Assembly (NCBI RefSeq): GCF_016862635.1 | Contig: NZ_BONI01000031.1 | Location: forward strand, 1 to 64,000 | DNA: 64,000 nt | Reading direction: 5' to 3' | From: Catellatospora coxensis | GTDB lineage: Bacteria; Actinomycetota; Actinomycetes; Mycobacteriales; Micromonosporaceae | Shown: in pieces, positions 1 through 64,000 of the stretch | Layout: each line of letters begins with the position of its first letter | Position numbering within the stretch: the stretch's first letter is position 1 | Translations under genes and position numbers: made by a program | The notes under the pieces: model-generated | Told to the model about the DNA's origin: nothing | The model's input: the letters and a program-made list of their open reading frames with translations, nothing else | Databases searched by the model: none

Positions 1-204
1 GTATGCCTGCTGTCGGGGGCCGGCGTCCAGCTCGGCCTCACCGCGCCACAGCCGCAACGCTCCCAGGATCTGCAGACGCGGGGAGTGATGGCCCGGGAGG
101 AAGGTGACAGGACCTTCACCTGTATGCGTCGCGCGGCGGCGTCCGTGCTCGGGGTGGATCCGGTCGACCGGGTCCGTCGTGGTCGGGGCTGTTCGGCTGG
201 TCAT
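1..204 (-). CDS. AfsR/SARP-family regulator, N-terminal fragment (cut by window edge)
   Basis: The reverse strand reads without a stop from an ATG at 204 to the window edge and ends in RLQILGALRLW followed by a GPRQQA motif. This is the start of the winged-helix DNA-binding part of SARP/AfsR regulators, and it closely matches the equivalent part of the large regulator at 17888-21127 (RLQILGPLRVW, then GPRQQA). A GTG at 210 is an alternative start; no other in-frame start lies between 204 and the conserved motif. The roughly 40 residues before the domain are polar. SARPs activate antibiotic clusters, and this one lies at the left end of the polyketide-type cluster. Whether an ATPase domain follows cannot be seen. 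Confidence 0.6.
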   Translation of the reverse strand, partial: MTSRTAPTTTDPVDRIHPEHGRRRATHTGEGPVTFLPGHHSPRLQILGALRLWRGEAELDAGPRQQAY

Positions 205-358
205 GGGCACGCGTGCGCCGCACCGATCGGGAGCGTCCCGATCCGGCCCGACGCGGGGCCGCGGTGGAGGGGTGTCCTGGCGGCGTTCGGTGACGTGATC
301 ATGCCACCATGCAAACAAGCGGGCCCGGGCCGGACAACGAAGGAGAATACGCAGAACT

Positions 359-2806
359 TCAGGCAGGATCGGTGTCGTCCAGAACTGCCCGGGTCGCCTG
401 GGCCTCGGTCTCGAGCCTGCTGTCGAGGCTGTCGGCGAGCAGCTCCAGGGCACGGGCCAGCTCAGCCTGGGCCTCTGCCGAACCTGTACCGTCCAGCGTG
501 GGCAGCATCACCCGGGCCTCGTCCTCGAGGCGACTGGGCAGGCTGTCGGCGAGCATCTCCAGGGCACGGGTCAGGTCCGCCCGGGCCTCGGCGGGCCGGC
601 CGAGCGCGGCCCGGGCCTTGCCCCGCAGCACGAGCGCGAAGGCCACCATGTCCTCGTCACGGTTCTCGATCAGCACCGGCAGCGCCCGTTCGACCGCGTG
701 CAGCGACTCCTCGGCGCGCCCGGCGCGCTCGAAGCATGACGCCACGCCGTACAACGCGCCGGACCGGGTGGTGAGGGCCGGGCGGCCGGCCACCGGACGA
801 CGGTCGAGTTCGGTCAGGGCGCGCTGGAACTCGCCGACCGCCTCGTCGTAGCGGCCCAAGCCTTCCAGCGCATAGCCGCTGCCTGTCAGAAGATCCACGT
901 ACAGGGCGTGGTCGCCGGCCCGGTCGGCGAGCTCGGATGCGGTGCGGTGGGCCCACAGCGCATCGTCGTGCCGGCGGAGGCTCACCCGGGCGGCACCGGC
1001 CGAGCCGAGAGCACGGGCCTGCTCCTGGAGGTCGCCGATCGACTGCGCGAGCCGGTACGCCTCCATCGCCGCCTCCTCGGCCTCCTCGTACAGGGCCATC
1101 AGATACACCGCCGTCCAGGCATAGAGGCTGGTGTGGAAGGCCTGCTGCCGCCGGTCGGGCAGCGCGTTCGCGGCGGCGCGGGCCAGCCGGCGCACCTCCC
1201 ACCAGACGCGCCACCGCAGCGTCTCCTCGGAGTACCAGCGGGTCGCCACGGCGACGTCGGCGACGAGTTGGTGCCGGCCTCGGGCGGCGGCGGTGCGCAA
1301 CGCCGGCAACCAGTTGTCGGCCTCCGCCCGCAGCCAGGCGTCAGCCTCCTCCGCGGTGGCCAGGGGCACCAGACCGGCCCAGCCGTCGGGCAACCCGCCG
1401 TACTCGGGCTCGTACCACCGGCCGGCGACGACGACGGTGTCCAGCAGCCACGTGTTCATCCGTTCGGCGGTCTCCGCCCGGGTGTCGGGTGGTTCCTCGG
1501 CGTGCAGCCGCTCGTCGGCATAGAGCCGGATCAGGTCGTGGAAGCGATACCGGTCGACACCCTCCGCTTGCAGCAGCCCGACCTCCACCAGATCATCCAG
1601 GCGGTCCTGGGCGTCCGGCAGCTCGGCCTCGATGAGCGCCGCCGCGAGCGGTGCCGCGAAATCGGCCGCCGGCACGTGGGCGAGGCGGCGGAACAGCTGG
1701 GCGGTGGGAGCGGGCAGTTGCGCGTACGACAACGCGAACGCCGGCGCCACTCCGGTGTCGCCCGCGGACAGCGCGGCCAGCCGGTGACCGGCATCGGTGA
1801 GCCGGTCGACCAGCTGCCCGACCGTCCATTGCGGCCGGACGGCGAGACGGGTCCCGGCGATCCGCAGGGCCAGCGGCAGGTGCCCGCACAGGTCGGCGAC
1901 CCTGTCGACGTGCTGCGCCATCTGCGGGTCGGCGGCCTGCACGGCGATGGAGCGGAGCAGGCCGGCGGATTCCTCCGGCGCGAGGGGCGACAGCGCGATC
2001 CGCAGCACCCCTTCGAGGCCACCGAGCGCGCGCCGGCTGGTCGCGATGACGAGGCACCTGCCGCCCGCGGGTAGCAGCGGCCGGACCTGCGCCTCCGAAC
2101 CGGCGTTGTCGAGGACCAACACGCATCGCCGATCACGCAGAATCCCCCGTAGCTGGGCGCAGCGCTCATCGTCGCTGTCGGCGACCTGGTGAGGTCTGAT
2201 GCCGAGCGCACGCAGCAGACGCAGCAGGGCGTCTCCGGCGGGAAGCGGCACGGCGTCGACCCCGCGCAGGTCGACGTACAGGCAGCCGTCGGGAAAGTCG
2301 TCGCGCAGCTCGTTCGCGGCCCAGAGCGCCAACGCGGTCTTGCCCAGTCCCGGCTGGCCGTGCACGACGAGCACCGGCGGCAGGTCGTCGCCCTCGACGG
2401 CGCGTATCGCGGCCTGCCGGACGATCTCGAACTCGGCCTGCCGCCCGACGAAGTCCGTGACGCCCCTTGGCGGCTCGCACAGCCGGGGACGGCCGGCTGC
2501 GCTCGGGGAGCGGGCCTCCTTCGCCGCGGCCGTGAGGCCGGCCCTGGCGTCACTGTCGAGGCCCAACCCGTCGGCGAGAGCGGCGAGGGTGCGAGCCTGC
2601 GGTGCGCGGCTGTGCCCGCGTTCCATGTCGGAGATGGCCCGGGTGCTGATGCCGGACCTCTCCGCCAACTGCTCGAGGGTCAGGCCGGCGGCACGCCGCA
2701 ATGTCCGTAGGAGGTTGCCGAACGTGGATGCCTGGACCGGTGCCGTCGTCAACGCCCGGCGCCGGTCAGCGAGGCGATCCTGGTGGGGACGTGTGCGTAG
2801 CCCCAC
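359..2806 (-). CDS. XRE-type HTH regulator with NB-ARC (STAND) ATPase and TPR repeats
   Basis: The protein has about 815 residues. The N-terminus carries an XRE helix-turn-helix (LRRAAGLTLEQLAERSGIS, ending in SDMERGHSR). A STAND/NB-ARC ATPase follows, with Walker A GQPGLGKT near residue 150 and Walker B VLVLDNAG, and then TPR-like helical repeats in the C-terminal half. Such proteins are signal-responsive transcription regulators, often within secondary-metabolite clusters. It lies directly downstream of the P450 on the same strand. The GTG at 2806 overlaps the P450 end by 58 bp. A TTG at 2752 overlaps the P450 stop as TTGA and would give a tightly coupled start immediately before the HTH. 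The ligand is unknown. Confidence 0.85.
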   Translation of the reverse strand: MGLRTRPHQDRLADRRRALTTAPVQASTFGNLLRTLRRAAGLTLEQLAERSGISTRAISDMERGHSRAPQARTLAALADGLGLDSDARAGLTAAAKEARSPSAAGRPRLCEPPRGVTDFVGRQAEFEIVRQAAIRAVEGDDLPPVLVVHGQPGLGKTALALWAANELRDDFPDGCLYVDLRGVDAVPLPAGDALLRLLRALGIRPHQVADSDDERCAQLRGILRDRRCVLVLDNAGSEAQVRPLLPAGGRCLVIATSRRALGGLEGVLRIALSPLAPEESAGLLRSIAVQAADPQMAQHVDRVADLCGHLPLALRIAGTRLAVRPQWTVGQLVDRLTDAGHRLAALSAGDTGVAPAFALSYAQLPAPTAQLFRRLAHVPAADFAAPLAAALIEAELPDAQDRLDDLVEVGLLQAEGVDRYRFHDLIRLYADERLHAEEPPDTRAETAERMNTWLLDTVVVAGRWYEPEYGGLPDGWAGLVPLATAEEADAWLRAEADNWLPALRTAAARGRHQLVADVAVATRWYSEETLRWRVWWEVRRLARAAANALPDRRQQAFHTSLYAWTAVYLMALYEEAEEAAMEAYRLAQSIGDLQEQARALGSAGAARVSLRRHDDALWAHRTASELADRAGDHALYVDLLTGSGYALEGLGRYDEAVGEFQRALTELDRRPVAGRPALTTRSGALYGVASCFERAGRAEESLHAVERALPVLIENRDEDMVAFALVLRGKARAALGRPAEARADLTRALEMLADSLPSRLEDEARVMLPTLDGTGSAEAQAELARALELLADSLDSRLETEAQATRAVLDDTDPA

Positions 2807-3981
2807 AAGGAATGCGAGTGTGTGCCGGTCGGCCGGCCCGCGGATGCGACCTCTCCTACGTGGCGGGCGAGGAAGCGGAGCAGGGCTGCGATCTCGATTC
2901 GGGCAAGCGCGGCCCCGAGGCAGTAGTGCGGGCCGTAGCCGAGGGTAACGTTCGCGCGCGACGGGCGCGCGATGTCGAAGGTGTCCGGTCGCTCGAACAC
3001 GGCTGGATCACGGTTTCCCGCCGGCAACCAGGCGGTGACGACGTCTCCTGCGGCGATGGGCATGCCTGCCAGCACCGTGTCGCTCTCCGCGGTGCGGCAG
3101 TCGTTCAGCACCGGTGACGTCCAGCGCAGCACCTCCTCGACCGCCGGGCCGGTCAGGCTCGGCGATCGGCGCAGCAGTTCCAGTTGCTCAGGCTGCTCCG
3201 CCAGCGCGACCATCGCGCCGGACATCGCCAGCCGGGTCGTCTCGTTCGCGGCGACGAGCATGCTGAGCAGGTTGAGAAGAAGATCCTGATAGGGAAGCCG
3301 TCCCGCGTCATGCCGGCTCACCAGGCGTGCGGTGACGTTGTCTCCACGACGTACGGCGGGCGAGGCGGCGAGCTCGTCGAAGTAGCTCAGGATCTGAATG
3401 CGCGCCCCGCTGGCCCGGCTATTGTCCGCGATCGGGTCGCCGGTGGACTCCTGCATCGTCAGCACGCCGTTCGCGAGGTCGCGCAGCATGGGCGAGTCGC
3501 CCACCGGAACTCCCATGATGGCGCAGGTCACCATCAGCGGTGCGCGCCAGGCGATCTCGTCCGCGAAGTCGAACGCGTCCCCGTCGAGGTGGGGGGTCAT
3601 GTGCTCCTCGAACAGTTCATCGAGTTCGGTGTCGAACCGGGCGATGTTCCTGGCTCCGAAGATCGAGCGTACCTCGTCGCGCAGCGCCTTGTGGGGCTCG
3701 CCGTCCATGACGCCCAGCATCCTCCCGCCGGCCGGGTCGGGATGGTGCGGGCCGAAGCCGAGGAACACGCCGTAGTGGGAGACGAACGTGCGATTGTCGC
3801 TGAGCAGCGCCCTGATCTCCTTCCAGCCGGTCAGTGACCAGAAGTCGCAGTCGAGCGCGGAGGACCGGGCGCGGGTGATCGGGGAGGTCTCGCGCAGTCG
3901 AGCCCAGTGGGCGTGGGGCGGAGCCGGGTCGAAGGTGCTGGGGTCGCCCAGGTCAACGCCCATGGACTCCGCGTGATTCAT
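2749..3981 (-). CDS. cytochrome P450 of the biosynthetic cluster
   Basis: This is a 410-residue class I bacterial P450. Visible motifs are the I-helix AANET (244-248), the K-helix EEVLR (282-286) and the haem-binding loop GYGPHYCLG with Cys354; the usual leading Phe of that loop is Tyr. There is no membrane anchor, so it is soluble and needs ferredoxin partners, which are not encoded here. I start at the ATG at 3981 (MNHAESMG) because the longer frame to 4065 reads into the promoter region without P450 character. It is transcribed away from the polyketide operon across a shared intergenic region and probably oxidises the product or an ACP-bound intermediate. The substrate cannot be read from the sequence. 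Confidence 0.92.
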   Translation of the reverse strand: MNHAESMGVDLGDPSTFDPAPPHAHWARLRETSPITRARSSALDCDFWSLTGWKEIRALLSDNRTFVSHYGVFLGFGPHHPDPAGGRMLGVMDGEPHKALRDEVRSIFGARNIARFDTELDELFEEHMTPHLDGDAFDFADEIAWRAPLMVTCAIMGVPVGDSPMLRDLANGVLTMQESTGDPIADNSRASGARIQILSYFDELAASPAVRRGDNVTARLVSRHDAGRLPYQDLLLNLLSMLVAANETTRLAMSGAMVALAEQPEQLELLRRSPSLTGPAVEEVLRWTSPVLNDCRTAESDTVLAGMPIAAGDVVTAWLPAGNRDPAVFERPDTFDIARPSRANVTLGYGPHYCLGAALARIEIAALLRFLARHVGEVASAGRPTGTHSHSLWGYAHVPTRIASLTGAGR

Positions 3982-4143
3982 GTTCTGCAGGGTCGCATCC
4001 GGTGGTGACGGCCGGCTGACACGTCGTTGACACCGGGTGTAGCTGAGCTGTCCAGCGCCCGGCAAGCCGCGTCCAGCAGGGTTCCTCTCGTTCCGTTGAC
4101 GGGGATCCGGATACGCCGATGGCGCGAGATTAAGGGGATGAAG
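3982..4143. promoter_or_regulatory. divergent promoter region between the P450 and the polyketide operon
   Basis: This 160-bp spacer separates the leftward P450 from the rightward ACP gene. It contains TTGACA (4027-4032) and TTGACG (4096-4101), both possible -35 elements. TCCAGCG (4051-4057), GCAAGCC (4062-4068) and TCCAGCA (4072-4078) are spaced 10-11 bp apart, which resembles the heptamer direct repeats bound by SARPs. The AAGGGG at 4132-4137 is the ribosome site for the first ACP. The assignment to the nearby SARP is an inference. Confidence 0.4.
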
Positions 4144-4473
4144 ATGGCAGTGGAGACGTCCGAGGCGTTCAGCGCCTCAGCCGCTGAGGAGCTGCTCGCG
4201 GCACGGTTCGCGGCGACACTTTACATCGATCGTGCGGACGTCGATCTGGATCAGCCGTTCTCGGAGGCGGGACTGGACTCCATCCTCGCCGTCGAGTACG
4301 TGACGGTGGTCCGCGACGAGTTCCAGATCGCCATGACCGTCGCGACGCTCTACCAGCAGCAGACGATCCGGCAGCTTGCCCGGCACATCGCCGCCCAGGC
4401 CGCGCCGGCGGAGGAGCTCGGCGCGCGCGGTGGCGACGACGGCGGCGACGCGAGAGTCGCGGATGTGGCATGA
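4144..4473 (+). CDS. acyl carrier protein, probable beta-branching acceptor ACP
   Basis: This 109-residue phosphopantetheine carrier has the attachment site GLDSI with Ser46. AAGGGG six bases upstream fits an ATG at 4144 better than the ATG at 4138. Six residues after the serine (DSILAVEY) sits Tyr52. In beta-branching acceptor ACPs this position is normally the flag Trp of the DSx5W motif, so an aromatic residue is kept. The C-terminal 25 residues are a flexible Gly/Asp-rich tail. The stop overlaps the next ATG by 4 bp. I infer that it carries the beta-ketoacyl chain that the HMG-ACP synthase modifies. Confidence 0.85.
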   Translation: MAVETSEAFSASAAEELLAARFAATLYIDRADVDLDQPFSEAGLDSILAVEYVTVVRDEFQIAMTVATLYQQQTIRQLARHIAAQAAPAEELGARGGDDGGDARVADVA

Positions 4474-4766
4474 CGGAGCATCCGATGACCGAGGATTCCG
4501 TGTTCCGCGTTGTCAGGACACAGATCTGTGAGGTCATGGACGGGCTGCGGCCCGACGACGTCACGCTGGACGACCGGTTGGCGGACCTCGGCGCGGACTC
4601 CATCGACCGCATGGACGTCGTCGCGGGCGCTCAGCGCCAGCTCGGCCTGGAGCTGGAGCCCCGGCGATTCGCCGGCGTCAGCGACATCCGCTCACTCGTA
4701 GCCACCCTGCACGCTGCGCTGTCGGAACAATCGCGCCATCCCGGCGGGCAAGCGGTCCCCCGATGA
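4470..4766 (+). CDS. acyl carrier protein, probable acetyl-donor ACP of the HCS cassette
   Basis: This is a 98-residue discrete ACP with the site LGADSIDRMDVV and Ser44. The LGxxSxDRxx(I/V) pattern is the one I know from donor ACPs of HMG-CoA-synthase cassettes (AcpK of bacillaene type). It differs clearly from ACP1, and it lacks the aromatic flag residue. The start overlaps the upstream stop (ATGA, 4470-4473), and its stop overlaps the HMG synthase start (ATGA, 4763-4766). Its expected role is to receive malonyl from the AT, be decarboxylated by the Ser-ketosynthase to acetyl-ACP, and donate acetyl to the HMG synthase. Confidence 0.85.
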   Translation: MTEHPMTEDSVFRVVRTQICEVMDGLRPDDVTLDDRLADLGADSIDRMDVVAGAQRQLGLELEPRRFAGVSDIRSLVATLHAALSEQSRHPGGQAVPR

Positions 4767-6016
4767 GGTCGGTCGGCATCGAGGCCATCCACGCGTACGG
4801 CTGCACCGCGTTCGTCGACGTCGCGGACATCTTCGCCGCACGCGGGCTCGACGGCACGCGTAGCGGGAATCTGATGATGCACCGCAAGGCGGTGCCGCTG
4901 CCGTGCGAGGATGTCGTCTCGCTCGCGGCCAGTGCGGCGTGGCCGATCGTCGCGGCCCTGTCCCCCGACGAGCTGAGCACGATCCGCACGCTCATCGTCG
5001 CCACCGAGTCCGGCGTGGACTTCTCGAAGTCGGCGAGCACCTACGTGCACCGGCTGCTGGGACTGTCCCGGAACTGCCGGCTGTTCGAGGTGAAGCAGGC
5101 CTGCCACGCGGGAGTCGCGGCGCTGAGGTCCGCCGCCGCGCTGGTGGGCCATGAAGGCGGCCGAGCGCTGGTGATCGCCGGAGACATCCCGACCGCGGCG
5201 CGTGGCACGTACGCCGAGCCCAGCCAGGGGGCCGGCGCGGTCGCCGTGCTGGTCGGCGAGCCGCGCGTCGCCGAGCTGGTCTTGGACAGGTCCGGCTGCC
5301 ACAGCTACGAGACGGCGGACTTCAGCCGGCCGCGGGCCGACCTTGACCTGGTCGACATCGACCTTTCCCTGCTGACGTACATCGAATGCCTGGACGGCGC
5401 GTTCGCGGACTATGCGATGCGGGGCGACGGCGCGCACTTCGTGGACTCGTTCGACGCGCTCGCCATGCACACGCCGTTTCCGGGAATGGTCAAGGGCGCG
5501 CACCGCACCGTGGTGCGGCGGCGCGGCTGGCTGGCTCCGGCGGCGATCGAAGAGGACTTCGACCGGCGGGTCGCCGCGTCGCTGCGCTATCCGCGCATGG
5601 TGGGCAACATCTACTCGGGCTCGACCCTGCTGGCCGTGGCTAGCGCGATCGCCCACACCGCCCCGGAGCAGGAAAGACTCGGCGTGTTCTCCTACGGCGG
5701 CGGCTGCGCCTCGGAGTTCTTCGCACTGCGCGTCCAGCCGGGCGGCCACGCCGCTGTCGCACAGGCCGGGATCGACCAGGCCCTGGAACAGCGGCGAAGG
5801 CTGACGATCGCCGAGTACGACACCATTCTCGACGCGTTGCCGCAGGTCGCCTGCGGTGTGCAGGATGCCGCGCCGGACCTCGACCGGTTCCGCCATGCCA
5901 TCGACGCGGCGAGCGCGACCCGGCCGATCGCACTGCTGTCGGCGATCAAGGGTTACCACCGCGGATACACCTGGATGAAGGGAGGCCAGCCGTGGATGCC
6001 GGAACCGGTCATGTGA
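4763..6016 (+). CDS. HMG-CoA-synthase-like enzyme (HCS) for polyketide beta-branching
   Basis: This 417-residue thiolase-fold enzyme adds acetyl (from an ACP) to a beta-ketoacyl-ACP to give an HMG-type thioester. The catalytic residues fall where family members have them: Glu82 in VATESG, Cys114 in VKQACHAG and His236 in ALAMHTPF. Length and sequence match polyketide HCS proteins (PksG/CurD/MupH type) rather than primary mevalonate enzymes, and the ACP and ECH neighbours support this. Start and stop are both coupled: ATGA with ACP2, and a 25-bp overlap with ECH1. No degradation of active-site motifs is visible. Confidence 0.93.
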   Translation: MRSVGIEAIHAYGCTAFVDVADIFAARGLDGTRSGNLMMHRKAVPLPCEDVVSLAASAAWPIVAALSPDELSTIRTLIVATESGVDFSKSASTYVHRLLGLSRNCRLFEVKQACHAGVAALRSAAALVGHEGGRALVIAGDIPTAARGTYAEPSQGAGAVAVLVGEPRVAELVLDRSGCHSYETADFSRPRADLDLVDIDLSLLTYIECLDGAFADYAMRGDGAHFVDSFDALAMHTPFPGMVKGAHRTVVRRRGWLAPAAIEEDFDRRVAASLRYPRMVGNIYSGSTLLAVASAIAHTAPEQERLGVFSYGGGCASEFFALRVQPGGHAAVAQAGIDQALEQRRRLTIAEYDTILDALPQVACGVQDAAPDLDRFRHAIDAASATRPIALLSAIKGYHRGYTWMKGGQPWMPEPVM

Positions 6017-6750
6017 CGGTGCGCCGAGGACCCGCCCACGTGCGGGCGGTGCTGACGCGGCCCGCCGAGGGCAACACGCTGACGCCGGGCCTCATCGCGA
6101 GCCTGTCCGAGGCGCTGGACGAAGCGGAACGCACACCGGACTGCCGCCTGTTCGTCCTGACCGCCGAGGGCGGCTCCTTCTGCGAAGGGCTCGATCTCGC
6201 CGACGACGACCTGGTCCGGCGCTGGGATGACGCCGTGGCCGAGCAGTTCCACACCCTGATCACCAGGCTGCGCAACAGCCCGCTGGTGACCGTCGCGCTC
6301 GTCGGCGGGCCGGCGGCCGGCGGCGGCGTCGGCCTGGCGGTCTCCTGTGACCTGGTGTACGCGTCGCCGAAGGCGAGTTTCCGGCTGACCGAGGTCCTGC
6401 TCGGCCTGTCACCGGCGATGATCCTGCCGAACATTGCCCGGCGGGTCGGCGAGACACTCGCCTTCCGGCTCGCGCTGCTCGCCGAGGAGGTCCGGGCAGA
6501 AGACGCGGATCGCATTGGGCTGGTCGACGCTGTCACGGACGACCTGGACATCATGGTGCGCCGCACGCTGACGGCCCTCGGCCGGATGGATCCGGCCACG
6601 ATCGCCCAGCTCAAGGCGACGCGGGGCCTGCTCTTCGCCGACGAGCCCCGCTACAGCGAGTACGCCAAGCAGCTGCTCGGCAGGCGGCTGGGTGATCCGT
6701 TCGTACGGAACCGCATCGATCGGCTGCGCGCGGAAGGGCTGCTGCGATGA
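5992..6750 (+). CDS. enoyl-CoA hydratase-like dehydratase ECH1 of the HCS cassette
   Basis: This 252-residue crotonase-fold protein starts at a GTG preceded by AAGGGAGG with six bases of spacing, inside the end of the HMG synthase gene. It shows the crotonase oxyanion-hole regions (SFCEGLDL near residue 63 and the GGPAAGGGVGLAVSCDL segment near 104-120). The CEGLD form resembles the PksH/CurE type, which dehydrates HMG-ACP to 3-methylglutaconyl-ACP. Its place directly after HCS and before a second crotonase supports that role. The next gene overlaps by ATGA (6747-6750). Confidence 0.88.
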   Translation: MDAGTGHVTVRRGPAHVRAVLTRPAEGNTLTPGLIASLSEALDEAERTPDCRLFVLTAEGGSFCEGLDLADDDLVRRWDDAVAEQFHTLITRLRNSPLVTVALVGGPAAGGGVGLAVSCDLVYASPKASFRLTEVLLGLSPAMILPNIARRVGETLAFRLALLAEEVRAEDADRIGLVDAVTDDLDIMVRRTLTALGRMDPATIAQLKATRGLLFADEPRYSEYAKQLLGRRLGDPFVRNRIDRLRAEGLLR

Positions 6751-7676
6751 CCGGTGACGTGATCGACTACTCCCCGGTCGTGCTGCGGCTGGATCCGCCT
6801 GTCGCGACCATCGTGATGCGGGATCACGAGGGGCGCAACGCGATCCGCCCGCCGCTGCAGCGCGCCATGCGCCGGGCCCTGGCGACGGCGGCCGCGGAGG
6901 AGGACATCCGCGTCGTCGTCGTCACGGGCCTGCCGGAGGTGTTCTGTGCCGGCGCGGCGCGAGAAACGCTGCTGGGAGTCGAGGGCGGCCAGAAGCACGA
7001 CGACTACGAGCCGTTCGCCCGCCTGTTTCCGCGCTGCCCGCTTCCGGTGATCACGGCCATGGACGGCCACGCGATCGGCGGCGGGTTGGTGGTCGGCCTG
7101 TACGCCGACATTCCGGTGCTCAGCGAAAGATCGCTGTATGCGGCCAACTTCCTCCAGTACGGTATGGCTCCCTACATCGGGACCACCCACGTGATCCCCT
7201 CACGGCTCGGCGAGGCGCTCGGCGCGGAGATGATCTTGACCGGGCGCAGCTACCGCGGTTCGGAACTCCGCGCGCGCGGCGCATCGGTCCTCGTGGTCCC
7301 GCACGACAAGGTGATGTCGACCGCGAAGGCGCTGGCCCATCAGGTCGCGAAGGCTCCGCGCCGCTCCCTGGAACTGGTGAAGGCACAGCTCTCGGCAAGG
7401 ATCATGGCGGCGACCGACACCGCGATGGCCGCCGAGCTCGGGCCCCACCTCGACTCGGCCAAGCTTCCCGTCGTCCGGCAGCTCGCCGCGTCGGGATACG
7501 GACCGCCCACGCCTGCCAGCGCCATGACGACGCATGTCCCGGGCAACGGCAGCCGCGTCCTGCCGGCAGCCGGCCGGGCACCTTCGCTCGACGCGGGGGC
7601 AGCCAGAGAGATCGCGTCTGGTCATGCCGCCCACCCGGCAGACACCCGCGGTCCGTACATGATCGAAGGTCGCTGA
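6747..7676 (+). CDS. enoyl-CoA hydratase-like decarboxylase ECH2 of the HCS cassette
   Basis: This 309-residue crotonase-fold protein has the motif HAIGGGLVVGLYADI, and then NFLQYGMAPYIGTTHVIPSR, the local signature of ECH2 decarboxylases (usually GFTPGxGAT). The known ECH2 reaction removes CO2 from 3-methylglutaconyl-ACP to leave a beta-methyl enoyl thioester. The last 55 or so residues are a low-complexity Ala/Gly/Pro extension beyond the usual length of about 250. It overlaps ECH1 by 4 bp at its start, and its stop shares one base with the ketosynthase ATG (TGATG). Confidence 0.88.
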   Translation: MTGDVIDYSPVVLRLDPPVATIVMRDHEGRNAIRPPLQRAMRRALATAAAEEDIRVVVVTGLPEVFCAGAARETLLGVEGGQKHDDYEPFARLFPRCPLPVITAMDGHAIGGGLVVGLYADIPVLSERSLYAANFLQYGMAPYIGTTHVIPSRLGEALGAEMILTGRSYRGSELRARGASVLVVPHDKVMSTAKALAHQVAKAPRRSLELVKAQLSARIMAATDTAMAAELGPHLDSAKLPVVRQLAASGYGPPTPASAMTTHVPGNGSRVLPAAGRAPSLDAGAAREIASGHAAHPADTRGPYMIEGR

Positions 7677-9424
7677 TGGGCCACCCGTCGGCGATTCCGG
7701 TGGCCATCGTCGGCATGGCCGCCCGTGTCCCCGGCGCGGAGGACTCTCGAGGCTACTGGGACCTGCTCAACTCCGGGCAGACGATGATCGCTCCGGTGCC
7801 CGACGGCCGGTTGCGAGGGTTCTCACCGGACATGGCCGGCGTGGACGTGCCCTGGGCGGCGTTGTGGGCTGACACGGACGACTTCGACCCGAGCGTCTTC
7901 GGGATCTCGCCACGGCTCGCCGCGTGGATCGATCCGCAGCAGCGCCTGCTGTTGGAGGCGAGCTGGCACGCGCTGGAAAGCGCCGGGATACCGCCCAGCA
8001 GCCTTGGCGGCAGTGACACCGCGGTGTACGTCTCGACCACGGCCAGCGACTGGCGGCAGGTGATGGCCGACGAGGGGCTGGTCGACCGGTACTCCGCGCT
8101 GGGGCTGCTGCTCACCTACCTGTCCAGCCGGATCTCCTACCAGTACGACCTGCGCGGACCGAGTCTGACGATCGACACTGCCTGCTCAGGCGGCCTGACC
8201 GCCGTCGCGCTGGCGGTGTCGGGGTTGCGGTCCGGGGACTACCGCACCGCGATCGCGGCCTCCGCCAACCTGTATCTGCACGGCTTCATGCATGCGGTGA
8301 TGATGCGCTTCGGCGCGCTCTCCCCGACCGGTCAGGCGCGCAGTTTCGACGACGCCGCGAACGGCTACGTCCGCGGCGAGGGCGTGTTCTGCTTCGTGCT
8401 CAAGCGGCTCAGCGACGCCTTATCCGACGGCGACCCCGTGCTCGCGGTGATACGCGGCTGCAGCCTGAACCACGACGGGCGAGCCGGCGGGATGACCTTG
8501 ACCGATCCCGCCTCCCTGGCACGCCTCATGCAGACGGCCCTGGCGCAGGCCGGTGTGGACGTCGCGGATCTCGGGTACGTGGAGGCGCACGCCGCCGGCA
8601 CTCCCCTGGGCGACGCGCAGGAGGTACACGGTCTCCTCCACGCGCTCCGCGACCGGCCGGGCGGGATGCCGAACCAGGGCAGCGGGCCTGAGCAGCGGCT
8701 GTGGGTCGGCTCGGTCAAGTCCAGCATCGGCCACCTGGAAGGGTCCGCCGGTGCGGCCAGCCTCGCCAAGGCCGTTCACGTGCTGCGCCACCGTTCCATC
8801 CCGCCGACGCCGGGATTCGCGGACCTCAACCATCGGATCGACCTCGCCGGAACACCGGTGGCCATCGCCCAGGAGGCGGTCCCGTGGCCGGACGGATCCC
8901 ACGGACCACGGCTCGTCGGCGTCAACTCCTTCGGCGTCGGCGGCGCCAACGCACACGTCGTCCTCGAAGAACCGCCGCGACAGCCGCACACGGAAACCGG
9001 CCACGGTGATCAGGCGATGCCGGTGCCGCTCAGCGCGGCCACCGACGCGGCCCTGATGCAGCTGGCGGGCGCCCTCGCGGCGGTGTCGGCGGAGGGCCCG
9101 AGTTTTGACGCCGTCACCTGGACCCTGCAGACCGGCCGCGAAAGCATGCGTTCTCGCCAGATCGTCGTCGCCCAAGACATCGACGAGCTGCGGGAAGCGT
9201 TGACCGCGCTCGCCGAAGGCACCGCCGACTCTGACGCGCTCGCCGCGCAAACCGCCCGGCTGTCCGCAGAAGGTGCTCGGCTGGCGTCGGTCTGGCTCGC
9301 GGGCGATGAGGTCGACTGGTCAGCGCTGTGGCAGCACCGCATCCCGCCGCGTCGCGTCGAGTTGGCGAGCTACCCGTTCCAGCGGCGGCGGTTCCCGTTC
9401 CCGCCGGCCGCGCGCGAACGCTAG
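7676..9424 (+). CDS. free-standing trans-AT-type ketosynthase
   Basis: The protein has 582 residues. Residues 1-430 form a modular-type KS with the complete Cys170 (DTACSGG), His305 (EAHAAGTPLGD) and His353 (KSSIGHLEGSAG) triad, so it should condense. Residues 440-582 match the KS-flanking linker of trans-AT synthases, ending in ELASYPFQRRRFPF. No AT, KR, DH or ACP domain follows, so one module's KS has become a stand-alone protein served by the separate AT and ACPs. It could make acetoacetyl-ACP or extend an imported acyl chain. A domain broken off a larger synthase is the alternative view, but coupled start codons and intact motifs argue for a working gene. Confidence 0.9.
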   Translation: MGHPSAIPVAIVGMAARVPGAEDSRGYWDLLNSGQTMIAPVPDGRLRGFSPDMAGVDVPWAALWADTDDFDPSVFGISPRLAAWIDPQQRLLLEASWHALESAGIPPSSLGGSDTAVYVSTTASDWRQVMADEGLVDRYSALGLLLTYLSSRISYQYDLRGPSLTIDTACSGGLTAVALAVSGLRSGDYRTAIAASANLYLHGFMHAVMMRFGALSPTGQARSFDDAANGYVRGEGVFCFVLKRLSDALSDGDPVLAVIRGCSLNHDGRAGGMTLTDPASLARLMQTALAQAGVDVADLGYVEAHAAGTPLGDAQEVHGLLHALRDRPGGMPNQGSGPEQRLWVGSVKSSIGHLEGSAGAASLAKAVHVLRHRSIPPTPGFADLNHRIDLAGTPVAIAQEAVPWPDGSHGPRLVGVNSFGVGGANAHVVLEEPPRQPHTETGHGDQAMPVPLSAATDAALMQLAGALAAVSAEGPSFDAVTWTLQTGRESMRSRQIVVAQDIDELREALTALAEGTADSDALAAQTARLSAEGARLASVWLAGDEVDWSALWQHRIPPRRVELASYPFQRRRFPFPPAARER

Positions 9425-9437
9425 CGAAGGAGACGCC

Positions 9438-10685
9438 GTGACTGATGTCGTGATCTCCGCGGCCGCGGTCCTGAACGCGCTCGCCGGCGGCCTGGCCGGG
9501 TTCGCGGACGGACTGCGCGCCGGGCGCACCGCTGTGACCGGCGTGGACGGACGGTTGCCGGCCTCGGCCCGCACCGCCGCAGGCGCATGGTTGGAGGACT
9601 TCTCGGTACGCGGGTGGATGGACCGGCAGGGGTGGCAGCCCGAGGCCGGTGGCGGACTGATCCGCGCGACCCGCAGATCGGCGATGCCGGCCCAGACGGC
9701 TGCCTGCGTGGCGGTTCGCGCCGTGTTGGACGCCGGGCTCACCCCGGGCGACCTCGACGGGACCGCCCTGATCGTGGCAGGCGGCAATCTGGCCATGGGC
9801 TACCAGGCACAGGCCCTGGAAGCGTTCGCCGCCGGTTCGCTTCGGCCGTCCCACGCCCTGACCTGCCTCGACTCCGATGTGATCGGCGTGGTGAGCGAGG
9901 CGACCGGCATTCGCGGCGAGGCGAGCGTGATCGGGGCGGCCTCGGCGAGCGCGGCGGTGGCCCTGATCGCCGCCGCGCGCCTGCTGTCCGCAGGCGCCGC
10001 GGACCACTGCGTGGTCGTCGCGCCGCTGGCCGAGTTGTCGGCGGCGGAGTTCCGTGCGCTGCACGACAGCGGAGCCATGGCCGGTCCCCACGCCGCGACG
10101 GCGCCCCATCAGCTCTGCCGACCGTTCGACCAGGACAGGCGTGGTTTCGTCTACGGTCAGGGCGCCGCCGCGGTGGTCCTGGAGAACGGGCGACGGGCAC
10201 TGGCCAGAGGCGTGCGGCCGCTCGGGCGCATCCTCGGGCACGGCCAGCGGCTCGACGGCCGGCGTGGCACCGAACCGGACCCGCACGGCCAGGTCGCCGC
10301 GATGCGGGCCGCGCTGGCGGCGGCCGACGTCACGCCGGCGGACGTCGACTACGTCAACGCCCACGCGACAGGCTCCGTGGCCGGTGACGCCGCGGAGGCC
10401 CGGTCGCTGCACGAACTTTTCCAGGGTGGCCGTACTCCCCTGGTCAACTCGACCAAGGCGCTGATCGGCCACTGCATGTCCGGGGCGGGACTGCAGGAAC
10501 TCATCGCCGTCATCGTGCAGATGGAGCACGGATTCGTCCACGGCAACCCGAACCTCCGGCAGCCGTTGACGCCGGCGCTCGCACTGGTCGGCCCCGCCGC
10601 AGTGCCGGCGCAGATCGGCCTGGCGATGACCAACAGCTTCGGATTCAGCGGAATCAACGCGTCACTGATCGTCGCACGCGGCTGA
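9438..10685 (+). CDS. decarboxylative ketosynthase (KS0, active Cys replaced by Ser)
   Basis: This 415-residue KAS II-like protein starts at GTG 9438 behind GAAGGAGA; the open frame upstream overlaps the KS gene and is not coding. The nucleophile position reads GAASASA with Ser169 in place of Cys, while both histidine motifs remain (NAHATGSVAGD and STKALIGHCMSG). This pattern defines the decarboxylating ketosynthases of HCS cassettes (PksF/CurC type), which turn malonyl-ACP into acetyl-ACP for the HMG synthase. It is 13 bp after the KS and 17 bp before the AT. Confidence 0.9.
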   Translation: MTDVVISAAAVLNALAGGLAGFADGLRAGRTAVTGVDGRLPASARTAAGAWLEDFSVRGWMDRQGWQPEAGGGLIRATRRSAMPAQTAACVAVRAVLDAGLTPGDLDGTALIVAGGNLAMGYQAQALEAFAAGSLRPSHALTCLDSDVIGVVSEATGIRGEASVIGAASASAAVALIAAARLLSAGAADHCVVVAPLAELSAAEFRALHDSGAMAGPHAATAPHQLCRPFDQDRRGFVYGQGAAAVVLENGRRALARGVRPLGRILGHGQRLDGRRGTEPDPHGQVAAMRAALAAADVTPADVDYVNAHATGSVAGDAAEARSLHELFQGGRTPLVNSTKALIGHCMSGAGLQELIAVIVQMEHGFVHGNPNLRQPLTPALALVGPAAVPAQIGLAMTNSFGFSGINASLIVARG

Positions 10686-10702
10686 GGGCAGGGAGTCAGA
10701 AG

Positions 10703-11566
10703 ATGACGGTGGTGGTGATGTTCCCGGGGCAGGGTGTGCAGCGCCTGGGCATGGGCCAGGACCTGTTCGACGAGTTCCCCGACATCGAGGCCGCCGCCAG
10801 CGATGTGCTGGGCTACTCCCTGCGGCAGTTGTGCACTCACGACGCCCACCACCAACTCGACGACACGCGGTACACCCAGCCGGCCGTGTACATGGTCAAC
10901 GCCTTGGCCTACCGCCGCTGGCTGGCCAACGCAGAGGAACCCGACCTGGCGATCGGCCACAGTCTCGGCGAGCTCAACGCGCTCGAGGCGGCGGGCGTGT
11001 TCGACCTGCTGGACGGACTGCGGCTGGTGGTGGCGCGCGCGCAGTGCACCGCAGGCGTACCCGGTGGAATGACCGCCGTTCTCGGGCTGCCCGAGGACGA
11101 AGTCCGTAGCGCGCTCGCGTCCGGCGGCTGCCACGATGTCGAGATCGCCAACTTCAACGGGCCGACGCAGCTCATCCTGGCCGGGCCCGTGGCCTCCCTC
11201 ATCGCCGCCGAGTCGGCGTTGAACACAGCGGGCGCGGCAGACATCCGCAGGCTCGCCGTGGACGGCCCCTTCCACTCCTCCCACATGTCCGCCGCGGCAG
11301 CCGGATTCGCGACCGCGACCCATGCCGTGACCATGCGCGAACCGTCGTTTCCGGTGATCGCCAACCGGACGGCGAAACCACACCAGATCGGCGAACTGCC
11401 ACGCATGCTCGCTGAGCACCTCGACCATCCCGTGCTCTGGCACAGAACGCTCATGACGATTCTGGATCAGGACAGCTACTGCAGTCTGATCGAAATCGGC
11501 GGCCCGGGAATTCTCACCAGAATGGCGGCACGACTTCGCCCGCAGCCCCTCAGAAGTCCGTCCTGA
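10703..11566 (+). CDS. free-standing malonyl acyltransferase (trans-AT)
   Basis: This 287-residue FabD-like protein has GQGVQRLGMG at the N-terminus, the nucleophile elbow GHSLGE with Ser87, Arg112 (VVARAQ), which would bind the malonyl carboxylate, and catalytic His191 in VDGPFHSSHM. GHSLG rather than GHSQG fits malonyl over methylmalonyl. It should load both ACPs. The ribosome site GGGAG precedes the ATG. It is the last gene of the rightward operon and faces the SARP gene tail to tail. A proofreading hydrolase is an alternative, but no other loading AT is present in the cluster. Confidence 0.9.
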   Translation: MTVVVMFPGQGVQRLGMGQDLFDEFPDIEAAASDVLGYSLRQLCTHDAHHQLDDTRYTQPAVYMVNALAYRRWLANAEEPDLAIGHSLGELNALEAAGVFDLLDGLRLVVARAQCTAGVPGGMTAVLGLPEDEVRSALASGGCHDVEIANFNGPTQLILAGPVASLIAAESALNTAGAADIRRLAVDGPFHSSHMSAAAAGFATATHAVTMREPSFPVIANRTAKPHQIGELPRMLAEHLDHPVLWHRTLMTILDQDSYCSLIEIGGPGILTRMAARLRPQPLRSPS

Positions 11567-11637
11567 CCACGCGGAAGGCACTCTCATGCGACTCAGCCGT
11601 GTTCCTCCGGCCTGGGGACCCGCATCGCGGGACTCGC

Positions 11638-12444
11638 CTACGCCGGCCAGGTCGTCATCATATGAACCGGAGCACTTGTCGCAGGCGCCCGAAGCACCGG
11701 ATCCTGGCGCAGCACCCGCGTCGCCGTCTCGCGGAGCTGAGGGGACGGCTCGACACCCAGCTCGCTCTGCAGAAGGCGACGCACCGAATGATAGGCGTCC
11801 AGCGCCTCGCTTTGGCGCTGACACCGATACAGCGCGATCATCAACTGGACGTGGAAGCGCTCATAGAACGGGTGGGCCAGCACGAGTTCTCTCAGCTCGC
11901 CGATCAGCTGTCGATGCAGCCCGAGTTCCAGCTTGGCATCCATCACCGTCTCGAGCGTGGCCAGGTGTGTCTCCTCGAGCCGGGCGCGGGTGATGCGGCC
12001 CAGCGTTCCGAGTTCATGTCCCGCGAACGGGATTCCGCGCCAGAGGGCCAACGCCTGCCTGCCCGATTCGATCGCGCGCAGCGGGTTGCGCGGCCACGCT
12101 TCTGCGCAATCGCCGGCCAAGTCCGAGAACACGCAGATGTCCACCTCCGCGCGATCCGTGTGCAGCACATACCCGGGATGGCGCCAGTCGATGCGCGCCT
12201 CGACGCCGCTCAGATGCGATGCAAGATCCTTGCGCAGGCGCGCGACGTGCGCATGGACTGTCTGCGCCGCGCCTGCCGGCGCATCCTGCTCCCAGATCTC
12301 GCCGATGACCTGATCGATGCTCAGCACCGTATTGACATGCGCCACGAGTGCGGCCAGCAGGCGCGACCTGCGTCCGGGTGTGACGGAACGTGATTGTCCC
12401 GGTGAGCCGGTCAGGAACGGCCCTAAACATTGAAAGCTTGCCAC
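11638..12444 (-). CDS. small SARP-family activator
   Basis: This 268-residue protein has the minimal SARP layout: a winged-helix OmpR-like DNA-binding domain (about 5-95, with the LSIDQVIGEIWEQDAP segment and the HAHVARLRKDL recognition region), followed by a BTAD helical domain (about 100-250). It has no ATPase part. It starts at a GTG with GGGAGG just upstream. SARPs of this size are pathway-specific activators, and it closes the polyketide operon on the right, so it probably activates the promoter at 3982-4143. A 15-bp palindrome lies about 50 bp upstream of its start. Confidence 0.9.
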   Translation of the reverse strand: MASFQCLGPFLTGSPGQSRSVTPGRRSRLLAALVAHVNTVLSIDQVIGEIWEQDAPAGAAQTVHAHVARLRKDLASHLSGVEARIDWRHPGYVLHTDRAEVDICVFSDLAGDCAEAWPRNPLRAIESGRQALALWRGIPFAGHELGTLGRITRARLEETHLATLETVMDAKLELGLHRQLIGELRELVLAHPFYERFHVQLMIALYRCQRQSEALDAYHSVRRLLQSELGVEPSPQLRETATRVLRQDPVLRAPATSAPVHMMTTWPA

Positions 12445-13407
12445 ATGTCCTCCCGCCGCAGGAGCAGGCCCTCACCCGCCGACCACGACGCCCCGTGACG
12501 CGGCGTCACCGGGACGAGCTAGGCCTTCAGATATGCGGCTAGGTTCGTCTGGCGACTACAGGCGACACGTGACGATAAATGGTAATATTTGGATTGGTGA
12601 GACCGTGCTGCCTTCAACCGCTTGAGCCACAGCGTAGCTCGGACGGTTGAACACAGAACTACATCCTGTTATGGCTCTAGAAGCTAGTGCGTGGCACGAC
12701 GGGAGTCCATGCCCAATATCACTCAGTGATTTCTCGACCCACCGTTGTCGGCCGTCGCGCCTCGGCCACGACTCCGTCCGGTGTGTCACCTCGAGGTAGG
12801 GCTTCAGGTGCAGGTTCTCGGCCCGGTGTCGACTCCGAGCCGGCCTGGTCAGTTGCGTCTCGGCAGCAATCCAGGGCTGACTTTCCTAGCCGTCCGGCTA
12901 GCTGACCTTGGCGCTTCGGCCGATGGGAGCGCACCCAGACCTGCTCCACTCATCTCACCACCTGAGATGCCGGATAGGGAAGGGGCGAGTGCCGCCCGGT
13001 GCGCGGGTGAACGGATCGGGAGTTCGGCAGCAGCGTGATGCACCGGCGCCGGAAACCTGGTGCCACGTGGACCGGGTGGTCTGCGTCCCGCTCGCTCACC
13101 CGGTCCACGCCCATCGCAGCCGCCTTGAGCGGGCATTGTCATCCCGCAGAGGTCCGTCCTGCCATGCGGGCACTTGATCGCACGGGGCGGGGTCAGCCGC
13201 GCGTCCTGTCAGGCAGGTTGACGAGCCATTGCGGGGCCTGGGTCAAGCTGCTCGCGAACGTGCGCGGGGCACGCGTCATCGGACTTGCCGCAGGGCCATC
13301 GGCGAGGTCAGGGTGCGAGTCCGTTTCCGGGCGGCCGACCCAGCGCCACCTGTCCACCGCGCAAGGACGCGCCGCCCACGATCCGGCAGGGTACCAGCCG
13401 CATTCCG
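12445..13407. other. gene-poor intergenic region with inverted repeats
   Basis: I see no convincing gene in this stretch of about 960 bp; its GC3 pattern breaks down compared with its neighbours. It contains an A+T-richer patch (about 12570-12600), the palindrome at 12495-12509, a 7-bp-arm hairpin CTAGCCGTCCGGCTAG (12886-12901) and perfect 12-bp arms GTGGACCGGGTG (13067-13078) and CACCCGGTCCAC (13097-13108). One forward frame around 12802 reads LQVQVLGPV, which resembles the first strand of a SARP and may be a decayed fragment. Confidence 0.5.
12495..12509. promoter_or_regulatory. 15-bp palindrome upstream of the SARP gene
   Basis: GTGACGCGGCGTCAC has perfect 7-bp arms around one central base. 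It lies 51-65 bp upstream of the SARP start, which is a typical operator position. The bound protein is unknown. Confidence 0.4.
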
Positions 13408-14040
13408 TCATCTGATCTGGACCATGTCGCCGCGCTCCCGCGCGGACATCAGTCCCGGCGACATGTCTGCCATCGGTCGGCGGCAGTGGTACACCAGGGC
13501 GGGCGGAAGGTTGGCCCACACCGTGCGGCCGGTGAGAACCTCGTCGAAACGGGACTGCAGCGAACGCAGCAGCCGTCGGGCAGGTGGGGCCCAGCGCGTG
13601 TGCACGTAGGCGAACGTGGCGAAGGCGCCGTGCGGCGGCAGGACGTCGAGCACCGCCGAGAGCAGGTTCCGCTGATGGCTCGCGGTGAACGCCGCCCACG
13701 GCAGCCCGCTCACCACGACGTCGGCCTGGCTGAGCCCGCGCTGCGCGAGCACGCCGGGCAGGTCGGTCGCGTCGGCATGGACGACCTCGACGGCCGGATG
13801 CCGTGCGGCCAGCTGGTGGGCGAACCGCGGGTTGATCTCGACGGCGATGTGCCGGCCCTGCCCGCGGAGTCGCCGCTGGATGGCCGCCGTGATGGCGCCG
13901 GTGCCGGGACCGAGTTCCACGACGACGGGCGAACCGGTCCGTGGCACCACCGCTGCCGCCACGTCGGACAGTGCGGGGCTGCTGGGCGCGACCGCGGAGA
14001 CGGTCCGGGGGTCGCGTACGAACTCTGTGAAGAACGACAT
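13408..14040 (-). CDS. SAM-dependent methyltransferase, PmtA-like
   Basis: This 210-residue class I Rossmann methyltransferase has the SAM-binding motif VVELGPGTGAIT, acidic motif II VEINP and the motif ADVVVSGLPWAAF. The SGLPW form, together with LSAVLDVLPPHG, is typical of bacterial phospholipid N-methyltransferase (PmtA)-like proteins related to rRNA dimethylases. The likely substrate is a lipid head group at the membrane, but small-molecule methylation cannot be excluded. The start ATG follows an AAAGG-like site. A short open frame ends 2 bp upstream and may be coupled to it. Confidence 0.8.
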   Translation of the reverse strand: MSFFTEFVRDPRTVSAVAPSSPALSDVAAAVVPRTGSPVVVELGPGTGAITAAIQRRLRGQGRHIAVEINPRFAHQLAARHPAVEVVHADATDLPGVLAQRGLSQADVVVSGLPWAAFTASHQRNLLSAVLDVLPPHGAFATFAYVHTRWAPPARRLLRSLQSRFDEVLTGRTVWANLPPALVYHCRRPMADMSPGLMSARERGDMVQIR

Positions 14041-14042
14041 GG

Positions 14043-14246
14043 CTAGCGCCCGCCTTTCGAGCCGGACCGGGCTCGCATGCGCAGCGCCAGTCCTCTGCTC
14101 AACCTACGCATTGACCACAGCGGCAAGCTGAAGTGTTGCGGCGTCAGATCCATCCACGACAGGACCGCCATACCGATTACCGCACAGCTCTGAATGTGCC
14201 TCCTCAGGCCCCGCCTACGTGCGGCTTCGCTGCTTGTCGATGTCAT
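14043..14246 (-). CDS. small Arg-rich ORF upstream of the methyltransferase (doubtful)
   Basis: A 67-codon frame ends two bases before the methyltransferase ATG. It encodes a basic peptide with one short hydrophobic stretch (CAVIGMAVLSWM) and a Ser/Gly/Arg-rich tail. I recognise no family. The tight spacing would allow translational coupling, but the frame could equally be leader sequence without a function. Confidence 0.25.
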   Translation of the reverse strand: MTSTSSEAARRRGLRRHIQSCAVIGMAVLSWMDLTPQHFSLPLWSMRRLSRGLALRMRARSGSKGGR

Positions 14247-14360
14247 GGCCGCACGTTATGCCGGCGCACTTTATGGCCGCTGAACTCGGCCGTTCACTGA
14301 TTATCCACTGGGCCGCTCATACGCTGATCCGCGTCCACTCCGACCGAAAAGGATGACTCA

Positions 14361-15149
14361 ATGAACACCACCCGCCGAACACTTCTGGCCGGTTCCGCCG
14401 CGGTCGCCACCGGAGCGCTTCTCGGCGTGCCCCCCGCGCAGGCCGGCGCCCGTCACGACGCCAGGCCGACCGTGGTGCTCGTGCACGGCGCGTTCGCCGA
14501 CGCCTCCGGCTGGGACGGCGTCGCCAGCCGGCTCATCCGCGACGGCTACCCGGTCATCGCTCCGCCGAACCCGCTGCGTGGTGTGGCCGCCGACTCCGCC
14601 TACCTGGCGAGCTTCCTCGCCACCTTGAGTGGCCCGGTCGTGCTGGCCGCGCACTCCTACGGCGGGATCGTCGTCACCAACGCCGCGACCGGAAACCCGA
14701 ACGTGAAGGCGCTGGTCTATGTCGCCGCGTTCGCGCCCGATCAGGGCGAGACGCTGCTGGGCATGCAGTCGCAGTACCCGGGAAGCAAGCTCAACGAGAC
14801 CGCGCTGGACATCCGCCCCTACGCCGGCGGCGTCGACGGCTACATCAAGAAGGAGGTCTTCCGGGAGGTGTTCGCCGGCGACCTGCCGCGGTCGAGCACC
14901 GCCCTCATGCACGCCGGCCAGCGGCCTGCCGACCTGCGCACGCTGCAGGAGCCGTCCGGCGCGCCGGCTTGGGCGGCGATTCCCTCCTGGTACGTCGTGG
15001 CGCGCAACGACAACGTCCTGCCGGCCGCGGCGCAGCGGTTCATGGCGCAGCGCGCCGGCGCGCGGGTGACCGAGGTCAGCGCCTCGCACGTGGCGATGGT
15101 CTCGCAGCCGGGTTCGGTGGCGGACGTCATCAAGCGGGCCACCCGCTGA
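14361..15149 (+). CDS. secreted alpha/beta hydrolase (Tat signal)
   Basis: The protein has 262 residues. The N-terminus TRRTLLAGSAAVATGALLG is a twin-arginine signal, with probable cleavage after AQA. The mature part is an alpha/beta hydrolase with VLVHGAFADASGW, nucleophile elbow AHSYGG and C-terminal His in SASHVAMVSQP; the acid is probably the Asp in ARNDN. It resembles short EstC/salicylate-esterase-like hydrolases whose substrates are often unknown. It is single and rightward, with a hairpin (15213-15246) downstream. Confidence 0.85.
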   Translation: MNTTRRTLLAGSAAVATGALLGVPPAQAGARHDARPTVVLVHGAFADASGWDGVASRLIRDGYPVIAPPNPLRGVAADSAYLASFLATLSGPVVLAAHSYGGIVVTNAATGNPNVKALVYVAAFAPDQGETLLGMQSQYPGSKLNETALDIRPYAGGVDGYIKKEVFREVFAGDLPRSSTALMHAGQRPADLRTLQEPSGAPAWAAIPSWYVVARNDNVLPAAAQRFMAQRAGARVTEVSASHVAMVSQPGSVADVIKRATR

Positions 15150-15212
15150 TGTTCGAGCGATTCGGGCCGACGATGCCCCGAATCCGGTAGCGGGACGATC
15201 CCGTGAACCTGT

Positions 15213-15246
15213 CGAGGGCTGGACGCCGAGCCGCGCCCAGCCCTCG
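15213..15246. terminator. hairpin after the hydrolase gene
   Basis: Perfect 10-bp arms CGAGGGCTGG (15213-15222) and CCAGCCCTCG (15237-15246) enclose a 14-base loop. No T-tract follows, as is usual in high-G+C genomes. Confidence 0.5.
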
Positions 15247-15295
15247 CTGACCAAGGTCACGCCGGCTGAGCGGCGTGTGGCGACGGAGGAACCAG

Positions 15296-16918
15296 ATGGA
15301 CGAGGGTATGGCGCCACCGGGTGCGGTCCTCAACGACGAGCAGTTCGACCGGCTCGCCCGATACGGCGCTGTCGAGCCCGTCGAAGCCGGCCAGGACCTG
15401 TACCGGCCCGGAGACGACTCATACGACTTCTTCCTGCTCCGGACGGCCGCGGTGGACATCGTCCACGACGCCACGGCGATCGAGCCGCAACGCACCGTCT
15501 ACCGGTGCCGCCCGGGCGACTTCCTCGGCGAGCTGAGCCTGCTGACCGGCCAGCACGTCTACCTGACGGCCCAGGTGGTGTCGGCCGGGACTGTCGTACG
15601 GATCGGGGCGGCCGGATTGCGCCGGGTCCTTGCCGAACAGGACGACCTCGCCGACCTGCTGATCGCGGCGTTCCAGGAACGGCGTGACGTCATCCGGGCG
15701 GCGGCCGGAGGTGCCCTGGACATCGTCGGCCGGTCGGACGCGTCGGACACCCTCGACCTGCGCAGTTACGCCGCGCAGATGCTCCTGCCGCACTCCTGGC
15801 ACCCGGCCACCTCACCGCACGGCCGCGCGCTGATGACCTCGGCCGGGCTCGGCCCCGACGACCTGCCCGCGGCCGTCTTCCGCGGATCGGTGCTGCGGCG
15901 CGCGAGGCCCGCGACGGTCGCGAAAGCGCTCGGGCTGACGTACCGGGCCGACGGCCGTCCGGTCGACCTCGTCGTCGTGGGCGCCGGACCGGCTGGTCTG
16001 GCCGCCGCCGTGTACGCGGCGTCCGAGGGCCTGACCACCGTCGTGCTGGACCGCAGCGGGCTCGGCGGTCAGGCCGCGAAGACCTCCCGCATCGAGAACT
16101 ACCTGGGCTTTCCGCGCGGCGTCAGCGGCGCGGACCTGACCCGGATGGCGATGGTCCAGGCGCTCAAGTTCGGGGTGCGGATCGCCTCCCCCAGCGCGGT
16201 CGAGGGCCTGGACCTGTCCGACGACCGGCAACCGGCCATCCTGCTGGAGCACGGCGTACGCATCGACTGCCGCGCGGTGATCGCCGCGACCGGGGCGCGC
16301 TACCGCAGCCTCGACCTCGCGCGATGGGTGGCGTACGAGAAGTCCGGCTGCATCCGGTACGCGGCGACCGACCTGGACGTACGGGGTTACGAAGATCAGA
16401 CGGTGGTGGTCGTCGGGGGCGCCAACTCGGCGGGGCAGGCAGCCCTGTCCCTCTGCGCCCGCGGCGCGACGGTCGATCTGATCGTGCGCGGCGCAGACCT
16501 CAACGCCCGGCTCTCCTCCTATCTGGCCGAACGAATCCAGGCGCATCCGCGGATCCGGCTCCACACGGCCACCACGGTCCGCGAGCTGTGCGGCGGCAGA
16601 ATGCTCACCTCCATCGTCGTCGAGCGGTCCGACGGGCAGCGCCGCCGGCTGGCCTGCAGTGCCCTGTTCTGCTTCATCGGCGCCGATCCGGCCTCGGACT
16701 GGCTGCCCGGGGTGGCCAAGGACGACGACGGCTTCATCCTCACCGGCGACCGGCTTCCGGTCGGCGCATCCGGCCCGTCACTGCCGTACCAGACGAGCGC
16801 GCCACGGATCTTCGCGGTCGGCGACCTGCGCTCCGGCTCCAGCAAGCGGGTGGCCGCCGCGATCGGCGAGGGGGCCGGTGCCGTCTCCTCCGTCCACGCG
16901 GCGCTCAGCATGGCCTGA
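15296..16918 (+). CDS. cyclic-nucleotide-binding domain fused to a thioredoxin-reductase-like FAD enzyme lacking CxxC
   Basis: The protein has about 540 residues. Residues 1-130 form a CRP-type cNMP-binding barrel (DFLGELSLLTGQ loop). Residues 225-540 form a two-dinucleotide-fold FAD/NAD(P)H domain with VVVGAGPAGLAAAVYA (FAD), GGQAAKTSRIENYLGFP, VVVVGGANSAGQAAL (NADPH) and FAVGDLRSGSSKRVA. The place where thioredoxin reductase has its redox-active CxxC reads SGCIRY, so it is unlikely to reduce thioredoxin and may pass electrons to another acceptor. I start at ATG 15296 because GGAGGA lies just upstream; a GTG at 15275 is possible. Confidence 0.85.
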   Translation: MDEGMAPPGAVLNDEQFDRLARYGAVEPVEAGQDLYRPGDDSYDFFLLRTAAVDIVHDATAIEPQRTVYRCRPGDFLGELSLLTGQHVYLTAQVVSAGTVVRIGAAGLRRVLAEQDDLADLLIAAFQERRDVIRAAAGGALDIVGRSDASDTLDLRSYAAQMLLPHSWHPATSPHGRALMTSAGLGPDDLPAAVFRGSVLRRARPATVAKALGLTYRADGRPVDLVVVGAGPAGLAAAVYAASEGLTTVVLDRSGLGGQAAKTSRIENYLGFPRGVSGADLTRMAMVQALKFGVRIASPSAVEGLDLSDDRQPAILLEHGVRIDCRAVIAATGARYRSLDLARWVAYEKSGCIRYAATDLDVRGYEDQTVVVVGGANSAGQAALSLCARGATVDLIVRGADLNARLSSYLAERIQAHPRIRLHTATTVRELCGGRMLTSIVVERSDGQRRRLACSALFCFIGADPASDWLPGVAKDDDGFILTGDRLPVGASGPSLPYQTSAPRIFAVGDLRSGSSKRVAAAIGEGAGAVSSVHAALSMA

Positions 16919-16996
16919 ATCCGGCCGACAACGGCCTGGTTCACGAGACATGACTCTCACTATCGCGTCCGGAAGGCCGATCGATCCGGACGCGGC

Positions 16997-17929
16997 ATGC
17001 CAGAGAATGTCGGCATGGATTCCCCCTTGATCCTTTCCAGCCTGCCTTTCGCTCTGGGCGTCGTCATGCTGGGGCTGGGCCTCAGCCTGACCGTGGAGGA
17101 CTTCCGGCGGGTGGGCCAGCATCCCCGGGCGGTGGCGGTCGCGTTGCTGTGCCAGATCGTGCTGCTGCCCGCGGTCTGCTTCGGCCTGGTGCTCGCCTTC
17201 GGGCTCCCGCCGGCGCTGGCGCTGGGGTTGATACTGGTCGCGGCGTCGCCGGGCGGCCCCACCGCCAACCTGTACAGCCACCTGTTCGGTGGCCGCGTCG
17301 CGCTCAGCATCACCCTGACCGCGACCAACTCGGTCCTGGTGGTGGTCACCCTGCCGATCGTGGTGAACCTCTCGGCCGGGTACTTCCTGGCCGACGGGGC
17401 CACGCTGGGGCTCCAGTTCGGCAAGATCCTTCAGGTCTTCCTGATCGTGCTGTTCCCGGTCCTGATCGGGATGCTCGTACGGGCGTGGGCACCGCGGTTG
17501 GCACGGCACCTCGACCGCCCGGTCAAGGTGCTGTCGGTCCTGGTCCTCGTCACTGTCATCAGCGCCGTGCTGTACGGGGAGCGGGAGAACCTCGCCGACT
17601 ACTTCGTCGCGGTCGGGCTGGCCGTGCTGGCCTTCAACCTGGTGAGCCTGGCGGTCGGCTACGGCGTGCCGCGCCTGGCGGGCGTCGAGCATCGCTCGGC
17701 CATCGCGGCCGGGTTCGAGATCGGCATCCACAACACCGCCTTCGCCATCACGGTCGCGCTGAGCCCGGCATTGCTGAACAACGCCGAGATGGCCATCCCC
17801 GGCGCGGTGTACGGCATCGTCATGTTCTTCACGGCGGCCGGGTTCGGCTGGTTGATCACCCGCCGAGCTCAGCCCGGCTCGACCCGGTCAGAGCCCGCCG
17901 AGGAACTTGTCGGCTCGGCCGGCGAATAG
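16997..17929 (+). CDS. bile acid:sodium symporter family (BASS) membrane transporter
   Basis: This integral membrane protein has 310 residues and about nine or ten hydrophobic segments. The ASPGGPTANLYSHL segment and the later FEIGIHNTAFAI segment match the two crossover motifs of the BASS fold. The family carries organic anions with sodium; the substrate here is unknown. ATG 17015 is an alternative start, as neither start has a strong ribosome site. Its last 42 bp overlap the end of the convergent AfsR-like gene. Confidence 0.87.
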   Translation: MPENVGMDSPLILSSLPFALGVVMLGLGLSLTVEDFRRVGQHPRAVAVALLCQIVLLPAVCFGLVLAFGLPPALALGLILVAASPGGPTANLYSHLFGGRVALSITLTATNSVLVVVTLPIVVNLSAGYFLADGATLGLQFGKILQVFLIVLFPVLIGMLVRAWAPRLARHLDRPVKVLSVLVLVTVISAVLYGERENLADYFVAVGLAVLAFNLVSLAVGYGVPRLAGVEHRSAIAAGFEIGIHNTAFAITVALSPALLNNAEMAIPGAVYGIVMFFTAAGFGWLITRRAQPGSTRSEPAEELVGSAGE

Positions 17930-20900
17930 GAAGGACTCGCGTTCGGCGGACAGCCGGCGGGCCTTCTCGGCGGCTGCCCGTACGACCTCGACGGGTTCGC
18001 CGCGAGCGTGCAGCAGGCGCGCCCGCAGCAGCAGGACGAGCCCTTCGGCATACCGCTGGCCGTAGGCGTCGAGCGCGTGGTCCGCGTGGTCGAGGGCGGC
18101 TGCCGCCTTGTCCGGCATCCCGGCGGCCAGCCACATGTCCGCTATCAACGCGTAGTGGTACGCGACGCCCCACCGCGGCGGGTCCACCAGTGACCCGGCG
18201 AGGAGCTGTTCGGCCTCCGTCGTGACGCCGACCGGCTCCTCGCCGGTCAGGGCACGGGCCCAGTACCAGTTCAGCCGTACGTAGATCTCCTGCTGGACGG
18301 CGGCGCGGCCGGTGCCCACGGCCATCCACCGCTCGATCGTGCGCATCACCCAGCCCGCGTCACCGGCCATCGAGGCGATGATGGTGATGTAGTAGGCCCA
18401 GGTCGCCACCGCGTAGGGGTCGTCGGGCCCGTTCCATTCGTCGATCATGGACCCGGCTGTCTCGGCGTCACCGTGCATTGCGGTCAGCACGGCGTGCCAG
18501 CCGGGCCACTCGCCGGAGACGTCGCGCCGGATCGGGGTCTCGCTGTGCGAGGAGACGACGCCCTCGAGAAGGGCGCGGTTGTTGGCGTTGAAGCACCGGT
18601 ACGCCTCGCCGATGTTGCCGATGTCCCACTGGTGCAGGCCCCAGGCCTGCCTGCCGTACACCTGGACGACCGGGTCCGGGGACGCCTCGCCCTGGTCGCG
18701 CAGGCGGCGGACCAGCCGTTCGCGGTCCCACTCCAGGAAGGTGTAGGCCCCGAACAGGCGGGCGAACAGCAGGCCGGCGGCGTCGACGTCCCGGCCGAGC
18801 TGGCGGGCCAGGAGTTCGGCACGCTCCAGCAGGTCGAACGTCGTCCCGCCGAACCCGGCCTGCCGGCGCGGAGCGATCGCCAGCAGCGACAGGGCGGACA
18901 GTTCGAGCTCCGGAAGCCCGGCCGTCCGCGCGATCTGGGCGGCCGCTTCCAGGTGGCGATCGGCGGCGGCGAACGCGAGCTTGGTCGCGGCGCGACGGCC
19001 GGCCCGCTTGAGCGCCTCCACCGTGCGGACCGGATCGGCCAGCGGGCCGGCCGCCCACAGGTGGAAGGCGAGGCGTTCGGTGATCGACTCGTCGTCCGCC
19101 GGGCTCTGCTCCAGCGCGTCCGCGATGCGCAGGTGCTGCCGGACGGACTGCTGACGCGCCGCGGTCTCGGTGACCGACTCGCGGACGATGTCGTGCGCGA
19201 AGCGCCACGAGAACGGATCCTCCGGCCGCGTTTCGAGCAGGCCGAGGGCATGCAGCGGCTGGAGGCGTTCGAGGCAGTCGGCGACGGCGACGCCGGCGGC
19301 GCGGGCGAGCAGGCCGAGGTCGACGTCGCGTCCGATGAGCGCGGCCAACCGCAGCAGGTCGCGAACGCTGTCGTCGAGGCCCGCCATCCGGTCCCGTACG
19401 ACGTCACGCACCGTGGACGGCACCCCGGCGCGGGCCGAGGTGTCGCCGTCACCGAACGCGCCACGGTCGCTCAGCAGCCGCGACAGCTCACGGACGAAGA
19501 ACGGATTGCCGGCCGTACGGGCGTGGATGCCGCGGGCTGTCTCCACGCCCGGCGCCTGCCCGGTCTCGCGGCGGATCAGTTCGGCCACGTCGGTGAGGCT
19601 GAGCGGGCCGAGCTGGATCCTGCGGTGGCTGGGCAGGCGGCTGGCGGCGGCCAATACCCGGGAGAGGTCGGAGCCGGGTGTGGGCGCACGGTCGCGCAGC
19701 GCGCCTATGATCGCGGTCCCGTTCGGCAGCCGGGCAGCCAGGTGGCCGAAAAGCTGAAGCGAGGCGGCATCTGCCCACTGAAGATCGTCTATGACGAGCA
19801 GCAGCGGCCGTTCCGTCGCCGCCTGACCGATGACGGTGACGATCTGCTCGAACAGCCGGAACTGGGCGCGCCCGCCGGCGGCGGGCGGCGCGCCGTCGTC
19901 GCCCCGGGACTCCAGCAGGCCACCGACCTCGCCGGCGAGCCACTTCTCGCGGGCAGGCGCGGGCAGGCTGTCGATGACGACGGTGAGCGCCTGCTCCCAC
20001 GGCCACATCGACGGCGTTCCGTCGCCTTCCAGGCAGGAGGCCCAGACGGCCAGCACACCGCGCTGGTCCGCCGCGGCGGCGGCCTCCTGCAGCAGGCGCG
20101 TCTTGCCCGCACCCGGTTCGCCTTCGACGATGCCGAGCCCGGTCCGGCCGGCGAGCGCCTCCTCGACGGCCTGCCGGAGCACGCCGAGTTCCTCACTTCG
20201 GCCGACAAGTCCGGCCGCCTGCGTGGCCCGCACCCGGTCGCCGTCGTCGCCCGTACCCGGTCCGCGCGCACCGCCGCCCAACGCACCGGCCGATGCGGGC
20301 GGCATCGAGCTCTGCGTCAACGCTCGCAGGTGCGCGGCCTGCAGCGCCGGGCCGGGGTCGATGCCCAGCTCCTCGGCGAGGCGGTCACGGACCGTGTGAA
20401 ACGCCGACAGCCCCTCCGCCTGCCGCCCGGCGGCGCTGAGGGCGGTGATGAGGTTGGCCTGCAATGGTTCGTGGAAACTCGCCGTCGACGCGGCCAGCTG
20501 CAACGCTGGGATCACCCGGTCCGGCCGGCCGAACGCCACGGCGAGTTCGGCCGCCGCCGCACAGGCGGCATAGAACTCGTCGTCGAGGGCGGCCAGGACC
20601 GAGGCCGGGGCCGGCCCGGAGAACAGGCCGTCCCCGGCACGGCCCTGCCAGAGGCTGAGCGCTTCGACGTAGTGATCGAGCGCCGCTGCGCGGTCCTGCC
20701 CGGCCAGCGCGCCGCGAGCGGCTTCCAGGCGCTTGCGGAACGTGACCAGGTCGAGGTCGAGGGTGCCGGGGCCGACGCTGAACACGTACGCGTTGCCGCG
20801 CCGGTGCAGGTATGTCCCGGCTTCCCGGGCGGGCAGCGCGGGTTCGAGCAGCCGCCGCAACGCCCCGATGTACTTCTGGATGACGTTGAGCGCGCTGGCG

Positions 20901-21127
20901 GGCACGTCCGCTTCCCAGATCAGGTCGATCAGCTCCGTGGTGCTGACGGGACGGCCCACGCGAGCCAGCAGCAGCGTCAACAGCTGCGCCTGCTGCCGGG
21001 GACCGGGGTCCAGCTCGACGCCGTCACACCACACCCGCAACGGCCCGAGGATCTGCAGGCGCAGCGAACCGGCGCCAGCCGGCCGATCATCGCCGCTGCG
21101 CCGAACAGGACGGGCTGGCCCAGCCAT
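17888..21127 (-). CDS. AfsR-like SARP-ATPase transcriptional regulator
   Basis: The protein has 1079 residues. An N-terminal SARP DNA-binding domain (LRLQILGPLRVW) and a BTAD domain fill the first 270 or so. A large AAA/STAND ATPase follows, with Walker A GEPGAGKTRLL and Walker B LLLVIDDLQWAD, and then TPR-rich helices to the end. I start at ATG 21127 with GGGGAG upstream; the frame is open further to 21403 but reads Arg-rich non-domain sequence. The N-terminus is strikingly like the partial regulator at 1-204. Such proteins integrate signals to activate secondary metabolism. Its target is unknown. Confidence 0.9.
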   Translation of the reverse strand: MAGPARPVRRSGDDRPAGAGSLRLQILGPLRVWCDGVELDPGPRQQAQLLTLLLARVGRPVSTTELIDLIWEADVPASALNVIQKYIGALRRLLEPALPAREAGTYLHRRGNAYVFSVGPGTLDLDLVTFRKRLEAARGALAGQDRAAALDHYVEALSLWQGRAGDGLFSGPAPASVLAALDDEFYAACAAAAELAVAFGRPDRVIPALQLAASTASFHEPLQANLITALSAAGRQAEGLSAFHTVRDRLAEELGIDPGPALQAAHLRALTQSSMPPASAGALGGGARGPGTGDDGDRVRATQAAGLVGRSEELGVLRQAVEEALAGRTGLGIVEGEPGAGKTRLLQEAAAAADQRGVLAVWASCLEGDGTPSMWPWEQALTVVIDSLPAPAREKWLAGEVGGLLESRGDDGAPPAAGGRAQFRLFEQIVTVIGQAATERPLLLVIDDLQWADAASLQLFGHLAARLPNGTAIIGALRDRAPTPGSDLSRVLAAASRLPSHRRIQLGPLSLTDVAELIRRETGQAPGVETARGIHARTAGNPFFVRELSRLLSDRGAFGDGDTSARAGVPSTVRDVVRDRMAGLDDSVRDLLRLAALIGRDVDLGLLARAAGVAVADCLERLQPLHALGLLETRPEDPFSWRFAHDIVRESVTETAARQQSVRQHLRIADALEQSPADDESITERLAFHLWAAGPLADPVRTVEALKRAGRRAATKLAFAAADRHLEAAAQIARTAGLPELELSALSLLAIAPRRQAGFGGTTFDLLERAELLARQLGRDVDAAGLLFARLFGAYTFLEWDRERLVRRLRDQGEASPDPVVQVYGRQAWGLHQWDIGNIGEAYRCFNANNRALLEGVVSSHSETPIRRDVSGEWPGWHAVLTAMHGDAETAGSMIDEWNGPDDPYAVATWAYYITIIASMAGDAGWVMRTIERWMAVGTGRAAVQQEIYVRLNWYWARALTGEEPVGVTTEAEQLLAGSLVDPPRWGVAYHYALIADMWLAAGMPDKAAAALDHADHALDAYGQRYAEGLVLLLRARLLHARGEPVEVVRAAAEKARRLSAERESFLFAGRADKFLGGL

Positions 21128-21396
21128 GTCTGTCGACTCCCCGGGTGGACATAACACATGGAGCCGCTGGCGATCTTGCCGGACCGCAGCGTGCGCAAAG
21201 TTTAACCGCGCGTGTCTGTCGCGCAGGAGGTGGGCCATATCGCGTCGACGCCCCGCGGCCGATCCTCGCGGCCGGCGCCTTCGCCACTGCCTGTAGCCGC
21301 TTGCTGTACGGCTACTGAACGACGCGGCGCGCCGGTTCGGAAGCGGCTTCAGAAACGATTCCGTAGGCGTCAAGTACGCCGAATTAGCCTGTGCCA

Positions 21397-21612
21397 ATGA
21401 CATTGAAGAATGGCCATGCCGCTAGCAAGCTGGGCCTACGGATCCACCTTCTCTCCTTCGTGGTCGGCATCCTTATCCAGGTGGTGTTGTGGGGGCTGCT
21501 CACGCCGAACCTGTTCTTCTGGCCCCTGTGGTCGGTGCTGGCCTGGGGCATCGGGCTGGTGTTCCACGTCCGCGCCGTACGTAAATCCGCCGCCCAGCCC
21601 CCCTGGCACTGA
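21397..21612 (+). CDS. small 2TM-domain membrane protein
   Basis: The protein has 71 residues (73 from the GTG at 21391). Two hydrophobic helices (LLSFVVGILIQVVLWGLL and WPLWSVLAWGIGLVFHV) are joined by a short NLFF turn, with a basic C-terminus. This is the pattern of the 2TM family, often found beside or fused to regulators. It is divergent from the AfsR-like gene and 28 bp upstream of the DUF4188 gene. Function unknown. Confidence 0.7.
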   Translation: MTLKNGHAASKLGLRIHLLSFVVGILIQVVLWGLLTPNLFFWPLWSVLAWGIGLVFHVRAVRKSAAQPPWH

Positions 21613-21640
21613 GCCTTTGCGCGAAGGGAGGGGCTTGGCC

Positions 21641-22150
21641 ATGCCAACCCGCGTCAACCCGCAGAGCGCCGACCTGTCGTCGTATTCCGACCTCGTAGTG
21701 GTCTACCTGGGAATGCGCGTCAACCGGCGGTACGGCCTCCGCACACTGCTGGGCCACGGTCCCCGCATCGGCAGATCCGCGACCGATCAGCCGGATGGGC
21801 TGCTGGCGCACGAGTCGATGGTGTGGTCGCTGTCCCCCATGCACGTCGGCATGTGCCAGTACTGGCGTGACCTGCCCTCGCTGCTGGCCTGGACCCGCTC
21901 CAGACCGCACCGTTCGTGGTGGCGCAACTTCCTGCGCGACAGCGGCGGCACGGACTTCTGGCACGAGACCTACCGCATGGGGGGCGGCATGGAGGCGATG
22001 TTCGACGACGTCGCCAAACCTCGGGGCTTCGCGCGGTTCGCTCCGGTGCATCCGGCGCAAGGTCCCATGTTCGGCTCGGCCACGCGGGCCGGCCGACCCG
22101 AGAACGTGGCACCTGTCCTCAGCGTGGAGGAGCTGTACGCCACGGCATAG
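21641..22150 (+). CDS. DUF4188 family protein
   Basis: This 169-residue protein starts at ATG 21641 with GAAGGGAGG nine or ten bases upstream; earlier in-frame codons overlap the 2TM gene. Sequence features such as LVVVYLGMRVNRRYGLR, the central SLPSLLAWTRS-like region and FWHETY match the DUF4188/monooxygenase-like family of small dimeric proteins with unproven chemistry. It is co-directional with the 2TM gene. A strong 17-bp hairpin lies just downstream. Confidence 0.75.
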   Translation: MPTRVNPQSADLSSYSDLVVVYLGMRVNRRYGLRTLLGHGPRIGRSATDQPDGLLAHESMVWSLSPMHVGMCQYWRDLPSLLAWTRSRPHRSWWRNFLRDSGGTDFWHETYRMGGGMEAMFDDVAKPRGFARFAPVHPAQGPMFGSATRAGRPENVAPVLSVEELYATA

Positions 22151-22251
22151 GTGACTGACGCGACGAATGCACGATCTCAGTCCTGTTGCGGGCTCACCTG
22201 GTGCCGGCGCCCGGCCGGGTGGCGTCGCGAGTCGCCAGGTGGGCGGGGGGA

Positions 22252-22289
22252 GGTCGAGCGGGTGCCGGCGATCCGGCACCCGCTCGACC
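22252..22289. terminator. bidirectional terminator between DUF4188 and the GH114-like gene
   Basis: Perfect 17-bp arms (22252-22268 and 22273-22289) enclose a CGAT loop. The hairpin lies between two converging genes. Confidence 0.85.
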
Positions 22290-22293
22290 GGTG

Positions 22294-23800
22294 TCAGTTG
22301 AGCAGTGTCACGACGGGGAAGGCGCCGCTCGACCCCGGCAGGCGGTCGGTGGTGTTGTTCTTGATGTAGCCGAGGCGGAACTGGGCTCCAGGGGCGAGGC
22401 CCACGCTCGCCAGGGGCACGGCGGCTTCGATGACGGTGTCGTTGCGGACGAACGTCATCGCGCCCAGCGGGGTCCAGGACCAGCCGCTGCCGCCGTGGTC
22501 GTACAGGTTGGCGTTCTCCAGCATGTAGTCCCCGCCGGACGGGTTGGTCCAGCCGGCGGCGTTGTATCCGGTGCCGGTGTTGTTGTCGGTGTTCAGGAAG
22601 AACTGGCCGAGCACGTTCAGGCCGGTGCCCTTGACGCACAGGTAGAGCGTGGTGCCGTTGTTGGTCACCGACACCGACTGCACGCCGGTGCCGCCGGACA
22701 GCACCGGCGTCACGCTCGCCCAGTCCCCGGCCGACCCGTCCACGGTGATCGCCGGGTAGCCGCCGCCGGACGACGCCGTGGTGAACGTGCCGTTGGGGCT
22801 GTTGGCGGTGCCACCGGAGGACACGGAACGAACCCGGAACTGGTACGCCGTACCCGGCGCCAGCCCCGACAACGTCACCGAGTGGCTGGTCGCATTGCTC
22901 GCCCCGGTCGCGGTCGAGCCGTAGGCCGTCGACGTGCCGTACTCGACGACCGACGACGACGCCACGTCCGTCGCCCACGTGACCGTCGCACCGGTGCTGG
23001 TCACGTTCGCGTACTGGACGTTGCTGATCACCGGCGCGCCGCCCCCGCCGCCGGAACCGTTGAGCAGGGTCACCACGGGGAACGTGCCGCTCGCGGCCGG
23101 GAGCCGGTCGGTGGCGGAGTTGTTCTTCAGGTAGCCCAGCCGCAGTGGCGACCCCGGGCTCAGGCCCAGTGTCGACAGCGGGATCGCCGCCTCGACCACG
23201 GTGTCGTTGCGGACGAACGTGACCGCGCCCAGCGACGTCCAGGCCCAGCCGCCGCCCGCGTGGCGGTACAGGTTGCCGTTCTCCAGCATGTAGTCCGCGC
23301 CCGACGGGTTGTTCCAGCCGGTGGCGGTGTACCCGGTGCCGGTGTTGTTGTCGGTGTTCAGGAAGAACTGGCCGAACACGTTGAGCCCGGTCCCCCTGGT
23401 GAGCAGGTAGAGGTTGGTGGCGTTGTTGGCCACCGACACCGACTGCACGGTCGTGCTGCCGGTCATCGCGGGCGTGACGCTCCCCCAGTCGCCGGCCGAC
23501 CCGTCCACGGTGATCGCCGGATACGAGCCGCCGGACGGGGCCGTGGTGAAGGTGCCGTTGGGGCTGTTCGTCGTGCCACCGGCCGAGACCGACCGCACCC
23601 GGAACTGGTACGCCGTACCCGGCGCCAGCCCCGACAACGTCACCGAGTGACCGGTCACGTTGCTCGCCCCGGTCGCGGTCGAGCCGTAGGCCGTCGACGT
23701 GCCGTATTCGACCACCGACGACGAAGCCACGTCAGTGGTCCAGGTGACCGTCGCACCGGTGCTGGTCACGTTCGCGTACTGCACGTTCGAGATCACCGGC
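22294..23800 (-). repeat. in-frame tandem duplication of about 765 bp in the GH114-like gene
   Basis: Copy 1 spans about 22294-23035 and copy 2 about 23059-23800. Matching points such as the ATCACCGGC at 23027 and 23792 are exactly 765 bp apart, and the two copies share long identical stretches. One codon differs in length. Each copy encodes one FN3 domain plus one binding-like domain. Confidence 0.9.
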
Positions 23801-25887
23801 GGCTGGGCCGGCGGTGGGGAGGACGGCGGCGGCGAAGAAGGCGACGGCTGGGGGCCGGAGCCCGGCACGGTGAACTTCACCGACGAGCCGCCGAAGTTGG
23901 CGACCCGCAGCCAGGTCCACACCTCGGTGCCCGCCATCGAGGCCGGGAACACGTAGTCGCGGTCGAACTCGAACTCGGCCCGGGTGCCGGACTGCACCAC
24001 CCGCACCGGCCAGCCGCGGTTGGTCGGCGCGCTGGGGCTGCTGAACTTGAACACGTCGCCCTGCCCCGCCCCGGCGTGTGGCAGCAGGTACGCCTGGTTC
24101 AGGTTCTCCAGGTAGAGCCGCGAGTCCGGCGAGGTCGGCCAGGACGGCTGCCACCCGCTCGGCCCGTCCTTGTCGTAGTCGAAATAGATCATCTCCTGGG
24201 CGAGGCTGATCGTCTGCTTCGCCTCGACCATCATGAAGAACCGGTTGCCGACGAACTTCACGTACACCTTGGTGATGCCCTTGGCGTTCGCGCCCGCCGG
24301 ATCACTGAAGATCGGCGTCTCGGCCGACCACTCCCCCACGGTCCCGTCGGCCACGAAACCGCCGTAGAGATCCGTCGGGTGCGCCCCGGCCTGGCTGGGC
24401 GCGGCCCGCCCCTGCGCGTCGAGCCAGTTCTTCGCGTCGTCGTACACGGCGGAGTTGAAGTGGTTCGCGCCGGAGACGTCGTAGCCGAGGTAGCCGGAGT
24501 TGACGACGACCTCGTTCATCCACTTCTGGGTGCTCGCGGCGGGCACCCGGAAGTCGATGATCGCGACGTTGAAGCCGTCGGCCTGATCGGCCTGCGCGTT
24601 GACGTACTCCTTCCAGAACCCGCCGAAGTTGTCGCGACTTCGGTAGGCCGGCGAGGCCGGGTTCGTGTTCCAGTTGGCCTCGAAGCCGGGGCTGGTGTCG
24701 TAGAAGCCCGGGATGTACGTGTTGTAGTACCAGGACTCGGTCACGAAGATGTTGATCGCGTGCCGGTAGCGGGCGGCGAACTGCGAGGTGCCCTCGTCGG
24801 GGTTGAAGTACCAGTAGCCCCGGTTCGAGGCGACGACCTTGCTCGGGTCCACCGCCTTGATCTTCTCCACCAGGTCGACCATGCCGCCCGCGGTGAAGCC
24901 GAAGTTGCCGCGCGGCCCCCACGAGATGCCCGGCCCCGCGCCGCCGACCGGGTCCGGGGTGTCCACGGTGTCGAGGAAGACCCCGTCGTAGTCGCCGTCG
25001 TGCACGATCTTGTCGACCTGGTACGTGACGAACTTCTGCCATGCCGGGTCGCCGCCGTTGATGTAGCCGCCGCCGTAGGTCGGGTTGACGTCTACGGTGC
25101 CGTCGCCGTCCTTCCAGTAGCCGCCGTACAGGTAGCGGCTGTCGTTGACCCAGGTGCCCTGCTGGTCGAGATACCAGGGCATGACGCCGCTGTTGCGCCA
25201 GGTCAGCCGGTTGCCCCAGGAGGAGTAGTTCGCGCCGATCGAGGTGCCGGCGTAGTTGGCGTAGCCGTCGGCGTAGGTGCCGTCCGGGGCCGCGCCGCCC
25301 TCGACGTTGAGGTAGGAGCCGGCCGAGCTGTAGTTCCACGGGTTCGGGCCGTGCAGCGGACCCGACGGGCCGCCGTAGCCCGCCGGGAGCAGGCCCAGGT
25401 CGATGCCCTTCTGGACGGTCATGTGGCCGCTGTGCCCGGGGATGATCGTCGGCAGCATCTCACCGACCGACAGGTAGCCGAGCACGATCGCGTCGTCGGC
25501 GCTGCCGAGCACCCCGTCGACGCCGCGTTTGATCTCCTGGACCTGCGCGGAGGTGACCGACTCGAAGTAGAAGTGGTCGGCGGTCACGTTCAGCACGCGC
25601 AGGGTCGGCTCCAGGACGACCAGGTCGTACGCCTTGAGCTGGTTGACTTTCGCCTGGTCGAGCGCGCCGTACCAGAACGCGGTGCGGCTGTTCGCGCCCA
25701 GCGTGGGAACCTTGCCGTAGAACGGGGTCCGGCCGATCTCGAAGCCGGCCGCGGCCGCCGGGGCCGCCGTGAGGGCGACGATCCCGGCGGTCAGCGCGGT
25801 GGCGGCGGCCAGCGCCCCGGCCAGCAGCCTGGCCCGGACTCGGCGGGCCGGTGTTGCGGTGCGGTGCGGATGAGCTTTGTCGTTCAT
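22294..25887 (-). CDS. secreted GH114-like glycosidase with duplicated FN3/carbohydrate-binding-like modules
   Basis: The protein has 1197 residues with a Sec signal (about 1-47, ending AAPAAAA). Residues 50-500 form a TIM-barrel domain with the YLSVGE strand (138-143) and DYDGVFLDTVD (Asp306), matching the GH114/TM1410-like group; GH114 members cut alpha-1,4-polygalactosamine. A beta-rich domain (about 505-680) and a Pro/Ser linker follow. The C-terminus has two near-identical pairs of an FN3 domain and an ITVDGSAGDW domain resembling CBM9/DOMON sandwiches, joined by a poly-Gly linker. It is the last gene of the importer operon (25 bp after the GH135-like gene). The exact GH family and substrate need testing. 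Confidence 0.82.
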   Translation of the reverse strand: MNDKAHPHRTATPARRVRARLLAGALAAATALTAGIVALTAAPAAAAGFEIGRTPFYGKVPTLGANSRTAFWYGALDQAKVNQLKAYDLVVLEPTLRVLNVTADHFYFESVTSAQVQEIKRGVDGVLGSADDAIVLGYLSVGEMLPTIIPGHSGHMTVQKGIDLGLLPAGYGGPSGPLHGPNPWNYSSAGSYLNVEGGAAPDGTYADGYANYAGTSIGANYSSWGNRLTWRNSGVMPWYLDQQGTWVNDSRYLYGGYWKDGDGTVDVNPTYGGGYINGGDPAWQKFVTYQVDKIVHDGDYDGVFLDTVDTPDPVGGAGPGISWGPRGNFGFTAGGMVDLVEKIKAVDPSKVVASNRGYWYFNPDEGTSQFAARYRHAINIFVTESWYYNTYIPGFYDTSPGFEANWNTNPASPAYRSRDNFGGFWKEYVNAQADQADGFNVAIIDFRVPAASTQKWMNEVVVNSGYLGYDVSGANHFNSAVYDDAKNWLDAQGRAAPSQAGAHPTDLYGGFVADGTVGEWSAETPIFSDPAGANAKGITKVYVKFVGNRFFMMVEAKQTISLAQEMIYFDYDKDGPSGWQPSWPTSPDSRLYLENLNQAYLLPHAGAGQGDVFKFSSPSAPTNRGWPVRVVQSGTRAEFEFDRDYVFPASMAGTEVWTWLRVANFGGSSVKFTVPGSGPQPSPSSPPPSSPPPAQPPVISNVQYANVTSTGATVTWTTDVASSSVVEYGTSTAYGSTATGASNVTGHSVTLSGLAPGTAYQFRVRSVSAGGTTNSPNGTFTTAPSGGSYPAITVDGSAGDWGSVTPAMTGSTTVQSVSVANNATNLYLLTRGTGLNVFGQFFLNTDNNTGTGYTATGWNNPSGADYMLENGNLYRHAGGGWAWTSLGAVTFVRNDTVVEAAIPLSTLGLSPGSPLRLGYLKNNSATDRLPAASGTFPVVTLLNGSGGGGGAPVISNVQYANVTSTGATVTWATDVASSSVVEYGTSTAYGSTATGASNATSHSVTLSGLAPGTAYQFRVRSVSSGGTANSPNGTFTTASSGGGYPAITVDGSAGDWASVTPVLSGGTGVQSVSVTNNGTTLYLCVKGTGLNVLGQFFLNTDNNTGTGYNAAGWTNPSGGDYMLENANLYDHGGSGWSWTPLGAMTFVRNDTVIEAAVPLASVGLAPGAQFRLGYIKNNTTDRLPGSSGAFPVVTLLN

Positions 25888-25912
25888 GGCACCTCGCCTC
25901 TGTTGAAGTGGA

Positions 25913-27748
25913 TCAGCTGACGGTGATCACTGCGGTGTAGATCTCCGGCGAGCTGCCGGAGCCGTGGAACACGACCCGGTGCGGTCCGACCGGCACGCCA
26001 CCGAGCACGTCGGCGGGCACCCGCCAGACGTAGCGGTCGTCGTCGCTGGAGATCAGCGGGCTCGGCCCGTCGACCGGGGCCCAGCTCCAGCCGGTGCCGG
26101 TGTGGCGGTAGAACCAGGCGTTCTCGATGAGCAGGTCCGCCCCGATGCCCGCGGTCGCGAAACCGGTGGACGCGTCGTTGTCGACGTCGATGAACAGGTG
26201 GTGGAAGTCGAACGGCAGGTTGTACTGCGCCTGGTAGGTCACGTCGGCGGTGCCGATGGTCCCGGACATCTCCGTGATCGGATCGCCCGAAGGCGCCGTC
26301 GTGCTCACGGCGAGCGGCCCGGCTGCGGCCGAGCGGTTCCCGCTGCTGTCACGAGCGAAGACCGTGAAGGTGTACGCCGTGCCCGGCTCCAGCCCGCTGA
26401 CCGGCACCGTGACCGCCGTGCCCTGGGTGACCAGCCACGACGGCAGCGAGAGCAGCGGCTGCCCGTCAACCTCGACGTCGTAGCTCGCGAGGTCCGGCTC
26501 GGCCGACGCGGTCCAGCCCAGCCGCACGCTGGCGACCTTGGTCTCGGCGGCGTGCAGCCCGGCGGGCGCGGCGGGAGCAGCCGCGTCGGCGCGGCCCGTG
26601 GTCAGCGTCAGCGCACGGCTCGGCGCGGAGGCGTTGCCGGCCGCGTCGTACGCGGTGACCGTGACCCGGTAGGTCGTCGCCGGGTCGAGGCCGTGCAGCG
26701 TCGCGACCGGCAGCGCGCTCGTCGAACCGGTCACCCGCACCCCGTCGACGTGCACGTCGTAGCCGGTGACCCGGCCGTGCGGGTCGGCGGCGGGCAGCCA
26801 CGCGACGACCGCTTCAGTGGATCCGGTCCGGACCGGGAACGGCGTGCCGACGGTACGCGGCGCGGCAGTGTCACCGCCGCCCGCCGACGCCGACGACAAC
26901 TGCTGCGTCCAGTAGTCCTGCGGCGGCAGCGAGTCCCACGGGTTGGCCAGCACGTCCGGGGTGACGTACAGGTAGCCGGCGTTGCGCTGCTTGCTCAGCG
27001 CTACCGCGTTCGCGAGCTGCGTCGTGGTGTCGGTGGCGTGCACCAGGTGCCACAGCTTGCGCGGGTCGAGCGCCCGGTGCCAGGCGGGGGCCTGCCAGCC
27101 GAGGTAGGTCTGGTAGGTGCCCTCGAAGGTGAGGATCACGTCGGCGGCGTCGGCGTAGCAGGGCTCGGTGTCGATCCCCGGGTTGATCACGGTGAACGCG
27201 CCGGTGTGCGCCTTCTTGGTGTGCCGGTCGAGCATCCGGTACGTGTCGATGTAGGCGTCCTGCGGGCCGCAGACGTTCTGCACCTCGTCGAAGAAGATCC
27301 CGCCGAGGCCGTCCGCGCCGTAGAGGCGGTACCAGGTGGCCACGTCCTGCTGGACCTGTGCCGCCCAGGCGGCCGGGGTGGTCTCGTTGAGCCTGGTGGC
27401 GCGGCCGGTGCTGCCGAGGTAGCCGGTGGCGACGTAGCCGAGCACCCGTACCCCCCCGGCTTTGGCGGCGGTGATGGCGGCGGCGTAGTTGGGGTCGCGG
27501 GTCTTGCCGGGCCCGGAGAACGGGTTCGCGACCGCGATCCCGACGCCGGGGGCGTTCAGCTGCTGCCAGAGGGCGGCCCCGTCGCCGCCCGGGTAGAAGT
27601 AGGCGGGCACCGCGAGTTGCTGGGCGATGCCGGCGGGCGGGTTGCCGGTGGCCTGCGCGGGGGTCGCGGCGGAGGCGGCGGTGAGCAGTGTGACGAGTAC
27701 GGCCGCCGCCCGAAGGTGCAGGCGTCCGCGGCCATGCCGGTGCAGCAT
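25913..27748 (-). CDS. secreted spherulin-4 (GH135-like) galactosaminogalactan hydrolase with two FN3 domains
   Basis: The protein has 611 residues with a signal peptide (about 1-34). Residues 45-285 match the spherulin-4 barrel: PAYFYPGGD, GVGIAVANPFSGPG, VLGYVATGY and GIFFDEV. Asp154, Glu155 and Glu209 (ILTFEGT) sit where fungal Sph3 has its essential acidic residues. Two FN3 domains (about 295-390 and 395-490) and a C-terminal beta-sandwich (about 495-611) similar to the modules of the next gene follow. GH135 enzymes cut alpha-1,4-GalNAc stretches in galactosaminogalactan. It is encoded between the importer permease and the GH114-like gene. Confidence 0.87.
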   Translation of the reverse strand: MLHRHGRGRLHLRAAAVLVTLLTAASAATPAQATGNPPAGIAQQLAVPAYFYPGGDGAALWQQLNAPGVGIAVANPFSGPGKTRDPNYAAAITAAKAGGVRVLGYVATGYLGSTGRATRLNETTPAAWAAQVQQDVATWYRLYGADGLGGIFFDEVQNVCGPQDAYIDTYRMLDRHTKKAHTGAFTVINPGIDTEPCYADAADVILTFEGTYQTYLGWQAPAWHRALDPRKLWHLVHATDTTTQLANAVALSKQRNAGYLYVTPDVLANPWDSLPPQDYWTQQLSSASAGGGDTAAPRTVGTPFPVRTGSTEAVVAWLPAADPHGRVTGYDVHVDGVRVTGSTSALPVATLHGLDPATTYRVTVTAYDAAGNASAPSRALTLTTGRADAAAPAAPAGLHAAETKVASVRLGWTASAEPDLASYDVEVDGQPLLSLPSWLVTQGTAVTVPVSGLEPGTAYTFTVFARDSSGNRSAAAGPLAVSTTAPSGDPITEMSGTIGTADVTYQAQYNLPFDFHHLFIDVDNDASTGFATAGIGADLLIENAWFYRHTGTGWSWAPVDGPSPLISSDDDRYVWRVPADVLGGVPVGPHRVVFHGSGSSPEIYTAVITVS

Positions 27749-27776
27749 GGTCGTGTCTCCGATCTGGGGTATGGGT

Positions 27777-28604
27777 TCAGCCCTTGTTGCCGCTGAAGGC
27801 GATGCCTTGGATGAAGTGGCGCTGCATCACGGTGAACAGCACGATGACGGGCAGCGAGGCGAGCAGGGACCCGGCCATGAGCACCGGGTAGTCGGTCTGG
27901 AACTGGCCCTGCAGCGAGGCCAGGCCCGCCGACAGGGTCATCTTCTCCGGGTCGGTGTTGACGATCAGGGGCCAGAACAGGTCGTTCCAGGACCACAGCA
28001 CGGTCAGGATGCCCAGGGCGAGCAGGCCGGGTTTGGCCAGCGGGAGCATGACCGACCAGTAGATGCGCAGCGGGCCGGCGCCGTCGAGGCGGGCGGCCTC
28101 GTCGAGTTCCTTGGGCAGGCCGAGGAAGAACTGCCGGAGCAGGAACACGCCGAACGCGGAGAACAGGCCGGGCACGATGAGCGCGGTGAGGCTGTTGAGC
28201 CAGCCCAGGTCGGCCATGATCTCGTACTGGGGGATGACGAACAGGGGCGGCGGCACCATCAGCACCGACAGGAAGACGCCGAACAGCAGGCCGCGGCCGG
28301 GGAAGCGCAGCCGTGCGAACGCGTACGCGGCCATGGAGCAGAACAGCAGCTGCCCGGCGGTGCGGGCGGCGGTCATCAGCACCGTGTTGACGATCTGGTC
28401 GCCGAAGGGCAGCAGCCCGAACACGTCGCCGTAGTTGGACCAGCGCCAGTCGGGCGCGATGGTGGGCGGCACCTTCGTGGCGTTGGTGAGGGTCTTCAGC
28501 GAGGTCAGGAACTGCCACAGGAACGGGCCGACCATGACCGCCGCGCCGATGAGCAGCGTGACGTGGGTGGCCGTGCGGCCGGCGCGCCGCGGGGACTCAG
28601 CCAT
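27777..28604 (-). CDS. ABC sugar importer permease, MalG type (CUT1)
   Basis: The protein has 275 residues and six transmembrane helices. The cytoplasmic EAA loop reads EAARLDGAGPLRIYWSVMLP, which couples to the ATPase. It overlaps the partner permease by 8 bp and belongs to the binding protein-MalF-MalG-GH135-GH114 operon. It should import the oligosaccharides released by the two secreted glycosidases. No ATPase gene is adjacent. Confidence 0.92.
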   Translation of the reverse strand: MAESPRRAGRTATHVTLLIGAAVMVGPFLWQFLTSLKTLTNATKVPPTIAPDWRWSNYGDVFGLLPFGDQIVNTVLMTAARTAGQLLFCSMAAYAFARLRFPGRGLLFGVFLSVLMVPPPLFVIPQYEIMADLGWLNSLTALIVPGLFSAFGVFLLRQFFLGLPKELDEAARLDGAGPLRIYWSVMLPLAKPGLLALGILTVLWSWNDLFWPLIVNTDPEKMTLSAGLASLQGQFQTDYPVLMAGSLLASLPVIVLFTVMQRHFIQGIAFSGNKG

Positions 28605-29574
28605 AGTGCACCCACCGTTTCTGCAGCCGGAACTGGATCGCCGTGAGGATCACGATGAGCACCAGCAGCGCCATCACGATCGCGGCGGCGTAGCCCCGGT
28701 CGTTGGTGTAGAACGCCTTGTCGTAGAACAGGTGCACGACGGTCTGGATGCGCGGGAAGGCCGGGTTGGCGCGGGCCGCCTGGCCGCTGCCGCCCATCAC
28801 GTACACCAGGTCGAACAGTTGCAGGGAGCCGATGACCGACAGCACCGACACGAAGAACAGCGACGGCGACAGCAGCGGCAGCGTGATCCGGCGGAACTGA
28901 GCCAGCGCCCCGGCCCCGTCGATCGAGGCGGCCTCGTAGTACTCGCGCGGGATCGACTGCATGCCGGCCAGGAAGATGACGATGTTGTAGCCGAGGCTGG
29001 TCCAGATCCCGACGGCGACCATCGCGTACAGCGCGGTGGCCGGGTCGGCGATCCAGTGCGGGCCCTCGACGCCGACCAGCGACAGCAGGTAGTTGATCAG
29101 GCCGAAGTCGCCGTTGTAGAGCCAGCGCCAGACCATCGCCACGGCCACCGGCATGGTGACCACGGGCAGGAAGAACAGCGCCCGGTACGCCGACACCCCG
29201 CGCAGTCTCGGCCGGTTGAGCAGCGCCGCGAACAGCACCGCGAGCGGGATGCCGAGCAGGCCGAGCACGGTGTACGTCACCGTGTTGCGCAGCGCGGTCA
29301 GCACCTCGTCGTCGGCGGCCAGGGTGCGGTAGTTGTCCAGCCCGACCCACTCGTGCCCGCCGAACGGGCCCCACTCGGTGAAGGAGAAGTACCCGGTCTG
29401 CACCACCGGCCACAGGTAGAACACGGCCAGGCCCAGCCCGGTCGGCGCGATGAGCAGGTACGCCCAGGCGGCTTCGGCTCCCCGGTGCCGCCACCGGCGT
29501 CGCCGCCGGGCGGGCACCGGGGCGGGCACCGCGGTGCGGACGTCGTCCGCGGTGCCCGTCACGGTTGCTGTCAT
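28597..29574 (-). CDS. ABC sugar importer permease, MalF type (CUT1)
   Basis: This 325-residue membrane protein has an N-terminal basic stretch, about six helices and the EAA loop EAASIDGAGALAQFRRITLP. It pairs with the MalG-type protein encoded next; the two genes overlap by 8 bp. The binding-protein gene ends 6 bp upstream. This order is typical of CUT1 importers for di- and oligosaccharides. Confidence 0.92.
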   Translation of the reverse strand: MTATVTGTADDVRTAVPAPVPARRRRRWRHRGAEAAWAYLLIAPTGLGLAVFYLWPVVQTGYFSFTEWGPFGGHEWVGLDNYRTLAADDEVLTALRNTVTYTVLGLLGIPLAVLFAALLNRPRLRGVSAYRALFFLPVVTMPVAVAMVWRWLYNGDFGLINYLLSLVGVEGPHWIADPATALYAMVAVGIWTSLGYNIVIFLAGMQSIPREYYEAASIDGAGALAQFRRITLPLLSPSLFFVSVLSVIGSLQLFDLVYVMGGSGQAARANPAFPRIQTVVHLFYDKAFYTNDRGYAAAIVMALLVLIVILTAIQFRLQKRWVHYG

Positions 29575-29580
29575 GTGCTG

Positions 29581-30843
29581 CTACTCCTTGGCCAGCAGGG
29601 CGTTCATCTGCGTGGCGAGTTCCTTGGCGGCCGCCTCGACCGCGACCTCACCGGTGTAGGCCTTGGTGAGCTGCTTGAACTCCTCGTCGTTCCAGGCCGC
29701 GGTGTTGCGCGACACCGGGTAGGGCACCGCGTAGGCGACCGCGTCGAGGAAGACCTTGCCCTTGAACTGGGAGTTGGCGGCCAGCCAGGCGTCCTGGGTG
29801 CCGGTGTACGCCGGGATCGGGCCCTTCTTGCCGAGGATCTCGGCGGCGGGCTTGGAGCCGAGGAACTTCACGAACTCCCAGGCCTGCGCCGGGGCCTTCG
29901 TCTTCGCCGACACCACGTTGGCCAGGCCGTGGATGATGGTGGCCTGCTTGACGCCGGCCGGCAGCGGGGCCGCGTCGACGCGGGTCTTGGTGTACTCGTT
30001 CTTGCCGAACTCGGCGACGTTCCAGGAGCCGCCCCAGTACATGGCGAGCTTGCCCGACTCGAACAGCTGGAGCGGGGCGGTGTCGGTCATCGTCTTGAGG
30101 TCCGGCGACTGCTTGTTCTTGATCAGGTCGGTCCAGAAGCGCAGGCCCTCGATGGTGGCCGGGTCGTCGAAGCCGGACTTCTTGCCGTCGGCGGAGATGA
30201 CGTTGCCGCCGGCCTGGTAGATGGTGTTGTAGTAGTACTCCTGGCCGGCGAGGTTCGCGCCGACGGCGTACACGCCCTTGGCCGGGTCGGTCAGCTTCGC
30301 GGCGGCGGCCTTGAAGTCGGCCCAGGTCCAGCCGTCGGCCGGGTACTTCACCCCGGCGGCGTCGAAGAGCTCCTTGTTGTACCAGACGCCGACGGTGTCG
30401 AAGTCCTTCGGCAGGCCGTAGACCTTGCCCTCGAAGGTGTAGAGGTCGACCAGGGCCTTCGGGTAGACGCCCAGGTCGAGCTTCGCCTCGGCGACCTTGT
30501 CGGCCAGCGGCATGATCACACCGTTGTCGGCGTACAGCTGGATGTTGGGTCCGTTCATCCAGAACACGTCCGGGGCGGCTCCGCCGGTGACGGCGGCGCG
30601 CAGCTTGGTCCAGTAGTCGGCCCACGGCGTGAGCTGGACGTTGATCGTGATGTTCGGGTGGTCCTTGGTGAAGGCGGCGGCGAGCTCCTCCATCACCGGG
30701 ACCTGGTTCTTGTCCCACACCGCGTAGGACAGGGTGACCTTCTCGTCACCGGCAGCGGGCTCTTCGCTGCCACAACCCGCGGCGGTCACGGCGAGGGCGG
30801 CGGCCAGAACCGCGGCCGCGCCGACCCGCACTGCTTTCCACAT
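29581..30843 (-). CDS. ABC sugar importer solute-binding lipoprotein (CUT1)
   Basis: The protein has 420 residues. I start at ATG 30843, where GAAGGG lies eight bases upstream and a lipoprotein signal (MWKAVRVGAAAVL, ending VTAAGCGS) follows at once. The mature protein is a type 1 extracellular binding protein (SBP_bac_1): APDVFWMNGPNIQLY, VYGLPKDFDTVGVWYNKELF and AQAWEFVKFLGS are typical. It captures the sugar outside the membrane for the MalFG-type pair. It is the first gene of the operon, under the operator-like site at 30903-30925. Confidence 0.92.
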   Translation of the reverse strand: MWKAVRVGAAAVLAAALAVTAAGCGSEEPAAGDEKVTLSYAVWDKNQVPVMEELAAAFTKDHPNITINVQLTPWADYWTKLRAAVTGGAAPDVFWMNGPNIQLYADNGVIMPLADKVAEAKLDLGVYPKALVDLYTFEGKVYGLPKDFDTVGVWYNKELFDAAGVKYPADGWTWADFKAAAAKLTDPAKGVYAVGANLAGQEYYYNTIYQAGGNVISADGKKSGFDDPATIEGLRFWTDLIKNKQSPDLKTMTDTAPLQLFESGKLAMYWGGSWNVAEFGKNEYTKTRVDAAPLPAGVKQATIIHGLANVVSAKTKAPAQAWEFVKFLGSKPAAEILGKKGPIPAYTGTQDAWLAANSQFKGKVFLDAVAYAVPYPVSRNTAAWNDEEFKQLTKAYTGEVAVEAAAKELATQMNALLAKE

Positions 30844-30902
30844 CTGAGGAACCCTTCTCGCAAGGAAGTCATCGGGGATCTGGGTCACATGTGCTAGCCC
30901 AG

Positions 30903-30925
30903 TATTAATGGAGTCCTTAATAAGT
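30903..30925. promoter_or_regulatory. operator-like site upstream of the importer/glycosidase operon
   Basis: TATTAA (30903-30908) and TTAATA (30917-30922) are inverted around TGGAGTCC. The core ATGGAGTCCTTAATAAGT (30908-30925) matches ATGGAGACCTTCAAAAGT at 32174-32191 in 15 of 18 positions. The site is about 60 bp from the binding-protein start. It is probably bound by the ROK protein. Confidence 0.6.
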
Positions 30926-30964
30926 TTGTCAAGACCCGTCCCCGGGCTCCGCTGTGCCGAGGCC

Positions 30965-32131
30965 TCAACGTGCTGGTCGGACGGGTGCGGCCACTCCGGT
31001 GCGCACGTCGAACAGGTGCTCCTGCAGGTGTTCCAGCGAGAGTTTCACCGCGCCGAGCGCCACCGACTCGTCGCCGAGCGTCGAGGTGACGATCTCCGGG
31101 ATGCGCACGCAGCGCTTCTCGATCTCGCGGCGCAGCGGTTCGAGCAGCACGTCGGCCGAGCGGGAGAAGCCGCCGCCGAGCACCACCAGCTGCGGGTCCA
31201 GCGCCAGGACCAGCGCCGACGCGCCCAGCGCCAGCTCCTTGGCGTACCGGCGCACCACGGCCACCGCCTTGCGGTCGCCCTCGCGGGCGCTGGCGAACAC
31301 GTACCCGGCCAGGTCGTCGGGGTCGGTGCCGGCGGGCGCGCCGGTCCACGAGCGCAGATGCTCCTGCGCCCGGATCCAGCCCAGCTCGGGCAGCGCCCCG
31401 ATCTCGCCCGCGGCCTGCGCGAAGCCCCGGTGCAGCTTGCCGTCGATGATCAGGCCGGTGCCCGTACGCAGGCCCGCCAGCAGGTAGACCACGTGCTGGG
31501 CGTACCGGGCGACCCCGCGCCAGGTCTCGGCCAGCGCGGCCAGCCGGCTGTCGTTCTCGACCAGCACCGTGCCGCCGACCAGCCGCCCCACGTGCTGGGC
31601 CAGCTGCACCCCGGTCCACTCCGGGAACGCCACCGAGAGCACGACCCGGCCCGCGGCGTCGACCAGGCCGCTGGTGCCGACCGTGGTCGCCCAGATGTCC
31701 GCGCCGGTCAGCCCCGCCACGGACAGGCACTGCGCGATGGCCGCGTCGACAGCGCGCAGGCGCTCGGCCCGGCCCGCGGTGATCGCCACGGGCACGCGGA
31801 CCGTGTGCCCGACCTCGCCGTCCAGGTCGGCGGCGAGCACCCGGATGGTGTGCCCGCCGATGTCCACGCCGAGCACCCGGCCGGCGTCGGAGCGGAACCG
31901 GTAGCGGCGGGCCGGGCGGCCCATCACCCCGGGCGCGGGCTGCACCTCCTCCAGCCAGCCCTGGCTCTGCAACTGCAGCACCACGTCCTCGGTGGAGGGC
32001 CGGGACAGGCCCGTGTCGCGCGACAGCTCGGTCAGCGTCAGCGCCGGGCGGCCACGCAACACGTGCACCACCGCAAGGGCGTTGAGCTGCCGCAACCGGG
32101 ATAGATCCCCACCTGCGAGCTGTTCGGTCAC
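30965..32131 (-). CDS. ROK-family transcriptional regulator of the sugar locus
   Basis: The protein has about 388 residues. The N-terminal winged helix (LTLTELSRDTGLSRPSTEDVV) binds DNA, and the rest is a ROK sugar-binding fold (VLGVDIGGHTIRVLAADLDG, TVGTSGLVD and LLAGLRTGTGLIIDGK). The Cys-rich zinc motif of ROK kinases is missing, so it is a regulator rather than a kinase. I prefer GTG 32131 because AAAGGGGG lies just upstream; GTG 32152 would add seven residues. It lies between the importer operon and the divergent oxidoreductase, both of whose promoters carry the same motif, so a sugar-lifted repressor is likely. Confidence 0.88.
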   Translation of the reverse strand: MTEQLAGGDLSRLRQLNALAVVHVLRGRPALTLTELSRDTGLSRPSTEDVVLQLQSQGWLEEVQPAPGVMGRPARRYRFRSDAGRVLGVDIGGHTIRVLAADLDGEVGHTVRVPVAITAGRAERLRAVDAAIAQCLSVAGLTGADIWATTVGTSGLVDAAGRVVLSVAFPEWTGVQLAQHVGRLVGGTVLVENDSRLAALAETWRGVARYAQHVVYLLAGLRTGTGLIIDGKLHRGFAQAAGEIGALPELGWIRAQEHLRSWTGAPAGTDPDDLAGYVFASAREGDRKAVAVVRRYAKELALGASALVLALDPQLVVLGGGFSRSADVLLEPLRREIEKRCVRIPEIVTSTLGDESVALGAVKLSLEHLQEHLFDVRTGVAAPVRPAR

Positions 32132-32163
32132 CACCGGCCCCCTTTTGCGCACCGCGTTGCCAT

Positions 32164-32194
32164 GTTACTAATTATGGAGACCTTCAAAAGTAAC
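32164..32194. promoter_or_regulatory. operator-like palindrome between the ROK gene and the oxidoreductase gene
   Basis: GTTACT (32164-32169) and AGTAAC (32189-32194) flank ATGGAGACCTTCAAAAGT, the same core as at 30908-30925. It sits in the short divergent promoter, so one site could control both genes. Confidence 0.6.
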
Positions 32195-32205
32195 TCCTCC
32201 ACGGG

Positions 32206-33486
32206 ATGGCTGAGATGACTGTAGACGGGGTGCGGCTGGTCGTGGCAGGTGCCGGACTGCGCGGCATCGGATACGCCCGCCGCGCGGCCGCCACGGGGGC
32301 GGCCCGCGTGGTGGCCGTCGCCGAACCCGACCCCGCCCGGCGTGCGGCCTTCGCCGCCGAGTTCGGGGTGCCCGCCGACCAGGTCTTCACCGACTGGGCC
32401 GAGCTCGCCGCGGCCGGGCCGCTGGGCGACGCCGCGGTGATCGCCACCCAGGACCGCATGCACGCCGACGCGGCCGTGGCCTTCGCCGCGCTGGGATATC
32501 ACATACTCCTGGAAAAGCCGATGGCCACCACCGAGCCCGACGCGCTGCGCATCGCCGCCGCCGTCGAGCAGGCCGGGGTCATGCTCGCCGTCTGCCACGT
32601 GCTGCGCTACACGCCCTACACCCGGGCGCTGAAGGGGCTGCTCGACAGCGGGGCGATCGGCAAGCTGGTCAACGTGCAGCACCTGGAGCCGATCGGGTGG
32701 TGGCACTTCGCGCACTCGTTCGTGCGCGGGCACTGGAACAACTCCGAGACATCCGCGCCGCTGCTGCTGACCAAGTCGTGCCATGACATCGACTGGCTGC
32801 TGTACCTGATCGGCACGGCCCCGAGCCGGGTCAGCTCGTTCGGCGGGCTCGCCCACTTCCGCCCTGAGCAGCGCCCGGCCGAAGCCGCCGACAACTGTCT
32901 GGACTGCCCGCTCGAACGGAGCTGCCCCTACTCCGCGCCCCGGCTCTACCGGTCCTGTCTGGGCGATCCGGCCCGGGAGTTCTGGCCGCTGTCGGCGGTC
33001 ACCACCGACCACACCGAGGCCGGCATCGACGCCGCGCTGCGCACCGGCCCGTACGGGCGCTGCGTCTACGGCAGCGACAACAACGTCGTCGACCACCAGG
33101 TCGTCGCGATGGAGTTCCCCGACGGCACGACCTGCACCTTCACCATGACCGCGTTCACCCCGATGGAGCACCGCCGCACCCGGCTGTTCGGCACCCACGG
33201 CTACGTCGACGGCGACGGCCGCCTGCTGCACGTCACCGACTTCCGCACCGGCGAGCAGCACACCGTCGACACCGGGACCCTCGACGGAGCCAGCGCGGGC
33301 GACGGCCACGGCGGCGGCGACGAGGGCATCATGGACGCCTTCCTCAAGGCCGTGGCCAGCGGCGACGCGTCGGCCCTGCACTCCGACGCGGCCGCGAGCC
33401 TGGCCAGCCACCGCGTCGTCTGGGCCGCCGAACAGGCCCGCACCTCCGGCACAGTCCTCCCGTTCCAGGCCGACGCGAGCAGCTGA
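32206..33486 (+). CDS. Gfo/Idh/MocA-family NAD(P)-dependent sugar oxidoreductase
   Basis: The protein has 426 residues. The N-terminal Rossmann fold (VVAGAGLRGIGYARRA) and the EKPMA motif near residue 103 are diagnostic, followed by the alpha/beta substrate domain. A cysteine cluster CLDCPLERSCPYS near residue 228 may bind a metal, which is seen in only part of the family. There is no signal peptide. It is divergent from the ROK gene and probably acts on imported sugars. Some family members (GH109) are NAD-dependent alpha-N-acetylgalactosaminidases, which would fit the locus, but I cannot show that here. ATG 32215 is an alternative start. Confidence 0.87.
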   Translation: MAEMTVDGVRLVVAGAGLRGIGYARRAAATGAARVVAVAEPDPARRAAFAAEFGVPADQVFTDWAELAAAGPLGDAAVIATQDRMHADAAVAFAALGYHILLEKPMATTEPDALRIAAAVEQAGVMLAVCHVLRYTPYTRALKGLLDSGAIGKLVNVQHLEPIGWWHFAHSFVRGHWNNSETSAPLLLTKSCHDIDWLLYLIGTAPSRVSSFGGLAHFRPEQRPAEAADNCLDCPLERSCPYSAPRLYRSCLGDPAREFWPLSAVTTDHTEAGIDAALRTGPYGRCVYGSDNNVVDHQVVAMEFPDGTTCTFTMTAFTPMEHRRTRLFGTHGYVDGDGRLLHVTDFRTGEQHTVDTGTLDGASAGDGHGGGDEGIMDAFLKAVASGDASALHSDAAASLASHRVVWAAEQARTSGTVLPFQADASS

Positions 33487-33489
33487 CAG

Positions 33490-33522
33490 CGGTCGGGTTC
33501 CGCCTCGCGCGGAACCCGACCG
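33490..33522. terminator. bidirectional terminator between converging sugar genes
   Basis: Perfect 14-bp arms CGGTCGGGTTCCGC (33490-33503) and GCGGAACCCGACCG (33509-33522) enclose a 5-base loop between the oxidoreductase and the second importer operon. Confidence 0.85.
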
Positions 33523-33525
33523 GCC

Positions 33526-34419
33526 CTACCGGCGGGCGCGGGGGCGTGGCAGGTGGGCCGCCATCCGGCCGGACGTGGTCGAGGTGCTGGTGAGCAGGCG
33601 CTGGAAGGCGACGAAGAACAGCAGCACGGGCAGCAGGGACAGCACGCACATCGCGAACATCGGGCCCGGGGCGCTGAGCCCGCCCGCGATCGCGTACTGG
33701 TGCAGCCCGGACGGCGCTGTCGAATCCTCCACCATGGGCAGGTAGACCAGCTGCGGGAAGAAGTCGTTCCAGGTCCAGATGAACGTCAGGATCGCGGTGG
33801 CGGTGATCGCGGGGCGGCTCAGCGGCAGGATCACGTGGCGGAACAGCTGCAGCGGGCTCGCGCCGTCGGTGCGCGCGTACTCGTCGTAGTTCTCCGGCAG
33901 CGACCGCAGGAACTGCACGATGAGGAAGATGAAGAACGAGTCCGTGGCGAGCAGCTTCGGCACGATCAGCGGCAGCGCGGTGTTCAGCCAGCCGAGCTCC
34001 CGGAACAGCATGTACTGCGGCACCATCAGGACGTGCTGCGGCAGCAGCAGCGTGCCGATGACGACGGCGTACCAGAACCGGCGCAGCGGGAACCGCAGCC
34101 TGGCGAAGGCGAACGCGGCCAGCAGGCAGGTGACGACGTTGCCGACCACCGCCCCGGCCGCGACCACGGTGCTGTTGCGGAAGAACGCGCCGAAACCGAC
34201 CCCGTTCACCCCGGACCAGCCGGCGGTGTAGTTCGACCAGGTGAACTCCCGCGGCCACAGGCTCAGGCCGGTCGCCGCCTCACCCGCCGAGCGCAATGAC
34301 GACGCCAGGATCCACAGCAGCGGGTAGAGCAGGACCAGCACCACCGCGACCGTGGCGACGGCGGCGGCGGCGCGGGCGAGACGGCCGGGGCCCGGTGCGG
34401 CGACGGCGGGCGCGGTCAC
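33526..34419 (-). CDS. second ABC sugar importer permease, MalG type
   Basis: The protein has 297 residues and six helices. Its EAA-type loop reads YARTDGASPLQLFRHVILPL, with the first Glu-Ala-Ala changed to EYA. I start at GTG 34419, which overlaps the stop of the partner permease (GTGA, 34416-34419). The open frame upstream of this point is out of phase with real coding. It forms the permease pair of the second importer. Confidence 0.9.
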   Translation of the reverse strand: MTAPAVAAPGPGRLARAAAAVATVAVVLVLLYPLLWILASSLRSAGEAATGLSLWPREFTWSNYTAGWSGVNGVGFGAFFRNSTVVAAGAVVGNVVTCLLAAFAFARLRFPLRRFWYAVVIGTLLLPQHVLMVPQYMLFRELGWLNTALPLIVPKLLATDSFFIFLIVQFLRSLPENYDEYARTDGASPLQLFRHVILPLSRPAITATAILTFIWTWNDFFPQLVYLPMVEDSTAPSGLHQYAIAGGLSAPGPMFAMCVLSLLPVLLFFVAFQRLLTSTSTTSGRMAAHLPRPRARR

Positions 34420-35384
34420 GGCCGGCCTCCCGGGTAGTGGACCCACCAGCGGCTGGTCCAGAAGATCAGCCCGGTCAGCGCCCCCACGGCGACCAGGAAC
34501 ACCCAGGCCATCGCCGAGGCGTAGCCCATCTCCAGGCCGGCGAACCCGCGCAGGTACAGGTACAGCGTGTACGTCAGCGTCGCGTCCTCGGGACCGCCGC
34601 CGCCGTCGCCGAACACGAACGCGGCGGTGAAGCCCTGGAACGCCGCGATCGTCTCCATGACCACGGTGAGCAGGATGACCGGGGACAGCGTGGGCAGCGT
34701 GACGCTGCGCAGGATCCGCCACCGGCTCGCGCCGTCGATACGGGCCGACTCGGCGTAGTCGGCGGGGACCTGCCGCATCGCGGCCAGGTAGATCACCATG
34801 GGTCCGCCGAACTGCCAGGCGGCGAGCAGGATCAGCGTGAACAGCGCCGTGTCCGGCTCGGTGGCCCAGGACCGGTCCGGCACGCCGAACATGCCGAGGA
34901 CCTGGTTGACCGCGCCGCCGCTGCCGAACATGGTGCGCCACGTGATCGCCAGCGCGACGCTGACGCCCAGCAGGGACGGCAGGTAGACCAGCGCCCGCAG
35001 CGTGCCCGCGCCACGGCGGCGGCCGTTGAGCAGCGCCGCGACCGCGAACGCGACGACCAGCTTCAGTGGCACCGATACGGCGACGAACACGACCGTGACC
35101 TGGACCGAGCGCCAGTACCGGGGGTCGGCGGTGAACATCCGCTCGTAGTTGGCCAGGCCGATCCAGTCGAGCTCGCCGGTGATGACGTTGTAGTCGGTGA
35201 AGCTCAGGGCCAGGGAGTACAGGACCGGCGCGACGATGATCGCGGCAAGTCCCGTCAGCCACGGGGTGAGCAGGAGGTAGCCGGCGACGCTCTCCCGGTG
35301 CAGGAGGCTGCGCCGGGGCCTGCGGTGCGGCAGGGGCAGCGGTTTGGTCCAGAGCCGGGCGACGGGCTGTTCAGCGACGGGCAC
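34416..35384 (-). CDS. second ABC sugar importer permease, MalF type
   Basis: This 322-residue membrane protein has about six helices and the loop ESARIDGASRWRILRSVTLP. Sequence and order are those of CUT1 permeases. The preceding gene on the strand encodes a ribose-type binding protein, which normally partners a different permease class, so the match is unusual. Only 10 bp separate it from that gene, supporting a shared transcript. Confidence 0.9.
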   Translation of the reverse strand: MPVAEQPVARLWTKPLPLPHRRPRRSLLHRESVAGYLLLTPWLTGLAAIIVAPVLYSLALSFTDYNVITGELDWIGLANYERMFTADPRYWRSVQVTVVFVAVSVPLKLVVAFAVAALLNGRRRGAGTLRALVYLPSLLGVSVALAITWRTMFGSGGAVNQVLGMFGVPDRSWATEPDTALFTLILLAAWQFGGPMVIYLAAMRQVPADYAESARIDGASRWRILRSVTLPTLSPVILLTVVMETIAAFQGFTAAFVFGDGGGGPEDATLTYTLYLYLRGFAGLEMGYASAMAWVFLVAVGALTGLIFWTSRWWVHYPGGRP

Positions 35385-35394
35385 TGCCTGCTCC

Positions 35395-36435
35395 TCAGAA
35401 TCCGAAGTGGAGGTAGGCGTCGGCGTTGGCCCTGGTGACCGTCTCCGAACTCAGCACGATCTCCTTGGGCACCTCGAACTCGGCCAGATCGGCCAGGCCG
35501 CGCCCCTGCGCGATCAGCCTGGCCAGCAGGATCGCCGACGACGCCATGGACGGGCTGTAGGTGACCGTGGCCTCCAGCACCGTGCCACCGGCCTTGATCG
35601 TCTGCATCGCCTGCCGCGATCCGGCCCCGCCCACCATGAAGAACTCGCCCCGCTTGGCGGTCTCGACGGCGGCCAGCACGCCGACACCCTGATCGTCGTC
35701 GTGGTTCCACAGGGCATGGATGTGCGGCAGGGCCTGCAGCAGGTGGGCGGCCTCGCGCTGGCCGGTGTCGGCCGTGAACCCGGCCGCACGCCGGTTGGCC
35801 ACCGACAGCCCGGCCGCGGCCAGCGTGTCCTTGAACCCGCGGGACCGCTCCTGCGTCAGTTCGAGGAAGTCCAGCCCGGCGATCTCCCCGATGACCGGCC
35901 GGTCCACCTTCCGCGTCGCCAGCCGCGCGATGATGTACCGGGCGGCGGCCACCCCCATGCCGTAGTTGTCGCCCTTGATCTGCAGCCGGAACGCCGCGGG
36001 GTTCGGGAAGGCCCGGTCGAGGTTGACCACCGGCACGCCGGCGCGCATGGCCTCGACCCCGAACCCGTTGAGCTCCTTGCCGTCGTACGGCAGCACGACG
36101 ATCACGTCCGGCCGCTCGGCGATCAGGGTGGACAGCGCCGCGCGCTGGGCTGCGGCGTTCGCGCCCGCGGCGACCATCTTGAACTCGACGTCCGAGAACG
36201 TCCGGGCCTGCCGCCTGGCGTTGTTCGTGATCGCGGCCAGCCAGCCGTGGTCGGCCGCCGGCGCGGAGAAGCCGATCACGACCCGTTTTCCGGGCGCGCC
36301 GTTCAGGCCGACGGCGTCGCCGACGAGTGTCTGCGCCGCCGGTGGACCGTCCCCTCCGGAGCAGCCGGCCAGCAGCGCGGTCGCCCCGAGGGCGACCGTG
36401 CCGGCAAGGACCGTACGACGCGAATGGCCTGCCAT
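35395..36435 (-). CDS. ribose-type periplasmic sugar-binding lipoprotein
   Basis: The protein has 346 residues. From ATG 36435 there is a signal with SRRTVL and a lipobox LLAGC. The mature part is a type I periplasmic binding fold (Peripla_BP_4, RbsB-like): RVVIGFSAPAADHGWLAAI, ERPDVIVVLPYD, AGVPVVNLDRAF and HALWNHDDDQGVGVLAAVE are family hallmarks. RbsB-like proteins usually work with an RbsC permease and RbsA ATPase, yet the genes downstream are MalF/MalG-type permeases. It may bind monosaccharides or short aminosugars. Residues upstream of the ATG in the open frame are not part of the protein. Confidence 0.88.
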   Translation of the reverse strand: MAGHSRRTVLAGTVALGATALLAGCSGGDGPPAAQTLVGDAVGLNGAPGKRVVIGFSAPAADHGWLAAITNNARRQARTFSDVEFKMVAAGANAAAQRAALSTLIAERPDVIVVLPYDGKELNGFGVEAMRAGVPVVNLDRAFPNPAAFRLQIKGDNYGMGVAAARYIIARLATRKVDRPVIGEIAGLDFLELTQERSRGFKDTLAAAGLSVANRRAAGFTADTGQREAAHLLQALPHIHALWNHDDDQGVGVLAAVETAKRGEFFMVGGAGSRQAMQTIKAGGTVLEATVTYSPSMASSAILLARLIAQGRGLADLAEFEVPKEIVLSSETVTRANADAYLHFGF

Positions 36436-36700
36436 GACGGGCTCCGATTCATCAGGATCGAGGCGCCATCGCGGCTGCGCCGACGGCCACGGGGCACCGG
36501 GCCGACCGACCTTGATCAGGTCAGACTCGGCTGGGTGTCGCACACGTTACGAGCTTCCCCACACCGTGTCCATATCTTCTACTGGAAATGTTCGAACTTT
36601 TATATTGATCGACAAAAGTGGGAGCCGGCCTGGGCTGATCTGCCAAGGTCGAATCCCGGGCACGACCGCATTACGCTCTCTCCACCACGAAGGAGGCACC
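36436..36700. promoter_or_regulatory. divergent promoter region upstream of the second importer
   Basis: A 265-bp spacer with an A+T-richer patch around 36590-36625, including the palindrome TTCGAA near 36592-36597. It should hold promoters for the leftward importer and the rightward hypothetical gene. I do not find the ROK-type core here. AAGGAGG at about 36690 is the ribosome site of the next gene. Confidence 0.4.
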
Positions 36701-37195
36701 ATGGAGATGAGTCCGCAGCTGCCCCGACCGCAGCCCCGTCACCCGGTCGCCCCGTACGAGGTTGAGGTGCGGGTCTTGCCGGTGCTGGCCGTCGTGGAGA
36801 CACTCCACAGCCTCGACCAAGCCGAGGGCGAGGCGTGTCTGGCGTGCGGCGCCCGTGGCGTGGATTCCGCCCGACCCCACTACTTGGACACTCTTGTGCC
36901 GGTCGGCCGGGAGCGACGCCGAGGCACCGTGTTCACCGCTCATCGGGAGTGCCTACCATCGTGGCTGGCCCGGTGGTTCCGCGAGGGCGACGAGCTCAAG
37001 ATGGCGCATCTCAACTTCTACCACCTGCGGCAGCAGGTGGCCGACGAACTGCTCGGCGGGCTGGAGCAGCGACTTCGGGAGTACGGCGAACAGCCCGCCG
37101 GGAAACGTCCCAGCCGAGAAGTAGTCGAATGGGAGTGCGCCGTCATCCGTGAAGCCGCGCTGTCCGTGCGGTTCGGCGACCCGGACGAACGCTGA
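36701..37195 (+). CDS. hypothetical protein with a Cys motif
   Basis: This 164-residue protein starts at an ATG behind a strong AAGGAGG. It contains CLACGARG (near residue 46) and FTAHRECLPSWLARWF, so two or three Cys and a His could bind zinc. The C-terminal half is helical and charged. I recognise no family. It is single, with the Nudix gene converging from the right. Confidence 0.6.
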   Translation: MEMSPQLPRPQPRHPVAPYEVEVRVLPVLAVVETLHSLDQAEGEACLACGARGVDSARPHYLDTLVPVGRERRRGTVFTAHRECLPSWLARWFREGDELKMAHLNFYHLRQQVADELLGGLEQRLREYGEQPAGKRPSREVVEWECAVIREAALSVRFGDPDER

Positions 37196-37207
37196 CGGCG
37201 CTCGCAC

Positions 37208-37702
37208 TCAGGCGTCGCGGGCGGCGAAGAAGCGGGCCGCGACGGCGGTGTGCAGGCTGAAAGCCAGCGGGGTGGCGGCCGTGACCAGTTCCCAGCCCGC
37301 CGATTCCGCATTGGCGACCGGCGCGGGCAGGTCGGCGACGTCACGGTGCGGCAGCAGGCCGAACACGAGCAGGGTGCCGTCCGGAGCGCTGAGGGTGTCG
37401 TACAGGCTCACGTCAGCCTCGTCGGCACGGATGCCCGTCTCCTCCCACAGCTCCCGGACCACCGCCGCCTGCCACGACTCGCCCAGATCGATGAACCCGC
37501 CCGGCAGCGCCACCCGGCCCGCCCCGGGCGGGATGATGCGCCGCACGCCGAGCAGCCCGTCGCCGACCGGCAGCACGGCGACGGCGACCGGCACCGGATT
37601 CACGTAACTGATCTGCTCGCATGCCGCACACCGGCGCGGCCAGGCCAGGTCGGGCACGTAAGCGGTGCCGCAGTAGGAGCAGTGCGAGTGACGTTCCGGC
37701 AT
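37208..37702 (-). CDS. Nudix hydrolase with N-terminal zinc ribbon
   Basis: The protein has 164 residues. CSYCG and CAAC form a zinc ribbon in the first 30 residues, followed by a Nudix fold whose box begins GGFIDLGESWQAAVVRE and continues LWEETGI (GX5EX7REUXEEXGU). It hydrolyses a nucleoside diphosphate derivative; the ribbon resembles NADH pyrophosphatase-type or ADP-ribose-acting members. I start at ATG 37702 (MPERHSHC), because upstream codons are out of character. Confidence 0.87.
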   Translation of the reverse strand: MPERHSHCSYCGTAYVPDLAWPRRCAACEQISYVNPVPVAVAVLPVGDGLLGVRRIIPPGAGRVALPGGFIDLGESWQAAVVRELWEETGIRADEADVSLYDTLSAPDGTLLVFGLLPHRDVADLPAPVANAESAGWELVTAATPLAFSLHTAVAARFFAARDA

Positions 37703-37799
37703 GCGCGCAACGCTAGTACGGCCACGCTCGCCGCCACTTGCCGGCTCGACACGCCCATTTGTTGATCTTAGGCGACAAAACATGGCGCAGGTGTAGCAT

Positions 37800-38039
37800 A
37801 TGAACATGACGACGCCCGGCCGCAAGATGAGCATCTACATCCCTGGTGACGTCCTACCCGATGTCGAGGCCGCCGAGAACGCCAGCGCGCTGATCGCCGA
37901 GGCGCTGCGCATGGCCAAACGCCGCAAGCAGCTGCACGAGACCATGCGCCGGGCCGGCTATCTCGTGACCCCCGAAGGCGTGACGAGAATGCGTGACCGG
38001 GTCGCCGCGCTGGACGCCCGGCGGGCGGCCGAGCGGTGA
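37800..38039 (+). CDS. antitoxin-like protein paired with a PIN-domain gene
   Basis: The protein has 79 residues. The N-terminus GRKMSIYIPGDVL has the strand pattern of ribbon-helix-helix antitoxins, and the rest is an Arg/Lys-rich helix. The stop overlaps the start of the PIN-like gene by GTGA (38036-38039), a typical antitoxin-toxin arrangement. Function is inferred from context. Confidence 0.6.
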   Translation: MNMTTPGRKMSIYIPGDVLPDVEAAENASALIAEALRMAKRRKQLHETMRRAGYLVTPEGVTRMRDRVAALDARRAAER

Positions 38040-38446
38040 CGGACGAGCTGTCGGAGCCGTCGATCCGGGTGGTCCTCGACGTCACCGCGCTGACCGCGTA
38101 CGCGCGACTGACCGGCATGGCGGTCAGCGAACTGCTCGCCATGGTCGAGGAGGAGTCCGCCACCAGCCTGGTGGGGGTGCCCGCGGCGCATTTCATGGAG
38201 GCGCACCGGCGGCTCGACCAGGACGAGCGCGAGCGGCTGGTGGACCTGCTCACCCGTGCCGATGCCGTCGTGGTCCTGCTTCCGCTGCTCGGCGTCGACG
38301 CGGTCGAGGCGGCCGGGCTGGGGCACGGGATGGGCCACGCCGTGCTGCTGGCCCGCCGCACCGGGGCTTACCTGGCCACGTACGACGGGGACGAGGCCCG
38401 GCGTCACCTTCCGGACGACGGCGTGCTCGATCTGATGGACAAGTAG
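38036..38446 (+). CDS. PIN-domain toxin-like ribonuclease (VapC-like)
   Basis: This 136-residue protein has PIN-fold features: Asp15 in VVLDVTALTAY, Glu55 in FMEAHRRL and the C-terminal ATYDGD (Asp117/Asp119). The third acidic position, usually Asp in the DAxxAA helix, reads GHGMGHAVLLA, so the active site may be incomplete. Coupling to the upstream antitoxin-like gene supports a VapBC-type system. A perfect hairpin follows. Confidence 0.65.
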   Translation: MTDELSEPSIRVVLDVTALTAYARLTGMAVSELLAMVEEESATSLVGVPAAHFMEAHRRLDQDERERLVDLLTRADAVVVLLPLLGVDAVEAAGLGHGMGHAVLLARRTGAYLATYDGDEARRHLPDDGVLDLMDK

Positions 38447-38447
38447 T

Positions 38448-38476
38448 CAGCCCGTCTCCCCCAGGGAGACGGGCTG
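38448..38476. terminator. terminator after the toxin-antitoxin pair
   Basis: Perfect 13-bp arms CAGCCCGTCTCCC (38448-38460) and GGGAGACGGGCTG (38464-38476) with a 3-base loop. It lies between converging genes. Confidence 0.85.
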
Positions 38477-38496
38477 TATCACGGTGTGCGCCGAAG

Positions 38497-40962
38497 TCAC
38501 CCGGCCAGTACCGCCGCGAGTCCGCGTGCCTCGGTGACCAGCCTGCTAGCACCGCCGCGAGCCGCGACCGCGTCGACCTCCGCGATCGGACCGCGTACGC
38601 CCAGGGCACGCGCGCAGCGGGCGGCGACCTCGACCACGTCGGCGACGCCCTGCTGCGGCTCGGCGCGCAGCAGGGCGGGCAACGCGGCGCGGCACAGTTC
38701 CCACACGCCGGCCACCGCACCGGCACGCGCGGCGTCGTCGAGGGTCACCGCCGCCCGTTTGACCTTCACCAGTCCGTTCGAGCCGAGCCAGCCGAACTCC
38801 CCGCCGACCGCGGCACGGTCCAGAGCCGCGTCGAAGCCGACGAGGGCGTCGACGGCCGCGACCCGGTCGGACGTGTGTGCGGCCGCCAGCGCGTACGCGA
38901 CGGCCAGCGTCACCGCGGGTCCGACCGGTCCGCTCGTCTCGGCGAGCATCGGCAGCAGCATCGCCCCGCCGCGACCCGAACCGCCGTCGGCGCTCGCCGC
39001 GATGCTCGGCAGCAGCCAGGCGGCGGCCGCCTCACGATGCGAAGGCAGCATCGCCGCCCACGTGGCCGGGTCGCCCGGTGACCGGTAGCCCGCACGCTGG
39101 GGCGGGGTGAGCGTGAACAGCTTGCGTTCGATCGGGCCGGCGTCGTCCGGCGGGGTCAGCGACACCACGGCACGGGCGGCCGGGCCGGTCCCCCACACAC
39201 TCACGGTCTGCACCTGGCGGCGGGTGACCGGGTCGGGTTGGCCGCGGCGCAGGCGCCGCGCGAAGGCGAGCCCGGCCGGTGAGCGCAGCCGCTCGGCCGC
39301 GGCGATCGTGGCCGGGTCGATGTCGCGGGGCAGTCGCAGCAGCGCCTGGGCCAGGTCGGCAGGCCACGGCTCGTGACCCGTCTGCTCGTAGCGGGCCAGC
39401 CGGTCGGCCAGCGCGGCCGGGTCGAGGTGCCCGTTGGCCTCGGTCGGTGTGGCCAGCAGGACGGGCACCGGTGCGGCCGGGCCGTGTACGGCGATCTCGG
39501 CGAGCCGGTGCTGCAGCAGCCAGGTCGGGTCGAAGTCGCCGTGCGGGTGCAGCGGTGCCAGCGGGCCGCCGGTCTGCATACGGCGCTGCACGTCGGCGAC
39601 CGCGGGCCGGGCCTCGTCGACGAGGTCGGGCGAACCGGCGAGCATGGCCAGCGCGCACCAGGTCAGGGCCTGTTCCACGGGCGGGTCGAAGCGCGTCTGG
39701 TCGCGGTGGCGCGCGACGACCGGGCTGAGCGCCGCCGCGGCGGCCGAGCGGTCCGCGGCCGCCAGTGTCACCAGGCCTGCGAGCACTCGTTCCAGGGTCG
39801 CCGGGGATCGGTCGCCGTGCAGCAGCGCGGCGGTCTCCTCGGCGAGTTCGGCGATCGTGTCGATCCGGTGCAGCGCGGCGACCTGCGGGGTGGGTGCCGG
39901 GTGCGGCTGTAACGGCTGCTCGGTGGTCGCCGGCGCTTCGAGCAGCGCCAGCAGTTGGGCGCGGTCGGCCGGGCGGCGGCGGGCGGCGGCTCGCAGCCAT
40001 ACCTGCTGGGCTTGTCGCAGTTTCTTCTCGTCCCGGGCGAGCATGGTCGCGGAGACCTCGCGCAGGGTGTCCAGGTCGAGCAGACCGGCCTCGTCGGCTG
40101 TGGACAGGGCGCGCTGGGCCAGGCCCGCGACGGTGCCGTGCGGCGAGTGCAGCAGCGAGAGGTAGTCGGTGAGCCCGGCGGCGAGATCGCCGGGCTCCGC
40201 AGGGACCGAATCATGCAGGCGTACAAAGGGACGGACCGCGCCCGCCGAGCCGCCGAGCAGCAGCCGGGTCCGGCAGCCCGACCGCACGACGACGGCAGCC
40301 GCCGGATCGGCGGTGGCGAGACGGCTCAGCGCGTTCTCGGTCCGGTCGCGGCCACGGGGCCTGGCCAGCGATTCGCCGAACGCGTCGTGCTGGAGCACCA
40401 GCGGCAGCAACACCGCCCGGTGCGGGCCGTCCACCAGTGCCTGCTCCCAGTCCTTGTCGCGCAGCACGTCCCACCACCAGCCCATCGCGAACGACGGGTC
40501 GGCCGGTGTCGGCAGCCCGGCCTCCCGCACGAGCGTGTCGGCCAACCGCCACTCGCCCCAGGGCCGCACGTCCAGCCCGGCCACCACACCGGCGGCGAGT
40601 TCGGGCAGCCAGGACAGCGCGCGCGGGCGCAGGACCGCGACGGCGTGCTCCGGCGACAGCATGTACGAACTGTCCCGCCACGCCTTGTGGGCGAAGACCG
40701 CGGCCGTGGCACGACGCGCGTCGGGCGCGCAGCCGAGCCCGGCCAGCGACAGGACCGCCGGTTTGCGGGGATGCCACCACGACGGCTGCCCCTCGTTGCG
40801 GCGCAGGTATGCGCCGAGGTGGCCGAACGCCGCCAGCCGCTGCGCCTCGGTGGCTTCGACCAGCCAGCCGATCACGTCGTCGGGCGAGTTGCGCTCCAAT
40901 GCGGACTCCAGCGCCGCCCAGTCGCCAGGTTCCGGCGCGGCGGCAGGCGTGGTGATCGACAT
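38497..40962 (-). CDS. large helical-repeat protein, possibly DUF6493 family
   Basis: The protein has 821 residues, almost entirely alpha-helical and Ala/Leu-rich, with no signal peptide, membrane segment or catalytic motif that I recognise. Length and composition recall actinobacterial DUF6493-type proteins, but this is from memory only. I start at ATG 40962 (MSITTPAAAPEPGDW); the frame extends further without domain character. Neighbours give no clue to its job. Confidence 0.6.
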   Translation of the reverse strand: MSITTPAAAPEPGDWAALESALERNSPDDVIGWLVEATEAQRLAAFGHLGAYLRRNEGQPSWWHPRKPAVLSLAGLGCAPDARRATAAVFAHKAWRDSSYMLSPEHAVAVLRPRALSWLPELAAGVVAGLDVRPWGEWRLADTLVREAGLPTPADPSFAMGWWWDVLRDKDWEQALVDGPHRAVLLPLVLQHDAFGESLARPRGRDRTENALSRLATADPAAAVVVRSGCRTRLLLGGSAGAVRPFVRLHDSVPAEPGDLAAGLTDYLSLLHSPHGTVAGLAQRALSTADEAGLLDLDTLREVSATMLARDEKKLRQAQQVWLRAAARRRPADRAQLLALLEAPATTEQPLQPHPAPTPQVAALHRIDTIAELAEETAALLHGDRSPATLERVLAGLVTLAAADRSAAAAALSPVVARHRDQTRFDPPVEQALTWCALAMLAGSPDLVDEARPAVADVQRRMQTGGPLAPLHPHGDFDPTWLLQHRLAEIAVHGPAAPVPVLLATPTEANGHLDPAALADRLARYEQTGHEPWPADLAQALLRLPRDIDPATIAAAERLRSPAGLAFARRLRRGQPDPVTRRQVQTVSVWGTGPAARAVVSLTPPDDAGPIERKLFTLTPPQRAGYRSPGDPATWAAMLPSHREAAAAWLLPSIAASADGGSGRGGAMLLPMLAETSGPVGPAVTLAVAYALAAAHTSDRVAAVDALVGFDAALDRAAVGGEFGWLGSNGLVKVKRAAVTLDDAARAGAVAGVWELCRAALPALLRAEPQQGVADVVEVAARCARALGVRGPIAEVDAVAARGGASRLVTEARGLAAVLAG

Positions 40963-41167
40963 GGCGGGCAAGGTACACCAGCGGCCGGACATCGATGTCC
41001 ACACCGGCAAACTCGGCGGTGGCTGCGGTGGGTCGGGTTTCCGCATCGCCGAGCCACCTGCGGGTCACCGAGGTCCGCCGACTCGAAGCCGCTCCAGCCA
41101 GGCCCGGCCGAGGGCGGCCCGGCCGAGCAGGCGCACGACGATCTGGCCGAGGTGTCAGCATGACGTG

Positions 41168-41563
41168 GTGACGATCTGGGACGAACTCACCGTGGAACAG
41201 CTCGCCGTCGTCCACACCACGATCGACGAGGCCGAACTGTGCCACGTGATCGGCGAGTGGGATCTGCGCGCCAACCGGCTGCCGTCCGGCGCGGGCCACC
41301 ACCCGTCCACGCTGACCCACGAGGAGCGCTGCGCGTTGATCCCACGCTTCGCGTCGGTCGTCGCCGACATGGTCGAACGCGGACTGGTCGAGGTCCGCGA
41401 GCCCTACTACGACCAGGGCTGGCACGACGGCGACCCGATGACCCCGGCGGCGATCAGCGCCCTGCACGACCCGCACGCCTGGACCCGACACGAAGACGGC
41501 ACCCACCGCACCATCTGGCTCACCGTCACCGACCACTGGCTCACCCTCGCCCACCCCGCCTGA
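41168..41563 (+). CDS. hypothetical protein
   Basis: The protein has about 131 residues from GTG 41168 (GTG 41165 also possible). It is acidic and rich in His and Trp (TIWLTVTDHWLTLAHP at the C-terminus), with an internal LTHEERCALIPRFASVVADM helix. No family is recognised. The codon pattern is that of a real gene. It runs into the palindromic element at 41579-41653. Confidence 0.55.
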   Translation: MTIWDELTVEQLAVVHTTIDEAELCHVIGEWDLRANRLPSGAGHHPSTLTHEERCALIPRFASVVADMVERGLVEVREPYYDQGWHDGDPMTPAAISALHDPHAWTRHEDGTHRTIWLTVTDHWLTLAHPA

Positions 41564-41578
41564 CCCACCCCTCCCCCT

Positions 41579-41653
41579 CGGCGATCTTGCGCGAACTGTT
41601 GCCCTTATGCCGGTTATAGGCGTGTCGTACCCACACTTGACGCAAGATCGCCG
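41579..41653. repeat. palindromic intergenic element (GATCTTGCG type)
   Basis: Perfect 13-bp arms CGGCGATCTTGCG (41579-41591) and CGCAAGATCGCCG (41641-41653) enclose a 49-base centre. It lies between two converging genes and so may also terminate transcription. A second element of the same kind is at 52254-52299. Confidence 0.7.
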
Positions 41654-41673
41654 CGGCGAGGGTGGGGGGTGGG

Positions 41674-42294
41674 TCAGAGGTCGGGGGCGAAGTGGGTGGC
41701 GGCGGCGGTTACCGAGGCGGTGATCTCGTCTTCGGTGGCGGTGCCGGACGTGCGGACGGCGTCGGCCCAGGCCTGGATGGAGCCGCGGGAGAACTCCTGG
41801 CCGGGCACGGAGTTCTGGTCGGCCAGCGGGTCGGCGATGTGCTCGCCGCCGAGGTGGCGGGCCAGCATGAGCAGGCCCTGGTCCCAGCCGGGGCCGACGT
41901 AGAGGGCGCCTGCGCCGCTGCCGGCCATCGCGATGGGGACGGTGTGTTCGACTTCGAGGTCGGTGACGTCGGTGCCGGCTGCGGTCAGGCGGACCTCGAC
42001 GATGCTGGTCGGGCCGCCGTACGTCATACGCAGCAACTGGGGCGGGCGGCACTGGAGGATGTCGCCGGAGGCCATGTTCTCGACCTGGAAACTGCCGCCC
42101 TCGTGGAAGTCGCCGGTGACGGGGGCGAACCAGCGCGGCAGGCGCTCCTTGCTGGTGATGGCGTCCCAGACGTCCTCGACGTCGGCCTGGTAGGTGCGCT
42201 TGACCAGCACGGCGGCCAGGTCGCCGAGGTCGCCGCCGTCGCGCCGGGCGACCTCGCGCCGGATCGCCTCAAGCTGCTCGGTGATGTCCTTCAT
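41674..42294 (-). CDS. SRPBCC/AHSA1-family protein
   Basis: The protein has 206 residues. The START-like fold is shown by AVLVKRTYQADVEDVWDAIT, PRWFAPVTGDFHEGGSF and a final GWDQGLLMLARHL helix. Such proteins bind hydrophobic ligands and are very often coupled to an ArsR repressor, as here: its ATG at 42294 lies inside the ArsR gene (26-bp overlap). The ligand is unknown. Confidence 0.88.
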   Translation of the reverse strand: MKDITEQLEAIRREVARRDGGDLGDLAAVLVKRTYQADVEDVWDAITSKERLPRWFAPVTGDFHEGGSFQVENMASGDILQCRPPQLLRMTYGGPTSIVEVRLTAAGTDVTDLEVEHTVPIAMAGSGAGALYVGPGWDQGLLMLARHLGGEHIADPLADQNSVPGQEFSRGSIQAWADAVRTSGTATEDEITASVTAAATHFAPDL

Positions 42295-42649
42295 CAGGTT
42301 TCTCCTTGTCTTCTGATTCGCGCAGGCGGCGTTCGCGGCGGCCCCGGGCGAGTTCGGTGCCCAGCGCGTCCAGGCGCTGGCTCCAGAACCCGCGGAAGTG
42401 GTCCAGCCAGCTGTCCACTTCCCGCAGCGGGGCCGCGTCAACCGCGTACAGCCGGCGGGTTCCCTCGGCGCGCACGGTCGCGAAGCCGTTGTCGCGCAGC
42501 ACCTTGAGGTGTTGGGACACGGCGGGCTGCGAGATGCCGAACTCCGCCTGGACGACCTCGGTCAGCGCGCCGGAGGTCCGCTCGCCGCCGGCCAGCAGTT
42601 CGAGGATCCGCCGCCGGACCGGGTCACCGAGTACGTCGAAGGCGTGCAC
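42269..42649 (-). CDS. ArsR-family HTH regulator
   Basis: The protein has 126 residues. The winged helix shows LGDPVRRRILELL, ISQPAVSQHLKVLRDNG and GTRRLYAVD, typical of metal-independent ArsR regulators paired with SRPBCC proteins. It probably represses its own operon. The start is a GTG. The C-terminal tail is charged. Confidence 0.9.
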   Translation of the reverse strand: MHAFDVLGDPVRRRILELLAGGERTSGALTEVVQAEFGISQPAVSQHLKVLRDNGFATVRAEGTRRLYAVDAAPLREVDSWLDHFRGFWSQRLDALGTELARGRRERRLRESEDKEKPDEGHHRAA

Positions 42650-42680
42650 AGCCCGAAGTTACAGCCATGACTTATATAAG

Positions 42681-43697
42681 TCAAACCCGGTATTCGTTGA
42701 GCAGCAGGTCGAGCAGGCTGTCGGTGAGTTTCACCGTGCGGTCGGTGTCGTCGTCCAGGGCGATGACGACCACGCTCAGGCCTCGATCGGGCACCCGGGC
42801 CAGCACGTTGCGCACGCCGGGCCAGCCGCCGCCGTGCCGGTACACGGTCAAGCCGTGGCGCTGCCGCACGCCCATGCCCCACGCGTAGTCCAGCACCGTG
42901 CCGTCGTCGAGGCGGCCCGGCGCCTGCAGCAGCCCGCTGACGCCGAGCCGGCTGTCGTTCAGCGCGTCGGACCAGCTCAGCAGGTCGGCGGCGGTGCTCC
43001 AGAGTCCGCCGTCGCCCAGTGACAGCGGCGCGGGAGGGACCGGCGACAGCGGCTCCGCGCCGGGCGGAGCGGGCTCGGGGCCGTCCCAGAACCGGGTGGC
43101 CGCCAGGCCCAGCGGCTTGAGGAGCAGGTCGTCGGCGAGCGCGGGCAGGTCGACACCGGCGGCCCGGCGCACCGCCTCGGCGAGGCAGACGTAGCCGGCA
43201 TTGGAGTACGTGTACGCGGTGCCGGGCGGGCGTGCGGGTTCGGGCAGGGACCGCAGGGCGGCCAGCACCCCGGCCGTGGTGCGGTCACCGGTCAGGGCGC
43301 GGTCGACCAGCTCGTCCGCGGGCAGGCCGCCGACGTGGTGCAGCAGGTGGCGCAGGCGCACCGAGTCCGCCCACGCGGGCAGTTCGGGCAGCCGCCGTGA
43401 CAGCGGCTCGTCCACGGCCAGCCCTCCCTGGCGCATGACCAGTGCCACCAGTGCCGCGGTGACCTGTTTGGACAGCGAGGCGGCGTAGACGGGGGTGTGC
43501 TCGCCGAACGGCCGTCCCGCCGGGGTGCGGCCCGCGCGCGCGTAAACCGGCGGCGCGTTCCTGCGCGAGATTCCCGCGACCAGCGGCTCCGCCGGCGGGT
43601 AACCCGCGTGCCGGGCCAGCCGCCGGACCTCCTGCGCCGAGACCGGACGCAACTGCCGCGCAGGTGGGAACGAGCGACGGGACTGCTGCGGCGCCAT
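42681..43697 (-). CDS. serine beta-lactamase-fold hydrolase
   Basis: The protein has 338 residues and the class C/esterase layout: SLSK (nucleophile Ser and general base Lys), YSN (YSNAGY) and HGG near the C-terminus. There is no clear signal peptide, so it is probably cytoplasmic or membrane-associated and more likely an esterase or peptidase than an antibiotic-resistance enzyme. I start at ATG 43697, which shares one base with the stop of the upstream membrane gene (TGATG). Confidence 0.88.
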   Translation of the reverse strand: MAPQQSRRSFPPARQLRPVSAQEVRRLARHAGYPPAEPLVAGISRRNAPPVYARAGRTPAGRPFGEHTPVYAASLSKQVTAALVALVMRQGGLAVDEPLSRRLPELPAWADSVRLRHLLHHVGGLPADELVDRALTGDRTTAGVLAALRSLPEPARPPGTAYTYSNAGYVCLAEAVRRAAGVDLPALADDLLLKPLGLAATRFWDGPEPAPPGAEPLSPVPPAPLSLGDGGLWSTAADLLSWSDALNDSRLGVSGLLQAPGRLDDGTVLDYAWGMGVRQRHGLTVYRHGGGWPGVRNVLARVPDRGLSVVVIALDDDTDRTVKLTDSLLDLLLNEYRV

Positions 43698-44038
43698 CAG
43701 GCGCAGCCGCTGGGCAGATTCGCGATGTAGAGCATGACGATGCGCACCAGCACCCCGAACGGCACCAGCGTCAGCGCCCAGCCGGCCAGCACCGCCCATC
43801 GGTTGCCGTTGGTGCGGCGCAGCGCGCCCGCCAGGAGCACGCCGCCCAGCAGCAGGTCGAGCAGGACGGCGAGGGCCCAGCCGGCGGCCAGCCCGTCCGC
43901 TCTGTCGCAGCCCTCCAGCCGCAGCAGCGACAGCCCGCCGTAGACGAGGGCGGCGAGCACGTGCACGAGCGCGCCGATCGTCAGGCTGGCCGTCAGCCCC
44001 TGCGGTCTGGGGAGCCGGTGCACCGTGTGATCCGACAC
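43697..44038 (-). CDS. small membrane protein
   Basis: The protein has 113 residues with three or four hydrophobic segments (LTIGALVHVLAALVYGGLSL, ALAVLLDLLLGGVLLAGAL and AVLAGWALTLVPFGVLV). Start GTG. It is coupled to the beta-lactamase-like gene by a one-base stop/start overlap, so the two probably act together at the membrane. No family is recognised. Confidence 0.7.
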   Translation of the reverse strand: MSDHTVHRLPRPQGLTASLTIGALVHVLAALVYGGLSLLRLEGCDRADGLAAGWALAVLLDLLLGGVLLAGALRRTNGNRWAVLAGWALTLVPFGVLVRIVMLYIANLPSGCA

Positions 44039-44119
44039 GTGTCCGCCTCATCACTGCCGTCGCGCCGGCTCCGCCGGCCTGGCCGCGTGGCAGTGTCCCA
44101 CCGGCAGGTTACCGTTCCT

Positions 44120-44557
44120 TTACTTGTCGTCGTACAGGCCTTCCAGCAGGCGAAGGCGTTCCACGACCTCGGCGGCGAGGTCGAGGCTGGCCGGGGACAG
44201 GCCGCTCAGGCGCTGCAGGAGGCGGCGCACCTTGGTGTCGCGCAGCGCGCCGAGCAGCTCCAGTTCCCGGTCGACGGCCGCGGCCCGCTCCGGGTCGAGG
44301 AAGTACGCCACGTCGACGCCGAAGTGCGCGGCGATCCGCCCGACGAGCTCATGCCCGGGGTTGGTGCGTTTGCCGGTGCGCAGCATGCCGATGTACTGCG
44401 CGGACACGTCGACGGCGCGGGCGACCATCTCGTCGGTCTGGCGTACGCCGCCGGGTTGGATCGCGTCCAGCAGCCGGTTGTAACGCAAAGCGAACATCGG
44501 CAACACGGGGCGTGATGGCATCTGGACATCATCTGACGGGCAGGCCGGGCCGGTCAT
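44120..44557 (-). CDS. EspR-like helix-turn-helix regulator
   Basis: The protein has 145 residues. The N-terminal HTH (MFALRYNRLLDAI, then QTDEMVARAVDVSAQYIGMLRTG) and the C-terminal helices (ELELLGALRDTKVRRLLQRL) match the EspR type of nucleoid-associated regulators, which dimerise through the C-terminus. ATG 44557 is favoured by GGAG five bases upstream. It follows the globin operon on the same strand and may regulate it. Confidence 0.78.
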   Translation of the reverse strand: MTGPACPSDDVQMPSRPVLPMFALRYNRLLDAIQPGGVRQTDEMVARAVDVSAQYIGMLRTGKRTNPGHELVGRIAAHFGVDVAYFLDPERAAAVDRELELLGALRDTKVRRLLQRLSGLSPASLDLAAEVVERLRLLEGLYDDK

Positions 44558-44600
44558 GTTCACTCCATTTAGGACACGACGCCGTCGGCGGTCCTGGTGG

Positions 44601-45242
44601 TCAGTCGGGCGACGGGCTCAGGTGCTGCAGCTGGTGCGCGAACGCCAGGATCACGGCGTCGAACTGCGCCTCGATGGCGGGCAGGTTGGACCGGGCCGCC
44701 TCCAGCGAGCGCAGGCAGGTCGCCAGCATGGCCACGTCGCGGGCCTCGCGCTCGCGGTCGGGGCTGTACGCGCCCCCGGCGCTGGCGCGGTAGCTGGCCG
44801 CGGCCCGGTCGGCGTCGCGGCGGGCGGCGTCGAGGATGTGCGCGGCCTGCTTCTCGGCGCTCTCCACGATGAGGCGGCTCTGCTGCTGGGCGGCGGCGAT
44901 CACGGTGTCGGCCTGGGCCTGCGCGCGGGCGGTGAGGGTGACCGCCTCGGCGGCGACCTGCCGGGCCCGCACGGCCGGGTCGACGGGCTGCAGCCGGTCG
45001 CCGAGCCGCTTGACCCGGTCGAGTTCGGCCTGCTGGGCGGCGATGTAGGCGTTGAGCGCGTCGACGTCCTCGGCGAGGGTACGCCGCAGCCGGTCGACGG
45101 CCTCCTTGTCGTACCCGCGCCGCCGGCCGGTGGCGTCGGGCAGGTGGTGGCGGACGATCGACTCCGGCGTGTGCGGCACCCGCTTGCGCAGGTCCGGCTG
45201 CTCGTACGCGCTGACTGTGGTCACTGCTCCCCCTGTGCTCAT
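44601..45242 (-). CDS. DivIVA-like coiled-coil protein in the globin operon
   Basis: The protein has 213 residues. After a polar N-terminus with RKRVPHTPESIVRHHLPDATG, a long Ala/Gln/Arg-rich coiled coil (about 60-170) follows. The N-terminal segment and AEDVDALNAYIAAQQAELDRV recall DivIVA/Wag31-type or ATP synthase B-like scaffold helices. It overlaps the flavohaemoglobin stop by ATGA (45239-45242), so it is made with it. Its job there is unknown; a scaffold or a regulator of the globins is possible. Confidence 0.7.
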   Translation of the reverse strand: MSTGGAVTTVSAYEQPDLRKRVPHTPESIVRHHLPDATGRRRGYDKEAVDRLRRTLAEDVDALNAYIAAQQAELDRVKRLGDRLQPVDPAVRARQVAAEAVTLTARAQAQADTVIAAAQQQSRLIVESAEKQAAHILDAARRDADRAAASYRASAGGAYSPDREREARDVAMLATCLRSLEAARSNLPAIEAQFDAVILAFAHQLQHLSPSPD

Positions 45243-46399
45243 CGGACCGCGGCGGTGCTCGCCGCGGGTGCCTGGGACGGCTGGTAGCGCGCGCCGTCGT
45301 AGTCCTCGAGGTGGATCTGCGCGGCGGGCACGCCCGCGGCGGCGAGCGCCTCGCGCGCGTTTCCGGCCAGCGCGGGCGGGCCGCACACGTACACCTCGCG
45401 CTCGGGCAGCCGGGTGGTGCGCAGGGCCGCGCCGAGCACGTCGTCGCCGCCGCGCTCCTCCGGGGTCACCGGCAGCACGCTCAGCCAGCGGTGCGCTGCC
45501 TCCAGGCCGCGCAGGGTCGGCAGGTCGTAGAGGTCGCCGACGCCGCGGGCGCCCGCGAACAGCTGCACGGACCGGGCGGGCACCCCGGCGGCGGTCTCGA
45601 CCTCGACCTGCTCGACCAGGGCGCGCATCGGGGCCAGGCCGGTGCCCGCGGCGATCAGCAGCAGGTCGCGGCCGCCGCCCGGGGTGAGGGTGAGCCGCCG
45701 GCCGATCGGCGCGCCGAGCCGCACCTGGTCGCCTTCGCGCAACTGGTGGACCAGTGCCGGGCTGAGTTCGCCGCCGGGCTGCGCGCGGACGTGGAATTCG
45801 ATGGTGCCGTCGGCCCGCGGGGTGTTGGCGGGTGACAGGAAGCGCCAGACCCGGGGCCGCAGCGGGCATTCCAGGGCCACCGACTGGCCGGGCCGGTAGG
45901 TCAGCGGCATGGTCGGGCGCACGGTGAACACGGCCAGGTCGGGGCCGCGGTGTTCGTGTTCGAGCACGTCGGCGGTCCACCAGGCGGGCTGGCTGCGGGC
46001 GGCGTGCTCGGCCGCCCGCAGCATGGTGCCCGACACCTGGTCGTACGCCGCCGACCACTGTGCGGCCAGGTCGGCGGTCCACCGATCGCCCAGGAAGTGC
46101 TCCAGGGTGGCCAGCAGCGCCTGCCCGACCTGCGCGTAGTGCGCCGCGACCACCGAGAACCTGCGGTGGTCGCGGCCCAGTCCCTCCAGGTACGGCACGG
46201 CCTGGTCGAACCGGTCGACGTGGGACACGACGTGTCCCAGCGCCTGCAGCAGCCGGTCCCGCTGGCCGGCCATGGACACCGGGAACAGGTCGCGCAGCTC
46301 CGGATACGCCACGAAGAGGAAGGCGTAGAAGTGGTGCGCGGCCCGGTCGCCGTGGGCTTGCACGGCGGCGAAGCTGGCCTGCAGGCGCTGCGCGTCCAT
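45239..46399 (-). CDS. flavohaemoglobin-type globin-reductase
   Basis: The protein has 386 residues. Residues 1-135 are an F-type globin with Tyr25 at the B10 position and proximal His78 (GRDHRRFSVVAAHY). Residues 140-370 are a ferredoxin-reductase module: an RFLSPAN FAD motif, the NAD motif IAAGTGLAPM and YVCGPPALAGNA. The known reaction is NO dioxygenation to nitrate using NAD(P)H and O2. It lies 2 bp after the truncated globin gene, so two globins are made together. Confidence 0.92.
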   Translation of the reverse strand: MDAQRLQASFAAVQAHGDRAAHHFYAFLFVAYPELRDLFPVSMAGQRDRLLQALGHVVSHVDRFDQAVPYLEGLGRDHRRFSVVAAHYAQVGQALLATLEHFLGDRWTADLAAQWSAAYDQVSGTMLRAAEHAARSQPAWWTADVLEHEHRGPDLAVFTVRPTMPLTYRPGQSVALECPLRPRVWRFLSPANTPRADGTIEFHVRAQPGGELSPALVHQLREGDQVRLGAPIGRRLTLTPGGGRDLLLIAAGTGLAPMRALVEQVEVETAAGVPARSVQLFAGARGVGDLYDLPTLRGLEAAHRWLSVLPVTPEERGGDDVLGAALRTTRLPEREVYVCGPPALAGNAREALAAAGVPAAQIHLEDYDGARYQPSQAPAASTAAVR

Positions 46400-46401
46400 C
46401 C

Positions 46402-46800
46402 TCAGACCGCCGCCGGCTCGGCGACGATCAGGGGCTGGACGCTGGCCAGCACCTGTCCGACCTGGAGGATGATGTCCATCGGGACGTGCAGTTCGAACAG
46501 CACTCCGGCGGCGTACTGCGCGACCCGCTGGTAGTGGGCCGTGCTGATGTTCAGCCGGGCGTGCGCGGGGCCGAGGTTCTCCACCGGGTATGCAGTGGGG
46601 CCGCCGAGCACGTGGGTGAGCAGCATGACCATGTGACCCTTGAGCCGGGGCAGGTCGATGCCGTCGAAGTAGTCGGCGAGCTGCTCGTCGGCGAGCAGGT
46701 AGGTGTAGAGCCGGTCCACCGCCTCCCGCACCGACGGCGCGCCGCCGATGAGGTCGTATGCGCTGGTGGCCGTGGTGGTAGCTCCTGGACTGTCTGACAT
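46402..46800 (-). CDS. truncated haemoglobin (group I-like)
   Basis: The protein has 132 residues with a 2-on-2 globin pattern: YDLIGGAPSVREAVDRLYTYLL, then DYFDGIDLPRLKGHM and GPAHARLNIS, whose His is the likely proximal ligand. There is a Thr/Ala-rich N-terminal tail. It is the first gene of an operon with the flavohaemoglobin, the coiled-coil protein and possibly the EspR-like regulator. Group I proteins bind or detoxify NO. The upstream region holds several palindromes. Confidence 0.88.
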   Translation of the reverse strand: MSDSPGATTTATSAYDLIGGAPSVREAVDRLYTYLLADEQLADYFDGIDLPRLKGHMVMLLTHVLGGPTAYPVENLGPAHARLNISTAHYQRVAQYAAGVLFELHVPMDIILQVGQVLASVQPLIVAEPAAV

Positions 46801-47038
46801 CGTTCCGCCTCCGTCATCGCAGTGGTGAGCTGCGCGGAGCCGGCTTTCGCCCGGTCCGGGCCCGCACCCGGTTCGGACGTGGTGGAGCACACCGGCACAA
46901 CCAGCGGTTTGCCCGAAGGCCGCCCATCAAACCACTGGTTATCCGCGCACCATCAGGATATATAGATGCGTCACTTTGGTGTCAACCAGTAGTCGGTTAA
47001 TATACGGCGTGTGTTTTAGAACACATGTTCGATAATCG
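46801..47038. promoter_or_regulatory. promoter region of the globin operon with repeated palindromes
   Basis: AACCAGCGGTTTG (46899-46911) and CAAACCACTGGTT (46928-46940) form near-perfect 13-bp inverted arms. AACCACTGGTT (46930-46940) is itself palindromic, and AACCAGTAGTCGGTT (46984-46998) is a third AACC...GGTT site. TGTGTTTTAGAACACA (47010-47025) is a perfect 6-bp-arm palindrome of CRP/FNR form. The region is locally A+T-rich. Confidence 0.6.
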
Positions 47039-48679
47039 TCAGCCGGCGCTGGTGGCCTCGAATCGGGCGGTGAGAGTGCCGGTGATCCCGTCGGCGGCAC
47101 GGGCGCCGCGCACCGTCAGCGACAGGTCACCGGTCAGCGTCGAGCAGTCCCCGGCACGCGGCGTGAACCGCCCCTGGGCCGCCAGCTTCACCGCGGGAAC
47201 CTCCTGGTCGCCGACGGTTCGTTCCAGCGTGCTCGTGGTGTACGCGAAGGTCGCCGCGCCGGCCGCACCGGCCGGTGGGCCCACCCCGTCGAGGATCGCG
47301 ACGATATGCCGGCCTCCCACCGTGCCGGTCAGGTCGACCACCTGCTCGACCTCGCCGCCGACGACGTTGCCACCCGCCACGACCAGCCGGAACCTGACCT
47401 GCCCGCCGTTGGGCCGCAACGTCGCCCCGGCCACCTGGACCGTGCCCGACACCGTCGCGGTGCCGGACCACTCGCCGTCGGTGAACGTGGCGCAGTCCTC
47501 CGCGCCGTGCCAGGTGGCGGTCACCGGCAGCGCCGCCACCGGCCGCGGCATCGGTGCCAGGAACGCGGCCAGGCCCTCGGGCGCACCGGCGAACACGGCC
47601 CGGAACAGCCGCAGGTCGTCCACCGCCGTGGCCTGCACCAGCCCGGTCACGGTCCGCTCGGGATCGGACGGAGCACCCGGATCCGCGACGGCCCGCATGC
47701 GCAGGGTCGCCCGCCCCGCGGTGTCGGTGACGGCGCGCTGCGGCCCGCCCCCGCCCAGCTCGACATGCCCGGCCAGCTGCGCGGGCGACGAGAACGCCAG
47801 CTCGACCGCGCCCGGCACGGAGGCGCTCGCCACCAGCAGCGGCGCGGGCCCGAAGCCCGTCGCGGCGGCCTGCGCGGTGTCCACGGTCGCGACGACGTCG
47901 AGCACGTCACCAGGACCACCGGCGCCCTGGGCCAGGCGCGCGGCCTGCGGCGACATCCGGATCCGCACGCCCTGCCAGCGCAACACCGCCTGGACGTACG
48001 CCGTCGCGGGCGCGCCGCCCAACGACAGCTCCCGCCCGCCCGCCGCGTACACCACGCCCCAGCCGGCCGCCTCCGGCGCGGGCCGCTCACCGGCCCGCTC
48101 GGGCACCCGGCTCGCCGCCACCGGGGCCACGAACCCGTCCAGCAGCATCAGCCACTCCGACAGCGCGTCGACCGAGGGCCCCAGCTCGCCGTCGCCGGAG
48201 AAGTCCACCTTGCGGGCCTGCAGCAGCCGCACCAGCCACCTGTCCCGCGCCTGCCAGTACGCCGACCGGTACAGCTCCAGCAACTCCGCCGGGGCACGCC
48301 GCACGCCCAGCGCGGACAGCCGCCGTACGAAGTCCAGCATCGGCTCCTGGGCCGTGCCCGCCATCTCGGCGAGGGTGTCCACCTGCGATTCGAGCACGTG
48401 CAACCCGTCCGGACCCGGGCTCACCCCGGCCAGCACCGGCTCGCCCGCCGGGGTGTACACGGCGACGCCCAGGTTGGCCAGCACCGACCAGGCCCCGCGG
48501 CGGCGCTCGGCCGGATCCGGCGACGCCAGCGCGGCAGCGGTCTGCTCCGGCGACAGCGCCACCCGCCCGTCGTCGCGGCGCGGAGCACCGCCGGTGCACG
48601 CGAGCAGCGGCAGCAGCAGCGCGACCGCGAGCCCGCTCACGATCGCACGCCGAGCCACGCCCGGTCCCGCCCCGGCCAT
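47039..48679 (-). CDS. large lipoprotein of unknown function
   Basis: The protein has 546 residues. From ATG 48679 (GGGGAG upstream) a lipoprotein signal ends LLLPLLACTGG. The mature protein shows helical N-terminal parts and beta-rich C-terminal parts (ATVSGTVQVAGATLRPNGG and VDLTGTVGGRHIVAILDG). No enzyme motif is seen. GTG/ATG 48718 is an alternative start. It is on the outer face of the membrane. It converges on nothing recognisable, and the function is unknown. Confidence 0.72.
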   Translation of the reverse strand: MAGAGPGVARRAIVSGLAVALLLPLLACTGGAPRRDDGRVALSPEQTAAALASPDPAERRRGAWSVLANLGVAVYTPAGEPVLAGVSPGPDGLHVLESQVDTLAEMAGTAQEPMLDFVRRLSALGVRRAPAELLELYRSAYWQARDRWLVRLLQARKVDFSGDGELGPSVDALSEWLMLLDGFVAPVAASRVPERAGERPAPEAAGWGVVYAAGGRELSLGGAPATAYVQAVLRWQGVRIRMSPQAARLAQGAGGPGDVLDVVATVDTAQAAATGFGPAPLLVASASVPGAVELAFSSPAQLAGHVELGGGGPQRAVTDTAGRATLRMRAVADPGAPSDPERTVTGLVQATAVDDLRLFRAVFAGAPEGLAAFLAPMPRPVAALPVTATWHGAEDCATFTDGEWSGTATVSGTVQVAGATLRPNGGQVRFRLVVAGGNVVGGEVEQVVDLTGTVGGRHIVAILDGVGPPAGAAGAATFAYTTSTLERTVGDQEVPAVKLAAQGRFTPRAGDCSTLTGDLSLTVRGARAADGITGTLTARFEATSAG

Positions 48680-48772
48680 GCGCCACTCCCCGTCTGGCAC
48701 CCGGCCGCCGGTGGACATCCTGGGCCGTCACCGTAGTGGCCCGGAGGCCGGCCACGCCAGAGGACGCGGCGT

Positions 48773-49156
48773 TCAGTCTTCTTCCAGCACGGACAGGATG
48801 TTGCCCGCCGGATCCTTGAACCAGGCGATCCGCGGCCCCGGGTCGGTGTCGGACACCCCGGTGGCGTCGGTCGTCAGGTCGTCGGTGTCGTAGCGCTCGA
48901 ACTCGACCCCCCGTTCCCGCAGCTCGCCCATCGCGGCCTCCAGGTGGGTGACCGGGAAGTTCAGGATGGTGTACGTCGCCGGCTCGTGATCGGGCTTCGG
49001 GTAGATCAGCACCTGACCGCCGCCGGCCAGCTCCAGCCGAAGCATTCCGCCGCCGAGGTCGGTGACCTCCAGACCCAGCGTCTCGCCGTAGAACCGCCTG
49101 GCCCGCTCGGTGTCGTCGACCGAGAACCCCGAGAACGCCCGCGTCCTGCCGAACAT
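48773..49156 (-). CDS. VOC-superfamily (glyoxalase-like) protein
   Basis: This 127-residue protein is one vicinal-oxygen-chelate unit pair: FSVDDTERARRFYGETLGLE, MLRLELAGGGQVLIYPK and AWFKDPAGNILSVLEED. These proteins bind metals or small ligands as dimers. The substrate is unknown. There is no operon partner. Confidence 0.88.
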   Translation of the reverse strand: MFGRTRAFSGFSVDDTERARRFYGETLGLEVTDLGGGMLRLELAGGGQVLIYPKPDHEPATYTILNFPVTHLEAAMGELRERGVEFERYDTDDLTTDATGVSDTDPGPRIAWFKDPAGNILSVLEED

Positions 49157-49205
49157 CGTCTGCTCCTCCTGCTGTGTGCCGATCCGACCCCGGCCGGGGC
49201 CGCCG

Positions 49206-50192
49206 TCATGCCGTCACGGCGTCGATCGCCGCCTGCGCCTTCGCGGTGCGGCGCACCGCCGCGGCCAGCGCCCGCTCCGCCGCCGTACGGGCCGCCCGCC
49301 GCCTGTTCGCCTCCTGCTGCGCCCGGGAACGCCGCTCCTCCAGCGCCGCCAGCGCGTCCCTGATCTCCGCCAACTCGTCGGCCCCCGCCGTCTCGGCCGC
49401 TCGCGCCCGGTCCACCTCGCCGCGCGCCCGCTGTTCGGCCTCACGCGCGGACTCCAGTTCCCGCCGCAACCCGACCGGCACCCGGGGCGGCTCGGGCGCG
49501 CGAGCTTCCCGCACCGGCCGGGCATCGTCGGCTGACCGGTCGCCCTGTGCCGCTGCTCGGCGGCCGGCGCGACCTCCGGCGGACGCGGCTGCTCCATCGT
49601 GCGCGGGCGCGGTGCGGGCTCGTGCCGTACGGGCCGGCCGACGGGGCAGCACCACCACGTCCGCGTCGTCGCCCTCGTCCTCGGTGTCAGCGCCGCCGAA
49701 TGCCGAAGCCGCGCCGAATCCGGTGTACGACACCGCTTTGACGACCGTGCCCGCACGGACCTGGGCCGCGATCTCGTCATCGGCCAGCGCGGCGGCCAGC
49801 GTCTGTTCGACCTCGGCCAGCGGGAGCTTCGCCGGGCTCAACGCGGGCTGAGCACGCACCGCCAGGCCCGCCGCCTGCTCGGCCAGCGCCGACAGCAGCT
49901 CGCGGCGCCGCACGGTCAGCGCGCGCAGATCCGCGCCGCGCAGTTGCCGCTGGGCGTCGCGCAGCTCGGCGGCCAGCGCGGTCAGCTCGGCGATGCGCTC
50001 GGGCGCGCGGTGGGCCAGCAGGTTCACCAGCCACGCGGCGACGGTGGGCCGGCGCAGCCGCTTGATCGCCGTGGCCTGCGCGCCGTGCCCGGCCGCCTTG
50101 ACCGCGGCCGCCGCCGCGTCACGGGCGGAGGTGAACTCCTCGGGCAGCGCCGTGTACAGCTCACGCACGGTCTCTTCCGGCACCTCGCCCAC
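49206..50192 (-). CDS. hypothetical Ala/Arg-rich coiled-coil protein
   Basis: The protein has about 328 residues. I use GTG 50192 (VGEVPEETV); GTG 50183 has a better-spaced GGTGG upstream. A helical N-terminus (LYTALPEEFTSARDAAAAAV and IKRLRRPTVAAWLVNLLA) is followed by a disordered Pro/Arg-rich middle and a long coiled coil (about 230-320). This resembles actinobacterial hypothetical proteins of unknown role. It lies 20 bp before the ABC exporter end on the same strand, but the exporter is upstream, so they may share a transcript. Confidence 0.65.
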   Translation of the reverse strand: MGEVPEETVRELYTALPEEFTSARDAAAAAVKAAGHGAQATAIKRLRRPTVAAWLVNLLAHRAPERIAELTALAAELRDAQRQLRGADLRALTVRRRELLSALAEQAAGLAVRAQPALSPAKLPLAEVEQTLAAALADDEIAAQVRAGTVVKAVSYTGFGAASAFGGADTEDEGDDADVVVLPRRPARTARARTAPAHDGAAASAGGRAGRRAAAQGDRSADDARPVREARAPEPPRVPVGLRRELESAREAEQRARGEVDRARAAETAGADELAEIRDALAALEERRSRAQQEANRRRAARTAAERALAAAVRRTAKAQAAIDAVTA

Positions 50193-50212
50193 CTTGCCAT
50201 GATATGAGCAGA

Positions 50213-52123
50213 TCAGCCGGCATCCAGGTAACCGTGGGCCTGGAGCGTGAACAGCTCCGCGTACCGGCCGCCGGCCGCCATCAGCTCGTCGTGGCGGCCG
50301 GACTGGATCAGCCGGCCCTCGTGCAGCACGTAGATGACGTCGGCGTGGCGTACGTTGGCCAGCCGGTGCGTGATCAGGATGGTGGTCCGCCGGCCCTGCC
50401 GGTCCCGGATCGCCTGGAACAGGGCGTCCTCGGCGCGCGGGTCCAGCGCCGACGACGGCTCGTCCATGATGAGCAGGTCCGCGTCGCGCAGGAAGCCGCG
50501 CGCGGCGGTGATGCGCTGCCACTGCCCGCCGGACAGGTCCTGCCCGTCGGCGAAGGTGCGGTCCAGCAGCGTGTCGTACCCGTACGGCAACTGCATGATC
50601 ATGTCGTGGGCGACCGCGCGCCGCGCCGCCGCCTCGACGCGCTCGCGCTGCACCGGCGCGCCCGCCTCGCCGAGGCGGATGTTCACCTCCGCGGTGAACG
50701 GCCACTTCCAGTAGTCCTGCGACACCACCACGATCCGGGCCCGCAGCCCGTCGGCATCCAGCTGCGTGAACGGCACACCGTTCCAGCTGACCGTGCCCGC
50801 CGACGGGGCGCGCAGCGCGGCGATCACCGCGGCGAGGGTGGTCTTGCCCGAGCCGTTCTCCCCCACGAACGCCACGGTCTGCCCGGCGCGCACCACCATC
50901 GACACCGCGTCGACGGCCGGGGTGTCCCGGTCCGGATAGCTCAGGCTGACCGCGTCGACCCGCAGCGTCTCCAGCTCGCCCGCGGGCAGCGAGCCGTCCG
51001 CGTCGGGCACGTGCGCCTTCGCCCGCTGCATGAACCCGGTGTAGTCGTCGAAGTGCCGGCCCTCCATGTACAGCGAGTCCACCTGGTAGGTCACCGTGGA
51101 CAGCGAATGGCGGGCGGCCTGCAGCGCGATCACGGCGGTGGCCGCCGCCGACAGCGGGATCGCCCCGTCCAGCAGCAGCCAGCCGAGCAGGCCGTACACG
51201 GCCCCGGTCGCGACGCCGCCCGCCATCGCGCCGAGCGCGTTGGTGGTGGTGACCCGGCGCGCCAGGTCGAGCTGAATCCGGGTCTCGGTGTCCATGACCG
51301 TGTCGTACTGGCCGAGCAGGAACCCGCGCAGCCCGTACGCGCGCAGCTCCGCCGCGGTCATCCGGTCGGCCATCAGCCGGTTCAGGATCCACATCCGCCG
51401 CCTGCGCACCGACCCGGCCAGGTACGTCTGGTACTCCAGGTGCCCGGCCCGCAGCGCCGCCCACGCGTTCGGCACCGTGGCCAGCAGCATCGCGCCCAGC
51501 AGCAGCGGGTGCACCACGACCAGCGCCACCGCCACCGCGAGCACCCCGATCGCCCCCGCGGCCAGCGCCATCATCGCGTTGACCAGGCCGATCACCGACT
51601 CCATGCCGCGCGCGGCGCGTTCCATGTCGTCAGCGAACGCGTCCTCGTCGAACGCGTCGAGCCGCACCGCGGTCGTCGCCTCGAACAGCTGCCGCTGCAC
51701 CGCCCGGTCCACCCGCGGCGTCAACCCGTTGAGGGCGTACCCGGTGGCGATGCCCATGCCCGCCCGCAGCGCCGCCGCCCCGGCCAGCACGACCAGCGCG
51801 GGCAGCGCCGTCGCCACCCGGTCCGGCGTCGGCGCGGCGGAGAACAGCCCGACGAGGACCTGCTGGGTGGCGAGCAGCCCGGCGGTCGACATGACCCCGG
51901 CCAGCACGGTGCAGGACAGCACGATCGCGGTGCGGGCCCGGTCGGCGCGCCAGGCGATGCGCAGCGCGGTGCCGACCAGCCGGGGCAGGGCCTGGGCGAG
52001 GGTGCGCAGCCCGGCGTCGGCGCGGGCACGTACCCCCTCCTCCCACCACATGGTGCGCATCTTCGGCAGGACGGAATCGGTGGCGGCCGCGCTCTCGGCG
52101 ACTGTTTCGGACGGTGCGGACAC
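50213..52123 (-). CDS. ABC exporter (fused membrane and ATPase domains)
   Basis: The protein has 636 residues. About six transmembrane helices fill residues 50-330, and then comes an ATPase with Walker A GENGSGKTT, signature LSGGQWQR, Walker B LLIMDEPSSALDP and H-loop THR. It is a half-size exporter that must dimerise. I start at GTG 52123 behind GGGGAGG; codons upstream run through the palindromic element. The substrate cannot be read from the sequence. Confidence 0.92.
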   Translation of the reverse strand: MSAPSETVAESAAATDSVLPKMRTMWWEEGVRARADAGLRTLAQALPRLVGTALRIAWRADRARTAIVLSCTVLAGVMSTAGLLATQQVLVGLFSAAPTPDRVATALPALVVLAGAAALRAGMGIATGYALNGLTPRVDRAVQRQLFEATTAVRLDAFDEDAFADDMERAARGMESVIGLVNAMMALAAGAIGVLAVAVALVVVHPLLLGAMLLATVPNAWAALRAGHLEYQTYLAGSVRRRRMWILNRLMADRMTAAELRAYGLRGFLLGQYDTVMDTETRIQLDLARRVTTTNALGAMAGGVATGAVYGLLGWLLLDGAIPLSAAATAVIALQAARHSLSTVTYQVDSLYMEGRHFDDYTGFMQRAKAHVPDADGSLPAGELETLRVDAVSLSYPDRDTPAVDAVSMVVRAGQTVAFVGENGSGKTTLAAVIAALRAPSAGTVSWNGVPFTQLDADGLRARIVVVSQDYWKWPFTAEVNIRLGEAGAPVQRERVEAAARRAVAHDMIMQLPYGYDTLLDRTFADGQDLSGGQWQRITAARGFLRDADLLIMDEPSSALDPRAEDALFQAIRDRQGRRTTILITHRLANVRHADVIYVLHEGRLIQSGRHDELMAAGGRYAELFTLQAHGYLDAG

Positions 52124-52253
52124 AGCAGCCTCCCCTTGAGCCGCAACCCCACCGGCGGCCCGAGAAGAGCGTATGCCCGATGAGGAGTGAGCAGCCGATT
52201 CGTTCCTGTCGGAGAGGCGATGCACCGCTCGCCGCCGCCAGGCCCCATCACGG

Positions 52254-52299
52254 ATCTTGTGCAGTTGGTGTCGCTGGAACAGCCCTGACTGCACAAGAT
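52254..52299. repeat. second palindromic element (GATCTTG type)
   Basis: Perfect 12-bp arms ATCTTGTGCAGT (52254-52265) and ACTGCACAAGAT (52288-52299) enclose a 22-base centre. It is related in core (GATCTTGxGC) to 41579-41653. It sits at the broken 5' end of the hydrolase remnant. Confidence 0.65.
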
Positions 52300-52308
52300 T
52301 CACTCCCG

Positions 52309-52611
52309 ATGGGTTTCACGGTGCCGGACCACGAGATCGGCCGCCACATCGTGGGCCAGCTCAACGCGCCCGACCCGGCCTGGTGGGACGCGGTTGCCGC
52401 GATCACCTGCCCGGTGCTGACGCTGCGCGGCGGCCCGGACAGCTTCCTGCCCCAGGACGGCATCGCCGCGATGGCGGCCCGCTTCCCGCACGGCCGCCTG
52501 GTGACCATCCCGGCCGGCCACTGCATCCACCGCGACGCGCCGGACGCGTTCCTGGAGGCCGTCCGCACACATCTGGACCACGCCGGTCGATCGGCCGCCC
52601 CGATCCGCTGA
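52309..52611 (+). pseudogene. C-terminal remnant of an alpha/beta hydrolase
   Basis: About 100 codons match the last third of an alpha/beta hydrolase: a cap/linker, CPVLTLRGGPDSFLP (acid residue region) and IPAGHCIHRDAPDAF with the catalytic His. The nucleophile elbow and the whole N-terminal half are missing. The reading frame breaks at the palindromic element just upstream. The remnant could be expressed from ATG 52309 but cannot be a working hydrolase. Confidence 0.7.
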
Positions 52612-52632
52612 CTCCGGACCGACGTCAGATGG

Positions 52633-53091
52633 TCACTCGGCGGGCGAGGCGGGAGCCGGCTCGCGTTTCATGAACACGTCCACCGGGTCCTCGGACTCGA
52701 CCGTGAAACCGTGCCGCTCGTACAGCCGCCGGGCCGCGCTGCCCTGCAGCACCTGCAGCCGGACCACGATGCCGTCGCGATCGCACTGCTCCAGCAGCCC
52801 AGACAGCACGGCCGTGCCGGTGCCGCCGCCGTGCAGGTGCGGCGCGAGGAGGAAGTTCTCCAGCCAGTGGGCGTCCTCGGCCGGGCGCAGTGTCACGCAG
52901 CCCGCGAACGCGCCACCGACCTCGATCACCCGGGTGTGCTCCGGCGCGAACTTGTCCCGCAGCCGCTGCCGCACCCGGTGCTCGTCGTAGCGCCCGAGCC
53001 GTTCCAGGTCCGCTCGCAGCACCACTGCCCGCAACTCCGCCACCGTCTCGACATCGGCCGGTGAAGCCGGTCGGGTAGCCCAATCTCCCAT
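52633..53091 (-). CDS. GNAT acetyltransferase
   Basis: The protein has 152 residues. The acetyl-CoA-binding region (NFLLAPHLHGGGTGTAVLSGLL) and ARRLYERHGFTVESE are GNAT hallmarks. ATG 53091 has AGGGTGG upstream; GTG 53100 is possible. It lies directly after another GNAT gene (11-bp gap), so the two are probably co-transcribed. The acceptor is unknown. Confidence 0.85.
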   Translation of the reverse strand: MGDWATRPASPADVETVAELRAVVLRADLERLGRYDEHRVRQRLRDKFAPEHTRVIEVGGAFAGCVTLRPAEDAHWLENFLLAPHLHGGGTGTAVLSGLLEQCDRDGIVVRLQVLQGSAARRLYERHGFTVESEDPVDVFMKREPAPASPAE

Positions 53092-53101
53092 GATCGCCAC
53101 C

Positions 53102-53635
53102 CTAGCGGGCCGTGGTCAGGCGGAATCTCTCGTAGCCCAGGATCGTGATCTTCCTGGATGGATCGAGGCGACAGGGCACGACCTTGCCGGTGTCGGTGAA
53201 CCCGATCCGCCGGTAGAAGGCCTGCGCGCGCCCGTTGTCCTCGTGCACCCCCAGGGTGAGCCACGACGCGTCGGTGTTGTCGCGGGCCCGCGCGATCGCG
53301 GCATCGACCAGCCGGGCCGCCAGTCCGGCCGCCCGACCTCGGTGTGCAGGCGTCACGTAGACGCCCTGGATGCAGAAAGTCTCGGGGACGACCTCCACCG
53401 GAGCGGAGCCGGCCATGCCCACCCAGCGGCCGTCGGGGGTGGCGGCGATGAACGTCGCCGTGGACGGCGAGCTCGCGCCCTGTTCCGCCTGCTGCTGCCA
53501 GGCCTCGTCGGCGAGCGCGGCGGCGTCGGCGTACGTCGTGCCGAAGGCGGTCGGTGAGTCCCGCAGGGCTTCCAGCCGCAGGGCGCGCAGCTGCTGCCAT
53601 TCGCCCGGCTCGGTCCTGCGTACGACATAGGTCAT
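53102..53635 (-). CDS. GNAT acetyltransferase
   Basis: The protein has 177 residues. GVYVTPAHRGRAAGLAARLVD is the pyrophosphate-binding loop and LGVHEDNGRAQAFYRRIGF the C-terminal GNAT strand. It resembles small-molecule or protein N-terminal acetyltransferases. It is co-directional with the next GNAT gene. The acceptor is unknown. Confidence 0.88.
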   Translation of the reverse strand: MTYVVRRTEPGEWQQLRALRLEALRDSPTAFGTTYADAAALADEAWQQQAEQGASSPSTATFIAATPDGRWVGMAGSAPVEVVPETFCIQGVYVTPAHRGRAAGLAARLVDAAIARARDNTDASWLTLGVHEDNGRAQAFYRRIGFTDTGKVVPCRLDPSRKITILGYERFRLTTAR

Positions 53636-53722
53636 GGGTCTGCTCCTGCGGGTCGGCGCTCGAATGATTCCACGCGCCGTCCGGCCCGGCAGGACTCCCC
53701 GTGCATCGTGTGCCGAACGGCA

Positions 53723-54439
53723 CTACTCGGACGTCGGCTGCTCCGAGCGCGGGTCGCCGATCGGACGGCCGCCGACGCCGATGATGTGCCAGCCCAGGTC
53801 CGGGAAACCGGCGCTGCGCGCGGTGCGGTCCGATGCCGTGTTCGCCGGGTCGTGCAGGTAGATCGGCACCGCGCCCTGCGCGACGATCCAGCGCGCTGCC
53901 TGCGCGACGAGCGCCGTGGCCAGCCCGCGGCCGCGATGCGCCTCCTCGGTGCCGACGGAGATCTCCATGCCCGCGCCGTTGTGCCGCTTGACCCCCACGC
54001 CCGCCGCGTACCGGCCCGCGTCGTCGAACCTGATCAGCACGCGGCCGCCGAACGGGTGCAGCCACTCCGGCACCCGCGGGTCGAGCGCCGGCACCCACTC
54101 GCCGGCGTCCGGCAACTCCGCGGGCGCGTTCGTCCACCGGAACACCCCGCGGTACGCGGTCGCGTCGGGCCGCCCGATCGCGGCGGGCAGCCGGTCGGAA
54201 ACGTCGTCCCAGGTCGGCACCGCGTCGCGTACCGAGTCGACGGCATCCGGCGCGACGGACAGCACGCCGCCGCGCGGCGTCGACACCCCGACCACGTCGC
54301 GGACCTGGCCGTCCCACCCCGGCCGGGTCCGCACGGGGCTGCCGACCACGGTCAGGCCTTCCGCCTCGGTCCACCCTCCCAGGTATTCGGCCAGGAACTC
54401 GGTGAGACGTCGGTCCGTGCAGATCTCGCGGCTGTCCAT
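53723..54439 (-). CDS. GNAT acetyltransferase with an N-terminal extension
   Basis: The protein has 238 residues. The C-terminal half has the GNAT motif GTEEAHRGRGLATALVAQAARW, while the N-terminal 120 residues form an extra domain with GGRVLIRFDDAGRYAAGVG at its end, resembling two-domain GNATs. It is divergent from the sigma factor gene. The acceptor is unknown. Confidence 0.82.
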   Translation of the reverse strand: MDSREICTDRRLTEFLAEYLGGWTEAEGLTVVGSPVRTRPGWDGQVRDVVGVSTPRGGVLSVAPDAVDSVRDAVPTWDDVSDRLPAAIGRPDATAYRGVFRWTNAPAELPDAGEWVPALDPRVPEWLHPFGGRVLIRFDDAGRYAAGVGVKRHNGAGMEISVGTEEAHRGRGLATALVAQAARWIVAQGAVPIYLHDPANTASDRTARSAGFPDLGWHIIGVGGRPIGDPRSEQPTSE

Positions 54440-54540
54440 CGCCCGAAGAATACGTCGCGCGACTCGCCGCCACCCGCAACCGTCCCGGTACGCCGTCGCG
54501 GTGACGGGTGTTGTCGGGCGTCGGGTGTAGGTTCGCGAAC

Positions 54541-55524
54541 GTGGAGGAGATGTTCGAGGCGCACCGGCGGGAGCTGACCGCCTACTGCTACCGGATGCTC
54601 AGCTCGGCGTTCGAGGCCGAGGACGCGGTGCAGGAGACCATGATCCGCGCCTGGAAGGGCTACGAGCAGTTCGAGAACCGCTCGTCGGTGCGCTCGTGGC
54701 TGTACCGCATCGCCACCAACGTGTGCCTGGACATGCTCGGCAGCGCCCAGCGCCGGGCCCGCCCGATGGACCTGGCCTCGGCCGGCGCGCCCGAGCGGGT
54801 CACCAGCGCGCCCGTGCCGCTGGCCGAGTCGGTGTGGGTCGGCCCCGCGCCCGACGACCGGCTGCTGCCCGACACCGCCGACCCGGCGGACCTGGCCGTG
54901 GCCCGCGAGTCGGTCCGGCTAGCGTTCGTCGCCGCGCTGCAGCACCTGGCCCCCAAGCAGCGCGCGGTGCTGATCCTGCGCGAGGTGCTCGCGTGGAGCG
55001 CCGCGGAGACCGCCGAGCTGCTCGGCCTGACCGTCGCGTCGGTCAACAGCGCACTGCAGCGGGCCCGCGCGAGCCTGAGCGCCGCCCACGCGAGCGACGC
55101 CGACGTGCTGGCCCCGACCGACGCCGAGCAGGCCGCCCTGCTCACCCGGTACGTCGAGGCGTTCGAGCGCTACGACCTGGACGCGCTCGCCGCGTTGCTG
55201 CACGAGGACGCGACGCTGTCCATGCCGCCGCTGGACCTGTGGTTCCGCGGGGTCGACGACATCCGCGCCTGGATGCTCGGCCTCGGCTGCGGCTGCCGGG
55301 GCTCCCGGCTGGTGCCCGTCGCCGCGAACGGCCTGCCCGCCTTCGGGCAGTACCGGCCGACCGAGGACCCGGACCGGCACGAGCCGTGGGCGCTCATCGT
55401 CCTGGAGATCTCAGCCGGACGGATCGCCGGGGTCAACAACTTCCTCGACACCGAGCGGCTGTTCCCGCTGTTCGGCCTGCCGCCCGTGCTCGTGCGCGGC
55501 AAGGAGGCCGAGCTCGTCGGCTGA
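54541..55524 (+). CDS. ECF sigma factor with SnoaL-like C-terminal domain
   Basis: The protein has 327 residues. Region 2 (YCYRMLSSAFEAEDAVQETM and WLYRIATNVCLDML) and region 4 (LPKQRAVLILREVL form, AETAELLGLTVASVNSALQRAR) are clear. The C-terminal 130 residues are SnoaL-like and replace an anti-sigma partner, as in the SigG/SigX5 group. I start at GTG 54541: TAGGTT at 54528-54533 could be a -10 box for a leaderless message. Its 3' end overlaps the convergent STAS gene by about 114 bp. Confidence 0.9.
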   Translation: MEEMFEAHRRELTAYCYRMLSSAFEAEDAVQETMIRAWKGYEQFENRSSVRSWLYRIATNVCLDMLGSAQRRARPMDLASAGAPERVTSAPVPLAESVWVGPAPDDRLLPDTADPADLAVARESVRLAFVAALQHLAPKQRAVLILREVLAWSAAETAELLGLTVASVNSALQRARASLSAAHASDADVLAPTDAEQAALLTRYVEAFERYDLDALAALLHEDATLSMPPLDLWFRGVDDIRAWMLGLGCGCRGSRLVPVAANGLPAFGQYRPTEDPDRHEPWALIVLEISAGRIAGVNNFLDTERLFPLFGLPPVLVRGKEAELVG

Positions 55525-55836
55525 GCCCGGATGCGACGGCAGCACGCTGCGCAGCCCGGTCAGTTCCAGCAGCAGCCGCAGGTGCGGACCGGCCCGCCAC
55601 AGCCGCAGCGTGCCCCCGGCGCGGGCCGTGTGCAGGCGCAGCCGGGCGAGCACGTCGAGCCCGGCCAGGTCCGGCCTGGTCAGGGTGCCGACGTCGCAGA
55701 GCACCACCAGGTCGCCGCCTGCCGGCAATGCCGAGTGGGCGTCGTCGACCCGGGCGCACAGCGGGGCCAGGTCCTCCGCGCCCAGTGAAGGGCCGATGAC
55801 CAGCACCGTGTACGCCTCCCGCGCGTGCTCGCGCAC
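55411..55836 (-). CDS. STAS-domain anti-sigma-factor antagonist-like protein
   Basis: The protein has 141 residues. The STAS fold is indicated by VLVIGPSLGAEDLAPLCARV, VVLCDVGTLTRPDLAGLDVL and GTLRLWRAGPHLRLLLELTG. The usual phosphorylated serine reads differently (LTRPDLAGLD), so regulation by phosphorylation is uncertain. The last 38 codons overlap the end of the sigma factor gene on the other strand. Confidence 0.7.
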   Translation of the reverse strand: MREHAREAYTVLVIGPSLGAEDLAPLCARVDDAHSALPAGGDLVVLCDVGTLTRPDLAGLDVLARLRLHTARAGGTLRLWRAGPHLRLLLELTGLRSVLPSHPGSADELGLLAAHEHGRQAEQREQPLGVEEVVDPGDPSG

Positions 55837-56075
55837 CGCTGCCTCCTCCGCGGCGCGCCCGCCCGCCGCCCGGTCGGTTGTACGCCTTGTCAGATAGGAC
55901 GGTCAACGGCGGCCGAACTCATCGACGCGGCGAGGCAGATCATGTCTAAGCAGCTCACGGGGCCGACAAAACTTTCTTCCCGGGGCCGATGAGTTTCGCG
56001 GGGCTCGTTCGTCGGAGTGGGTGAGACGGCAGCCGAGCCAACCGGGCGCGGCGCCGGCACCGACCGGAGGTCATC

Positions 56076-56618
56076 ATGAGGAAGATCGTCGCTGGGCTGT
56101 TCGTGTCGCTGGACGGCGTCGTCGAGGCGCCCGAGACGTGGCACTTCCCGTACTTCGACGACGCCATGGGCGCGGCTGTCGGCAAGCTGATGGAAGACTC
56201 GGACGTGATGCTGCTGGGCCGCACCACCTACGACGGCTTCGCCGAGTACTGGCCCAAGAGCGAGGACGAGTTCGCGGCCGTCATGAACGGGCGGCGCAAG
56301 GTCGTCGTGTCCAGCACCCTGCAGGACCCGACCTGGGAGAACACCACGGTCGTGCGCGACCTGGACGAGCTGCGCGCCCTCAAGGCCGAGCCGGGCAAGG
56401 ACCTCGGCATCACCGGCAGCGTCGTGCTGGTGCGCTCGCTGCTGCGGGCCGGGCTGCTGGACGAGCTGCACCTGCTGGTCCACCCGATCGTGGTCGGCCA
56501 CGGCCAGCGTCTGTTCGACGACGGCGAGACGATCCCGCTGACCCTGGTGTCGTCGGAGACGTTCAAGACCGGCGTGCTGAACCTGGTGTACGCCCCCGCC
56601 CCGGCCGCCGAGGCCTGA
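56076..56618 (+). CDS. dihydrofolate reductase-like (RibD C-terminal) protein
   Basis: The protein has 180 residues. It starts behind GGAGG. MRKIVAGLFVSLDGVVEAPE, LLGRTTYDGF, KVVVSSTL and ELHLLVHPIVVGHGQRLFDD are signatures of the DHFR/RibD-C family of NADPH-dependent reductases of unknown substrate. It is single, with a short spacer holding no obvious regulator upstream. Confidence 0.9.
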   Translation: MRKIVAGLFVSLDGVVEAPETWHFPYFDDAMGAAVGKLMEDSDVMLLGRTTYDGFAEYWPKSEDEFAAVMNGRRKVVVSSTLQDPTWENTTVVRDLDELRALKAEPGKDLGITGSVVLVRSLLRAGLLDELHLLVHPIVVGHGQRLFDDGETIPLTLVSSETFKTGVLNLVYAPAPAAEA

Positions 56619-56682
56619 TCCGACGCCGCGTGGCCTGGGCGCACCCGGTGCGCCCGGCCGCGGACCCCGTCCTTGCGCGCCA

Positions 56683-56722
56683 AGATACCTAGAACTACTA
56701 TGCATCACGCTTCTATGTATCT
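56683..56722. promoter_or_regulatory. inverted repeat upstream of the ABC-2 transporter operon
   Basis: AGATACCTAGAA (56683-56694) and TTCTATGTATCT (56711-56722) pair in 11 of 12 positions around a 16-base centre. It is A+T-rich and about 20 bp upstream of the ATPase start. It is probably an operator, for an unknown regulator. Confidence 0.5.
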
Positions 56723-56742
56723 GACGTAAGGGGAGCTGGCCG

Positions 56743-57648
56743 ATGGCCGACGATGGTATCGCCGTCAGTGGGTTGACCAAGGTTTACAAGAACGTGCGCG
56801 CGGTCGACGACCTGTCGTTCACCGTCAGCCCGGGCCGGGTCACCGGCTTCCTGGGACCGAACGGCGCGGGCAAGACGACCACGCTGCGCATGGTGCTGAA
56901 CCTGGTCCGCCCCACCGCGGGCACCGCGACCATCGGGGGGCGGCGCTACGCCGATCTCACCGATCCCATCCGCAAGGTCGGCGCGCTGCTGGAGGCCTCG
57001 GGCGCGCACCGCGGCCGCACCGGCCGCAACCACCTGCGCATGCTGTGCGACGCGGCCGGCATCCCGGTCAGCCGGGCCGACGACGTGCTGTCCACCGTCG
57101 GACTGACACCGGCCGCCAACCGCAAGTTCAAGGGGTACTCGCTGGGCATGCGCCAGCGGCTGGGCATCGCCGCCGCGCTGCTGGGCGACCCGGACGTGCT
57201 CGTCCTGGACGAGCCCGCCAACGGCCTGGACCCCGAAGGCATCCGGTGGATGCGGGACCTGCTCAAGTCGCTCGCCGACGAGGGCCGCACGGTCCTGGTG
57301 TCGAGCCATCTGCTGACCGAGATGGAGCTGCTCGCCGACGACGTCGTGATCATCGCGGCGGGCAAGCTGGTCCGGCAGGGCACGGTGGCCGAGATCCTCG
57401 CCTCGGCCGGTGCCGCGCAGATGCTCGTACGCACGCCGCGCCCCGAGGCGCTGGTCGCCGAGCTGGGCGCCGGGGTCACGGCCACCCCCGCCGAGGGCGG
57501 AGCGCTGCGGATCGTGGGCGCGGACGGGCCGACGATCGGGGCGGCGGCGCTGCGGGTGGGCGCCGAGATCCATGAGCTGACCGCCGAGCGGCGCGACCTC
57601 GAGAACGTGTTCCTGCAGCTGACGGCCGGAAAGGCAGACATCCGATGA
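56743..57648 (+). CDS. ABC-2 type transporter ATPase
   Basis: The protein has 301 residues. Walker A GPNGAGKTT, signature YSLGMRQRLGIAAAL, Walker B VLVLDEPANGLDP and the SSHLLTE H-loop are complete. The C-terminal 80 residues are a regulatory beta domain typical of drug or bacitracin-type exporters. It is coupled to the permease by ATGA (57645-57648). It probably exports an antibiotic or lipid. Confidence 0.93.
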   Translation: MADDGIAVSGLTKVYKNVRAVDDLSFTVSPGRVTGFLGPNGAGKTTTLRMVLNLVRPTAGTATIGGRRYADLTDPIRKVGALLEASGAHRGRTGRNHLRMLCDAAGIPVSRADDVLSTVGLTPAANRKFKGYSLGMRQRLGIAAALLGDPDVLVLDEPANGLDPEGIRWMRDLLKSLADEGRTVLVSSHLLTEMELLADDVVIIAAGKLVRQGTVAEILASAGAAQMLVRTPRPEALVAELGAGVTATPAEGGALRIVGADGPTIGAAALRVGAEIHELTAERRDLENVFLQLTAGKADIR

Positions 57649-58598
57649 CCGCGACCCTCCAGACGCCCCCGGCCACGGCCCGCCCGGTGATCGCACACGT
57701 CGGCGTCCCGGGGCTGCGGCTCGTCCGCAGCGAGTTCCGCAAGATCACGACGACGAACGCGTGGTGGCTGTTCGGCCTCGCGTCGGTGTTCTTCACCGGG
57801 TTCGCGCTGTTCATCAACATGTCCGAGGCGGCCCAGCACCTCGAGCGGGCCCGCGACACCGCCGCGGTGTTCAAGCCGGGCCGCGGCATGAGCGCGGCCG
57901 AGGTCGCCGCGGCCAGGGCGGAGTTCGCGCAGCTGCACGACCTGCCGCTGCAGGCGGTCAACGCGGCGGGCAACATCTTCACCAGCGGCCAGTTCTTCGG
58001 TCTGCTGCTGGTGATGCTGCTGGGCGCGCTCGTGATCACGAACGAGTTCCAGTACCAGACGGCGACGGCCACGTTCCTGACCACGCCGCGCCGTACGCAG
58101 GTGGTGTTCGGCAAGCTGCTGGCGGTGCTCGGGCTCGGGTTCGTCTTCTGGCTCGTGGCGCGGGTCCTGTCGCTCACGGCCGGGCTGATCTTCTTCGACA
58201 ACCTCGGGCTGACCAACTCGCTGGGCGAGTGGCCGGTGCAGCGGGCGCTCATCTTCAACCTGGTCGCGTACCTGCTGTGGGCGCTGCTCGGGTTCGGGCT
58301 CGGCACGCTCATCAACAGCCAGATCGGCGCGGTCGTCACCGCGATGATCATTTATCTCGGGGGTTTCGTCGGTGCGATCGGCGTGTTCAGCCTCATCCGG
58401 GAGTACCTCATCCACGAGGACTGGGTGCTGACCTCGGCCGTCATGATGCCGTCGATCGCCTCGCAGGTCATGGTCTCGCCGGAGAAGCTGTACCCGGAAG
58501 CCGCGGCGTGGTGGGTCGGCGTGCTGGTGCTGACCGGCTGGTCGCTCGTCGCCGGAGCCATCGGCATCGTGCTCAACCGCCGCCGCGACATCGCCTGA
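57645..58598 (+). CDS. ABC-2 type transporter permease
   Basis: The protein has 317 residues and about six transmembrane helices, with an extracellular helical loop after the first (SEAAQHLERARDTAAVFK region). The sequence EFQYQTATATFLTTPRR is a hallmark of ABC-2 permeases. It forms one exporter with the ATPase encoded just before. A 16-bp hairpin follows. Confidence 0.9.
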   Translation: MTATLQTPPATARPVIAHVGVPGLRLVRSEFRKITTTNAWWLFGLASVFFTGFALFINMSEAAQHLERARDTAAVFKPGRGMSAAEVAAARAEFAQLHDLPLQAVNAAGNIFTSGQFFGLLLVMLLGALVITNEFQYQTATATFLTTPRRTQVVFGKLLAVLGLGFVFWLVARVLSLTAGLIFFDNLGLTNSLGEWPVQRALIFNLVAYLLWALLGFGLGTLINSQIGAVVTAMIIYLGGFVGAIGVFSLIREYLIHEDWVLTSAVMMPSIASQVMVSPEKLYPEAAAWWVGVLVLTGWSLVAGAIGIVLNRRRDIA

Positions 58599-58616
58599 CG
58601 ACCGGCGCGCGTCTCG

Positions 58617-58654
58617 CGGGTGCGCGGCGGGCGGCAGTGCCCGCCGCGCACCCG
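58617..58654. terminator. bidirectional terminator between ABC-2 permease and SulP gene
   Basis: Perfect 16-bp arms CGGGTGCGCGGCGGGC (58617-58632) and GCCCGCCGCGCACCCG (58639-58654) enclose a 6-base loop between converging genes. Confidence 0.85.
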
Positions 58655-58658
58655 TGCC

Positions 58659-60812
58659 TCAGTGCGCCGAGACGGGTGTGAACCGGGTGTGCGTCGGGTC
58701 GAGCAGGTGGATGCGGCTGGTGGCGATGTCGAAGTACATGCCGACCAGCTCAAGTCGTCCGTCGTGGACGCGTTCGGCGACCGCCGGGTAGGACATCAGG
58801 TTCTCCAGCTGCTGGACCACGTTCTGCTGGCAGAGCCGGGTCAGGTGGTCGCCGTCGCCGACCTGACCCACCCGGTGCAGGCTGGGCTGGGCGTGGCGCA
58901 GCCAGCGCAGCAGGTGCGGCATCGGCGCGGGCAGGGTGCCCGGGCGCAGCAGCGCGGCCAGCGCGCCGCAACCGGAGTGCCCGCACACCGTGATGGTGCG
59001 CACCTCCAGCACGTTCAGCGCGAAGTCCATCGCCGCCGGCACGCTGCCGTCATGATCGCCGTCATCGTGCCGGGGCACCAGGTTGCCGACATTGCGCACG
59101 GTGAACAGGTCCCCGGGACCCGTCGACGTGATCATGCTGGGCACGATGCGGGAGTCGGCGCAGGTGATGAACAGCTGGGTCGGCTGCTGGCCGGTGCGGG
59201 CCAGCTCGGCCAGCAGCGGGCCGACCCGGCGGGCCCCGTGCCGGTGGAACAGCCGCGCGCCGCGGGTCAGGCGCTCGCGGGCCCCGTGCGGCACGGCGCG
59301 GTGCATGCGGGGCAGCAGCCACGCGGTCGGGTGGATCTTCCGGGCCGGCGCGCGCTGGCCGGTTATCGCGTCGGCGTACCAGTTGTGGTGCAGTTCGTGC
59401 ACCTCGACGGTGCCGCCGCCGCGCTCGTGGCCGGTGCGCCAGTCGTGCAGCGCGGTCACCGCGGCGTGGTCCATGAAGTCGGCGTTCAGCTCGACGCCGA
59501 CCGCGACGCCCGCGGGCACCTGGGCCAGCGTCCGGCTCAGCCGCGGCACCGCCAGGAACGTCAGCGACCCCTCGATGGCGACGTGCCAGCCGTGCTCGTC
59601 CTGGTAGGCCCGCACGGTGGCGTGAGTGAGCCGCCAGACCGACAGCAGCAGCGCGCACGCCATGCCGACCAGCACGCCTTCGAACAGGCCCAGCACCACC
59701 ACAGCCAGCAGCGTGAGCACGTACACCGGCATCTCCCGGTGCTGGTGCACCTGCTGGGCGTGGGTCAGGTTGACCATCTGCACGCCCGTGTAGACCAGCA
59801 GCGCGGCCAGGGCGGGCAGCGGGATCAGCTCGATCACCGGCGCGGCCACCAGCACCAGCACCAGGATCCACACGCCGTGCAGCACCGCGGACAGCCGGGT
59901 CCGGCCGCCGGCCTTCACGTTCGTCGTCGAGCGCACGATCACCCCGGCGACCGGCAACCCGCCGAGCGCCCCGGCGACGACGTTGGCCGCGCCCTGCCCG
60001 GCCAGCTCGCGGTCCAGGTTGACCCGGGGCCCGTCGTGCATCCGGTCGACGGCGACCGCGCACAGCAGCGACTCGACGCTGGCCACCAGCGCCACCGCGC
60101 CGACGGCCGCGAGCAGCGTCGACGGGGCGGCGTCGGGCCAGATCGGACCGGCGTCGAAGGCGAGGATGTCGTCGGGGATGTCGACCCGCTGCAGGTCCCA
60201 GCCGGTCGCCACCGCGACGGCGGTGCCGACGATCACCGCCGCCAGCGGCGCGGGCACGATCCCGGCCAGCGTCGGCACGGCCCGCCAGCCCCACAGCACG
60301 GCCAGGGTGAGCACGCCGACGAACACCGCCGGGGTGTGGTTGTGCATCAGCTCGGACGGCAGGGCGCGCAGGTTCGCCAGCGCCGAGGCCTGCGGGGCGT
60401 CGCCGAGCAGCACGTGCACCTGGGACAGGACGATCACGACGCCGACCCCGGCGAGCATGCCGTGCACGATCGCGGGCGAGACGGCCAGCGCCGCCCGCGC
60501 CACCCGGGACGCGCCGAGCAGCAGTTGCAGCACCCCGGCGGCGACCGTGATCGCGCACGCCCCGCGCCAGCCGAAGGTGGCCACGGTCTGCGCCACGATC
60601 AGTGTCAGGCCGGCCGCGGGGCCGCTCACCTGCACCACGGAGCCGCCCAGGGCTCCCACCACGATCCCGCCGATCACGGCACTGATCAATCCGGCCAGTA
60701 CGGGCGCTCCCGACGCCACCGCGATGCCCAGCGACAGGGGCAGCGCCACCAGCACCACCACCAGGGACGCGGGCACGTCCGTCCGCAACCGCTCACGCCA
60801 TTGTGCGCTCAT
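58659..60812 (-). CDS. SulP-family anion transporter fused to a beta-carbonic anhydrase
   Basis: The protein has about 717 residues. Residues 1-400 form a SulP membrane domain (GLISAVIGGIVVGALGGS, VSGPAAGLTLIV and NVVAGALGGLPVAGVIVRS). A STAS-like segment lies near 430-520. The C-terminal 190 residues are a beta-carbonic anhydrase with zinc ligands in CADSR and CGHSGCG. Fusions of this type are thought to move bicarbonate and interconvert it with CO2. ATG 60812 is used; GTG 60824 is possible but sits too close to its ribosome site. Confidence 0.9.
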   Translation of the reverse strand: MSAQWRERLRTDVPASLVVVLVALPLSLGIAVASGAPVLAGLISAVIGGIVVGALGGSVVQVSGPAAGLTLIVAQTVATFGWRGACAITVAAGVLQLLLGASRVARAALAVSPAIVHGMLAGVGVVIVLSQVHVLLGDAPQASALANLRALPSELMHNHTPAVFVGVLTLAVLWGWRAVPTLAGIVPAPLAAVIVGTAVAVATGWDLQRVDIPDDILAFDAGPIWPDAAPSTLLAAVGAVALVASVESLLCAVAVDRMHDGPRVNLDRELAGQGAANVVAGALGGLPVAGVIVRSTTNVKAGGRTRLSAVLHGVWILVLVLVAAPVIELIPLPALAALLVYTGVQMVNLTHAQQVHQHREMPVYVLTLLAVVVLGLFEGVLVGMACALLLSVWRLTHATVRAYQDEHGWHVAIEGSLTFLAVPRLSRTLAQVPAGVAVGVELNADFMDHAAVTALHDWRTGHERGGGTVEVHELHHNWYADAITGQRAPARKIHPTAWLLPRMHRAVPHGARERLTRGARLFHRHGARRVGPLLAELARTGQQPTQLFITCADSRIVPSMITSTGPGDLFTVRNVGNLVPRHDDGDHDGSVPAAMDFALNVLEVRTITVCGHSGCGALAALLRPGTLPAPMPHLLRWLRHAQPSLHRVGQVGDGDHLTRLCQQNVVQQLENLMSYPAVAERVHDGRLELVGMYFDIATSRIHLLDPTHTRFTPVSAH

Positions 60813-60892
60813 GTAGACGACCACCTCTCCTTACGCGTTCTGCCCACCTCAACTGCGGCAAGCTGAGAAAACGCTGATGAAGAGATCGTCGA

Positions 60893-61441
60893 TCAATGCT
60901 GTGGACCGTCCGGATCGTGCGGCCGGTAGAGACCGAGCAGCAGGCCGTGCCGTATGCCGTCGGCACCGGCGTCAGGAGTGTCCTCGGCGAGGGCGGTCAG
61001 CGTGGCGGTGAGGTCCCGCACCTGGTCGGCGGTGAGCCGCAGGTGGCGCAGCACCAGGAACGGGTCCGGGGCGGCCGCGGCGATCTCCGCGCCGAGCGCC
61101 TGGAACGCGACCACCGTGTTCTCCGCCGCCGCCGGGCCGGTGTAGTGCAGCGCACGGGCCGGGCGGGCGTAGTACTGCTCGGTGCCGCCACGCACGGTGC
61201 GGGTGCCGGCGGGCCGGACCAACCCGGCATCCACCAGCACCTTCAGGTGGTGCGCCACATTGCCCTTGTTGGTACGCAGCACCGCCGCGAGCCGGCTGAC
61301 CGTGGCGGGACGTTCGAGGGCGAACAGCAGCCGGTGCCGCATCGGATGGGCGAGTGCCTTGTAGTGCTCCGGCGAGCTCACCTGCATGACCGCCTCCTCG
61401 GCCGGCTGCTGGTCCGCTGCTTCGTCGTCGCGTGCCGTCAT
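60893..61441 (-). CDS. ArsR-type HTH regulator
   Basis: The protein has 182 residues. The winged helix (LAHPMRHRLLFALERPATV, RTNKGNVAHHLKVLVDAGLV) and the C-terminal helical domain (about 110-180) fit the HTH_20/ArsR family. It is divergent from the S41 protease gene across a 57-bp gap with a palindrome, so it probably represses both. No metal-binding Cys pair is visible. Confidence 0.88.
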   Translation of the reverse strand: MTARDDEAADQQPAEEAVMQVSSPEHYKALAHPMRHRLLFALERPATVSRLAAVLRTNKGNVAHHLKVLVDAGLVRPAGTRTVRGGTEQYYARPARALHYTGPAAAENTVVAFQALGAEIAAAAPDPFLVLRHLRLTADQVRDLTATLTALAEDTPDAGADGIRHGLLLGLYRPHDPDGPQH

Positions 61442-61448
61442 GGCTCAA

Positions 61449-61468
61449 GCGTCAAGAACTCTTGACGC
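61449..61468. promoter_or_regulatory. operator palindrome between the ArsR and S41 genes
   Basis: GCGTCAAGAACTCTTGACGC has perfect 9-bp arms around AC. It sits in the divergent promoter, 8 bp from the ArsR start. TTGACG (61463-61468) within it may be a -35 element of the protease promoter. Confidence 0.65.
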
Positions 61469-61498
61469 TTTGTCAAGCGGCGTGCTTCCCTGTACGAC

Positions 61499-62455
61499 AT
61501 GCAGACCCCTGAAGTGACCGACATCGTCGACCGCCTGCGGACCCTCGTGCAGGAGCGCTACGTGTTCCCCGACGCGGCCGCCGAGATCGCCGACCGGCTG
61601 GCCGCCCGCCGGGACGGCTACCCCGCCGACCCGGCCGCGCTCGCCGGAGCGGTCACCGCCGACCTGCAGTCCGTCAACGGCGACAAGCACCTGCGCCTGC
61701 TCCACCACGCCGAACCGCTGCCCGAGCAGGCCCCCGGCGACGACGCGGCCGAGTACGCGGTGATGGCACAGTGGGCCGAGCGCACCTGCGGCGGGATCGC
61801 GAACGCGCGCCGCCTGCCGGGCGACGTCGGCCTGCTGGAGGTCACCCCGGTGCTGTTCCCCGCGGTGCTCGTCGGCGACGTGTACGCGGCGGCGTTCACG
61901 CTGCTCGCACCCGTCCGGGCGCTGATCGTGGACCTGCGCGGCTGCCTGGGCGGCGAGCCGTCCGCGGTCGGCCTGTTCATGAGCTACCTGTGGGACCACG
62001 AGCCGGTGCAGCTCACCGGTATGTACGAACGCGCCACCGACCAGGTGCGGCAGTCGTGGACCCACGCGCACGTGCCCGGCCGCCGCTTCGGCCGCGACCG
62101 GCCCCTGTACGTGCTGACCAGCAAGGGCACCTTCTCGGGCGGGGAGGCGCTCGCGTACGACGTGCAGCAGACCGGCCGCGGCGCCGTCGTCGGCGAGCAG
62201 ACCCGCGGCGGCGCCCACCCGCGCGAGGCCTTCCGCCTGCACCCCCACCTGGAGGCGACCATCTCGGTGGCCCGCGCGGTCAACCCGGTCTCCGGCACGA
62301 ACTGGGAGAGCGTCGGCGTGACCCCGGACCTCCCGACGAGCGCCGACCAGGCCCTGCCGACCGCCTACCGGGCCGCGCTGGAGCAGGTCTGCGCCGAGGG
62401 CGGCCCGTCCGCCGCCGAAGCCCGCGCCACCCTTGACGCCGGCGCACCGCTCTAG
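61499..62455 (+). CDS. S41-family serine peptidase
   Basis: The protein has 318 residues. The C-terminal peptidase fold shows ALIVDLRGCLGGEPS and LTSKGTFSGGEALAYDV, where the Ser after TF is the likely nucleophile, and GAVVGEQTRGGAHP. There is no PDZ domain or signal peptide, so it resembles IRBP-like cytoplasmic S41 proteins. No ribosome site precedes the ATG, so the message may be leaderless. It is divergent from an ArsR-type regulator. Confidence 0.85.
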   Translation: MQTPEVTDIVDRLRTLVQERYVFPDAAAEIADRLAARRDGYPADPAALAGAVTADLQSVNGDKHLRLLHHAEPLPEQAPGDDAAEYAVMAQWAERTCGGIANARRLPGDVGLLEVTPVLFPAVLVGDVYAAAFTLLAPVRALIVDLRGCLGGEPSAVGLFMSYLWDHEPVQLTGMYERATDQVRQSWTHAHVPGRRFGRDRPLYVLTSKGTFSGGEALAYDVQQTGRGAVVGEQTRGGAHPREAFRLHPHLEATISVARAVNPVSGTNWESVGVTPDLPTSADQALPTAYRAALEQVCAEGGPSAAEARATLDAGAPL

Positions 62456-62566
62456 TCCGGCGCGCCGCCTTCGGCCGTGCGCACCCGCCAAGGGCCGCCG
62501 GTCGAGGGGTTGCGCATTCATGGAGGCTGATCGATACTGCCGTCACGTCGACTTGGGGAGGTCGCG

Positions 62567-64000
62567 ATGGCGCGGATCGGCACAGGACTCCTCGTGGTGG
62601 CACTGGCGCTGCCGTCCGGCCTGGTGGCCTGCACCCGCCAGCAGCCGACGACGCTGCGCATCGAGGTCGCCGGGCTGGCGGCGGGGCTCGCCGCCCGGGT
62701 CACCGTGGCCGGCCCGACCGCCTACGAGATCACCGGCACCGACGAGCGTGAGGTCGAGCCCGGCGAGTACACCCTGACGATCGGCCCGGTCACCCAGAAC
62801 GCCGTCACCCACTACCCGCCGGCCGACACCGTCCAGGTCACGGTGCAGGAGGGTGCCAAGGCCACCGCCACGGCCGCCTACCGCGTCGCCGTGCCCGAGA
62901 CGACCAAAGTCCTCGACCCGGCGAACACGGGCATCACCAGGGTCGACACCGGATCCGTGACGCTCGGCGCGAACGCGCCGCAGGCGGCGGCTCTGCGTGC
63001 GGGCGACCACCTGGTGGCCACGAAGGACGGCAAACTCCTGGTCCGCAAGGTGACCAGGGTGAACCGCACGGGCGGCTCGGTGACGCTGGCGACCGAGCGC
63101 GCCCGGCTCGACGAAGCGCTGCCGTCCGGCGTCATCGAGATCGACGCCGGGCAGGGGCTGGAGATCCTGCGCCCCGCCTCCTTCACCGGCAAGGCGAAGG
63201 AACCCCTGGTGGAACTGAGCTTTCAGTTCCGCGTCAACGACCGGTGCCGGGCCCGGGACACCACCTCCACGGTCACCTCCGGCGGCCACCTCACCTACCG
63301 GCTCGACGAGATCAGCCTGCCGATCACCGGTGAGATCAGCTGGAGCGCCACCCCACCCCGGGTCACCGCCACCGTCGACGCCCGCCTGCGGGTGCGCCAG
63401 TCCGTCCAGGCCGGAGTGGACCTGGCCGTCAGCTGCATCGCCCGGACCGAGGTCGACCTGCAGAAGGCCTGCCAGGGCATCGTCGGCCGGCTGGTCCGCG
63501 TCGGCCCGTTCACCTTCGGCTGCACGTTCAAGGTCGGCGCGAAGGCGTTCGCGGAGACCAACGCCAGCTGGAACCCCGGATTCGAACTCAACCCCGAGGC
63601 GGGCTTCACCGCGACGGTCGGCACCGACACCGAACCCCGCATCGAGCCGTTCTTCGAACCGGGCTTCACCGGCAACTTCGACCCGCCAGAGCACGTCTCC
63701 CGGATCGGCGCGGAGGCCTTCATCAAGGTCGGCCTCGAAGCGAAGGACCCCGTCGGCATCCTGGTCGTCAACGCCCGGGTCGAGATCGACGCCGGGCCGA
63801 CCCTGGAGAGCTCGCCCGAGGCCATGGCGCTCACCTTCGCCGTCACCCCGCGCCTGGTCGTCGAAGGCGAACTCGACCTGCTGATCGGCAGCGCCAAACG
63901 CCGCTTCGACGAGGAGTTCGAAGGCTGGCGGTGGGATCTGTGGCGGCTCGACCGGCCCCGGCCGCTCCCCTCGCCCGTGGACCCGCTGCCCCAGGGCCTG
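62567..64000 (+). CDS. large lipoprotein (runs off the window)
   Basis: From ATG 62567 (GGGGAGG upstream) the frame is open to the window end for about 478 codons. The lipoprotein signal reads GLLVVALALPSGLVACTRQ. The mature protein is beta-rich with repeated extended segments (TDTEPRIEPFFEPGFTGNF), and no enzyme motif is seen. It is exposed on the outer membrane face. Function unknown; the C-terminus is missing. Confidence 0.8.
   Translation, partial: MARIGTGLLVVALALPSGLVACTRQQPTTLRIEVAGLAAGLAARVTVAGPTAYEITGTDEREVEPGEYTLTIGPVTQNAVTHYPPADTVQVTVQEGAKATATAAYRVAVPETTKVLDPANTGITRVDTGSVTLGANAPQAAALRAGDHLVATKDGKLLVRKVTRVNRTGGSVTLATERARLDEALPSGVIEIDAGQGLEILRPASFTGKAKEPLVELSFQFRVNDRCRARDTTSTVTSGGHLTYRLDEISLPITGEISWSATPPRVTATVDARLRVRQSVQAGVDLAVSCIARTEVDLQKACQGIVGRLVRVGPFTFGCTFKVGAKAFAETNASWNPGFELNPEAGFTATVGTDTEPRIEPFFEPGFTGNFDPPEHVSRIGAEAFIKVGLEAKDPVGILVVNARVEIDAGPTLESSPEAMALTFAVTPRLVVEGELDLLIGSAKRRFDEEFEGWRWDLWRLDRPRPLPSPVDPLPQGL

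Follow-up and report, generated by a model that had tools for sequence, protein, structure and literature searches.

The stretch of Catellatospora coxensis DNA analysed here (64,000 nucleotides, hereafter the window) carries an eight-gene operon of a known kind, namely an HCS beta-branching cassette, which departs from that kind in its stand-alone layout: it has a carrier, a KS and an AT of its own and so probably makes a small branched acid alone. Other actinobacteria share this layout, in company with one kind of cytochrome P450. The explanation that we consider probable is a dissociated, self-contained HCS system which makes a short beta-methyl acyl-ACP (3-methylcrotonyl type) that would be oxidised on its carrier.

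The operon occupies positions 4144-11566 on one strand, with all frames open, and is intact; the distances between successive genes are, in order, -4, -4, -25, -4, -1, 13 and 17 bases. Domain searches (Pfam and NCBIfam models, with NCBIfam scores below cut-off marked as such in Table 1), coordinates and residues confirmed each of the eight genes that the sequence-only reading had listed, i.e. two ACPs, HMG-ACP synthase (HMGS), ECH1, ECH2, a KS, a second KS with Ser for Cys (Ser-KS) and a trans-AT. The complete gene set of an HCS cassette (donor ACP, Cys-replaced KS decarboxylase, HMGS, ECH1 and ECH2) is thus present together. For the Ser-KS, the most likely start codon is GTG 9438, which is preceded by the ribosome binding site GAAGGAG. 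Consensus scans of positions 3900-12500 found no promoter-like site (0.3 in shuffles) and one terminator-like site (1.9 in shuffles), neither above chance.

Table 1. Genes of the operon and its neighbours in the window
Feature	Position	Strand	Evidence
ACP1, acceptor ACP of beta-branching (by signature)	4144..4473	+	PF00550 61.5 bits; motif AGLDSILAVEYV, Tyr at aromatic flag
ACP2, donor ACP (by signature)	4470..4766	+	PF00550 44.8 bits; PRK07117 45.8 bits, below cut-off; motif LGADSIDRMDVV
HMG-ACP synthase	4763..6016	+	PF08540, PF01154; best solved relative 8s81, an HMG-CoA synthase-like protein, 428.8 bits, then CurD, PksG
ECH1 dehydratase	5992..6750	+	crotonase; best solved relative 8ahq/8ahz, 177.6 bits
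ECH2 decarboxylase	6747..7676	+	crotonase; above NCBIfam PRK07110 cut-off; best solved relatives CurF, PksI
Discrete elongating KS with KS-to-AT linker	7676..9424	+	PF00109 226.6 bits; KAsynt_C_assoc; RhiE-like KS-MAT linker
KS decarboxylase (Cys to Ser)	9438..10685	+	best NCBIfam PRK07103 397.8 bits, below cut-off 445
Trans-acting AT	10703..11566	+	PF00698 103.5 bits; FabD model 226.1 bits, below cut-off; GHSLG, FHSSHM
Cytochrome P450, likely pathway member	2749..4065	-	PF00067; divergent from operon; start possibly ATG 3963 or 3981
SARP-type regulator, possible control gene	11638..12444	-	AfsR model 142 bits, BagI/FevR model 115 bits (NCBIfam), both below cut-off
HTH - NB-ARC - TPR regulator, possible control gene	359..2806	-	Pfam HTH_31, NB-ARC, TPR_12

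The catalytic residues checked in the encoded enzymes are present. In alignment, HMGS keeps the motifs with the Glu, Cys and His that are catalytic in HMG synthases, and ECH1 keeps the catalytic Glu in FRLTEVL and the Asp in FCxGxD. ECH2 retains a His that corresponds in the alignment to the C-terminal CurF His and is taken as the catalytic one, and the position of the CurF lysine is not kept, the lysine being likewise absent, by eye, from all 28 of the remaining aligned sequences that are not references. The residue roles in ECH1 and ECH2 follow the relevant parts of PMC7501309 and PMC10006238; PksI lysine mutants stayed active according to the former, and the latter identifies 8ahq/8ahz as VirD. 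We do not count the missing CurF-type lysine against the putative activity of ECH2. In the motif table, the first KS shows Cys-His-His with HAAGT in place of HGTGT, while the second has Ser at the nucleophile position with both His retained. Residues 8-576 of the discrete KS align with the PksJ KS structure, and its linker is of the trans-AT type. The AT carries GHSLG and FHSSHM, motifs that we take to mark malonyl specificity, and by these it appears to be of the malonyl type; by its domain match it is FabD-like. The ACP motif AGLDSILAVEYV belongs to the same class as the tandem acceptor ACPs of modular-type loci, and LGADSIDRMDVV to that of their donor ACPs. Beta-branching ACPs are flagged by Trp, with a Phe counterpart (parts of PMC10006238), and in modular-type loci an aromatic flag was present in 18 of the 20 acceptors versus none of eight neighbouring other ACPs, counts that omit seven matches judged by eye (L041 7779, L048 7736, L052 7273, L057 7855 and three in L059). 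One further match of the motif scan, VEGDSVPGIL in L029, was dropped as not ACP-like. These signatures suggest that ACP1 is the acceptor and ACP2 the donor of beta-branching.

HCS cassettes of modular PKSs (e.g. virginiamycin M, bacillaene, curacin and bongkrekic acid) possess the same set of donor ACP, KS decarboxylase, HMGS, ECH1 and ECH2, agree with the window in those catalytic residues that were checked, and have an acceptor ACP that likewise bears the beta-branching signature. By contrast, the acceptor ACP, elongating KS and AT of the window are discrete proteins encoded together with the cassette enzymes in one operon, a modular synthase was not found, the KS has HAAGT and groups with discrete KSs, and a P450 group accompanies the cassette. 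Among the open-access papers listed for HCS/HMGS cassettes, titles and abstract beginnings yielded no cassette without a modular synthase.

This layout is not unique to the C. coxensis genome. A discrete KS lies beside HMGS in 15 of 28 named relatives, and the comparison of synteny across actinomycetes, which the sequence-only reading had proposed, revealed further genomes in which such sets stand alone. For example, the cassette of Micromonospora CB01531 lacks a modular PKS and any other KS on its whole 72.5-kb contig, and that of Saccharothrix algeriensis lacks a modular PKS over about 60 kb on each side, the sole extra KS being FabF-like and part of the operon of the cassette; no Ser-KS was found at the latter locus. 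The SARP regulator adjoining the Micromonospora cassette is 37% identical to that of the window, while a comparison of the HTH - NB-ARC - TPR regulator with the other loci of more than 5 kb yielded no relative at E 1e-20. An alpha/beta hydrolase gene at 14361-15149 in the window also has a counterpart (49%) in the Micromonospora contig, with two cases only.

The discrete KSs form one group (100/100 with 16 rows, 96/95 with 19 rows), and the motif HA[AP]GT occurs in 13 of 16 of them versus none of 45 other KSs. Tyr or Phe stands at the ACP flag in 11 of the 13 cassettes with this motif; Leu stands there in ACP1 of the Micromonospora operon, whose layout is the most similar, and in L064. Stop-to-stop frames measure 572-932 residues for the discrete KSs versus 1255-2585 for the KSs of 11 modular loci. 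The HMGSs of the stand-alone loci, on the other hand, do not form one group. A plasmid collection contained 22 records with HMGS relatives and six with KS relatives; two of these KS matches (H21 and H22) have HGTGT, H22 within a large NRPS/PKS gene, while H26 groups with KSs of type II-like loci, H23 and H25 bear NRPS annotations and H24 is without annotation. The group of discrete KSs adjoins a KS situated behind an E2-ACP loading unit, a position that fits a short starter. Its modular neighbour on a Streptomyces xanthii plasmid (L113, L116) belongs to a synthase that is presumably streptogramin A-like and is accompanied by the same type of HCS cassette; that KS, however, has HGTGT and lies behind lipoyl/E2 and ACP domains in a multidomain protein, and the cassette lies between large PKS/NRPS genes.

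The starter-proximal neighbourhood of the discrete KS would equally suit a rather unlikely alternative, according to which the operon supplies 3-methylcrotonyl-ACP or a close relative as a starter to an enzyme encoded elsewhere, such as a type II FAS/PKS, a KASIII-like acyltransferase or an NRPS. By eye, FabF-like KSs and extra ACPs adjoin the cassettes of S. algeriensis and Lentzea jiangxiensis, so that the C5 unit may be elongated there; KASIII-like and glycosyltransferase genes also lie next to the Lentzea cassette, and three relatives are situated within type II PKS-like clusters. In C. coxensis itself, contig C1 has a type II-like KS set that is a possible partner and lies, as judged by eye, close to an aromatase-like gene; neither the window nor the Micromonospora contig showed a recognisable partner. 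Leucine breakdown yields the acyl group (CH3)2C=CHCO too, which speaks against this alternative. In its favour, S. algeriensis is reported, in the part of PMC3826145 concerned, to produce senecioylpyrrothine, with that very acyl group, although acylation of the holomycin type is proposed there to use acyl-CoA and not ACP.

A self-contained system, to which we return here, is well supported by its own acceptor and donor ACPs, KS and AT, by the stand-alone sets elsewhere and by the failure to find an AT-less modular PKS in the genome. In such a system, the AT would put malonyl on ACP1 and ACP2, and the Ser-KS would decarboxylate malonyl-ACP2 to acetyl-ACP2. The discrete KS would join a short starter (in the simplest case acetyl) with malonyl-ACP1 in one extension to acetoacetyl-ACP1, to which HMGS would transfer acetyl from ACP2, giving HMG-ACP1. 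Dehydration by ECH1 and decarboxylation by ECH2 would then lead to a 3-methylcrotonyl-type ACP1 thioester, whose acyl group the co-inherited P450 may oxidise while still on ACP1. From the genes we infer the starter, how many rounds are run, the product, the substrate of the P450, its release and its end use; three points raised in the sequence-only reading stand as predictions, namely 3-methylcrotonyl-ACP as the exact product, one step or an iterative course, and an oxidising role of the P450. Nothing near the operon was recognised as a thioesterase, an acyltransferase or an elongation system that would handle the product. A bolder and improbable variant is an iterative route to isoprenoid-like acids, in which the KS would re-extend the beta-methylated chain from ACP1 and HMGS, ECH1 and ECH2 would branch it again, turning malonyl-CoA into short methyl-branched polyenoyl-ACPs, while the P450 would hydroxylate the terminal methyl of a Z-configured unit and so close a beta-methylbutenolide, i.e. 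achieve release without a thioesterase.

The P450 gene is divergent from the operon and not part of it, but its place in the pathway, suggested by the sequence-only reading, finds support in shared ancestry, as the window P450 and the adjacent P450s of the four other nearest cassettes form one group (5/5, 100/100). The best solved relatives of the window P450 are 3mgx (240 bits, top of 421 matched solved sequences), a CYP125 construct (204, second) and 4l0e/4pxh (199); for the Micromonospora P450, 4l0e is top with the CYP125 construct second, and for that of Lentzea the CYP125 construct leads and OxyD is not closest. OxyD (CYP146) and P450sky (CYP163B3) are among the closest solved relatives of the window and Micromonospora P450s, and both are aminoacyl-PCP hydroxylases (parts of PMC5238595). 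Where these two act on aminoacyl-PCP, the window P450 would act on acyl-ACP.

Service in trans to a modular PKS, elsewhere in the genome or in an assembly gap, would agree with the bongkrekic acid paper and with the titles and abstract beginnings of the HCS cassette papers listed, which concern modular synthases, and with the position of base 1 of the window, which is base 1 of its contig (C31) and thus a contig end. The left flank is therefore testable only indirectly, namely by genus synteny, the hotspot edge on contig C106, the places of KSs in the genome and independent genomes. The absence of a modular synthase from view, as claimed in the sequence-only reading, holds across the whole 96.6-kb contig, where the only KSs found are the two of the operon, and no KS was found in C106:1-19900, which forms the opposite edge of this hotspot in the chromosome. 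Each type I KS contig (C9, C23, C153, C162, C166, C5 and C94) contains an AT domain or a piece of one; one C5 KS has no AT within its frame, and all seven ACPs recognised on these contigs have Leu at the flag, those of C5 and C94 not being caught. The KS places on C1, C40, C69 and C13 are FabF-like, type II-like or thiolase-like and without a long PKS frame, and one HMGS gene was found in the genome. Hence neither an AT-less modular PKS nor an aromatic-flag ACP outside the operon was recognised among the genome contigs, and no AT-less modular synthase with acceptor ACP was found near the relatives of the nearest subgroup either. The trans-AT megasynthase with beta-branching ACPs that was to contradict the earlier reading was accordingly looked for and not found, save for a gap of unknown length between C31:1 and C106:1, which is unread and from which genes may be missing. 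As the operon owns an acceptor ACP, KS and AT, and its relatives stand alone in longer contigs, we consider a modular PKS to the left unlikely after all four tests, and service in trans in general very unlikely.

The operon sits in a variable chromosomal hotspot, no close HMGS was found in the ten other genus genomes searched, and GC3 is 0.84-0.93 in the island genes versus 0.94-0.98 in the genes at 22294-33486, all of which would also befit a remnant of a decayed trans-AT PKS cluster; with open frames, retained catalytic residues and the same layout, grouped KS and grouped P450 in other families, we hold such decay to be highly improbable. No tRNA was found at the hotspot in L091, L092, L093 and L095, and L101 has one tRNA-Arg, which lies within the conserved side at 19526.

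HMG or leucine-type metabolism on CoA (mevalonate, Liu, or a 3-methylglutaryl supply like that of Cpz5), in which HMG synthases and crotonases do occur, is already disfavoured and scarcely probable, given the donor and acceptor ACPs and Ser-KS in the operon and HMGS scores of 312-429 bits against 8s81, CurD and PksG versus at most 154 against other HMG-CoA synthases among the matches listed. The caprazamycin enzyme Cpz5 is an HMG-CoA synthase whose HMG-CoA feeds 3-methylglutaryl-CoA, and likewise gives a natural product a short acyl unit that is branched, but that pathway is described with CoA thioesters, and none of the terms acyl carrier protein, beta-branch or enoyl-CoA hydratase appears in PMC9636800.

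Beta-branching has so far been studied as a service in trans to giant assembly lines, in which it is difficult to study timing and the recognition of the acceptor separately. If our explanation is true, eight natural proteins, among them a small acceptor ACP, a KS and an AT that belong to the system itself, would offer the simplest setting for reconstituting the whole reaction from malonyl-CoA and a ready tool for branched acyl-ACPs. It would also point to an unrecognised class of small branched actinobacterial metabolites, each with its own oxidising P450.

Eight consecutive genes of the Catellatospora coxensis window form an uninterrupted plus-strand operon (see table) near the end of contig C31 (96,589 bases, of which the window covers 1-64000, in a genome of 9.35 Mb and 222 contigs; C-numbers denote contigs of this genome). 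Domain searches bore out the identities that the sequence-only reading had given to all eight genes of this beta-branching (HCS) cassette; among the operon and its flanking genes no thioesterase was recognised. Further downstream (window 15275-16918) a single protein appears, by eye, to fuse a cyclic-nucleotide-binding domain to a thioredoxin-reductase-like enzyme.

Genes of the HCS operon and its immediate neighbours
Feature	Position	Strand or orientation	Basis
HTH-NB-ARC-TPR regulator	beyond P450, upstream side		domain searches
P450	2749-4065	divergent, upstream of operon	
ACP1	4144-4473	+	
ACP2	4470-4766	+	
HMGS	4763-6016	+	
ECH1	5992-6750	+	
ECH2	6747-7676	+	
KS	7676-9424	+	
Ser-KS	9438-10685	+	
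AT	10703-11566	+	
SARP-type regulator	downstream of operon	convergent	domain searches

By motif reading, the KS holds Cys-His-His and the second KS Ser-His-His. In alignments, the ATESGVD, KQAC and MHTPF motifs are intact in HMGS; ECH1 retains Glu and Asp at the places identified in PksH and VirD, and ECH2 retains the His that lines up with CurF's C-terminal His. The CurF lysine is absent from ECH2 and likewise from the other aligned relatives; lysine mutants of PksI are described as still active (PMC7501309). The nearest solved relatives are 8s81, CurD and PksG for HMGS, VirD for ECH1, and CurF and PksI for ECH2, and the PksJ KS structure aligns with residues 8-576 of the 582 of the KS, linker included.

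Among 28 named HMGS loci (L-numbers) taken from one scan, KSs in frames of 1255-2585 residues adjoin the cassette in 11, and a discrete KS occupies a stop-to-stop frame of 572-932 residues in 15. In L050 and L051 (2/28) the short stretch read has no long-frame KS, and the HMGS tree places both with modular loci. Three of the 15 discrete-KS loci (L061-L063) sit within type II PKS-like clusters. There, over about 3.5-15 kb, the HCS cassette lies by eye among KS-alpha, second KS, ACP, aromatase-like and KR genes; L061 has an LnmK homologue (PF18238, 270 bits) and L062 a related gene, which suggests that beta-alkylation is here tied to a type II PKS, perhaps with a propionyl-derived branch. In a sample of the order, a KS match at E up to 1e-128 was found in 6 of 397 genomes (own included), four of the five others being places already represented by L054, L056, L060 and L065; in the class sample 3 of 394 genomes had the KS (own included, one modular, one a lone KS). 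The lone discrete HAAGT KS of genome G437 (L111 2161-4011) lies near transposase-like genes, with no other cassette genes in the 19 kb read, and is possibly a leftover. Within the genus, HMGS was detected at 1e-20 in two of 11 genomes, our own and G010, whose two copies (45-47% identical; L036 and L037, 45 kb apart) are not close to that of the window; no KS of G010 reached the window's KS at 1e-130.

In a maximum-likelihood tree of 61 KSs, 16 discrete KSs fall on one side of a branch (100/100). A second tree, enlarged by seven KSs, among them the closest modular ones of plasmids and of genome G536, unites 19 discrete KS rows in one group (96/95); adjacent to this group are a pair of modular KSs from streptogramin-like loci and a G536 KS. 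Instead of HGTGT, 13 of the 16 discrete KSs have HA[AP]GT and the remaining three, from the type II-like loci, HGSGT. None of the tree's 45 other rows shows HA[AP]GT, nor do four weak KS matches that were excluded from the tree; L110 and L111 carry it as well, L115 does not. The neighbouring KS of Streptomyces xanthii is placed behind lipoyl, E2-acyltransferase and ACP domains and probably carries out the first elongation step in its synthase, which we take to mean that the discrete KS would accept a short starter. The HMGS tree yields no single stand-alone group: HAPGT loci branch off separately, and between them and the modular loci stand the window and its nearest kin. The second KS subgroup, with HAPGT (L038, L040, L046, L049, L053, L056, L060, L110), has neighbours in varying sets, namely another P450 group, a HemN-like radical SAM protein, an aminotransferase, a ThDP enzyme, KASIII, an FAD enzyme, a cupin and a protein of ~214 aa without Pfam match, and looks like one uncharacterised pathway.

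Ser motifs were read in the ACPs upstream of HMGS in related loci. Motifs were obtained from 11 of the 13 modular-type loci (none from L045 and L059), L050 and L051 being counted as modular-type solely from their place in the HMGS tree. The acceptor-like ACPs of these loci read [LM]G[VL]DS[IV]L, then an acidic residue or Gln, then F/Y/L, and 18 of 20 from the 11 loci carry Phe or Tyr six residues past the Ser (the flag position); eight other ACPs of the same stretches read LG[IV]DSLL with Val or Ile at the flag, and the donor ACPs LGANSIDRMDVV or close to it. The motif of ACP1 in the window is AGLDSILAVEYV and that of ACP2 LGADSIDRMDVV, and by this comparison the operon supplies both a donor and an acceptor ACP. 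The ACP1 flag is Tyr or Phe in 11 of 13 HA[AP]GT cassettes (window included); Leu at this position in Micromonospora L054, Pseudonocardia L064 and all three type II-like loci argues against a strict aromatic-flag rule. For virginiamycin ACP5b, Phe is described at the position of mupirocin's Trp flag (PMC10006238).

The earlier claim of no modular synthase in view stops at base 1, the contig end; elsewhere, no AT-less modular synthase was found in the own genome or beside the relatives of the nearest subgroup. The own genome has one HMGS gene and 21 KS matches. Type I KSs occur on C9, C166, C153, C162, C23, C5 and C94, all seven of which carry AT domains or cut AT pieces; one C5 KS sits in a frame of 490 residues in which no AT was seen, and the KSs of C153, C162 and C166 and one of C23 extend past contig ends. 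All seven ACPs recognised, on C9, C166, C153, C162 and C23, have Leu at the flag, the motif scan having caught no ACPs of C5 and C94. Other KS matches, named by eye, comprise a FabF-like gene beside a FabD-like gene (C1, 8.7 kb), a type II-like KS pair near aromatase-like and SARP-like genes (C1, 307-309 kb; stretch C1:298000-317900, L118), on C40 KS-like frames 399-884 residues long, and on C69 and C13 thiolase-like genes; among the non-type-I KS stretches, AT matched only at the FabF-like/FabD-like place. The type II-like KS set of C1 is a possible partner, or user of a branched starter.

Conserved genus backbone starts at window 22,256, with 93% identity to three relatives; in genome G002 it resumes ~27 kb further, and the own-genome counterpart of that point is C106:15213 onward. 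These edges delimit an island that extends leftwards of C31:22,255 and, across an assembly gap of unknown length, reaches C106:15,212. On C106:1-15,212, where a KS search gave no match, inspection by eye showed a MoxR/vWA-like set and, at the contig end, a WD40-repeat protein (L101 1-12319). The place between window 22256 and C106:15213 is a variable hotspot of the genus, backbone lying on both sides and contents differing among G002, G004, G006 and the own genome.

As to relatives, the 72.5-kb contig of Micromonospora sp. CB01531 has the same gene order with a divergent P450 (identities to the window: HMGS 59%, ECH1 51%, ECH2 58%, KS 49%, Ser-KS 48%, AT 54%) and no KS besides those of the cassette. 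No KS was found at 790-930 kb of the 6.88-Mb contig of Saccharothrix algeriensis except the discrete KS and a FabF-like KS of the same operon, nor at 258-338 kb of the Saccharopolyspora spinosa scaffold beyond the cassette's own; the Lentzea stretch has extra FabF-like KSs, none in a long PKS frame. The Micromonospora contig also bears (L068 8794-13948), near a two-component system, alanine racemase, D-Ala ligase-like, dipeptidase-like and acyltransferase genes that by eye resemble a glycopeptide-resistance set.

A P450 gene adjoins ACP1 in all five HAAGT operon cassettes (window, L054, L055, L058, L065), and the five enzymes cluster together (100/100) apart from 14 further P450s, of which 12 come from the same set of stretches and two from other places. 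Among 421 matched solved sequences, the window P450 is closest to 3mgx (240 bits), followed by a CYP125 construct (204) and 4l0e (199); the Micromonospora P450 scores 248 with 4l0e, 224 with CYP125 and 222 with 3mgx, and that of Lentzea is topped by CYP125 at 142, with CalO2 and 3mgx at 114. 3MGX is described as OxyD and 4PXH as the P450sky-PCP complex, both aminoacyl-PCP hydroxylases (PMC5238595), and these solved relatives favour oxidation on the carrier.

The proposed steps are modelled on BonF-BonI and BonN, reported to install a beta-methyl branch in module 1, with BonA_ACP2a, as a discrete protein, accepting HMG formation in vitro (PMC12560621). On a discrete ACP, the same steps would need malonyl-CoA alone; product, number of rounds and release we infer. 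By general chemistry, ring closure of a gamma-hydroxylated Z-3-methylcrotonyl thioester to a butenolide would be conceivable. Saccharothrix algeriensis, the species of L055, is reported to make senecioylpyrrothine (PMC3826145); the acyl group of this compound is the cassette's predicted product, which may be coincidence.

The individual enzymes are already known. No description of a dissociated, self-sufficient HCS system that has a KS group and a P450 of its own was found in the literature searched, in which the closest non-modular precedent, Cpz5 of caprazamycin, is described as CoA-based (PMC9636800). Since a modular synthase was sought and not found, we regard the cassette as a variant of HCS chemistry that stands outside the kind serving modular PKSs.
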